A DNA stretch of 31,670 nt from a virus. A program made the translations under genes and the position numbers. The DNA is taken from positions 1 to 31,670 of the IMG/VR virus record IMGVR_UViG_3300017782_000112. One strand, written 5' to 3'. Shown one piece after another: positions 1 to 31,670 of this stretch. Within the stretch, counting starts at the first letter, position 1. Every line of letters begins with the position of its first letter. The notes below the pieces were generated by a model. The model was not told the origin of the DNA. It saw only the letters and a list, made by a program, of their open reading frames with translations, and ran no database searches.

Positions 1-3000
1 AAGCCTTCTAAGTTTTCAAATAGAAATTCAGTAGTATTATTATTGATATGTATTACGGAATCTAGTGTTGGATCCATAATATTATGATGAATTTCATACC
101 CTGCAATAAAAGCAGAGTCGGGAGCATCCCAGTCTATCCTTAAGTGTTGTCCAGGATTTTTCTTATCTAACAACAAAGAGGAGTATAAGTTTAAAGGAGC
201 AGGAATATCTGTAGGCTCATCCGCGAAGATAGTATCAGGTACCTGAGAAAGTTCATAATCCTTATCTACTGCTGAGTACTTTTCATTGTAGTGCTCTACT
301 GCTGTTATTGAATATAGTCCATCATCTGCTTCTTTCAGAGATAGAATTTTATAAAGTTTTTGTGACCCTGTAGTATTTAATCCATCTTGTACTTCTGTTA
401 AAGACCATATAGTTTCAGGGGCAGGTACAACGTCAAAAGACCCCGAGGAGGCAATAGTAGCAGTACTAGAGGAAGAGCCTGGATTAGTTAAACTATTCGT
501 TTCTACATAGGTATAAGGCTTCCAGTTGATAGGAAGGAGCTGTGATCCGCTTGAATCTACAAAAGCATTAGACGCTCTAGCTTCTGTATTAAGAGATCGA
601 AGTACATAGCTTCCACTCTCGTAAATGTACGCTTGAGGTATCTTGTCTGACTGGTTGTATGTAGTACCATTTACAGTAACAGGTTGTACACCTGTGTAAA
701 AAGCTGCGTTATCTGTAACAAGAGTATTTAACTCATAAGTAGAAGCAGAATTAAATGCTACTGGAGCATCAAAAGTAATTGTATTTAGTCCGCTTACATA
801 AGTACCTGTAGCAACCTGATTATTATATACTTTTAAAGTTTCAACAGTGCCAGGCCACGCAACACTAGATTCGGCACCGGGAATAGAACCTACCCCTGCG
901 ACTCCAAAGCTTCCCTCATCAGAACCGGCCCATTCGTCTCCGTGGAAACCTCCACTGCTGGTAGTTTCATCTCCATATAGAATATTATCAATCCACAAAC
1001 GAGCCCGTCCAGTACTTAAATTAACATCCCACGTAATATCATGTATTCCATCATCAAACTGAGGGATTTTAGATATAGGAATATTTATATATACACGATC
1101 AGCACCACTGTCTTGTATAGAGGAGCCCCCATCACTTAGTCTAAGGAGTATATTGTATCCGTCACTGCGCTCTTCCATACCAAGGTAGATTCCATTACCT
1201 GTACCGCCGTGTTCAAACAGTATACAATCAGAAGAAAAAGACGAAGGAAGCTGTACTCTAGCTTGCCATAAGCAATTTTGTGATTTTTCAGGATTACCAT
1301 GTCCGTTAGAGGATAGGGTTGGAATTGCAGCTGCAGTAAGTGTGTGGTTTAGAGTAAGACCTGTAGTAGGATTTAATGACTTAGATACTCTACCACTAAA
1401 GCGAGCCCCGGCTCTGTCCGCATCCTGAATATTTACTATATCTCCAGGACGTAAAAAACCTCCTCCCATGGCTGTTTGGAAGTTAGTAATCTCTACTTGA
1501 TTCTGTGCAGTAAATAGTTTCCACTTACCGAATCTTAATGCTTGGCCTTCGCTCGTCGCACCAAATGCTACCGCATTCTGGCTAACGATCTTACCCATAC
1601 GAATAATAGCTTCTCTATCTTCTACTATAAGTGCTGTTGGTTTATAGTTATTTTCTGGATTATTCCAAGTAACTACGCACTGGTTGACTCTAGTTTTTAA
1701 GCCACTCGTTTCGTATTGGAACTGACCATCAATAACATTACCTTTTGTAAAGTTATATACAGGATCACTGGGAGCATCTATAATTGTTTGAAGTTGACCG
1801 TCCATCCAGTATATCATACCTGTAAACATAGAGGCCATGTCTTTGAGTACTTTATACACGTCTGTAGCTTTTGTTAAGAATAAGTTCATTCTAAATCGAG
1901 GCTCTGCACCGTGTAATTTACCAGTACCAGTACCTGCCCCAGTTGCTACAAAAGACTCTCCCACCGTATTAGATGCTGCACCTATGCTGGTGAAGTCCGA
2001 ATCTCCTACACTTTTAATTATGTATGCTTTATTTTTTTCTGCCGCAGTTGAAGCAAAAACTTTTCCGTCTTGTACTAATTCATCACAATATCGTGCAACA
2101 CGATACAAAGAGTATATATCTATATCTGAAGGAAATACCCACTCACCCGCACCATATCTGCGGTTAGTAATAATATCGTAAAAAATCCAAGCTGGATTGT
2201 CTGTATAGTACAAACCATCTGTAAGAGTACCGTCCCAAAATCCTGCGTACTCAGCCTCTACTCCTTTGGCGGTGTATTCACGAGGGGTATAGGTAGTAGG
2301 TATTTGAACTTTTAAACCTCTAAGCTCATAGCTTATTTTAGGAACATTACTTAATTGTTTAGACGAAAAGACCGTTTGAGCGTGTGCTGTACAGGGGTAG
2401 TTAAATTTATCTAAGAAAGTAGCTCCAGGGTTTACTATAGCTGCTGCTGCACTTAGCTGACTCTTTGACGCTTCATCTTTGTAGTTTAAACCTCCAGCCA
2501 CTACACCGCCTCCCACGTGACGGGTTAAACGAGCTACTCGTATTTTAAACGTATCAAAAGGTCTGAACGATTCTAAAGAGAGTTGATGCTGCCAGTCTAA
2601 TGGAGCGGTGCGCATACCTGTATGCTCTATTACCGCACCTTTGCTAGGGAACATATTGGTCCAAGACGAATTAACACCATCTAAAGTAGTTTGTATTTCC
2701 ATCTTATAACGAGCAGTTGCCGATATTTTTTTACCGTCAGATGCTTTTGTTACTATAAGAGCTCCATATCTTATACTAAATTGTACTAAGTCTACCTCAT
2801 CTATCTTAGTTTGTGTGTCTAACCCAAAATCTACTGGGTCTAAGAAAGTTGGTGAACCTGCTCCATCTGCGCTGTTGCTCTGACCATCAGGATATTGAGC
2901 AGTAGAGCTCATATGAGCGCTTAGACCTGCGGTGCTTGCTGCAGATGATGTAAGCTGCTTTAGTTCAGGTAGGTTTACTCCTGAGGTACTTCCAGCTACA

Positions 3001-3818
3001 GACAGACTTCCGCCAATTCCTCTGGCGGGGAGTATAGGATTCTGGTATACAGAACCATCTCTAAAATCTACGGTTGCTTCTTCGTACTTCTTTAAAACAT
3101 CGGTTGAGGTGCCTGCACTAGCGTCTACCTGTGGTTGAGCTAGTATTACAAAATCATAGGTTCCTGCGGTAGGAGCACTAGTGGTTACTACGGTTGTACC
3201 CGTTATAGAAGCTATTTGAAACTGTCGTGATAGTTTCAATGTATAAGTTTTGGTAAGATCTATGCCCAGACCTGAGGGGTCATTCTGTTCTAAAAACAGC
3301 AGTCCCGTCGTACTAGTTGCGTAGGAGAAGGCACCTTTCCAAATGCCGTCGTCTGAACTAAGCACTACAGATCCATCCATATTGTTAGTAGTCCAACTAG
3401 CGTCGAAAGTGCCAGACGATCTAGTAGCGACTATAAAACCAGACGAATTAACAGATAAGGTAACATTTGCACTAGCTGATTCATAATTATTTAATGAAAG
3501 ATAACGAGGACTAGCCGAATCAACTAGTAAGCCCGCGGGTATGGTAGTATCCGAGGATACAGTACCTGTAGTACCAGAGAAAGTAATCCTCCCTGAAGTA
3601 GTATCAGCTATAAGAGGTCTAAATTCATTATTTGCTGGAGATTGAATAGGGGCATCATTAAAGTAGACAGATCCATCTCCATTCACTAATCCATGAATAG
3701 GGCCTTCGCATATGATATCTGTTATAGATACCGCCTGCTCTGTTGCAGGCGCACCTACTTTAACACCTGAGGCAGGTGTTAAGGGGCCCGTTATAAAATT
3801 TTGTGGGATGTTTGGCAT
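1..3818 (-). CDS. J: Tail tip / host-specificity protein, lambda gpJ-like (partial, 3' end outside window)
   Basis: The reading frame is open from the ATG at 3818 to the window edge, giving the first 1272 residues. It starts MPNIPQNFITG, and residues 30-45 carry the gpJ-like N-terminal phrase SITDIICEGPIHGLVNG. The core around residues 480-590 contains YYTDNPAWIFYDIITNRRYG, typical of gpJ-family tail-tip proteins, and later PGDIVNIQDADRAGARFSGRV. In the family this protein forms the tail tip and contacts the receptor through its C-terminal part, which is not visible here. Two inserted modules stand out: a short DFTSIGA/ATGAGTGTG module (about residues 593-635) and a LamG-like beta-sandwich (about 820-1005). 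The last visible stretch (about 1220-1272) looks like the start of a fibronectin III-like domain. It follows the gpI-like gene by 19 bases, the normal lambda K-I-J order. Confidence 0.9.
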   Translation of the reverse strand, partial: MPNIPQNFITGPLTPASGVKVGAPATEQAVSITDIICEGPIHGLVNGDGSVYFNDAPIQSPANNEFRPLIADTTSGRITFSGTTGTVSSDTTIPAGLLVDSASPRYLSLNNYESASANVTLSVNSSGFIVATRSSGTFDASWTTNNMDGSVVLSSDDGIWKGAFSYATSTTGLLFLEQNDPSGLGIDLTKTYTLKLSRQFQIASITGTTVVTTSAPTAGTYDFVILAQPQVDASAGTSTDVLKKYEEATVDFRDGSVYQNPILPARGIGGSLSVAGSTSGVNLPELKQLTSSAASTAGLSAHMSSTAQYPDGQSNSADGAGSPTFLDPVDFGLDTQTKIDEVDLVQFSIRYGALIVTKASDGKKISATARYKMEIQTTLDGVNSSWTNMFPSKGAVIEHTGMRTAPLDWQHQLSLESFRPFDTFKIRVARLTRHVGGGVVAGGLNYKDEASKSQLSAAAAIVNPGATFLDKFNYPCTAHAQTVFSSKQLSNVPKISYELRGLKVQIPTTYTPREYTAKGVEAEYAGFWDGTLTDGLYYTDNPAWIFYDIITNRRYGAGEWVFPSDIDIYSLYRVARYCDELVQDGKVFASTAAEKNKAYIIKSVGDSDFTSIGAASNTVGESFVATGAGTGTGKLHGAEPRFRMNLFLTKATDVYKVLKDMASMFTGMIYWMDGQLQTIIDAPSDPVYNFTKGNVIDGQFQYETSGLKTRVNQCVVTWNNPENNYKPTALIVEDREAIIRMGKIVSQNAVAFGATSEGQALRFGKWKLFTAQNQVEITNFQTAMGGGFLRPGDIVNIQDADRAGARFSGRVSKSLNPTTGLTLNHTLTAAAIPTLSSNGHGNPEKSQNCLWQARVQLPSSFSSDCILFEHGGTGNGIYLGMEERSDGYNILLRLSDGGSSIQDSGADRVYINIPISKIPQFDDGIHDITWDVNLSTGRARLWIDNILYGDETTSSGGFHGDEWAGSDEGSFGVAGVGSIPGAESSVAWPGTVETLKVYNNQVATGTYVSGLNTITFDAPVAFNSASTYELNTLVTDNAAFYTGVQPVTVNGTTYNQSDKIPQAYIYESGSYVLRSLNTEARASNAFVDSSGSQLLPINWKPYTYVETNSLTNPGSSSSTATIASSGSFDVVPAPETIWSLTEVQDGLNTTGSQKLYKILSLKEADDGLYSITAVEHYNEKYSAVDKDYELSQVPDTIFADEPTDIPAPLNLYSSLLLDKKNPGQHLRIDWDAPDSAFIAGYEIHHNIMDPTLDSVIHINNNTTEFLFENLEG

Positions 3819-3837
3819 TTTTAATTATTCCTTATTC

Positions 3838-4545
3838 TTAGCGAGTTTGTCGCATTTCTTCTTTTTTCTGTTGCAGATTTCGTTGTCCACCGCTAGTGTC
3901 AAACCCACCTCCCATACCTGAGTAATTCGAGATATAGCTTCCAATATTTTGTACTTGAAAACTTACGGGACGGCCCGGTACTCTTAATTGTCCATATAAT
4001 ATAGGTACAGGATCGCCTTCAACTACTGTTTGACCTGTACCTTGAAATAAGTAAGAACTATCCTGATCATTATCTACAGAAGGGTCAGGAGCCATCATCT
4101 GCTGAATGCCTGCGAGCGCTAAATTAACAGCAAAACTCACGGCTGTCATGGCTGCTGCTGCTTTGAGTGTCATTGTTCCTGTTTGGGCTGCGGTAGACAT
4201 TGCTCCGAATCCACCGGTTGCCCAGACTACTACAATTATAGCAATAGCTGCAAGTAACTTTGTGATACCTTTCTTACTTCCTGCAGGCACAGGAGAAAGC
4301 ACCATATCACCCTCTCCATAGTTTAGTAGTAGATCTTTCTCAGTTCCCATCACATGCTCCGCAACAGAACACATAAACTCAACTCCCTTGTCATGGCATT
4401 CCATCAGGTACTCTCTAAATTTTGGAAAGTTACATTCCAAACACTTAAATATATCCGCTGGGCTAGAGGCAGCTATAGTAAATTCTGACTGTCCGCCAAA
4501 TATTTCTACTAGTTCTCCCTCTATACGAACTTTACGCTTTATCAT
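3838..4545 (-). CDS. I: Tail assembly protein, lambda gpI-like
   Basis: This 235-residue protein sits between gpK-like and gpJ-like genes, as lambda gpI does, and overlaps the gpK-like gene by 14 bases. Residues 1-90 form a small soluble domain. Residues 94-110 (ITKLLAAIAIIVVVWAT) and about 128-147 are hydrophobic or alanine-rich helices. Residues 170-190 carry GQTVVEGDPVPILYGQLRV, a segment typical of gpI-type proteins. The C terminus is Gly/Gln/Arg-rich and ends in QQKKEEMRQTR. In lambda, gpI is required for tail-tip initiation but is not found in the finished virion; a similar role here is inferred from family and position. Translation is probably coupled to the upstream gene through the overlap. 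Confidence 0.85.
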   Translation of the reverse strand: MIKRKVRIEGELVEIFGGQSEFTIAASSPADIFKCLECNFPKFREYLMECHDKGVEFMCSVAEHVMGTEKDLLLNYGEGDMVLSPVPAGSKKGITKLLAAIAIIVVVWATGGFGAMSTAAQTGTMTLKAAAAMTAVSFAVNLALAGIQQMMAPDPSVDNDQDSSYLFQGTGQTVVEGDPVPILYGQLRVPGRPVSFQVQNIGSYISNYSGMGGGFDTSGGQRNLQQKKEEMRQTR

Positions 4546-5221
4546 ATCTATAAATCCCGGTTAAATGCTTTGCCCAAAAAGGGTATAGTGACTCTCTACA
4601 AGAAAGTCTGTTTTCTGCATGATGAAAAAATATATCATTACCTAAGTATACTCCACAGTGGTTACCTACGTCAGATGAAATACTAAAAATTATAACATCA
4701 TTTTTCTTTAAGTCGTCTACCTTACTGTGATGCCATTCTTTAATAGTCTCTTCTGTAAAGTAGTCTAAATCTTTTTCCCACCAATTATCTTCAAAAGCAT
4801 CTCTGTGGGGTATATCAATATTCTGCTCGGATAAGTAATCTCTCATTGCCTCGAAGCAATCTGCTTGTCCAAACTTATATTCTCTTCCTATTAAACTGTT
4901 CTGCTTGTAACGAGGTTCTAGTATATTTAATTCCATCTCAGGATAGCTAAATATGTAGTACGGAATACCTAGTGCATTACAATTATTTATATCACCTTCG
5001 CTAGCTTCATTGCTTGCGTCCGGATGATTATGTACTATTGCAAAAATATCTGCTCTACGTTTTACATTCATGTAATCCGAAGAACACATAATAAAATCTT
5101 TTTCGTCCTCTGCTATATTCTTACAGGGAAACCACTCTTTCTTGCCTTTTACTATTCCTATAATACCACAACCTTCTCTGGGATACACCTCTTCAAAGTG
5201 TTGTTGAATTTCATCTATCAT
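4532..5221 (-). CDS. K: Tail assembly protein with JAMM and NlpC/P60 peptidase domains, lambda gpK-like
   Basis: The 229-residue protein has two peptidase domains, as lambda gpK has. The N-terminal JAMM/Mov34 domain shows E16 (PREGCGI), the HxH pair H64 and H66 in VHNHPD, and SEGD (S74, D77), so all metal-site residues are present. The C-terminal NlpC/P60 domain shows the catalytic cysteine C122 in GQADCFEAM and the likely histidine H188 in GNHCGVYLG. In the family these activities act during tail-tip assembly and probably open the peptidoglycan during DNA entry. The gene overlaps gpL-like by 4 bases and gpI-like by 14 bases, so it belongs to a tightly coupled tail-tip operon. Both active sites look intact, which makes this the only clear peptidoglycan-hydrolase candidate in the window. 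Confidence 0.93.
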   Translation of the reverse strand: MIDEIQQHFEEVYPREGCGIIGIVKGKKEWFPCKNIAEDEKDFIMCSSDYMNVKRRADIFAIVHNHPDASNEASEGDINNCNALGIPYYIFSYPEMELNILEPRYKQNSLIGREYKFGQADCFEAMRDYLSEQNIDIPHRDAFEDNWWEKDLDYFTEETIKEWHHSKVDDLKKNDVIIFSISSDVGNHCGVYLGNDIFFHHAENRLSCRESLYPFWAKHLTGIYRYDKA

Positions 5222-6180
5222 CTAAACTTATTACTTCCTGGGAAGCCTCCAAAAAATAAAGTCTTTTTTGTATCTAAAGTATCGTCTGTATTGTTTCCTT
5301 GGTACCTTACCTTGCAGGAAGTAAGTAACTTACCACATACATCTAATCTTTTCCAATAAGATAATGCGGTTTCTGGATTTTTATTTGCAGGCACTGTTCT
5401 TAACGCCTCCCAGATTTGAGTGTGACTATTAGTTGTAGTTTTAACTTTGTTTCCTATAGCATAAGTAGCAGAGTTTGACCATGCACTGATAGTAGTAATA
5501 TCTTTTGTTATTACCTCGTCATTTATATCAAAAAATCTACCATTACTATCTAAAGGCCAAGTGCACCCTCCGACTCCATTTTTACTAAATCCTTGATATT
5601 TCCAAGGGCAATACTTTCCTACAATAGTACGATTAGGTAGTTTTACACCTTCTACATCTATGGGACTGGCTAGTTCGAAGTCTACCATTAACTGATCTTC
5701 CCCCGCTACTCTGTCCAAGATATAGGATTGAGGAGAGAATTCAATAGGAGTTCGAGCACTATCACCCACCTTTTGAGTGTGCTTAAATAGTGTAGCTCTG
5801 CAAGTAATATACGACCCTAATATATCATCATTACTGATAATACCTTCATCTTCGAGTATATCTCGAAATATCTCTTCGTCTGAGGTTCCGTCCCCATCGT
5901 TAGACAAAGATCTAGTTAATACTACAATATTTGCAACTTTTAAGCTTGGTCGAGGAGATGCACCATCTCCGTTAAACTCAATTCCTTCTATTTGTATAGG
6001 TACAGATACATACTCATTTAAAGTACTTCCTGTTTTATCTGAAAAATAAATATTTTGAGTGTTGTCCATGCCATTTGTTAGGTACACTTTAGTTCCGTTA
6101 GGCAGTGTTAAATCAAATAACTGTATAAGTGCATCATCAACTTCTTGAAGTTGAACGGTATCAATAATGTTTTGGCTCAT
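5218..6180 (-). CDS. L: Minor tail protein, lambda gpL-like, with Fe-S-type cysteines and an inserted carbohydrate-binding-like module
   Basis: The 320-residue protein lies between gpM-like and gpK-like genes, the lambda position of L. Lambda gpL binds an iron-sulfur cluster through four C-terminal cysteines; here four candidates are C191 (KYCPWKYQG), C206 (GGCTWPL), C282 and C289 (CGKLLTSC). Between C206 and C282 there is an extra segment, about residues 232-279, with the pattern W-S-x-ATYAIGNKV...IWEAL...NKNP...YWKRL. That pattern resembles the small CBM5/12-like modules seen in many phage proteins. The protein is therefore longer than lambda gpL, which I recall as about 230 residues. It overlaps both neighbours by 4 bases. 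The cluster itself is inferred from the family; only the cysteines are visible. Confidence 0.88.
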   Translation of the reverse strand: MSQNIIDTVQLQEVDDALIQLFDLTLPNGTKVYLTNGMDNTQNIYFSDKTGSTLNEYVSVPIQIEGIEFNGDGASPRPSLKVANIVVLTRSLSNDGDGTSDEEIFRDILEDEGIISNDDILGSYITCRATLFKHTQKVGDSARTPIEFSPQSYILDRVAGEDQLMVDFELASPIDVEGVKLPNRTIVGKYCPWKYQGFSKNGVGGCTWPLDSNGRFFDINDEVITKDITTISAWSNSATYAIGNKVKTTTNSHTQIWEALRTVPANKNPETALSYWKRLDVCGKLLTSCKVRYQGNNTDDTLDTKKTLFFGGFPGSNKFR

Positions 6181-6572
6181 GGCTCGTATACTCTTCTAAA
6201 ATTTGCTGTTAAACTGTGATATTCTTCTCTAGTGTAGATAATATTGTAATCATCACATACTACTTTTAAGGTGGTGTCTCCGTCATAGTCTGTCACTATA
6301 AAGTCGAAATTGTTACCTGCCTTAACATCTAAAAACTTAGCGATTAGATTTACTTCTGAAGCAAGTCTATTATTAATAGAAATAGCAAAAGTATCTCCCT
6401 TAGAGTTTACTCCATCGATAACTCTTTGCTCGTATCCATCTCCAAACTTAGCTGTTAAAGTCCTATGTTTGATGGTTCTGCTCAATCCTCTGTCCGCTAC
6501 TATTGTAGTAGAGGATGAAGGACTTCCAGAGGAGAAAGAGTTAGCAGGTATTACAAATTGAAAACTAGCCAT
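6177..6572 (-). CDS. M: Minor tail protein, lambda gpM-like
   Basis: The 131-residue product contains AKFGDGYEQRVIDGVN at about residues 41-56, the hallmark of the phage minor tail protein M family, and the closing phrase SLTANFRRVYEP resembles the C-terminal beta-strands of that family. It directly follows the tape measure gene: the TAA of the tape measure shares a base with this ATG (TAATG). It overlaps gpL-like by 4 bases. In lambda, gpM joins the tail tip after the tape measure and gpL are in place. The N-terminal 25 residues are Ser-rich and probably flexible. Confidence 0.88.
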   Translation of the reverse strand: MASFQFVIPANSFSSGSPSSSTTIVADRGLSRTIKHRTLTAKFGDGYEQRVIDGVNSKGDTFAISINNRLASEVNLIAKFLDVKAGNNFDFIVTDYDGDTTLKVVCDDYNIIYTREEYHSLTANFRRVYEP

Positions 6573-9500
6573 TACGATACTCCGTGAGGGCTAAGTATTC
6601 CGCCCGATCTTTTTTGGTTGAGGAGTTCTTTCTGTACTGCCTGTGCAATTACATCTCCTATCTTACTGCCCCTGTTTGTGTCTGCCGAACTAGACTGCTG
6701 TCCACCACCACCCGATTCCATAGAAACATTTACAGTTACATTATTTTGCTGTCCAGCACCTTTAAGGTCTACTGGAATTGATTTATTGTTAGGAAGAGGC
6801 ACAACCGCTTCTGTTCCATGCAACATAGCAGGGTATCCGCCTTGAGAACCTTTAGCAATTCCTCCTGTAGCGTATCCCGGCATCATTTTTCCTTCTGAGA
6901 ATACTCCACCGTATCTAGCATGACCAGAAAAATCTGTATAAGCGTGAGAAGCTCCGCTTGCGCCAGGAGTTCCCATAGCTGCAGAGCTCATTGCCGCATT
7001 TGATAGAGCCTGTGTGCCCCAACTTACGCCCACACTGATAGCAGACTGTAAAAACATGTTACCTATCTGAGACGCGGTACTTGTACCAGTGCCAAATAAA
7101 GTAGAAAGAAAACTGCCTATACCAGATAGTAAAGTAGCAAAAATTCCTTGTAGGTTTACACCTGCATTTGTGAATACATTGCCGAGTCGTTCTAAGAAAG
7201 GAGCATCTCCTTTAAATAAATTCTGCATGTCTGCGGTAAAACCTGTAAATAAACCTTTAAGCCCGCTTTCTTTAGTGGTAGTCGTGGTAACTGTACTCAT
7301 ACCATCCTCTTCTCCAGTTGTACTGGTTTGAGTGGCTGACTGGCCGTATAATTTCTTACCGAAGTTTGTGATTCCGCTAAGAAATCCTCCTGTAGCTCTA
7401 TCTACTGCTCCAGTAGATTGGCTTGGAGAGTAAGACGTATTCCCTGTAGCTTTTGCGATTTCAGAGGCATGGTAGTTTGCAGCTTCCATCATACCTGATT
7501 TTATTTTATCTTCTGGAGTTTTCTCATCTCCAAAAAGCATAGAAGTCATGTGCTTCGCTATATTATCCGCGGCTGAATTAAGAGTGTCTTCCGCTATTTT
7601 TGCAAATGCAGTTTTAAAGCTAGATTCTTTTCCTTTAATAAGGTCTGCTAGATTAGTCTGGAAGGAATTTTCAAAAGTATCTTCCATTTTATCTAGCGTA
7701 TCAAGTACTATATCTTGATTACGACGAAGTTGATCTTCTTGCAGTCCTAAAATATCGAGCTGTAGGGTTAATTCTTGCACTTTTGCTTGATCTACAGATA
7801 TGCCGTCCTCGGTAGCTAAAGCAAGTTTGTTTTGTAGATCTAGTCTCTTATTAGATATAGTAGCAAGTTGTGCCGCTCTAACTATACCTTCTTTCTCTAG
7901 AGTGGTAGCTCCAAGCATTAACTGAGTTTTAGCTTTTTCTATACCTAAAGATCTTAGAGCCATTCCAATTTCCATCTCTTTTAAACGATTTAAGACTTTC
8001 AACCGATCGGTACTGGCTTTTAGTTTTTCAGGCGCATCAGCTGTTTGGAAAAGATCTCCTCCCTTGCTAAATAAGCCTATCTGCTCTTTAGTTCTATCAA
8101 TTAAGTCTGATACAGATGTAGTAAAGTTAGTAATTCCTGCCATTTTTGTATCAAAAGATCTATTAAGCTCATTAAATTCTTGCGTAGCGATACGAGCTTT
8201 AGCGCCTAAACCTATTAAAGTATCTTCTAGTTTATCATATTCTTTTCTGAGCGTAGGCGTTAATGTACCTGTTTCAGCAAGTATTTCGTTAAGCTCTATA
8301 AATCTTTTACCGCCTGCTTGAGTTTCAATTCTAGCAGCACGAAGGCCAGCAACCATAGTAGTTGCCAGCTTTTTGATGTTATCCTCTGCTTCGAGAGCCT
8401 GTGCCTTCACATCCTCGAATCCAAGCCCGTACTCTTGCATCATTGTAGGATCTAAGTCTGCTAGTCTATCTTTTTCGACCTGGTGAAGATCTTTTATTGC
8501 GGCCTCCGCATCTCTAACCGCCTGATGCATTTCTCCGGTTGTATTTATTGCCCCTTCACCATATACATACTGAATATTATGCTCACCAACATTCGGTAGT
8601 TTTAGAACTCTTTCTCTATTAGCTGTTACATCCGCGATAACTTTTTTAGCTGCCGCTAACCTATCTTGCTCTACAGCTAATTGCTTATTTCTTTCCTCTT
8701 GTCCTTCGTTTACATAATTATAATACCTGTCCATTACAGTCAGGGCATCTTCAATGCCTTTCTGCTGACTATCAATGAAGTTACCTACTGCGGACAATCC
8801 TTCTAAAGTAGGATTGATAGTTCCGCCTCTCTTGTCATAGTATTTGGTTTGTATTTCTACAAATTTTGAGAATTCTTTATTAGTAGTCTCTAGTACTTGA
8901 TTTAAGTTCTTTAGGTCATCAGCAAGTGCGGTAACATCGTCTTTTTGCTTAAAAAGTCCAAAAGCATTTGACACGCCCACAGCGAGATCTTTTAGCATAA
9001 TTAGTATACCAATTATACCTGCTAACTTCATGACTCTGTTTGCAAACTTAGAAAAAGAAGCAACTGCTCTCTTCATCTTGGTCATAGCAATTTGCCATTG
9101 TAGTTGCATTGCTTTAAAGTTTAAAACAGCCTTTTGCTTTAATACGTCTGTCTGGTATCCTATATCTGTAAACGTACCTTTACTATTATTCTTCATCTCT
9201 CGAAGAGCTGCAATATACTGCCTCTTCATTGTATTACTCATTTGAGTAACAGCACCCTTGCCTTTTTCTGCTGCGTTTAAAAGGCCTGTAATCTCTCTTT
9301 TAGAGAGCTTACCAAAATCTCCTGATTGAAGTTTGCCGATTCCAGCACTTTTTGATTTTACTCCTGCGAGTGCAGCCTGGGCTGCTTTATTAGGATCTTG
9401 CCCAGATTGCTTAAGAGTAGTCTGTGCGAGACGAAGCTCTTCTAGCTCATTTTTATGGGCTTCTAGTGCTTGTGTTGCTCTATTTGCAGCTAGCTCAGAG

Positions 9501-10435
9501 TTTTCTGCCCAATCATCTAATCCTGGAATAATTGCTTTAATAATAGGAATCATTAGCAGGCCGAAAGCAGCGGCAAGTGCTTTAATATTATCTGCTAGGA
9601 ATCTTGCTGCAGGCTCTGCGAGGGCAGAGGTAAACTTCTGAATCGGGTGCAGAACTTTCTCGAACGCTACGCCCAGTTGTGCAATAGCATTAGATTGTAA
9701 GTCTACACTGGCGGCTACGGAGGAATACTTCTCGTCTAACTGTCTTTGTACTTCTACGGCTACAGACTGACTTTTCTCGTATAGGGACAGGTCTTTAGCT
9801 GCTTTGCCTAGTGTTGCTGCGTACTTTTCAGTAGCGTCAGTTAGTCTTAGTGTAATACCTAATTCGTCAAGTAGTTCTGGCTCGGCTTTTGTTACACCAC
9901 GAATAAGTCGATTAAAAGAATCAGTAACATCTCTACCTAGTATTAAGGAAACTTCACGAGCTCCTTTTGCTAAGTTATTTATCTGTTCTACGTTAAGCCC
10001 TGAAGCAGTACCAATAGCAGCTGCTTGAGAGGCATCTTTAAACCCGACAAGTCCGTCAGTAGCTGATTTAATATTTGCAGTCAGACTCATTAAGCCTACG
10101 CCTGTAGCGGAAGAGAATGCTACTTGAGCTTCTTTAATTACTCGAAAATCTGCAGCTCTTTTTAAGCCATCAAATAATGCTGTAATAGCAAAGACATTGG
10201 CAGCAAGAGTTGCGTAGGCAGGAACAAGCCCAGTATTAATACCCTGAGCCATCTTAGAAAAGTTTTTTGTGCCGTTAGAAGATTGCTGAGATGCGCCTTT
10301 TAGTCCACGGTCTGCGGTACGTGCGTTAGTCTCCACATCTTTTAAATTGCCGGCAAGCTTTTTAGAATCAACGGCAACTTTTTGCATTTTGCCGTTAATT
10401 TCTACGTCTATATAAACTTTATTTCTTTTAGCCAT
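6572..10435 (-). CDS. H: Tail tape measure protein
   Basis: At 1287 residues this is the longest complete gene in the window and sits directly after the tail chaperone pair, as tape measures do. The N-terminal part is helix-rich with many Lys/Glu/Ala/Gln. Three hydrophobic stretches lie near residues 282-305, 465-492 and 1095-1118; such segments are thought to help form the DNA channel in the inner membrane. Residues about 1188-1212 carry GGIAKGSQGG...LHGTEAVVPLP, the C-terminal signature common to tape measure proteins. I see no lysozyme or peptidase domain in it. By the usual rule of about 1.5 angstrom per residue it implies a tail of roughly 190 nm, which is an inference. Its ATG overlaps the stop of the frameshifted chaperone by one base (TAATG). 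Confidence 0.95.
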   Translation of the reverse strand: MAKRNKVYIDVEINGKMQKVAVDSKKLAGNLKDVETNARTADRGLKGASQQSSNGTKNFSKMAQGINTGLVPAYATLAANVFAITALFDGLKRAADFRVIKEAQVAFSSATGVGLMSLTANIKSATDGLVGFKDASQAAAIGTASGLNVEQINNLAKGAREVSLILGRDVTDSFNRLIRGVTKAEPELLDELGITLRLTDATEKYAATLGKAAKDLSLYEKSQSVAVEVQRQLDEKYSSVAASVDLQSNAIAQLGVAFEKVLHPIQKFTSALAEPAARFLADNIKALAAAFGLLMIPIIKAIIPGLDDWAENSELAANRATQALEAHKNELEELRLAQTTLKQSGQDPNKAAQAALAGVKSKSAGIGKLQSGDFGKLSKREITGLLNAAEKGKGAVTQMSNTMKRQYIAALREMKNNSKGTFTDIGYQTDVLKQKAVLNFKAMQLQWQIAMTKMKRAVASFSKFANRVMKLAGIIGILIMLKDLAVGVSNAFGLFKQKDDVTALADDLKNLNQVLETTNKEFSKFVEIQTKYYDKRGGTINPTLEGLSAVGNFIDSQQKGIEDALTVMDRYYNYVNEGQEERNKQLAVEQDRLAAAKKVIADVTANRERVLKLPNVGEHNIQYVYGEGAINTTGEMHQAVRDAEAAIKDLHQVEKDRLADLDPTMMQEYGLGFEDVKAQALEAEDNIKKLATTMVAGLRAARIETQAGGKRFIELNEILAETGTLTPTLRKEYDKLEDTLIGLGAKARIATQEFNELNRSFDTKMAGITNFTTSVSDLIDRTKEQIGLFSKGGDLFQTADAPEKLKASTDRLKVLNRLKEMEIGMALRSLGIEKAKTQLMLGATTLEKEGIVRAAQLATISNKRLDLQNKLALATEDGISVDQAKVQELTLQLDILGLQEDQLRRNQDIVLDTLDKMEDTFENSFQTNLADLIKGKESSFKTAFAKIAEDTLNSAADNIAKHMTSMLFGDEKTPEDKIKSGMMEAANYHASEIAKATGNTSYSPSQSTGAVDRATGGFLSGITNFGKKLYGQSATQTSTTGEEDGMSTVTTTTTKESGLKGLFTGFTADMQNLFKGDAPFLERLGNVFTNAGVNLQGIFATLLSGIGSFLSTLFGTGTSTASQIGNMFLQSAISVGVSWGTQALSNAAMSSAAMGTPGASGASHAYTDFSGHARYGGVFSEGKMMPGYATGGIAKGSQGGYPAMLHGTEAVVPLPNNKSIPVDLKGAGQQNNVTVNVSMESGGGGQQSSSADTNRGSKIGDVIAQAVQKELLNQKRSGGILSPHGVS

Positions 10436-10863
10436 TAGCCTTTTACGTTATGGGTGTAGTTTCCACCGCTCGCTGGAGTCTTTCGTGCTTCAGCTTTTTT
10501 AGCGCGCTCGCCTTTTTCGTGTTTATGTGCTACAATGATATTTTCGTACATCTTCATAAAGTAAAACACTTCTTGTTCGTTATATACTTTATAAATTTTA
10601 AATGCGTATTCTAAAGGTGTCCAATCTTTCCCCATATATGTTCCGCTCATTCCTTCCCAACGATCTGGCAAAAGGCTAAACATAAAAAATGCCACTTGAA
10701 CTTCTTCTGGAAAGTCAGAAGGTTCGAGCGGCATTTTGGCAGGGTCAGGTTCTTGCCCTAGTTGCTCACACAGCAATAAATACCTGTCAACATCTAGACT
10801 TGAATCACTTTCCTTAACGTATCTCTTAAGTAACCGCTTTATTTCGGTTACTTGTTCTCCGTA
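10435..10863 (-). CDS. T: Tail assembly chaperone, T extension made by -1 frameshifting (gpGT)
   Basis: This frame has no normal start near its beginning; the first candidate, a TTG at 10776, lies well inside. It is continuous with the end of the upstream chaperone in the -1 frame. Slippage at the heptamer at 10863-10869 would join 136 residues of G to 142 residues encoded here, giving about 278 residues, very close to the size I recall for lambda gpGT. The T part begins YGEQVTEIKRLL, contains DRWEGMSGTYMGKDWTPLEYA, and ends in a Lys/Ala-rich tail. In lambda, gpGT binds the tape measure and recruits tail tube subunits and is absent from the mature virion. The extension ends where the tape measure starts, the conserved gene order. 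Confidence 0.86.
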   Translation of the reverse strand, partial: YGEQVTEIKRLLKRYVKESDSSLDVDRYLLLCEQLGQEPDPAKMPLEPSDFPEEVQVAFFMFSLLPDRWEGMSGTYMGKDWTPLEYAFKIYKVYNEQEVFYFMKMYENIIVAHKHEKGERAKKAEARKTPASGGNYTHNVKG

Positions 10864-10869
10864 AAATTT
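10828..10869 (-). promoter_or_regulatory. Programmed -1 ribosomal frameshift signal
   Basis: Read on the minus strand, 10869-10863 is A AAT TTT, a canonical X XXY YYZ heptamer in the zero frame of the gpG-like gene (codons GAA AAT TTT). Nine bases later comes a perfect 9-bp stem, AAGTAACCG (10853-10845) pairing with CGGTTACTT (10836-10828), with an 8-base loop. The zero-frame stop lies inside the stem. The frame entered after a -1 step is open to the start of the tape measure. Heptamer, spacer and hairpin are read directly; slippage is inferred from the conserved use of this mechanism for tail chaperones. Lambda uses a different heptamer, GGGAAAG. Confidence 0.9.
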
Positions 10870-11270
10870 TCAAGTTCACCTACCGTTTCTGTAACGTAGG
10901 TATCAAAGTCCGATGAGTTTTTCATCAGAAGCTCTGCATTCTCTTGTGTGTACGGCAGTTCATCGTCAGGGTCTAGGCTAGAAACATCTACCAAAAGAAG
11001 CTCTTCTAAGAATCGATATTTTAGTCCTGTCCATCCTTTAATTACAGCCTTACAATATTCAACTAAAAACTTATCTTCATCCAGTACTTCCTCGGGTTGA
11101 CGAGTCTTTTTACCGAATTTAGTAGTTACGCACTTTTTGCGTAATTTAAGTAGCTCATCGCGAGCTAGATACGTAAGATCGACTGTCATATCATTGTAGC
11201 CGGGAAAGTCTAATGTTACGGTTTTGCTAGGAGTCATAAGACTCGCTAATGAAATAGGGGTATCGCTCAT
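10848..11270 (-). CDS. G: Tail assembly chaperone, gpG-like
   Basis: The 140-residue protein sits between major tail protein and tape measure, the position of G in lambda-like phages, and is about the same length as lambda gpG. It starts MSDTPISLASLMTPSKTVTLDFPGY and is followed by helical, charged sequence (LARDELLKLRKKC, EEVLDEDKFLVEYCKAVIKGW), as seen in tail assembly chaperones. Its stop at 10848-10850 lies inside a hairpin that forms part of the frameshift signal. The gene has its own promoter just upstream, separated from the major tail protein by a terminator, so expression of the tail-tip block can be set apart from that of the abundant tube protein. Function is assigned mainly from position and the frameshift arrangement. 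Confidence 0.85.
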   Translation of the reverse strand: MSDTPISLASLMTPSKTVTLDFPGYNDMTVDLTYLARDELLKLRKKCVTTKFGKKTRQPEEVLDEDKFLVEYCKAVIKGWTGLKYRFLEELLLVDVSSLDPDDELPYTQENAELLMKNSSDFDTYVTETVGELENFTENK

Positions 11271-11321
11271 TGTGTATCCTTTTTTGCGTTTGTGGAATAT
11301 AAGTTAATTTTGATACTGTAT

Positions 11322-11367
11322 AGTATAATTGGTAAGAGGAGAAATGTCAAGAAGTATTTTTTACAGG
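11322..11367 (-). promoter_or_regulatory. Sigma-70-type promoter P5 for the tail chaperone/tape measure block
   Basis: The -35 is TTGACA at 11350-11345 and the -10 is TATACT at 11327-11322, with exactly 17 bp between. Immediately upstream of the -35 (11367-11351) is CCTGTAAAAAATA plus four bases, matching the box shared by five promoters in this window. A dyad, ATACT-N4-AGTAT (11313-11317 and 11322-11326), overlaps the -10 and could be an operator. The expected start of transcription is near 11315, giving a leader of about 45 bases before the gpG-like ATG at 11270. Confidence 0.85.
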
Positions 11368-11372
11368 TAACG

Positions 11373-11396
11373 AAAAAACCCGCCGAAGCGGGTTTT
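11373..11396 (-). terminator. Intrinsic terminator after the major tail protein
   Basis: On the minus strand the RNA would form a stem AAAACCCGC / GCGGGTTTT closed by a TTCG (UUCG) tetraloop and followed by a run of T. The 9-bp stem is perfect. It lies 16 bases past the stop of the major tail protein and just upstream of promoter P5. The symmetric A/T flanks mean it could work in both directions, but only minus-strand genes are present. Confidence 0.92.
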
Positions 11397-11412
11397 AAGC
11401 GTGGTTTTAAGA

Positions 11413-12591
11413 TTAAACCGTAGTACCTTTGTAAGTAATTTTTGCTTCGAAGTCAGCCGCTGCAGAGGGTGATATACTAGACGGAAGAGCGTGGAAATTA
11501 GTCTCTACCGAAATTACATCATCAATTGCATGGGTGGGTACTTCTAGGTGACAAGTAGGAAGATCAATCTGAACACCCGGGGTGTTTAGAACATCATTGC
11601 CACTCTCTCCACCGACAAAGAATGTAAGACTAAAGTCATTAGTAATTACATCAGTTGCTTCAATAATATCTTCAAACAAAGTTGCACTACCATTTGCTCC
11701 AGTGTCTCCATCTAAGTAGCAAGTAAAATTACCTGATACAGAACGAGTTCCTGTTACATGTCCAATAGGAATATTTACTACACCTAAAGTTTCAGGGGTA
11801 AGGAATGTAATATTATTTGTTAAAGTAACATTACCACCCGTTAGAACCAAGTCGTAAGTTGCTTCGAACTCATTTGCGCCGTCGCCATCAGGATCTTGCA
11901 CTGCGGCTACTTTAAGACTAGTAAGACGATTACGAATGAAGTTGTTAGTAGCTGTAGTAGCTTCTGTAATAGTCACAGTAGGCTTAGTACCATCTGTGAT
12001 TACCTTACCAAAACCAGACCAGTTAATCATAGCAATTCCGTCGATATCAAAATCAATACCTGCTTCATTTACTACACATCCTTCAATTTTGTAAACGGTA
12101 GGGTTGGTTTTGCCTGAACCCATTTCAAAGTAAAGATCAAATGTACCCAAAGCTGTTTTCTCTGAGTCTACAAAATCAACAATCATGCTGCTAGTTGTGT
12201 TATCTACACCGGCACTCCAAGCTGCTTCAGTAGCTCCATTTGAAGCAGTGAAAGAGGGTGCTGCTGCGAAGTTAGCCCATAAAGGCTCTTCTACTGCGTG
12301 CATATTAGCATCTGAGCCTGTGTCTTCCCAACCACCTGTTGCTGCGGCTGTTGAAGCAAATGGACGCATATAAGTAGAGAAACTCCACTCTGCTGGTGCA
12401 TATGAATCAGTGAACATTTGACGTGATCGACGGCTCTTACCTGCCGAGTCTGCCATCTCGTTCAACGTAATTTCTGATGCGTTTGTTGCTTGAGAGAATG
12501 AAAAACCATCCAATACGGGAATTTCCCAAACATCACTTCCCATTGCAAGGAATACCTTGGTATCTCTGCTAAAATATAATGTATCTGCCAT
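11413..12591 (-). CDS. Major tail (tube) protein
   Basis: The 392-residue protein starts MADTLYFSRDTKVFLAMGSDVWEIPVLDGFSFSQ, the kind of opening seen in siphovirus tube proteins, and is rich in Thr/Val/Asn/Gly beta-strand sequence. It has a good ribosome site (AGGAG, 8 bases before the ATG), stands between tail terminator and chaperone genes, and is followed by a strong terminator, as expected for an abundant protein. It is longer than lambda gpV (246 residues as I recall), and the C-terminal half may hold an extra surface domain. I cannot identify that domain by eye. The assignment rests on gene order, length, composition and the isolated transcription unit end. Confidence 0.82.
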   Translation of the reverse strand: MADTLYFSRDTKVFLAMGSDVWEIPVLDGFSFSQATNASEITLNEMADSAGKSRRSRQMFTDSYAPAEWSFSTYMRPFASTAAATGGWEDTGSDANMHAVEEPLWANFAAAPSFTASNGATEAAWSAGVDNTTSSMIVDFVDSEKTALGTFDLYFEMGSGKTNPTVYKIEGCVVNEAGIDFDIDGIAMINWSGFGKVITDGTKPTVTITEATTATNNFIRNRLTSLKVAAVQDPDGDGANEFEATYDLVLTGGNVTLTNNITFLTPETLGVVNIPIGHVTGTRSVSGNFTCYLDGDTGANGSATLFEDIIEATDVITNDFSLTFFVGGESGNDVLNTPGVQIDLPTCHLEVPTHAIDDVISVETNFHALPSSISPSAAADFEAKITYKGTTV

Positions 12592-12654
12592 AGTTATATC
12601 TCCTATGTATATTGAAAGGACTAGGGCGTGAACGTTTGTTCGTGCCAGTCGTTT

Positions 12655-13107
12655 CTAGTAACGAACCTCTAGTAGGACTTCTCCTACTCCTAAAGGCTCT
12701 AGTACACCTTCGTCAGTATCTATACTAACGATTGTGATCTGTTGAGTGTATTGTGTCGATCCTTGTCTATCTGTATATGACAGCCTGGAGCTATTTTCAA
12801 TAACTGTTTCTACATCTTCTATAAGTTTATCTAACGCTGTTACTGCATCTTCTTCGTTTACATAAACACGCACAGTTACACTTAAGAATCTGTCTTTATA
12901 CCCTCCTCCTTGGTAATCTCTACTTTCTGAACCTGCGTTCAGATGCAAGGAAGGAAAATCTTCTACCTCATCCCAAAACTTTAATCTAGGAGAGACATTA
13001 TTATAGACATTGGTTAAAAAATCACCTGTTCCGTCTATAGTCTTAAGCTGTGTCACCATAGCATCTATGATAGACTGTCTTCTGCTCGTATATGCTCTTG
13101 TGCTCAC
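12655..13107 (-). CDS. Tail terminator-like protein (gpU-type)
   Basis: The 150-residue protein starts at a GTG (13107) preceded by AGGAG six bases upstream; the stop of the previous gene shares its first base. The start MSTRAYTSRRQSIIDAMVTQLKTIDG, the middle PSLHLNAGSES, and strands such as LSVTVRVYVNEED followed by a helix LIEDVETVIE match the alpha/beta pattern of tail terminator proteins. These form a ring that stops tail tube growth and joins the tail to the head. Its place directly before the major tail protein agrees with the lambda order of U then V. Low sequence conservation in this family keeps confidence moderate. Confidence 0.75.
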   Translation of the reverse strand: MSTRAYTSRRQSIIDAMVTQLKTIDGTGDFLTNVYNNVSPRLKFWDEVEDFPSLHLNAGSESRDYQGGGYKDRFLSVTVRVYVNEEDAVTALDKLIEDVETVIENSSRLSYTDRQGSTQYTQQITIVSIDTDEGVLEPLGVGEVLLEVRY

Positions 13108-14375
13108 TATATTCTCCTAGTGTAGAAACGTCCTACTGCAAATTGAATTGCTATTTCTCGTATGGACTTATCAATTAGCTTTCTTGGATCGTAATCTGCC
13201 GAGCCTTGTCTGTTTCCGGTTTCAAAAGTTTGATAAGGGTTCTTTCTGTACGTATACCCAATACTTGGGAAGCCTTTTGCTGTTTGTGTAACATCTACAG
13301 CTCGTACAGAAGAAGCAAATCGTCCTGATCTATTAGTCAGTGCAGGTGCTCCCATATTCTTGCGAACTACATCAGGAAGCTCTTTGTTTAGTATTCCTAG
13401 TAAATACAAAGGTTGACTAGAAGCTCCTTTGGATGCCATTTTCTTTCGCTGGCTTTCACTCTTTAATTTTTTCTTTTTTCTTATGGACTCAGTTCGCTTT
13501 TTAGCGCGGGTTCTGATTGAAGTACTAGAAGTTTTACGCTTACGTTTCTTTTTAGGATCTAGTTCTTCTACTAAGTTAGCTGTTAAATCTTCTACTAGTG
13601 TAGGGGATCCTTGTATATTTGTTACATCTATATTGCCCATTTGCTTTATAAATGCGTCTGTTTCTCCCCTTACTACAGATCCGAATACAGTACCTACCCA
13701 ACTTGATAACTGCCCTTTAAACTGGTTTAACTCGTCCCACTCTGCCTCGATTTCTATTTTACCTGATACACCTGTAGTAATATCTACATCTTTACTCCAA
13801 GACGATTTTAAGTTTGGGCCTTGTTCTGCAACAGCTCTTAGCTTTCCTAGTAGTATGTCTTTATTTTCGCCTCTTGTTCCCTGCATAGAATCCATAGCGT
13901 CAATTTCTTTTACTACAGAGTATAAGGCCAGTACTTCCTTTCTTCTAGGATCGTTAGGTTTCATCTCAGACAGAAATACTGCCATTAACGATCTTAATAC
14001 ACTTATATTTTTATGCCCGAACTCGTAGTTTTCTCTGAGTTCGGGAAATAGTTTTTTATTAAGTGTTTTAATTTGTCTAAAGTTTAAGTTTTCGTTTGCG
14101 GCTTTGGAGCCGGTACTAAACTGAAACTTTTCTCCCTCAAATTCAAATCTTTTTCTAGACCTTGATAGCTCATCCGAAGACATTCCTGTCTCTTTCGCTG
14201 CTGATTCAAAAGCGGCTAAAAACTCATTATAGCGAGCTTTATATTTATTATCGAGATCAAAATACTGTTGTACATCAGGGTTCTTATCTAACAATCTTCT
14301 CCAGACCTTAGATTTGACACTCCTACCTCGCATCAGCTCGTTTATAACATTCTTAAACGGAGTACGTAATGCCAT
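13107..14375 (-). CDS. Neck / head-tail connector protein with long N-terminal extension
   Basis: The 422-residue protein lies between a gp6-like head-tail adaptor and the tail terminator. Its last 90 residues (LTNRSGRFASSVRAVDV ... GYTYRKNPYQTFETG) resemble the HK97 gp10-type tail completion proteins, which are normally only about 100-150 residues long. The first 300 residues are helical, rich in Lys/Glu, and unlike anything I recognise. A very basic linker near residues 273-315 (KKKRKRK, then RKKKKLKSESQRKKM) separates the two parts and could touch DNA. The ATG overlaps the previous stop (TAATG). The connector role follows from position and the C-terminal match; the role of the extension is unknown. 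Confidence 0.65.
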   Translation of the reverse strand: MALRTPFKNVINELMRGRSVKSKVWRRLLDKNPDVQQYFDLDNKYKARYNEFLAAFESAAKETGMSSDELSRSRKRFEFEGEKFQFSTGSKAANENLNFRQIKTLNKKLFPELRENYEFGHKNISVLRSLMAVFLSEMKPNDPRRKEVLALYSVVKEIDAMDSMQGTRGENKDILLGKLRAVAEQGPNLKSSWSKDVDITTGVSGKIEIEAEWDELNQFKGQLSSWVGTVFGSVVRGETDAFIKQMGNIDVTNIQGSPTLVEDLTANLVEELDPKKKRKRKTSSTSIRTRAKKRTESIRKKKKLKSESQRKKMASKGASSQPLYLLGILNKELPDVVRKNMGAPALTNRSGRFASSVRAVDVTQTAKGFPSIGYTYRKNPYQTFETGNRQGSADYDPRKLIDKSIREIAIQFAVGRFYTRRI

Positions 14376-14962
14376 TAGTAAGTTTTATATAAATCTAAGA
14401 TTCTCTTAATATGATCTGGGAATCCTTTGCTTTCTCCAGTGCCTTGATTTTCTATAGTAGCACCTGTAAGAGTTCTACGAGTAGTATGCTCGTCTTTATG
14501 GTAATACTTTACTAAGTCGATAACTGCAAGTTTTAGATCTGTAGGAGTAGTAGCGTATCCTGCTTTATAAATAACTTTTACTGCACCTACGCCAGTAGGC
14601 CAAGATCTTAAACCTGCTCCTGCTATCCTATATACAGAGTCTGTTACTGTATCAATATAGTAGTCTGTATCTAACGTTAGTGTAGTATAGCTTTCTGTAG
14701 GAGAGGTTCTTTCTGACACTACAGGAGCATTTCCTACATCAGTTCTTATTGGAGCTTTTGATACTTGAACAACAGTTTCTCCTGCCATAATATTAAAAAG
14801 CTCGGTAGCAGCTGCACTATAGTTATCTATAATTGTATTGTTGCAGTAAGTTTTTACTAATTGACTCACAGATTCTATTAAAGTCGTAAGGCGAGCATCA
14901 TTTTGCGTAGAGCTAATACCCTCCGCTTCTTTATACTGAGTTAAAGTAATTAAATCCGCCAT
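14375..14962 (-). CDS. Head-tail adaptor, HK97 gp6-like
   Basis: The 195-residue protein follows the major capsid gene, the position of gp6-type connectors. It starts with ITLTQYKEAEGISSTQNDARLTTLIESVSQLVKTYCN, the helical opening seen in these adaptors, has a central beta-rich insert (DYYIDTVTDSVYRI ... VKVIYKAGY), and then LKLAVIDLVKYYHKDE. Such proteins form a 12- or 13-fold ring under the portal. The start is the ATG at 14962, with only a weak AGAG upstream. A terminator lies between it and the capsid gene, so its mRNA level is probably lower than that of capsid. Confidence 0.82.
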   Translation of the reverse strand: MADLITLTQYKEAEGISSTQNDARLTTLIESVSQLVKTYCNNTIIDNYSAAATELFNIMAGETVVQVSKAPIRTDVGNAPVVSERTSPTESYTTLTLDTDYYIDTVTDSVYRIAGAGLRSWPTGVGAVKVIYKAGYATTPTDLKLAVIDLVKYYHKDEHTTRRTLTGATIENQGTGESKGFPDHIKRILDLYKTY

Positions 14963-14981
14963 TCTCTATAAGTCCATTAGT

Positions 14982-15011
14982 AAAAACTTGAGGGGAGCGA
15001 ACTCCCCCCTC
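14982..15011 (-). terminator. Intrinsic terminator after the capsid gene
   Basis: On the minus strand 15011-14990 reads GAGGGGGGAG-TTCG-CTCCCCTC, a GC-rich stem with a UUCG loop and a two-base bulge, followed by AAGTTTTT. It starts 19 bases after the capsid stop at 15031. Read-through must occur to reach the connector and tail genes, since I see no promoter between this site and the major tail protein. Confidence 0.88.
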
Positions 15012-15030
15012 GTTTTATTACTCTTTGCTA

Positions 15031-17007
15031 TTAACCAGCAGTGTAAGCTAGCTTGATAACACCTTCAGCACCAGTAGCGCCAGCTACTAGCTCATTGAAG
15101 CCAAGAGACTGGCTACCAACGATAACACGACGCTGATTACCAACCTCGTAGTCTTGCTCAACTGTTACGCCACGTAGACGTGGGATAACGTAGTTGCGAG
15201 TGTTAACAGCTACAGCTGCAGTGTTGCCATCTGCAGTACCTGACAGAGCGTCAGTTACAACAACTGGTGAACCAAATACAGAACCTACCTGACCGATGAG
15301 CTTAGTAGCAACATCAGAACCAACGTCAGTGACGTCTTGGAAAGCTGTGTCTTGGAGCAGGTCGTTATAAGCTTCTACCGATACGATATAAGCAACGTCC
15401 ATTGGGTTGATACCATACTTACCCATTGCTCGACGAGCAGTTAGGAAGTCAGATGCAACGATTTGATCAACAGAACCAGCTGCAGCGATATCGGTAGCAG
15501 TTGGAGCGAAGTCAGTTAGACCGCTGATAGAAGTACCAGAGTCACCGTTTACAACCATGCTGTCTACTGCACGAGCGTGAGCACGGGCAACAGCATCAGT
15601 AAGCATAGGCAACAAGTTAACCAATACTTTCTCATCAATATCATTCTCAAGGAATGTAGATGAAATCAGACGATGTGCTTTCAACAATACTTGGCTAGAA
15701 GCGAAGTTGTTGCTTGATCCACCGTTGTTCTGCAAGTTTGCAGCGAAAGCAGAACCAGAACCAAACGCAGCAGGATCGGAATCAGGCTGGATAGGCAGTA
15801 CAGTTGCTTGGCTTTCTACTTGGATCTCACGGAACAAGTTAGCAGCAGTAAGGTTCAAGCGAATTTCTTGCTCGATTGCTTGCTGAACAGTTACATCGAT
15901 ACCAGCAGCGGAAGTAGCAGTGTATGTTACACCAGCTTTTTCCATTAGGCCTTTGGCAAAATCGGTCTCATAACCTTTACCAGTAATAGTACCAAGGAGG
16001 TTAGCCTGCATAAATTCTTTACCGAACTTAGACAGATCGCCACCACGGCCGCTGAAAGTCTTCTTGCTATTTTGCATAGCTTCGATTTCAGCTTTCTTTT
16101 CTTCGAGTTCTTTGCTAAAAGAAGCAAGAACTTCGCCCATCTTGGCATCTTTTTCAGACATTTTTGCTTCAACGTCTGCCATTAGAGCTTCAACACCCGA
16201 TGCAACACCAGTGTTAACTACAGTCTTAATTGACTCTGCTTCCAAAGCTTTTGCTTCGGCAGCGTCTTGCGCAGCTTTAGCTTGTGCTTCGGCAGCGGCT
16301 TTCTCTTCGGCTTGCTTAACAGCAATCTTAGCGGCAGTATCTTCTGCTACTTTTTTTGCAAAAGCTTCCAAGTCGATTTGATTTTCCATCTTGATCTCCT
16401 GATCTGCGGTATTTACCGCGCTTTTCGGTGTGTCACTAGCTATGCTAGAAGTATTAACTTCGTCCTTAGCCAGAGACTGACCGGCTAGATCTACACGATT
16501 TTTGAAAGTTTTTTTGAATTCTTCGTACTCATCAGATGAGTCAAAAGATTTCGCGAGCGAAAAAGTAGCTGATTGATTGCATGGTACAGATACTACCGAT
16601 ACCTCAAATAATTCAGCGTCCTTAATCTTTAGTCCGTCGGTTTCCTCTAAGTAATCAGCGTCCTTGACTCGAAAACCAACAGAAAAGGCTCCAAGAACAC
16701 CGTCTTTAACTAACTGTGCAACATTAGCAGGCGCCGCCTTACTAATTTTACATTCTAACTCCAACCCATTAGGACCAGCTTTCAGTCCTGTGGCTCGGCC
16801 AATTGGCTTGTCATAATCATGATTAAACAAGATAATTGGATTTTTTTCAAAATTATTCAGTCCGCCTTTCATCCAGGCTTCTGCTGAGATCGAGTCACCC
16901 GCGCGATCAAAATCAGCTGTACTTGCCATACCACGAATCATTACTGATCCATCGTCGCCCTCTGAGAGAGCTTTGAAAGTAGACGTTAGATTAAAAATCT
17001 TATTCAT
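15031..17007 (-). CDS. Fused HK97-type prohead protease and major capsid protein
   Basis: The 658-residue product joins two proteins that are separate in HK97. Residues 1-150 are an S78/U35-type prohead protease: H63 in FNHDYDKPIGR, S109 in GAFSVGF and E135 in ELFEVSVVSVPCN fit the catalytic triad. Residues 207-320 are a Lys/Glu/Ala-rich coiled coil, like the delta scaffolding domain. Residues 320-658 have HK97-fold capsid features (GIDVTVQQAIEQEIRLNLTA, STFLENDI, LLPMLTDAVARAHARAVDSM, GINPMDVAYIVSVEAYNDL). An internal ATG (M207) has its own ribosome site, so free capsid precursor of 452 residues is probably made in excess over the fusion. The ATG at 17007 is preceded by AAGGAAG and overlaps the previous gene by 8 bases. 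Confidence 0.93.
   Translation of the reverse strand: MNKIFNLTSTFKALSEGDDGSVMIRGMASTADFDRAGDSISAEAWMKGGLNNFEKNPIILFNHDYDKPIGRATGLKAGPNGLELECKISKAAPANVAQLVKDGVLGAFSVGFRVKDADYLEETDGLKIKDAELFEVSVVSVPCNQSATFSLAKSFDSSDEYEEFKKTFKNRVDLAGQSLAKDEVNTSSIASDTPKSAVNTADQEIKMENQIDLEAFAKKVAEDTAAKIAVKQAEEKAAAEAQAKAAQDAAEAKALEAESIKTVVNTGVASGVEALMADVEAKMSEKDAKMGEVLASFSKELEEKKAEIEAMQNSKKTFSGRGGDLSKFGKEFMQANLLGTITGKGYETDFAKGLMEKAGVTYTATSAAGIDVTVQQAIEQEIRLNLTAANLFREIQVESQATVLPIQPDSDPAAFGSGSAFAANLQNNGGSSNNFASSQVLLKAHRLISSTFLENDIDEKVLVNLLPMLTDAVARAHARAVDSMVVNGDSGTSISGLTDFAPTATDIAAAGSVDQIVASDFLTARRAMGKYGINPMDVAYIVSVEAYNDLLQDTAFQDVTDVGSDVATKLIGQVGSVFGSPVVVTDALSGTADGNTAAVAVNTRNYVIPRLRGVTVEQDYEVGNQRRVIVGSQSLGFNELVAGATGAEGVIKLAYTAG
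16387..16419 (-). promoter_or_regulatory. Internal ribosome binding site and start within the protease-capsid gene
   Basis: On the minus strand AGGAG (16400-16396) stands six bases before an in-frame ATG (16389-16387) that starts MENQIDLEAFAKK. Just upstream, 16419-16406 reads GCGGTA-AA-TACCGC, a small hairpin that could slow ribosomes or control access. Starting here would give delta domain plus capsid without the protease. The spacing is as good as at normal starts in this window, and the junction falls exactly between the two functional parts. Confidence 0.72.
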
Positions 17008-17305
17008 CTATTGCTTCCTTTTTAACTGCTGGTTTAACAGCAGGCTTGACCGCCTTTTTAGGTGCAGGCTTAGGTGCAGGCTTAGGCACTGCCTTGGGGG
17101 CAGGTTTATTAAGCTCTGTCCAATAAGAAGTCTTTTTAAAGTCTGTCATCATACCATCGTACGTCTTAAAAAGTCTCTTAATTATAAAGCCAGGTACTGG
17201 TTGGTCTGGTGCATTAACGTACTCTAGCTGGGTGTAGATCTTGCCTTTTAAAGCAAAATATTTACCAATTTGCTGCAAAGCTTGTGCTTGCTTTTTTCTA
17301 TTCAT
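17000..17305 (-). CDS. Small basic protein with Pro/Ala/Lys-rich tail, unknown function
   Basis: I place the start at the ATG at 17305 (MNRKKQAQALQQIGKYF), giving 101 residues, because it overlaps the end of the portal gene by 8 bases and has AGAGG upstream. The frame extends back to 17362, inside the portal gene, but that part reads like portal sequence out of frame. Residues 1-65 form a compact domain (GKIYTQLEYVNAPDQPVPGFIIKRLFKTYDG). The tail from about residue 67 repeats PAPK/PAVK units (KPAPKPAPKKAVKPAVK), probably extended and positively charged. It lies where HK97 has portal followed by protease. I do not recognise the family; a role in capsid assembly or DNA contact is only a guess. 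Confidence 0.7.
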   Translation of the reverse strand: MNRKKQAQALQQIGKYFALKGKIYTQLEYVNAPDQPVPGFIIKRLFKTYDGMMTDFKKTSYWTELNKPAPKAVPKPAPKPAPKKAVKPAVKPAVKKEAIDE

Positions 17306-18479
17306 CGTCAGATTCCTCTGTTGGCCTTCCGCCCTCTGAAGGGTTAGCTGCAGATCCTGCAATATTTGCAGGAACTCGTATTCCTTCTGCCTCGTCTACT
17401 TCATCATACCCTAGAGCTCTTCGAGCTTCATTAGGGGATATGATACCGCCATTTACTAATGACGTATAGTACGCTGCGCTATCACGTAGTTCAGGCTGCA
17501 GTGCGGGTATATTAGTTATGTCTTCGCTTATCTCATACCCAAAATATCTGCTAGTTGCAAAATTGATTTTTCGAACTATAGGTAATATAGTCTCCAAATA
17601 ATAAAGTCGTAGATTTGGGCGAATATTAGCATTGTTTCCGGAATCCATCAAAATAGGAGGTATTCCGAGTGCCTTCAGAACAATCTTTTCGTTTTCTTCG
17701 ATTGATGCTTGAAAGTCTAATTCTTTAAAATTTACATTTGTAATAGAGTCTACTTCAATACCGCCATCTAGTATAAGAGGGCGTCTGCCTCCTGTATCTG
17801 GTCGATATTTTTGCTGCCAAGATACCATCATACGCTCTTTGATCTTATCAGATAACGTATTTGGAGACTTTAGTACAAGTCCTGGCACTGCTCCGTTCTT
17901 AAAGAAATTGTCTTGAAATTTTCTCATAGACTGCATAAGTACCATAGTACGTAGTGCAGGCTTTAATCGAGGAACTCCACGGTATATAGAATGGAAGGAG
18001 TTTTCCTTAATATGAATAATCTCATCTGGACTAAATGTAATATCGTGCATAGTAAACTTTTCTATATAAGTGTCTTTACTAGCATGAATCTGTACTTCTG
18101 ATGAGGGCAAATGATATAAGTGCGCTCCATCATAGTACATAAAAATATTTCCGTCTAAAACAAAGTCGGTTACTAAGTTTCTACGAAAACTGTTAATATC
18201 TTGGTAAGGATTAGGAGACTTATTTAGTAGTAGCTCTACTTTTGCTCTCTTTACTCCTGTAGTAACACCTCTAAAAGCATTCTCTCTAGATACTAGAGTA
18301 GGAATCTCTGCAACATCATCTACAATCATGTTTACGCCACGATTGACAATTTCTAAATCTTCATACGCAGACTCATAACTAAAAGTAGGTTCACGAGATG
18401 ACTCAATGTCCCGCCCCATATAAGATTGAGCAGGATTCAATTTTTCTTTGTTACCAAATAGGTTATTATACCATGCCAT
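17298..18479 (-). CDS. Portal protein, HK97 family
   Basis: The 393-residue protein matches the HK97-type portal family in length and phrases: FQDNFFKNGAVPGLVLKSP (about residues 190-210), WQQKYRPDTGGRRPLILDGG, FKELDFQASIEENEKIVLKALGIPPILMD and RLYYLETILPIVRKINFATSRYFGYE. It forms the 12-subunit ring through which DNA enters and leaves the capsid and docks terminase. The ATG at 18479 lies inside the end of the HNH gene (14-base overlap). The C terminus is Glu/Asp/Ser-rich. Neighbours (terminase and HNH upstream, protease/capsid downstream) give the usual HK97 order. Confidence 0.95.
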   Translation of the reverse strand: MAWYNNLFGNKEKLNPAQSYMGRDIESSREPTFSYESAYEDLEIVNRGVNMIVDDVAEIPTLVSRENAFRGVTTGVKRAKVELLLNKSPNPYQDINSFRRNLVTDFVLDGNIFMYYDGAHLYHLPSSEVQIHASKDTYIEKFTMHDITFSPDEIIHIKENSFHSIYRGVPRLKPALRTMVLMQSMRKFQDNFFKNGAVPGLVLKSPNTLSDKIKERMMVSWQQKYRPDTGGRRPLILDGGIEVDSITNVNFKELDFQASIEENEKIVLKALGIPPILMDSGNNANIRPNLRLYYLETILPIVRKINFATSRYFGYEISEDITNIPALQPELRDSAAYYTSLVNGGIISPNEARRALGYDEVDEAEGIRVPANIAGSAANPSEGGRPTEESDDE

Positions 18480-18849
18480 GCTTTTCTCTTTGAATCTCTA
18501 CCCAACGCACTTGCTTTTTTGCAGTAGCTAAGCTTGGATTTCTTCCATAAATGGAATGTAGTTGTAAGTGATGAGTATGACATAGTGTAACTGTATGATC
18601 GTACAGCTCTGCCTTTTTCTCTTCTATGAATTCATCTCTCCAGATTATTATGTATTCATCAGTGTAATGCTCTGGTCTGATTTTTTGCTTCTCTTTTAGC
18701 CAGCTTTTCAACAAAGGGCTTAGAGAGTAAAAATGGTGAAAGTCAAGCTGCTGTGTAGCATCGCAAATTTCACAAGAGTCACCCTTTTCATATTTGGATT
18801 TAGCTCGGTCTCTTATATATTTTACTGGATCTCTTTTGAGCTTTTTCAT
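18466..18849 (-). CDS. HNH endonuclease
   Basis: I choose the ATG at 18849 (MKKLKRDPVKYIRDRAK, 127 residues). A longer reading from a TTG at 18888 would start inside the -35 box of a promoter and is rejected. The protein has the zinc-ribbon HNH pattern: C26 and C29 (CEIC), the LDFHH motif (H38, H39), and C90-HTHHLQLH with H93, H94 and H98. HNH nucleases next to terminase and portal genes are common in cos-type siphoviruses; in HK97 gp74 such a protein stimulates terminase cutting. That role here is inferred from position. The predicted mRNA start is only about 4 bases before the ATG. Confidence 0.9.
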   Translation of the reverse strand: MKKLKRDPVKYIRDRAKSKYEKGDSCEICDATQQLDFHHFYSLSPLLKSWLKEKQKIRPEHYTDEYIIIWRDEFIEEKKAELYDHTVTLCHTHHLQLHSIYGRNPSLATAKKQVRWVEIQREKHGMV

Positions 18850-18859
18850 ATTTAATAGA

Positions 18860-18906
18860 ATTATAAACGGTGTAAGGTGAATTGTCAACTACTATTTTTG
18901 CTCAGG
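18860..18906 (-). promoter_or_regulatory. Sigma-70-type promoter P4 upstream of HNH/portal/capsid
   Basis: The -35 is TTGACA at 18888-18883 and the -10 is TATAAT at 18865-18860, both perfect, with 17 bp between. Upstream lies CCTGAGCAAAAATA plus four bases (18906-18889), matching the shared box. The predicted start of transcription is near 18853, four bases before the ATG of the HNH gene, so the message would be nearly leaderless. The site fills the gap between TerL and HNH. Confidence 0.88.
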
Positions 18907-18910
18907 GGTC

Positions 18911-20215
18911 TTAAAAACCAGACGACTGAGTTTCAAAAGAGTATAGTGCGTATCGTAAAGCATCTGCCATGTGCGATGATCTATTATGCTTGGGCTTTTC
19001 TTTAGCTAAGTTAGGATTTGGATCCCACTGATACTGATCTAAGCAAGACAAGACTTCATCGCATCGCTGTTCGACCATTAGACTATTGTTATCTGTTATA
19101 CCTGCTACGTGCGATATTCCATCTAAAACCGACTTCTTAGCATTTATAGTAGTAATATCGTAGTTTTGTGCGAAGTCAAATCGAGTTTGCTGAGCAGCGG
19201 AATCTATATAAATGTAATCTATATCCCACTTGTCAACCATATCACGAATTACAGCGGCATGTTGCTCGGTAGTCTTTTCGGCATCCAGGTACTCGTCTAA
19301 AACGTAATATTTTTGCTCATCCCAATCATAAGCTATAACACAGAAAGCTGTTGGATCTCGATAACCAACGTCAAGCCCCGCAAATACATCCATATTAGAA
19401 AGGTCGAGTGCTGCATTATTAGCCACACATGTTTCGTGGTCAAAATTCCATATCTGCCCTTCGTAAGTATTGAAGTCTGCTTCATACTCCTGACGGAATT
19501 CAGCGTCTGACATACTTTTACGAGCTTCAATAATATCTTGTTCGGACATTCTTGGGTTGTCTTTATATGTTGCCCTTATAGAGCACCACTCTGAAAACTC
19601 GTCATTAAACCCTCTATCAAAAAATTCGGCAAACCAATTATTCCTGCCTCGGGGAGTAGAGATAAAGATTGCTTTAGAGTTTTCTTTATCTAGAGTAGGT
19701 CGAAGAGCGACATTAAAGGCGTCGCGCCCGTCTGCTAACGCTGCTTCGTCAAATATAATTAAGTCGTAACTTCGTCCTACACAGGAATCTACTTGATTTA
19801 TTGAACCCATACGTATTGTGGATCCATTACTTGTCTCAATAACTTTATCCTTAGCGTTGTCTTTTGTGACTTCAAGATCAAAATGCTTTATAAGATTCCT
19901 TTGTAGATCAAAAGAAATCTGAGACAGTGAGTAGTTGGGAGACATAATAAGGATGTTAGATGCTGGTATCAGAGATACGAGCTGTCCAATTATATTTGCA
20001 ATATAGGTTTTTCCTTGTCTGCGGCTTACAGCGGCACATACAAACCTATACTTAGGGCTATTAATTGCATTAATGATTGCCATTTGAGAAGGCAAGGGGG
20101 TGATACCGAGCAGACCTAAATAATCGTCTGCTGGTATCTTTAAGAAACGTGTCTCAGATTGTAAATCTAATATTTGTTCAGAGGGGATATCCGCTCTGCT
20201 AACCTGTACGGGCAT
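18911..20215 (-). CDS. terL: Terminase large subunit
   Basis: The 434-residue protein has the full set of TerL motifs. The ATPase half shows Walker A SRRQGKT (64-70), Walker B LIIFDEAA (152-159) and the coupling motif ISTPRG (185-190). The RNase H-fold nuclease half shows three acidic positions: D282 in AGLDVGYRDP, D338 in YIYIDSAAQQ and D418 in HMADALRYAL. The protein cuts concatemeric DNA and drives it into the prohead through the portal. Its start at 20215 has an AAGAAG-like ribosome site overlapping the end of the previous gene. TerS is about 2.6 kb upstream, with eight or nine small genes between, which is an unusual separation. Confidence 0.97.
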   Translation of the reverse strand: MPVQVSRADIPSEQILDLQSETRFLKIPADDYLGLLGITPLPSQMAIINAINSPKYRFVCAAVSRRQGKTYIANIIGQLVSLIPASNILIMSPNYSLSQISFDLQRNLIKHFDLEVTKDNAKDKVIETSNGSTIRMGSINQVDSCVGRSYDLIIFDEAALADGRDAFNVALRPTLDKENSKAIFISTPRGRNNWFAEFFDRGFNDEFSEWCSIRATYKDNPRMSEQDIIEARKSMSDAEFRQEYEADFNTYEGQIWNFDHETCVANNAALDLSNMDVFAGLDVGYRDPTAFCVIAYDWDEQKYYVLDEYLDAEKTTEQHAAVIRDMVDKWDIDYIYIDSAAQQTRFDFAQNYDITTINAKKSVLDGISHVAGITDNNSLMVEQRCDEVLSCLDQYQWDPNPNLAKEKPKHNRSSHMADALRYALYSFETQSSGF

Positions 20216-20216
20216 A

Positions 20217-20378
20217 TTAATCTTCTTTTTTAAATAGAGTCCAAATTCCGTATCCTAGTCCAAACCAAGCTGCCCATTCTACAAGGCCTCCTAGTAATAA
20301 AGTAGTTCCACAGATTGCTATCAGTAGAGCGCCATCTAAAGAAGTACGCTCTTTTATAATTTTATTTAAGTATTTCAT
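20217..20378 (-). CDS. Small membrane protein, unknown function
   Basis: Starting at the ATG at 20378 (MKYLNKIIKERTSLDG), supported by GGGAGAGG six bases upstream, the product has 53 residues. An upstream in-frame start at 20414 lies deep inside the DUF1353-like gene and has no better ribosome site. Residues about 17-45 are hydrophobic (ALLIAICGTTLLLGGLVEWAAWFGLGYGIWTLF) and may form one long or two short membrane helices, with a charged end KKED. It overlaps the previous gene by 17 bases and stops just before TerL. Holin is a possibility for any such small phage membrane protein, but nothing specific shows it. Confidence 0.65.
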   Translation of the reverse strand: MKYLNKIIKERTSLDGALLIAICGTTLLLGGLVEWAAWFGLGYGIWTLFKKED

Positions 20379-20946
20379 GGGTTCCTCTCCCTTTATGCCC
20401 ATTCCAAGCGGCAAAGCCTGCCAGTCTCAGAGCATAATAAGCTAGATAGTTTAGTACTTTAAATCCGTTAACTTCAATACATATATCACGGAATAAAGTA
20501 TCCATATACTTCTGATCGTGGTACCCGATGGTTGATCCATCTTTTTTCATTAAGGTAGCATACTTATATCCATAATCATGGACTAAACCACCCATTAATA
20601 ATACCCCTACAGGAGATAAGAAAGTAGCTAAAAATTTAGGTACGGAGGCCCCATCAAACTCAAAACCATAAGGTATCTTATACCCTATTCCGTTTAACCT
20701 GTAGTGAAAATCCTCTGTTATTACCCACTTACGAGTGCCTAATAACCACATAAGTATTCCGCCCCAGAAACCTTTACTAGCGGTTCGTATTGGGACAGGT
20801 TGCATTTTAGGCATTCTGTCATACTCGAAACCTACACGAGGCCCTTCATCTTTATCGCAAAGATTTACGGCAAATCCAATAAGTACAAGTACTCCAAGTA
20901 CTGTCCACTGCCAAAAATTCATTGCTAAGTCAATAAGCATATCCAT
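20362..20946 (-). CDS. DUF1353-like phage protein with N-terminal membrane segment
   Basis: The 194-residue protein has a hydrophobic segment at about residues 7-28 (LAMNFWQWTVLGVLVLIGFAV) and then a domain with KIPYGFEFDGASVPKF and GGLVHDYGYKYA, the signature of DUF1353 phage proteins. The conserved D/H residues in FDGAS and VHDY suggest a catalytic or metal-binding site, but the family has no established activity that I know of. The start ATG overlaps the stop of the EF-hand gene by one base. It lies in the run of small membrane proteins between TerS and TerL. A part in lysis or envelope modification is possible and unproven. Confidence 0.8.
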   Translation of the reverse strand: MDMLIDLAMNFWQWTVLGVLVLIGFAVNLCDKDEGPRVGFEYDRMPKMQPVPIRTASKGFWGGILMWLLGTRKWVITEDFHYRLNGIGYKIPYGFEFDGASVPKFLATFLSPVGVLLMGGLVHDYGYKYATLMKKDGSTIGYHDQKYMDTLFRDICIEVNGFKVLNYLAYYALRLAGFAAWNGHKGRGTHEILK

Positions 20947-21263
20947 TATTTTTTACTCCCTACTGCTTCCTTGGCATAAAATGCCGCTACAATAGCTGCA
21001 ACGGAAACGAAGTAGGTAGGGGCCATGCTCCCTAAAGTACTTGAAGCGTTAGACAGCCCTAATAATTCTGCGGCTACTACGGCGAAGGGATAAAGTAACA
21101 TACCACCAAGTGCAAACCAAGCCATGTTTCTCTGCGCATCTCGCATAGCATCTGCGTCTTCTAACTCTTTGCGCTTTGCCTCTAAGTACATTGCCTGCTC
21201 TGCGTCGGATACGTGCCCGTCACCATTAGTGTCTGCGGGGTGAAACGTCTTATCATCTACCAT
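20946..21263 (-). CDS. EF-hand membrane protein, possible holin-like
   Basis: The 105-residue protein has a complete EF-hand calcium loop at residues 11-22 (DTNGDGHVSDAE; ligand positions D11, N13, D15, H17, S19, E22), followed by a charged helix and two membrane segments at about 48-70 and 83-101. It ends EAVGSKK. Two membrane helices and small size fit class II holin architecture, and proteins of this kind occur in marine phages, but a calcium loop on a holin is not established. It overlaps the DUF6321-like gene by 7 bases. Both the calcium binding and the holin idea are inferences from sequence pattern. Confidence 0.8.
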   Translation of the reverse strand: MVDDKTFHPADTNGDGHVSDAEQAMYLEAKRKELEDADAMRDAQRNMAWFALGGMLLYPFAVVAAELLGLSNASSTLGSMAPTYFVSVAAIVAAFYAKEAVGSKK

Positions 21264-21562
21264 TTTACTTTATCCGCCCAATATGCTGCTGACATTTTGC
21301 CTTTAGCAATATTCTTAGCGTGTCTTGCTTTAAAACTTTTACGCTTCGCTTTGGCTGCTGCTGATTCTCCAGCCTTCGGCTTCCCTGCCGTTTTAGCTCC
21401 CTGCTGGCCGAAACGAATTGTCTTCACTTTACCACCAGCTCTAGCTACAACGATATGAGACTTCTTAGCATGGCCTGGAGTACGTTTTGGTTTATTATAA
21501 CCACTAACGCCTGCCCGTTTCAATCTTGAGTCTTTCTTCTTCGTTTTTCGCTTTGCTGGCAT
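21257..21562 (-). CDS. Small basic phage protein, DUF6321-like
   Basis: The 101-residue product is strongly basic. It starts MPAKRKTKKKDSRLKR and contains TPGHAKKSHIVVARAGGKVKTIRFGQQG and the closing KSFKARHAKNIAKGKMSAAYWADKVKW, phrases that recur in many marine phages and that I associate with DUF6321. GGAG lies 8 bases before the ATG. Function is not known. High Lys/Arg content and a position among other basic genes next to terminase suggest binding to DNA or RNA, which is inferred only from charge. Confidence 0.85.
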   Translation of the reverse strand: MPAKRKTKKKDSRLKRAGVSGYNKPKRTPGHAKKSHIVVARAGGKVKTIRFGQQGAKTAGKPKAGESAAAKAKRKSFKARHAKNIAKGKMSAAYWADKVKW

Positions 21563-21567
21563 AAAGT

Positions 21568-21750
21568 TTACTCCTTACTTGTGCTTACTGCACCTGCGAC
21601 ATCTTCACCGGCTGCGGTGGCTATGTCTGCTACTGCTGTTCCTACTCCTCCAAGAGTTCCGTTAATGATACCTTGAGTGCCGTCAATGGCTGCATTCATG
21701 GTTCCACAAGCTCCGAGTAGTAGTGCAGATACTATAACTAAATACTTCAT
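21568..21750 (-). CDS. Small lipoprotein
   Basis: The 60-residue protein has a short signal MKYLVIVSALLLGAC with a good lipobox (LGAC, cleavage before C15). Residue +2 is Gly, so sorting to the outer membrane is expected in a Gram-negative host. The mature part is about 46 residues, Gly/Ala/Thr-rich, repeating short GT and GG units. GGAG stands six bases before the ATG. Size and lipid anchor fit an outer-membrane spanin or a superinfection-exclusion lipoprotein; neither is shown. It is separated from the upstream basic gene by a probable terminator. Confidence 0.8.
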   Translation of the reverse strand: MKYLVIVSALLLGACGTMNAAIDGTQGIINGTLGGVGTAVADIATAAGEDVAGAVSTSKE

Positions 21751-21814
21751 TTGTTTCTCCGTATTGTCCTGCCCTTAGTCAAAATGTGTCCGATTAGTAG
21801 GGGAAGGGCCTTGC

Positions 21815-21837
21815 TGAAAAGTGCCACTTGACACTTT
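21815..21837 (-). terminator. Probable intrinsic terminator or attenuator
   Basis: On the minus strand AAAGTGTC (21837-21830) pairs with GGCACTTT (21825-21818) around an AAGT loop, with one G-U pair, followed by a short T run. It overlaps the stop of the DUF5872-like gene. The short T tract and modest GC content make it weaker than the two UUCG terminators, so partial termination is more likely. Confidence 0.55.
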
Positions 21838-22123
21838 ATTTCTTACCTCGTCTCATCCGTGCTTTACGCTTCTTTTTGACGAAGGTTTTTACCATAGTGG
21901 GTTTGCCACCTGGATTTCCTGCTCTTCTCTTACGACTTATTGCAGACTTCTTTTGTGCTGCTGTCATACGAGCCGCTTTTGCTGCTGGGACACACTTCGG
22001 ATAACCTTTTCCTTTCGCCTTCTTTCTTCCACAAGGCTTGTAGCCTCCGCCCTTCTTTGGTCGAGAAATATCTACCCACTTCTCTTTAAACCATTTGGTG
22101 AGTCCAGTATTGGATCGGGCCAC
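21836..22123 (-). CDS. Small basic phage protein, DUF5872-like
   Basis: The 95-residue protein starts at a GTG (22123) that overlaps the stop of the preceding gene. It shows GGGYKPCGRKKAKGKGYPKCVPAAKAARMTAAQKKSAISRKRRAG, the pattern of DUF5872-type proteins, with two conserved cysteines (KPCGR and YPKCVP). The ends are very basic (VKKKRKARMRRGKK). No function is established that I know of. It is the last member of a block of three abutting Lys/Arg-rich genes and could bind nucleic acid. Confidence 0.85.
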   Translation of the reverse strand: MARSNTGLTKWFKEKWVDISRPKKGGGYKPCGRKKAKGKGYPKCVPAAKAARMTAAQKKSAISRKRRAGNPGGKPTMVKTFVKKKRKARMRRGKK

Positions 22124-22287
22124 TACTTCTTTTTGCCTTTACGCTTCTTACGCATAATAGCCATTTGAAGTGCCTTTGGTAACTTTTTTTGTGCTGCCGT
22201 AAGTCCTGTAGACTTTTTCTTTGTGCCCTTACCTTTCTTGGCTGGACGTCCTCTTTTCTTTCCGTAAGTTCCTTTTCCTGCTGGCAT
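22123..22287 (-). CDS. Tiny Lys/Arg-rich protein with AT-hook
   Basis: The start is the ATG at 22287 (MPAGKGTYGKKRGRPAKKGKG, 54 residues): it overlaps the preceding stop as TAATG and has GGGAG six bases upstream. A longer frame reaches 22344 but lacks a ribosome site. Residues 10-17 (KKRGRPAK) match the AT-hook core RGRP that binds the minor groove of AT-rich DNA. The rest is almost all Lys, Arg, Gly and Ala (TAAQKKLPKALQMAIMRKKRKGKKK). The LTAAQKK phrase resembles MTAAQKK in the next gene, so the two may share ancestry. DNA binding is a reasonable inference in this AT-rich genome; the role is unknown. Confidence 0.75.
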   Translation of the reverse strand: MPAGKGTYGKKRGRPAKKGKGTKKKSTGLTAAQKKLPKALQMAIMRKKRKGKKK

Positions 22288-22481
22288 TACTTGCTCCCCA
22301 TGCGGTATGTACCGCCTCGTGCCTTGTATGTTTTTACAAGCCACCCATTTGCGTAAGCTGAAGGGTATACCTTAAATTTCCTCTTCGCCTCCGACTTCAC
22401 CCTTGAATAAAGTTTCTTGTTCGTAGGAACCGACTTCCTCTTCTTTGAGGTAGTCTTCGATCGTCGTCGCTTTGCTGGCAT
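22287..22481 (-). CDS. Tiny basic protein, unknown function
   Basis: The 64-residue protein starts MPAKRRRSKTTSKKRK and ends KVYPSAYANGWLVKTYKARGGTYRMGSK, a C-terminal phrase I recognise as recurring in small phage proteins and in the DUF5872 neighbourhood. The first 37 residues hold 17 Lys/Arg. Its 5' half overlaps the end of the upstream 79-residue gene by 110 bases in another frame, so its ribosome site lies inside that gene and is weak. Coupled translation is likely. Function unknown; nucleic-acid binding is suggested by charge. Confidence 0.75.
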   Translation of the reverse strand: MPAKRRRSKTTSKKRKSVPTNKKLYSRVKSEAKRKFKVYPSAYANGWLVKTYKARGGTYRMGSK

Positions 22482-22611
22482 AATTTTGCTCTTGCTCCAT
22501 TTCTGGAGTCTTACCCAGATTATGTGCCATTGCGGCTTCTTGAGTTTTGAATTTATAGCGCTTACCGTTAGTATCTCGGTAGTACCATGAATTTCTTTTT
22601 TTATAAATCAT
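22372..22611 (-). CDS. Small protein with acidic tail, overlapping the next gene
   Basis: The 79-residue product starts at 22611 with GGAG eight bases upstream. Residues 1-33 (MIYKKRNSWYYRDTNGKRYK ... EAAMAHNLG) look like a small beta-hairpin domain reminiscent of DNA-binding AP2-like or integrase-arm folds (WYYRDTNGKRYKF), though I cannot assign it. Residues 44-79 are acidic (11 Asp/Glu) and are encoded by the same bases as the basic start of the next gene in a different frame. The good ribosome site and sensible N-terminal domain support it as a real gene; the tail may be shaped mostly by the overlap. Confidence 0.65.
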   Translation of the reverse strand: MIYKKRNSWYYRDTNGKRYKFKTQEAAMAHNLGKTPEMEQEQNYASKATTIEDYLKEEEVGSYEQETLFKGEVGGEEEI

Positions 22612-22621
22612 AAAAAATCTC

Positions 22622-22843
22622 CTAACCTAGAGGGGCTCCTGTTAGAATAAAAGATGCGATTATACCTGCTAAGAAAAGAATAATTCCTCCTGCAGATCTA
22701 ATTATCCTACCTTCTATTCTTGATAGAGTATCCTCTATACTATCCAAACGATGGAAGGTAGTTTTCCACCTTTCTTCGCACTGAACTTCGTGAGCATGTA
22801 GTCCTTTTTCTAGGTCTGCAACTTTATCACTTGTCTGATCCAT
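22622..22843 (-). CDS. Small coiled-coil membrane protein, XhlA-like
   Basis: The 73-residue protein has a heptad-like helix (ERWKTTFHRLDSIEDTLSRIEGRI, about residues 24-47) followed by one membrane segment (about 50-68, AGGIILFLAGIIASFIL). This layout fits the haemolysin XhlA family, small phage or prophage membrane proteins linked to lysis. It overlaps the end of TerS by 17 bases, so translation is likely coupled. It may act with the other small membrane proteins between TerS and TerL; a lysis role is inferred only from architecture. Confidence 0.72.
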   Translation of the reverse strand: MDQTSDKVADLEKGLHAHEVQCEERWKTTFHRLDSIEDTLSRIEGRIIRSAGGIILFLAGIIASFILTGAPLG

Positions 22844-23294
22844 TTAATAATTTATCCATGAGCTTGCCATAGTTCCCCTGACCAAATGGTAGAGACGCGT
22901 CATTTATCTGAACATTAGTCTGACTACGAATACTAGAGGTTTCGGCTTTTTGCAACTCTGCTTGTGCCTTTATCTCGTCCATTCGCATTTTATGCGCCAT
23001 CTGTAATAAGTCTGCAAGATCCTTAGAGGAGTACAACCCAGATTCTTGGGCCTCTTCTAGTTTACTGTTTATCATCTCGTCTAGTAAGGACGCAATATTG
23101 TTTTTATTGCGATAGCCTAAGTCAAGATATACTGTGTCAATATACTTTTTTACCTCTCGGGAATTTAATATATCTACGACTTTATTTTCACTTACTCCCA
23201 TGTATTCGGTAACTGCTCGAATATTGCCGAACTGCAGATAACTATTTGCTATCTCCAGGCCCTCTGGGGAAATGGTTGTTATTTCTTTAGTCAT
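22827..23294 (-). CDS. terS: Terminase small subunit (probable)
   Basis: The 155-residue protein starts with MTKEITTISPEGLEIANSYLQFGNIRAVTEYMGVSENKVVDILNSREVKKYIDTVYLDLG, a helix-turn-helix-like region as found in TerS proteins, where it recognises packaging DNA. Next comes a helical stretch (NNIASLLDEMINSKLEEAQESG), then a region likely to drive oligomer formation. It lies upstream of terL in the same direction, though about 2.6 kb away. It has its own perfect promoter whose predicted start falls at the ATG, so the mRNA would be leaderless. No Shine-Dalgarno sequence fits before 23294. Assignment rests on the N-terminal pattern, size and neighbourhood. Confidence 0.78.
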   Translation of the reverse strand: MTKEITTISPEGLEIANSYLQFGNIRAVTEYMGVSENKVVDILNSREVKKYIDTVYLDLGYRNKNNIASLLDEMINSKLEEAQESGLYSSKDLADLLQMAHKMRMDEIKAQAELQKAETSSIRSQTNVQINDASLPFGQGNYGKLMDKLLNGSDK

Positions 23295-23301
23295 GTTTGA
23301 A

Positions 23302-23347
23302 ATTATACTTTCTTAGGGTTATTTTGTCAAGGTATTTTTTTCTTAGG
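23302..23347 (-). promoter_or_regulatory. Sigma-70-type promoter P3 upstream of terS
   Basis: The -35 is TTGACA at 23330-23325 and the -10 is TATAAT at 23307-23302, both perfect, 17 bp apart. The shared upstream box is CCTAAGAAAAAAATA plus two bases (23347-23331); CCTAAGAAA also recurs inside the spacer, near the -10. Only 7 bases lie between the -10 and the terS ATG, so transcription should start at or next to the A of ATG. Confidence 0.9.
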
Positions 23348-23806
23348 TCAGTCAGACAAAGGGTTGTCTAGTGCTCTTTGTAGTTTCTTTTCTAGTCGAT
23401 CTTCTAGATCTTCCATGTCTTGATCAGAGTCTGCTTTCATAGCATCGCGCTTGGCTTCAAAGCGTTCACTTGCTTTATCAATCATATCTCGTACTTCGTT
23501 TTCCATAGTACGTACTTTATCTTCTGCGCGGTCTGCTTGCTTCTCGATCGCAAGTATATCATCTCGCAATCCAGTTTTAATGTCTCGTGTGTATTCAATA
23601 GCATCGTCGAGCTTTTGCTCTATTTGAAGGTTTCGTGCTGCAATAGCATCTGTATCAATATTCTGAACAATTTCTTTCATGTCCATATAATCTGCGTAAA
23701 ACTCAAAGCCTGCCCATGCTGCACCGCCAAGGGTGGAAAGTGCTGTAAGCATGACCATCATCTTACCGCCTTTGAAGGTCATACCTCCAAATTCAAACTC
23801 TGCCAT
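23348..23806 (-). CDS. Membrane-anchored coiled-coil protein, possible inner-membrane spanin type
   Basis: The 152-residue protein has a short N terminus (MAEFEFGGMTFKGGK), one membrane segment at about 16-36 (MMVMLTALSTLGGAAWAGFEF) and then over 100 residues of charged coiled coil (IEQKLDDAIEYTRDIKTGL ... MEDLEDRLEKKLQRAL). AGGAG stands five bases before the ATG. An N-terminal membrane anchor with a long helical outer part is the architecture of inner-membrane spanins, but also of many other phage membrane proteins, and orientation is not certain. It ends the exported-protein block, directly before promoter P3. Confidence 0.8.
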   Translation of the reverse strand: MAEFEFGGMTFKGGKMMVMLTALSTLGGAAWAGFEFYADYMDMKEIVQNIDTDAIAARNLQIEQKLDDAIEYTRDIKTGLRDDILAIEKQADRAEDKVRTMENEVRDMIDKASERFEAKRDAMKADSDQDMEDLEDRLEKKLQRALDNPLSD

Positions 23807-23807
23807 G

Positions 23808-24233
23808 TTACTCCTCTACAAATTGTAATCTCCTGAGATTAGCGATCTCTTGTTTTAACTTTGCTACTTCCATACGTTTCTTTTCTAATTCCAACTGATA
23901 AAGGGTATTACAATTGATACGCTCTTTTGGGGCACCAATTGGTATAGTTATTTTTGCATATACGCCTATATCTTGCGTTCTAGTGGATGGCATTGTGGCA
24001 TCATATACTGTATTGTAGGGATTTTGATGTCCATTATCAATAAATCCTACAACCCCGAATTCTACATTGGTAGCCGAACCAATGGCATTTTGGCAGTCTA
24101 ACTGCCCGGCTCTTATCCTATCAGACGCATACGACTGAGGAGAGGAAGGCAAATTCAGATTTAAAGAACTTGAGTCTGCCTTAACTATACTACTCAGAAG
24201 CAGAAAACTTAGTAATAATATAAGGTGCTTCAT
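23808..24233 (-). CDS. Exported protein with signal peptide and C-terminal coiled coil
   Basis: I place the start at the ATG at 24233 (MKHLILLLSFLLLSSIVKA, a clear signal peptide, cleavage after VKA), 141 residues; the longer frame to 24260 would start at a TTG inside the previous gene. The mature part begins DSSSLNLNLPSSPQSYASDRIRAG, has cysteines in LDCQNAIG and INCNTLYQ that may pair, a beta-rich centre (VEFGVVGFID ... IGVYAKITIPIG), and ends in a helix (ELEKKRMEVAKLKQEIANL). I recognise similar sequences from other marine phages, without a known function. It should be periplasmic or at the outer membrane. Confidence 0.78.
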   Translation of the reverse strand: MKHLILLLSFLLLSSIVKADSSSLNLNLPSSPQSYASDRIRAGQLDCQNAIGSATNVEFGVVGFIDNGHQNPYNTVYDATMPSTRTQDIGVYAKITIPIGAPKERINCNTLYQLELEKKRMEVAKLKQEIANLRRLQFVEE

Positions 24234-24238
24234 TTGTG

Positions 24239-24619
24239 TTACTCTTTTATTTTTGAACAAATCCTTGAGGTTATAATAGAAGGTTTATTTACACTTGCAA
24301 GAATCTTTGACTTTGAACATATGTAAGTTACTTTGTCAGAGTCTTGGGTACGTACATACACTTCTATGTTTTTTCTTTCTAAGTAAGAAAGATTAATAAG
24401 TTTATCTGTACTGGCAAAAACGATATTGTTCCAGTCTCTATCATAAACATTAATAGAGTACCAACTAATCTCTTCGCGATTGTTGAAAATACTCATATTT
24501 AGTACGCTCACTCCTTCTACGCCGCTGTACCGTAGCACAGGATACGTGGGAGTAAACTGGTGGGCACTTGCGCACCCACTAACTAACAATATAGCAAAAA
24601 ATATTACTGAGCGATACAT
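24239..24619 (-). CDS. Lipoprotein, unknown function
   Basis: The 126-residue protein has a lipoprotein signal MYRSVIFFAILLVSGC (lipobox VSGC, C16), and +2 is Ala, consistent with outer-membrane sorting. The mature part looks like an all-beta domain (VLRYSGVEGVSVLNMSIFNN, SWYSINVYDRDWNNIVFAS) with cysteines at YICSKS and RICSKIKE that may form a disulfide. It overlaps the upstream gene by 16 bases and is followed after 5 bases by the next exported protein, so the genes are co-translated. Function unknown; outer-membrane spanin or receptor-blocking roles are only possibilities. Confidence 0.78.
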   Translation of the reverse strand: MYRSVIFFAILLVSGCASAHQFTPTYPVLRYSGVEGVSVLNMSIFNNREEISWYSINVYDRDWNNIVFASTDKLINLSYLERKNIEVYVRTQDSDKVTYICSKSKILASVNKPSIITSRICSKIKE

Positions 24620-25092
24620 TCTGCGGTTACCATGGCGCTATAGTCTCCCGCAGGGAAAGACTTATCATAACCATAGTCTGCTGTAGAATCTACATCAAAC
24701 CACACACTCCCAGCAATCGTTAAATCAAACTCAACTGTATTATTGTACTCAATCTTACTAGTCTCAAATGCAGACATGCCAGCATCTGATGTTTGACCTA
24801 CAGCAACATCTCCGGTCCAATTTACTACGTCTTCCAGCTCCGGGCTAGAAGAAAAAGAATTGGGATAAGAAATTACTGCTTTATAGTGATCGGCAGCTAA
24901 GATGTCATAACGAATGATTGGCTTTACACCGCCATCACCCGAAGCCGTACTTAGTTCACTCGGACTAGGGTTACCGTAAACACCTGAAGTGTCTGTTTGA
25001 ATAACACATTTACTTTCTACTGTACCTAAAATGGGCACATTGGCTAGAGCTACACAAGGTAACACAGCTAGGGCTAGTAGGGACTTTTTCAT
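24604..25092 (-). CDS. Exported beta-sandwich-like protein
   Basis: The start is the ATG at 25092 (MKKSLLALAVLPCVALA, a classic signal peptide); an ATG four codons upstream lacks a better ribosome site. The mature 145 residues have short strands and turns typical of a secreted beta sandwich. Two cysteines, one near the start (VESKCVIQ) and one near the end (VTAECIAQ), could close the domain as in fimbrial or spore-coat-U-type subunits. FPAGDYSAMVTAECIAQ at the C terminus is the part most like such subunits. No chaperone or usher gene is present, so fimbrial assembly is unlikely. Function unknown. Confidence 0.76.
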   Translation of the reverse strand: MKKSLLALAVLPCVALANVPILGTVESKCVIQTDTSGVYGNPSPSELSTASGDGGVKPIIRYDILAADHYKAVISYPNSFSSSPELEDVVNWTGDVAVGQTSDAGMSAFETSKIEYNNTVEFDLTIAGSVWFDVDSTADYGYDKSFPAGDYSAMVTAECIAQ

Positions 25093-25135
25093 ATAAGGTT
25101 CCATTTATTAGGCTCTCGCCTCTCCGGTAGTGTTA

Positions 25136-25996
25136 TTAATCATATTGGGCCTCTACCATTTCTTCATGAAGCAATTGCTGAGCCAGCCCAACTCTCTTTG
25201 CTTTCTTATTATCTGGTAATTTTCCATCTACCAGCACTACTGTGTCCGCATACACTCCACCATTTAATGATCCCGTGTAACTGCGAGGAATATAGTTCAT
25301 TGCGAAAAGTGTTTGTTCTGTTATTGAAGCCTGAGCAGTCATTGCTGACATATTCAAGCCTCCAAGCATCTTCTCTAAATTTACCTTAATTTTTTTATTT
25401 CGTTGTTTACGCTCGTACTCTTCCTCTTCAGCAATCTTTGCCTGTTTTTCCATTTCTGCGATAACATACTCATCTTGCAGTGGGTCATTAAACTCTACTA
25501 CAGGTATAAGCGAGGGGTCGTACGGAGTAACATAGTCAGGGCAGGAGGGATCCGATTGAGGGTCGAAACAAGGATCGTATCTATAACTATAAACCACTGA
25601 AGGGTCTACTACTTGTCCGTTTCCGTCTATTTCGATGGAGCCATCGCCCCACGCTTCAATTGGTATATCTCCTACTCCAATTACTTTATAAATCTTGTTG
25701 CCAGGTAATCCTGACCAGTCATCTGCTTCTCGAAAGATATACCCATCTCCAAGCGCATTTTCATTCTGAACGTAGACAACCATATCATCTTCTACGTTTT
25801 TCACAGCTTCGTAACGGTACACTACAGAGCCCACAGTAAGACCTGCTTGCTGTGGGAGAACATTTTGCATTACCCAATCATAGGCAGTTGTTCTGGCTTG
25901 TCCTGTAACTATCTCAGAGTATGAGTAGGGCGCCAAGCAAGCTAAGTACACCACCAAGGCCGAATAATGTATTTTTGGTATTTTCGTCCATTGCAT
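25136..25996 (-). CDS. Exported protein with Cys-Pro-rich middle and helical tail
   Basis: The 286-residue protein has an N-terminal hydrophobic segment (ALVVYLACLAPYSYS, about residues 13-27) that fits a signal peptide. Residues 30-135 are beta-rich (TVGSVVYRYEAV, DDMVVYVQNEN, GNKIYKVIGVGDIPIEAWGDG). Residues about 143-165 are Asp/Pro-rich with CFDPQSDPSCPDYVTPYD. From about 180 a charged helix follows (AEMEKQAKIAEEEEYERKQ), then a C-terminal domain. It starts inside the preceding gene (83-base overlap) with AGGAG about 10 bases upstream. I do not recognise a function; similar proteins seem to travel with the neighbouring exported genes. Confidence 0.75.
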   Translation of the reverse strand: MQWTKIPKIHYSALVVYLACLAPYSYSEIVTGQARTTAYDWVMQNVLPQQAGLTVGSVVYRYEAVKNVEDDMVVYVQNENALGDGYIFREADDWSGLPGNKIYKVIGVGDIPIEAWGDGSIEIDGNGQVVDPSVVYSYRYDPCFDPQSDPSCPDYVTPYDPSLIPVVEFNDPLQDEYVIAEMEKQAKIAEEEEYERKQRNKKIKVNLEKMLGGLNMSAMTAQASITEQTLFAMNYIPRSYTGSLNGGVYADTVVLVDGKLPDNKKAKRVGLAQQLLHEEMVEAQYD

Positions 25997-26459
25997 CTTC
26001 GTCTTTCTCCTCTAGAGGCTCTTCTTCTCTATGAGTTTCCCAACCTGCTTTTGCCTCTGGGCCAATCATACCATCGTAGGGGCAGGGTGTTCCTGCCATC
26101 ATCATTGCATCAAATACACGTTTATCTTGACACATTACTGAAACTGCAGCTACTTTCATACCCATGTCATAAAGAGTCTTTGCATTCTTTAATTTCTCAC
26201 AATTCATGTCTCTTGTCGTAGTTCCCATAGAGATGCCAAGAATTTGGGTTTGTACTGCACCTGCGACACCTACTGTACACAAGTCCGAGTTAGAAATATT
26301 CATTGTCGGAGTTATTGCTGAAGGTGGGGGTGATTCTAGTTTTGTTGTTGTAGTGCTATTTATAGTACTGTCTGTAGTAGAGTCTGTCACAATGACGTCT
26401 TCCTCTTGTGCCAGTGCTATTGAAGATAAACACATTAACAACCATAAAGCCTTTTTCAT
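25914..26459 (-). CDS. Exported protein with C-terminal membrane anchor
   Basis: The 181-residue protein is the first gene after promoter P2. It has a signal peptide (MKKALWLLMCLSSIALAQ), a Thr/Ser-rich linker (about 24-50), and a conserved-looking domain with four cysteines: SDLCTVG, RDMNCEKLKN, SVMCQDKR and AGTPCPYDG. Then comes an acidic stretch (HREEEPLEEKDEDAMDEN) and a hydrophobic end (TLFGLGGVLSLLGALLIL, about 164-181) with nothing after it. This layout suggests a periplasmic domain held by a C-terminal anchor. AGAGG lies about 11 bases before the ATG. Role unknown; it is likely to work with the five exported or membrane proteins that follow. Confidence 0.8.
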   Translation of the reverse strand: MKKALWLLMCLSSIALAQEEDVIVTDSTTDSTINSTTTTKLESPPPSAITPTMNISNSDLCTVGVAGAVQTQILGISMGTTTRDMNCEKLKNAKTLYDMGMKVAAVSVMCQDKRVFDAMMMAGTPCPYDGMIGPEAKAGWETHREEEPLEEKDEDAMDENTKNTLFGLGGVLSLLGALLIL

Positions 26460-26487
26460 TTTATATTAATCCTCTAGTTCTTGAAAA

Positions 26488-26533
26488 ATTATACCTTACC
26501 GGTAATACTTTGTCAAGGTTTATTTTTCTAACC
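26488..26533 (-). promoter_or_regulatory. Sigma-70-type promoter P2 of the exported-protein operon
   Basis: The -35 is TTGACA at 26516-26511 and the -10 is TATAAT at 26493-26488, both perfect, 17 bp apart. Upstream is GGTTAGAAAAATA plus four bases (26533-26517), a variant of the shared box that overlaps the stop codon of the upstream gene. The spacer contains a perfect palindrome TTACCGGTAA (26496-26505), a possible operator. Predicted transcription start is near 26481, leaving a leader of about 22 bases that carries AGAGG. Confidence 0.9.
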
Positions 26534-26836
26534 CCAAGGAAAATCTCGTTTAGTGAGTCGATTCTCTAGGATCTGTCCATCAATAAACGCGTTTAATCGG
26601 GCTGTTCTATTAGCTGTTGCTTCTGTTAACCAGTTGCATATGGTGTCTTCTGTTAAATCAGCAAAAGCTACATATCCTTCTGCAGTAGGATCTCCAAGTA
26701 AAGACGTTTCTCCTATTACCTTTCCTTGCAGATTATCAACATCATCAGTGCCTATTTTACGCCACTTAATGTGCTCTACGTTATCATCCGCATCTGTGTG
26801 GATAGATTTAATTTCCCATGTATATGTAATTGCCAT
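26528..26836 (-). CDS. Small virion-associated protein, DUF7936-like
   Basis: The 102-residue protein begins MAITYTWEIKSIHTDADDNVEHIKWRKIGTD and later has AEGYVAFADLTEDTICNWL and IDGQILENRL. This resembles small proteins found beside tail-fibre genes in marine phages, grouped as DUF7936 as far as I recall. The pattern, a short beta-rich start then helices, is compact and lacks signal or membrane segments. AGGAG stands 8 bases before the ATG. It ends the fibre block, immediately before promoter P2. A structural or fibre-accessory role is inferred from neighbours. Confidence 0.75.
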   Translation of the reverse strand: MAITYTWEIKSIHTDADDNVEHIKWRKIGTDDVDNLQGKVIGETSLLGDPTAEGYVAFADLTEDTICNWLTEATANRTARLNAFIDGQILENRLTKRDFPWG

Positions 26837-26873
26837 TCTTTTTTCTCCTGCTTACTTTGCCTAAATAGGCTGT

Positions 26874-27350
26874 TTATTCTTGTCCCCAGAGATTTGGGGG
26901 AACTGGCCAGACTAAGGAGTCCCAGTCTGTAGCTCCTGAGTTCCACTCTGGAAAATGTCTTAATTGATCTCGATACAGTGCCCAGTTTGCTTTATCTTCG
27001 TCCGTAATAGGAGAATCTGCCAACTGAGTCCAATCGCACTCCATTAGCAGCCCATTTCTATGGACTCTAATTCCAGCGAATAAAGCATGTATATCATTTA
27101 CCCATGTTTTATGATCCCAGTCCCAGTAGTAGAATTGAGAAGGCTGTGCTCCTCTTTCTACAAACTCGCTGGTAGTATGATTGTAATAGTGACTTTGACA
27201 GGTTATACCGTCATTCTCACACCATTTAATTATACTCCCATTGAGAATTTCACCTTCTAGGTACTCATCAGCATTAGGCGGATATACTAAAGTATTTATT
27301 TGTCCTGTGGTTGGATCTACCAATGCACAGTATCTAGCTATAAAAGTCAT
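26874..27350 (-). CDS. Tail fibre assembly chaperone-like protein
   Basis: The 158-residue protein has the C-terminal pattern of phage tail assembly chaperones of the Phage_tail_APC type: IRVHRNGLLMECDWTQLADSP, then WALYRDQLRHFPEW and VWPVPPNLWGQE. Residues 1-75 form a short N-terminal domain with several Cys and Trp. The gene directly follows the tail fibre (ATGA overlap with its stop), where such chaperones usually sit. It probably helps fold or trimerise the adjacent fibre and is not expected to stay in the virion. The family link is clear from the C-terminal half; which fibre it serves is inferred from adjacency. Confidence 0.85.
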   Translation of the reverse strand: MTFIARYCALVDPTTGQINTLVYPPNADEYLEGEILNGSIIKWCENDGITCQSHYYNHTTSEFVERGAQPSQFYYWDWDHKTWVNDIHALFAGIRVHRNGLLMECDWTQLADSPITDEDKANWALYRDQLRHFPEWNSGATDWDSLVWPVPPNLWGQE

Positions 27351-28561
27351 ACAAAATGTCCTATTATTAAACTTCTTGTGGCATCATATGCCCACGCGTC
27401 ATTTACAAACCCGCCTCCTGTAATTTGGGGAACTGTATTAAAGAAAGAGGTTAGTATCGGTGCCATCGCTACTCCATTTACTGCAGACGATGTTTTAAAT
27501 AAAGTACCTGAGGTAGTAAGGAATGGATTGCCAGTCAGAGTAGAATTTGCATAGTCTCCATTATTTGGAGGACAAAATATATACCCCGCTCCAAAACTAC
27601 GTGTTCCTCTTTGCTGGGAATTAGACCCTGTACAAAGTTGAGTGCAGTACCCTGAGGCAGTCGCCATTACCCAATAGTCTGTCCAGTCTGACGCGTCTCC
27701 TATTTCTGCTGCAAATATAGGACTTGCGTCATCTGCCTCTCCAAAACTTGTACCTGTAGCAGATACTCCTAGATCAGGGTCTCCGCTTGTAATAGAGTCT
27801 ATCAGGAAGTTTTCTCTGTTTGAAGAAAAAGCAAGATCTCCATTTGATGCAAATACTTGAAACCCATAATCTCCTGTTTCTTCCTCATTGTTTGTTATTG
27901 TTCCAAACTTATAGTCTAAAACCCATCCTGAATCCCAAGCTTCGCTATACTTTCGAGTAAAGAAAGCTACATCCTTTGCCATTACAAAAGTTGTATTATT
28001 AGGAATAGTAGAGGTTAAGTTTCTATCTAAGGTTATTTTTACATCGTAAGTTCCATGGCTCTCTAGGTTTGTTACATACGGGTTTGTAGATCCTGATACA
28101 TAGGTACTGCCTCCAGGGATCTGCTCTCCTATTCCAACGTCTAAGTGAGAGTCATCTTCTATACCTGAAGTCGCGCCTGTATACAGATCAGAAACATTAC
28201 CTGTAAAATTGAGAGAGCTTGTACTTAAATTAGCATAAAATACATTAGAACCTGAAGCGCCTCCTGATTTTTTAGTAATCGTAAGGTTTGTTGTTCCATA
28301 ATAAATAGCAACAGCAAATGGAAAAAATGAAGTTGTACTTCCTGTTGTTACTCTTGGTTTTATAAAGAGAAACATATCACTTGATTTTTTAGGTAGTACT
28401 ACCGCAGGAGCATAAGGAGTATCTACAAATGGAGTATTTGACGTAGAGAGGATAAATGAACCGGGCACAACACTACCAGATTTACCTACTTGTACCTGTT
28501 TAGAGGCTTCATCAAGTAGACTTATACCGTCTTTGTTTTGGGTTTCTATTCCAAATGCCAT
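27347..28561 (-). CDS. Tail fibre / tail tip protein, DUF6453-like
   Basis: The 404-residue protein starts MAFGIETQNKDGISLLDEASKQVQVGKSG and has GDYGFQVFASNGDLAFSSNREN at about residues 230-250, phrases of the DUF6453-type phage fibre proteins. The rest is Thr/Ser/Asn/Gly-rich beta sequence with few charges. The C terminus, GGGFVNDAWAYDATRSLIIGHFV, could be the host-binding or trimer-forming tip. It overlaps the fibre chaperone by 4 bases and starts 3 bases after the larger fibre gene stops. It probably recognises host surface structures with the 735-residue fibre. Confidence 0.8.
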   Translation of the reverse strand: MAFGIETQNKDGISLLDEASKQVQVGKSGSVVPGSFILSTSNTPFVDTPYAPAVVLPKKSSDMFLFIKPRVTTGSTTSFFPFAVAIYYGTTNLTITKKSGGASGSNVFYANLSTSSLNFTGNVSDLYTGATSGIEDDSHLDVGIGEQIPGGSTYVSGSTNPYVTNLESHGTYDVKITLDRNLTSTIPNNTTFVMAKDVAFFTRKYSEAWDSGWVLDYKFGTITNNEEETGDYGFQVFASNGDLAFSSNRENFLIDSITSGDPDLGVSATGTSFGEADDASPIFAAEIGDASDWTDYWVMATASGYCTQLCTGSNSQQRGTRSFGAGYIFCPPNNGDYANSTLTGNPFLTTSGTLFKTSSAVNGVAMAPILTSFFNTVPQITGGGFVNDAWAYDATRSLIIGHFV

Positions 28562-28564
28562 AAC

Positions 28565-30772
28565 TTAAAACCTAAATACAAGGACATCATAGTCCTCGTC
28601 TCCTGAAAAAATTTGATAAGAACTGTTTTCAGTTCTTACATCTGCTCGTTCCATTCTTATATAATTTGTACCACTTGTACCAACATAGTAATTAGAGTCT
28701 GTTTTTACATTTACTGCATGCCATTGACTTAATCCTCCACTACCGTACCCAGCCGTGTTTAAATTAAAGCTACTACCATTTCCGGTTCCTGTGTATCGTG
28801 CGACTAATCTAGGCTGTCTCTTACTTATATCTAGTCTTTTATTTCCTGATACATCGAAGCATTCCATTCCATAAGCAGGAGGATCAATAGTACCTGTGAG
28901 AGTAAAAGTCTTTGTCTTAGATACTCCAGAACTATTTAAGTGAGTAAATACAGCAACCATACTATAGGTTGCTCCTGCTGACCCATTTACTGTTAGAGTT
29001 ATTCCATTTACGGCAGACCCACTTCCTGTCTGCTCTCTCATCAATACATTACTTGTAGTATTTGCCGTACAGTTAGTAAGTGTAAAAACACCGTATACAT
29101 TATCAAGTATATCAAAGTTTGCAGACGAGCCTATCGCTCCATCCATTGTAACTTTAAAAGTATCCCCGTCTGATACATCTTGGGTTTGCGTAGTGGTTGC
29201 GTTCCCTTCTAGGCTATAAATATAAATACCTAAACTCGCTATTCTATCAGTTGTGCCAGTAGGTGCAGTTGTTACTGCGAATCTATCTGAGACTCCTCCA
29301 GCAGAAATAGTAGTAGCCAAGCATTTAAATGCAGTGGCGGATGCTACTTGACGTACATGTATGTAATCTTCATTGTCAACACTTTTGGAGGTACTTGTAT
29401 ATGAACTACTAGAAGTAGGCGCAGTCGCACTGCTTGTTACAGCAAATCCACCATTACCACTAGCTCTAGTTGCTGTAATAGTATTATTTATTCCGGTAAT
29501 CTGCCTTGTTGTTCTCTGGTCTGATCCCGTCGCTACATCCGCTAAGTCTGTAAAATAAAACTGAGTAGGAGTAGTATCTTCTACTACTGTATTATGAGCA
29601 AAGTTAGCTACTATACCTCCTACGTTCCATACTGTATATATAGTGTTGTTGTATGCGCTCGGCGCTGACTGCCTTATATGCATCCACTGGGAATTTGTAG
29701 CAGTCTTTGCGTTAGCATTAAAAGTGCTTGGTGTAACTGATGAATTAGTTATCTGAAACGTTGCAGTACCTGTAATTCGCGAAACAGTTATAGCAGTGTC
29801 AATACCAGTTATTTGTACTGCTTGAGTATGTAGAGTACCGGGCTGAGCATCGTTTACATCCACAAAATCAAAATTATCCGGTTCATCATCCAGTTCTGAA
29901 AGTCTTGTTATTTCAACCTCTCCTGTAGACCCCACACTTGAATCAAATAAATTATCGCCTCCTAATGCCAGTGGAAGCCTTACAAACACTCTATAGGCTT
30001 CAGTATTGCCCTCAGTAGGGAGAACACTACTAAAAACAGGAATATCTGTACTACTACCCGCAGGCGCAGTTATGATATTCGATGCAGATGTGGGAGATCC
30101 AGATATAAAAAGTTTATATTGTGCACCTGTAGTAGTACTCCCTACACTTACAGTGGCAGAAGTAGCATCAAAGTCAATATCGAAATCATTTACGTAAAGA
30201 GTTGTGCCTGGTGTTTTGTACCCTACAGTAAGGGCTTCTCCTCCATCAAATGCACCTGCGGTATCTTCATCTTGGGATGCCCAGTAATATCGTGTTGAAT
30301 TTCGGGGGTGGCCACTAGCAAACTGATTACTTGTTTGCCACCCTGAGGAAGGTACGCTATTTGTAGTAGTCTTGGCAAACTTTAAAGTGCCACCACTTCC
30401 ATTTGACGAGGTGGTTACAGTAGTTGTGACGTTTGCACTATAAGGATTATTAGAGGTAACAGCTGAGATTACAGGAGCAGTTATAGTTACAGGTACTGAG
30501 ACTGAACCACTTAAAGTGTATGTACGTCCCTGATATGCTTGGTAATATACTATCGAATAAGTACCTGTACCAGTAAAATTGGTTATAGTTATAGTTGCGA
30601 CAACATTACTACCTCCGCCTCCGGAGTGCGAACCACTACAATTACTGGAAGATTGGAGCTGAATACCATAGTTTATAGTAAGCGACACTATAACGGTGTC
30701 ACCTTGCTCTACATTCTGAGACTGGGTGACATTTCCGCTTCGGATATCTGCACTAATATTGATTGTGGCCAT
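28565..30772 (-). CDS. Large tail fibre protein with two nested repeat pairs
   Basis: The 735-residue protein is almost entirely beta-type sequence rich in Thr, Ser, Val and Gly. Residues 301-395 and 405-501 are tandem copies of a domain of about 95 residues (F-x-F-x-D, then QITGI, then IHVRQ, ending in a G-G-x-x-x-x-F strand). Residues 14-100 and 528-632 form a second related pair (QN/QD-V-x-x-GDT, then a strand ending TLSG/TLTG-T/S). The last 100 residues, from YGMECFDVSGNKRLDIS, resemble the DUF6453-type start of the next fibre. The ATG lies next to the methyltransferase stop with GGGG upstream. It is likely to form an extended host-binding fibre; the receptor is unknown. Confidence 0.8.
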   Translation of the reverse strand: MATINISADIRSGNVTQSQNVEQGDTVIVSLTINYGIQLQSSSNCSGSHSGGGGSNVVATITITNFTGTGTYSIVYYQAYQGRTYTLSGSVSVPVTITAPVISAVTSNNPYSANVTTTVTTSSNGSGGTLKFAKTTTNSVPSSGWQTSNQFASGHPRNSTRYYWASQDEDTAGAFDGGEALTVGYKTPGTTLYVNDFDIDFDATSATVSVGSTTTGAQYKLFISGSPTSASNIITAPAGSSTDIPVFSSVLPTEGNTEAYRVFVRLPLALGGDNLFDSSVGSTGEVEITRLSELDDEPDNFDFVDVNDAQPGTLHTQAVQITGIDTAITVSRITGTATFQITNSSVTPSTFNANAKTATNSQWMHIRQSAPSAYNNTIYTVWNVGGIVANFAHNTVVEDTTPTQFYFTDLADVATGSDQRTTRQITGINNTITATRASGNGGFAVTSSATAPTSSSSYTSTSKSVDNEDYIHVRQVASATAFKCLATTISAGGVSDRFAVTTAPTGTTDRIASLGIYIYSLEGNATTTQTQDVSDGDTFKVTMDGAIGSSANFDILDNVYGVFTLTNCTANTTSNVLMREQTGSGSAVNGITLTVNGSAGATYSMVAVFTHLNSSGVSKTKTFTLTGTIDPPAYGMECFDVSGNKRLDISKRQPRLVARYTGTGNGSSFNLNTAGYGSGGLSQWHAVNVKTDSNYYVGTSGTNYIRMERADVRTENSSYQIFSGDEDYDVLVFRF

Positions 30773-30773
30773 T

Positions 30774-31367
30774 CTAACCCCATTGCTCTGCCATAGCAGC
30801 TGCTATTCCGAAATATGTAACGGATCGTTCATGTCCAGAACCGCCTCCAAGCATAGATTGCCCACTATTGCTCTGATTTCCCCAACGATTCTTTCCATTT
30901 ACCGTTCGAGGTTCTACATATTCTGTTTCTTGTAAAGGTGCCAAGCCCCTCATCCATAAACCTGTCTTCTTTGAAGCGTCTTCACCGTAGTTATAAGGCT
31001 GAATATATTGGGGCTTTGGCATAAACTCAAGTCGAGTGTTGATACAGCCGACTGGATTTTCGATGCACATATGTTTTACAGGTGCATTCCATAATGTTGC
31101 TATAAAAGTAAGAGCTTCTTCTGTTTTTTCCGCTCTTCCTTCGATTTTATTGTTCCAGTGGAGTCCGCTCGATGCTAGGTAAGTGCATGGAGGATGTATT
31201 ATTGCGAGATCCCATTCACTGCCGTACAAAACATCTACTACATCTCCTACTATATGCGGGCCGGGGGCTTCAGTAGGTAGTAAATCGCAAGAAATTGCGT
31301 CATGCCCCATAGCGATAAAGCAATCTCGTACAGTTCCACTAAACTCACAGCCTATTAGGACTCTCAT
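30774..31367 (-). CDS. Compact cytosine-C5 DNA methyltransferase-like protein
   Basis: The 197-residue protein has a SAM-binding start (MRVLIGCEFSGTVRDCF), the catalytic PPC motif at 59-61 (IIHPPCTYLASSG), and IENPVG at 102-107 in the place of the ENV motif. Later phrases KKTGLWMRGL and HERSVTYFGIAAAMAEQWG are typical of a short phage subfamily. At under 200 residues it lacks the long target-recognition region of ordinary C5 methyltransferases (usually over 300 residues). It may methylate phage DNA against host restriction, or act on free nucleotides or in base modification; the sequence does not decide. It overlaps the preceding gene by 23 bases and leads the late block. Confidence 0.83.
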   Translation of the reverse strand: MRVLIGCEFSGTVRDCFIAMGHDAISCDLLPTEAPGPHIVGDVVDVLYGSEWDLAIIHPPCTYLASSGLHWNNKIEGRAEKTEEALTFIATLWNAPVKHMCIENPVGCINTRLEFMPKPQYIQPYNYGEDASKKTGLWMRGLAPLQETEYVEPRTVNGKNRWGNQSNSGQSMLGGGSGHERSVTYFGIAAAMAEQWG

Positions 31368-31533
31368 AATCTTCTACTCTTATCACTGTGTCTTTTATAA
31401 TATCTTCAAATTCGCCCGAAGGTGTCCTTATTATAAATCTGTCGCTTACTCTATTGTTTAAGTAGGTTGGCATGACTCCTATAATTTCGAGTTCATGTCC
31501 CTTTGTCCAATGTTTGTATGTAATTTTTACCAA
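31345..31533 (-). CDS. Small hypothetical protein, first gene after promoter P1
   Basis: The 62-residue protein starts at a TTG (31533), chosen because GGAGG stands at ideal distance (6 bases) and no ATG or GTG start in this frame lies near. The sequence reads VKITYKHWTKGHELEIIGVMPTYLNNRVSDRFIIRTPSGEFEDIIKDTVIRVED, which looks like a small SH3-like beta barrel (strands ending in FIIRTPSGEFEDI and TVIRVED). No signal or membrane segment is present. Function unknown. The gene overlaps the methyltransferase start by 23 bases and so may serve partly to couple its translation. Confidence 0.75.
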   Translation of the reverse strand: MVKITYKHWTKGHELEIIGVMPTYLNNRVSDRFIIRTPSGEFEDIIKDTVIRVEDYESPNRL

Positions 31534-31554
31534 TTTACCCTCCGATTTTTAAGT

Positions 31555-31600
31555 ATTATACTGTCTTTCATCATCGAAGTCAAGCGTTATTTTTCTTAGG
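31555..31600 (-). promoter_or_regulatory. Sigma-70-type promoter P1 at the head of the late block
   Basis: The -35 is TTGACT at 31583-31578 and the -10 is TATAAT at 31560-31555, 17 bp apart. The shared upstream box is CCTAAGAAAAATA plus four bases (31600-31584). Predicted transcription start is near 31548, about 15 bases before the TTG start, with GGAGG between. This is the only promoter seen for the methyltransferase and fibre genes. Confidence 0.87.
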
Positions 31601-31670
31601 TATTATGATACACCGTTTATGCTTTTTGATTTTTACCAAAGTAGTACGTGAGGGGGAGCGCGCGGTCGCC
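31601..31670. other. Gene-free window end with GC-rich last 21 bases
   Basis: No reading frame is supported here. Bases 31601-31640 are AT-rich, while the last 21 bases are mostly G and C (AGGGGGAGCGCGCGGTCGCC at the very end), unlike the rest of the window. This could be part of a cohesive-end or packaging site, or only the edge of another feature; the window stops too soon to tell. Confidence 0.35.

Follow-up and report, generated by a model that had tools for sequence, protein, structure and literature searches.

What do six consecutive genes for exported or membrane-anchored proteins do in a phage genome, and do their products act together? The genes, here called A to F, are six co-directional ORFs on the minus strand, from position 26459 to 23348 of the window, by which we mean the whole stretch of DNA analyzed (31,670 nt, positions 1 to 31,670 of IMG/VR record IMGVR_UViG_3300017782_000112). 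The window phage has a lambda-like siphophage backbone in which the cassette has tail-fibre/tail-chaperone genes on one side and terminase on the other, a position suggesting late expression. A preliminary description, made from the sequence alone, had reported a row of six genes with export signals. All six ORFs are present (Table 1), and a simple signal-peptide rule holds for 90-99% of the homologues of A to E versus 11% of 1000 other genes from the same loci. The promoter proposed ahead of the row is also real: the window has three perfect TTGACA-N17-TATAAT-type sites where shuffles predict 0.02. Promoters before A and before the terminase small subunit gene bracket the cassette, so A to F constitute their own transcription unit. 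Overlaps had been noted; they are 83 nt between A and B and 16 nt between C and D, and the remaining neighbors nearly abut, with gaps of 31 nt (B-C), 5 nt (D-E) and 1 nt (E-F).

Table 1. Positions in the window of the six cassette genes, the two promoters and the first gene past F.
Feature	Position	Strand	Description
Promoter of cassette, TTGACA-17-TATAAT	26488..26516	-	12/12 consensus bases; 28 nt before A
Gene A	25914..26459	-	Signal peptide, Ser/Thr-rich linker, four-cysteine domain, hydrophobic C-terminal tail anchor
Gene B	25136..25996	-	Signal peptide, jelly-roll-type beta domain, cysteine pair, two helices
Gene C	24604..25104	-	Signal peptide, C33 and C163, predicted beta-rich, weakly SCPU-pilin-like
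Gene D	24239..24619	-	Signal peptide, single PapD-like domain, cysteines 101 and 121
Gene E	23808..24233	-	Signal peptide, two strand-like motifs, cysteine pair, charged C-terminal helix
Gene F	23348..23806	-	Membrane anchor at N-terminus, coiled coil in periplasm, LDNPL motif at C-terminus, cysteine-free
Second perfect sigma-70 promoter	23302..23330	-	Opens next unit (terminase small subunit); consensus scan
Terminase small subunit	22827..23294	-	First gene past F, outside cassette; PHROG 3802, E 2.8e-37

In Pfam, NCBIfam and PHROG scans, A to E matched only PHROGs of unknown function and F gave chance-level matches (F was outside the NCBIfam scan). Profile searches of A to E against PDB sequences likewise returned chance matches only, with no solved relative found by sequence. 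No holin or peptidoglycan hydrolase family was matched by A to F in PHROG or Pfam, in line with the preliminary description, and no database family names the assembly. The paired cysteines that it pointed out are invariant in the homologue alignments, four in A and two in each of B, C, D and E, with none in F.

Homologues were retrieved as the best 80 matches per query, a sample biased towards close relatives. All six genes are present in one order in 67 of 94 distinct contig clusters, the window included. The remaining clusters are mostly cut by a contig end or carry only A(B)F. Median pairwise identity of the cassette proteins is 40-58%, with minima of 18-43%, and the pairwise distances among the six genes correlate at 0.46-0.69. 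The backbones are lambda-like, T4-like (with UvsX, replicative helicase, T4-type polymerase and PhoH) and others, mostly from uncultured marine phages. Any one flanking family is shared by at most 28 of the 67 loci, and the genomic position of the cassette varies between phages. Frozen synteny was rejected as the cause of the co-occurrence, given that the genes on either side are not the same from phage to phage and that lineages arrange C, D and E in different orders. The homologues are thus not scattered singly, and on this co-occurrence an exported multi-protein envelope assembly, as first suggested, is the reading we favor. The full cassette was not found in 50,697 isolate phage records. 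A conserved order in distantly related marine phages together with this absence suggests a strong and general benefit that has yet to be named.

Part of the cassette is found on its own. By its sequences, C-D-E is an older, separable unit that also lives in Pseudomonadota chromosomes. Six of the 297 bacterial genomes searched were positive, all six with the order C-D-E, and Nitratireductor soli has three tandem copies. These bacteria include Rhizobiales; the genes are annotated as hypothetical proteins, lie on a chromosome or plasmid, and are flanked by ordinary genes outside phage genes. A, B and F were not beside C-D-E in the bacterial stretches examined. Isolate phages of Vibrio, Erwinia and Klebsiella also encode the triad, unannotated in every case, as C-D-E in Vibrio phage PS14A.1 and as D-E-C in 2.275, pEp_SNUABM_01 and Klebsiella phage Eowyn. 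The linkage of C, D and E thus holds while their order permutes, with C and D in three of the isolate phages recognized as homologues mainly by where they lie, their signal peptide and their cysteines, and less by significant profile scores.

Within this core, D is a single domain of 126 residues in all homologues, and its AlphaFold2 model (pLDDT 90) retrieved pilus chaperones in the first 16 Foldseek matches (PapD, SafB, DraB, FaeE and Caf1M; best E 5e-5). VIA-align gave the model a Z of 10.8 against Caf1M (residues 16-126) and of 9.9 against CsuC. Profiles of phage and bacterial D match each other (P 97.6-97.8, E about 1e-11). Bacterial D in turn aligns over the whole domain with PapD_N chaperones of Rhizobiales (P 56-74, E 2e-5 to 4e-6); for the bacterial or broad D family against PapD_N profiles P was 48-74. 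Phage D alone, like every other cassette profile, scored P under 2 against PapD_N, so its profile link to these chaperones runs via bacterial D. Model and profiles together support for D the fold seen in domain 1 of PapD-type pilus chaperones, and D may serve C in the periplasm as a chaperone or cap. Nearly the same scores (Z 9-10.6) are reached by MSP domains, Spd-2 and other Ig-like domains, and the second chaperone domain is missing; chaperone activity is therefore a candidate role. It is quite conceivable, if not what we would expect, that D is instead a structural Ig-like subunit, joined with C and E in a stable complex of three parts that involves no donor-strand chemistry. The nearly equal scores of MSP and other Ig-like domains, the lack of domain 2, the weak similarity of C to SCPU and a cysteine of D's own on its last strand are all consistent with this, whereas the top Foldseek rows and the sole sequence-profile signal both point to pilus chaperones. 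This alternative concerns one mechanistic step and is compatible with any function of the cassette.

Of the cysteines in D, only 101 and 121, which lie on its last two strands, are conserved across 16 divergent homologues. D had been described as a lipoprotein, which it probably is not, as a lipobox is found in 3 of 67 homologues and an A-x-A|H type cleavage site in 41. Cleavage is likely at ASA|HQ; the window D does have a possible lipobox and, if this is used, would be a lipoprotein in the window phage. A role as a copper protein via the mature N-terminal histidine was rejected: that residue is missing from Rhizobiales D, and there is no other conserved histidine.

C has no Pfam match, and phage and bacterial C show a weak, C-terminal similarity to SCPU (P 0.1-11, E about 0.003). 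A match between C of the gamma/isolate-phage group and bacterial C (P 75-92) is confined to the signal peptide region and was dropped as evidence of homology. E, for which the ATG start is preferred over the less likely listed TTG at 24260, has the conserved strand-like motifs VEFGVVG and DIGVYAKITIPIG and a cysteine pair at 47/108 (alignment numbering). The C-termini of pelagiphage B proteins look like the E helix; fusion of that helix to them was rejected by profile comparison (P under 3).

A matches PHROG 20531 (function unknown; E 7.5e-15). Its four-cysteine domain, at about residues 45-140, is highly conserved, and the C-terminal anchor claimed for it is borne out by a hydrophobic tail in 67 of 67 homologues. 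In one case a bacterial A-like gene adjoins a gene for a low-complexity secreted protein rich in G/A/S/T/N. B, the other protein besides D for which a structure was modelled, is predicted to have a jelly-roll domain (28-143), a cysteine pair (143/152) and a long helix (176-233), with a conserved C-terminal helix (AQQLLHEEMVxxQY). The signal peptide ascribed to B stands; its "DP-rich linker" leads from the jelly-roll domain into the long predicted helix. The jelly-roll could not be assigned to a named family, as many unrelated structures match at Z 7-9, below family-naming level. No isolate-phage homologue of B was found by tblastn, and a search of 398 Pseudomonadota genomes, run without a positive control, gave no match. 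Among pelagiphage B proteins that of HTVC115P alone scores against cassette B (E 7.6e-5); the others, at P 3 only, were not accepted as homologues. F is by sequence the membrane-anchored coiled coil first described, with the LDNPL motif conserved at its C-terminus.

Taking these features together, we give about even credence to A to F forming a single exported assembly of several proteins, made in a Gram-negative host late in infection, chaperone-assisted, usher-less, and placed in or on the envelope. A to E have Sec signal peptides, and their invariant cysteines suit periplasmic disulfides. D would serve the beta subunit C as chaperone or cap without an usher, and E, possibly also B, would be an outer-membrane or surface-facing partner. 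A, through its C-terminal tail, and F, through its N-terminal anchor and coiled coil, would be its inner-membrane tethers, and the product would thus span or decorate the envelope of the infected cell. The most likely use would be late modification of the envelope, for a superinfection block, for clumping or neighbor retention, or in preparation for release.

Might the cassette instead encode virion parts or a lysis device? That the six proteins, or some of them, belong to the virion, reaching particles via the periplasm or joining them at release, seems improbable. The neighboring tail-fibre/tail-chaperone and terminase genes in the window and the resemblance of the B jelly-roll to adhesin, capsid and tail-tip domains would fit such a role, whereas five of the six proteins have Sec signal peptides and invariant cysteines, which misfit cytoplasmic assembly, the position of the cassette varies among phages, and C-D-E is found in bacteria outside phage genes. 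A lysis module, with F like an inner-membrane spanin and E, B and A on the outer membrane, disrupting or gating the envelope as infection ends, is unlikely. Of 69 cassettes, 27 have endolysin or spanin markers within 4 kb, and the density of these markers peaks 0-4 kb downstream, where it reaches 1.2-1.3 per 10 kb versus 0-0.7 elsewhere. An EF-hand plus two-helix holin-like family is 0-3.2 kb downstream in most loci having that family. In pelagiphage HTVC023P, A, a B-like and an F-like gene are followed by an M15 peptidase, and phage CsgGF pores have been suggested to act in lysis (Buchholz et al., PMC9004378). Recognizable endolysins and Rz/Rz1-like proteins nevertheless coexist with the cassette, so it does not replace them, and for the same reason surface modification is more likely than lysis machinery or the endolysin/spanin step itself. 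C-D-E in bacterial chromosomes, with three copies in Nitratireductor, fits poorly with a lethal role; a chaperone-like D in a core common to bacterial chromosomes leans to a surface or envelope structure.

A bolder and rather doubtful extension of the favored envelope assembly is that C-D-E is an undescribed usher-less chaperone-subunit-export system of bacteria, repeatedly captured by phages, in which E oligomerizes as its own small-subunit outer-membrane pore or platform. Marine phages would have added A, B and F for coupling to the inner membrane, giving a phage-specified transenvelope structure. The isolate-phage triads and the Rhizobiales C-D-E genes are an entry point that makes the function directly testable.

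How does the cassette compare with known systems? With chaperone-usher pili, especially of the Caf1M/FGL and Csu/SCPU types, the cassette shares through D the fold of the PapD family's first domain; the cysteine pair on the last two strands of D is placed as in FGL chaperones. C, as a small secreted two-cysteine neighbor of D with weak C-terminal SCPU similarity, is also reminiscent of these systems. Their chaperones, however, have two domains and about 200-230 residues, unlike D, and they have no counterpart of A, B, E or F. None of A to F is big enough for an usher (PF00577) or matches its Pfam family, and no secretion pore was identified in the cassette. The Nitratireductor genome with three C-D-E copies also gave no usher match, with a positive E. 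coli control. F resembles Rz/Rz1 spanins as an inner-membrane-anchored periplasmic coiled coil, and lysis genes are often near the cassette; yet F and D match no spanin PHROG, and Rz/Rz1-like proteins coexist with the cassette, lying near it in loci other than that of the window. The genes of the Pseudomonadota C-D-E operons are direct homologues of C, D and E and are linked likewise. Pelagiphages are known to encode curli (type VIII secretion) modules, ordered envelope/surface genes that have moved between phage families, with suggested roles in clumping, superinfection defence or lysis timing (PMC9599517, PMC7029224, PMC9004378). A occurs by itself in some pelagiphages and together with B and F in HTVC115P. 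The composition of the cassette is unrelated to that of the curli modules, with no Pfam, NCBIfam or PHROG match of A to F to CsgG, CsgF or curlin (CsgA-B) (F outside the NCBIfam scan), but it too is a multi-gene envelope/surface module with conserved order spread over phage families. If the chaperone reading is true, the cassette would add an usher-less branch to chaperone-assisted surface structures and, alongside curli, a second phage-borne surface system.

Genes A-F, read in the preliminary description as an operon of exported or membrane-anchored proteins, are inherited together as a cassette. In the co-occurrence search proposed there, IMG/VR was scanned with B, E, A, and F, and the loci obtained (L009-L276) were clustered with loci from isolate phages and the window into 94 clusters sharing no sampled 80-mer. 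All six genes are encoded in the order A-B-C-D-E-F in 67 of the 94 clusters, window included; as only the best 80 matches per query were retrieved, this share is not a census. For most clusters without the full cassette, the contig end cuts the locus. A few hold A-B-F, A-F, or A alone; among them are pelagiphages, a roseophage, and the N4-like phage JWAlpha. Additional genes between E and F are tolerated. Median pairwise identities from A to F are 58, 40, 53, 42, 51, and 42%, with minima of 18-43%. The flanks vary, no neighboring family being present in more than 28 of the 67 loci, and some cassettes adjoin genes for a T4-type helicase, UvsX, a polymerase, and PhoH.

The 31.7-kb virus fragment is from a lambda-like siphophage with PHROG matches to a portal, a fused protease/capsid protein, a large terminase, and lambda-type tail proteins. 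The six genes are all present as first described, between tail-fiber-type genes on one side and a small terminase gene on the other. Perfect sigma-70 sites (TTGACA-17-TATAAT; three in the window versus 0.02 expected) precede both A and the small terminase gene, and A-F would therefore most simply be read as a transcription unit of their own. The A/B overlap, about 60-100 nt in relatives, means the hydrophobic tail of A and the signal peptide of B are coded by one DNA in two frames. Elsewhere in the window, the large terminase has its nearest relatives (49%) in Vibrio phages of about 113 kb, although the tail module is lambda-like. The Lys/Arg-rich ORFs, similar to ones in pelagiphage HTVC023P and CRP-810, possibly code for DNA-binding or virion-internal proteins. 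The small holin-like protein has no PHROG match and turns up close to the cassette in about 28 loci.

Coordinates of the cassette genes and of other features in the window and in homologous loci
Source	Positions	Strand	Feature
Window	25914-26459	minus	A
Window	25136-25996	minus	B
Window	24604-25104	minus	C
Window	24239-24619	minus	D
Window	23808-24233	minus	E
Window	23348-23806	minus	F
Window	25914-25996		A/B overlap, 83 nt
Window	21257-22481		Several small ORFs very rich in lysine/arginine, between the terminase genes
Window	20946-21263		Small holin-like protein with two hydrophobic helices and an EF-hand-like N-terminus
Window	18911-20215		Large terminase
L283 (Nitratireductor soli NZ_LFVY01000006)	9068-14157		Three tandem C-D-E triplets
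L326 (bacterial)	519-1974		A-like gene and adjoining low-complexity protein
L327 (bacterial)	2095-2787		Other A-like locus
L006 (Roseobacter phage CRP-810)	7219-7641		F homologue

The export signals noted from the sequence are real, as 90-99% of the A-E homologues follow a simple signal-peptide rule versus 11% of 1000 control genes. So do 85% of the F homologues, owing to an N-terminal membrane helix. The paired cysteines also held up: the invariant number is even in every exported protein, with four in A and two each in B, C, D, and E; F has none. The C-terminal tail of A is hydrophobic in all 67 homologues. D had been called a lipoprotein, which does not hold for its homologues in general: three of 67 have a lipobox, and 41 have an A-x-A|H type site. 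For most phages, and likewise for several relatives of gammaproteobacteria-like or isolate-phage origin, histidine is the predicted first residue of mature D; the Rhizobiales proteins do not share this.

A PapD-like fold for D is well supported. In Foldseek, the first 16 matches to its structure model (pLDDT 90) are all pilus chaperones, and a second aligner gave Z 10.8 with Caf1M and 9.9 with CsuC over residues 16-126. As other Ig-like domains such as MSP score Z 9-10 with the same aligner, the fold by itself is no proof that D is a chaperone. The sequence-profile signal, independent of the fold, agrees with this. Bacterial D matches PapD_N chaperones of the same order over the full domain (P 56-74) and the broad D family matches PapD_N at P 48-74, versus P <2 for the other cassette profiles; the phage D profile alone reached no direct match to PapD_N. 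Only two cysteines are conserved over 16 divergent D proteins, both on the last two strands. FGL chaperones have a cysteine pair on their last two strands. D may act as a chaperone. Among its neighbors, C has a likeness to SCPU (P up to 11 by profile) that is only suggestive, B combines a jelly-roll domain with a long helix and a further, conserved helix at its C-terminus, and E, which has a charged helix and two conserved motifs resembling strands, may sit in the outer membrane.

C-D-E is a separable core. When bacterial genomes were scanned with E, the whole cassette turned up on four contigs that are probably of phage origin; three belong to a single metagenome bin and the fourth to a MAG. 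On the Nitratireductor soli chromosome, the three tandem triplets are not accompanied by A, B, or F; a corrinoid-protein-like gene lies upstream, and the triplets have no annotated family. E is encoded in six of 297 genomes of the bacterial order of Nitratireductor, preceded by C and D in all six. At the level of the phylum, ten of 398 genomes encode it, adjoined by both in most. D-like and C-like exported ORFs also surround E in three gammaproteobacteria-like loci (L320-L322). Phage and bacterial profiles match at P 98 for C, 97.7 for D, and 99.6 for E. Isolate phages found via E carry the triad as C-D-E (Vibrio PS14A.1) or D-E-C (Vibrio 2.275, Erwinia pEp_SNUABM_01, and Klebsiella Eowyn). 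For the latter three, profile comparison gives clear significance to E alone; D scores 0.002-0.08, and C is assigned by position, signal peptide, and cysteines. That the order changes while linkage is kept is evidence for a functional link and counters frozen synteny as its cause.

No isolate phage was found with the full cassette. In tblastn against 50,697 phage records B and C had no match, and F matched only pelagiphage HTVC115P. The F homologue of CRP-810 is publicly annotated as a lysozyme, though its sequence is that of a membrane-anchored coiled coil. A-F had no convincing match in Pfam, NCBIfam, or PHROGs of known function, and no publication on this gene composition was found in a literature search covering few subscription journals.

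We propose that the cassette would be transcribed with the late genes and that five of the six proteins would be exported through Sec to the periplasm, where their disulfides would form. The beta subunit, C, would be held or capped by D, the outward-facing part would be made of E together with B, and A and F would anchor the complex to the inner membrane; the final structure may take this form. As to purpose, a role in lysis ranks second: the first 4 kb downstream (0-4 kb) are enriched in lysis genes, and 27 of 69 cassettes have such genes within 4 kb, but endolysins and Rz/Rz1-like proteins can be recognized alongside the cassette, and three chromosomal copies make a lethal device unlikely. 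A-like genes are also found in two of 398 bacterial genomes; one adjoins a secreted Gly/Ala/Ser/Thr/Asn-rich low-complexity protein, fiber-like in make-up, and a similar protein is present at the other. Given the coexisting lysis proteins, the chromosomal copies, and these bacterial genes, we rank envelope or surface modification first. That the A-F proteins are virion parts ranks third.

Among published systems, phage-encoded curli come nearest as a precedent; clumping, superinfection defense, and lysis timing have each been put forward as their role, none of them proven (PMC9599517, PMC7029224, PMC9004378). As neither the cassette nor the Nitratireductor genome yielded an usher, the cassette falls outside the chaperone-usher pathway, from which it differs on two defining features including usher absence, although part of it may work alike.
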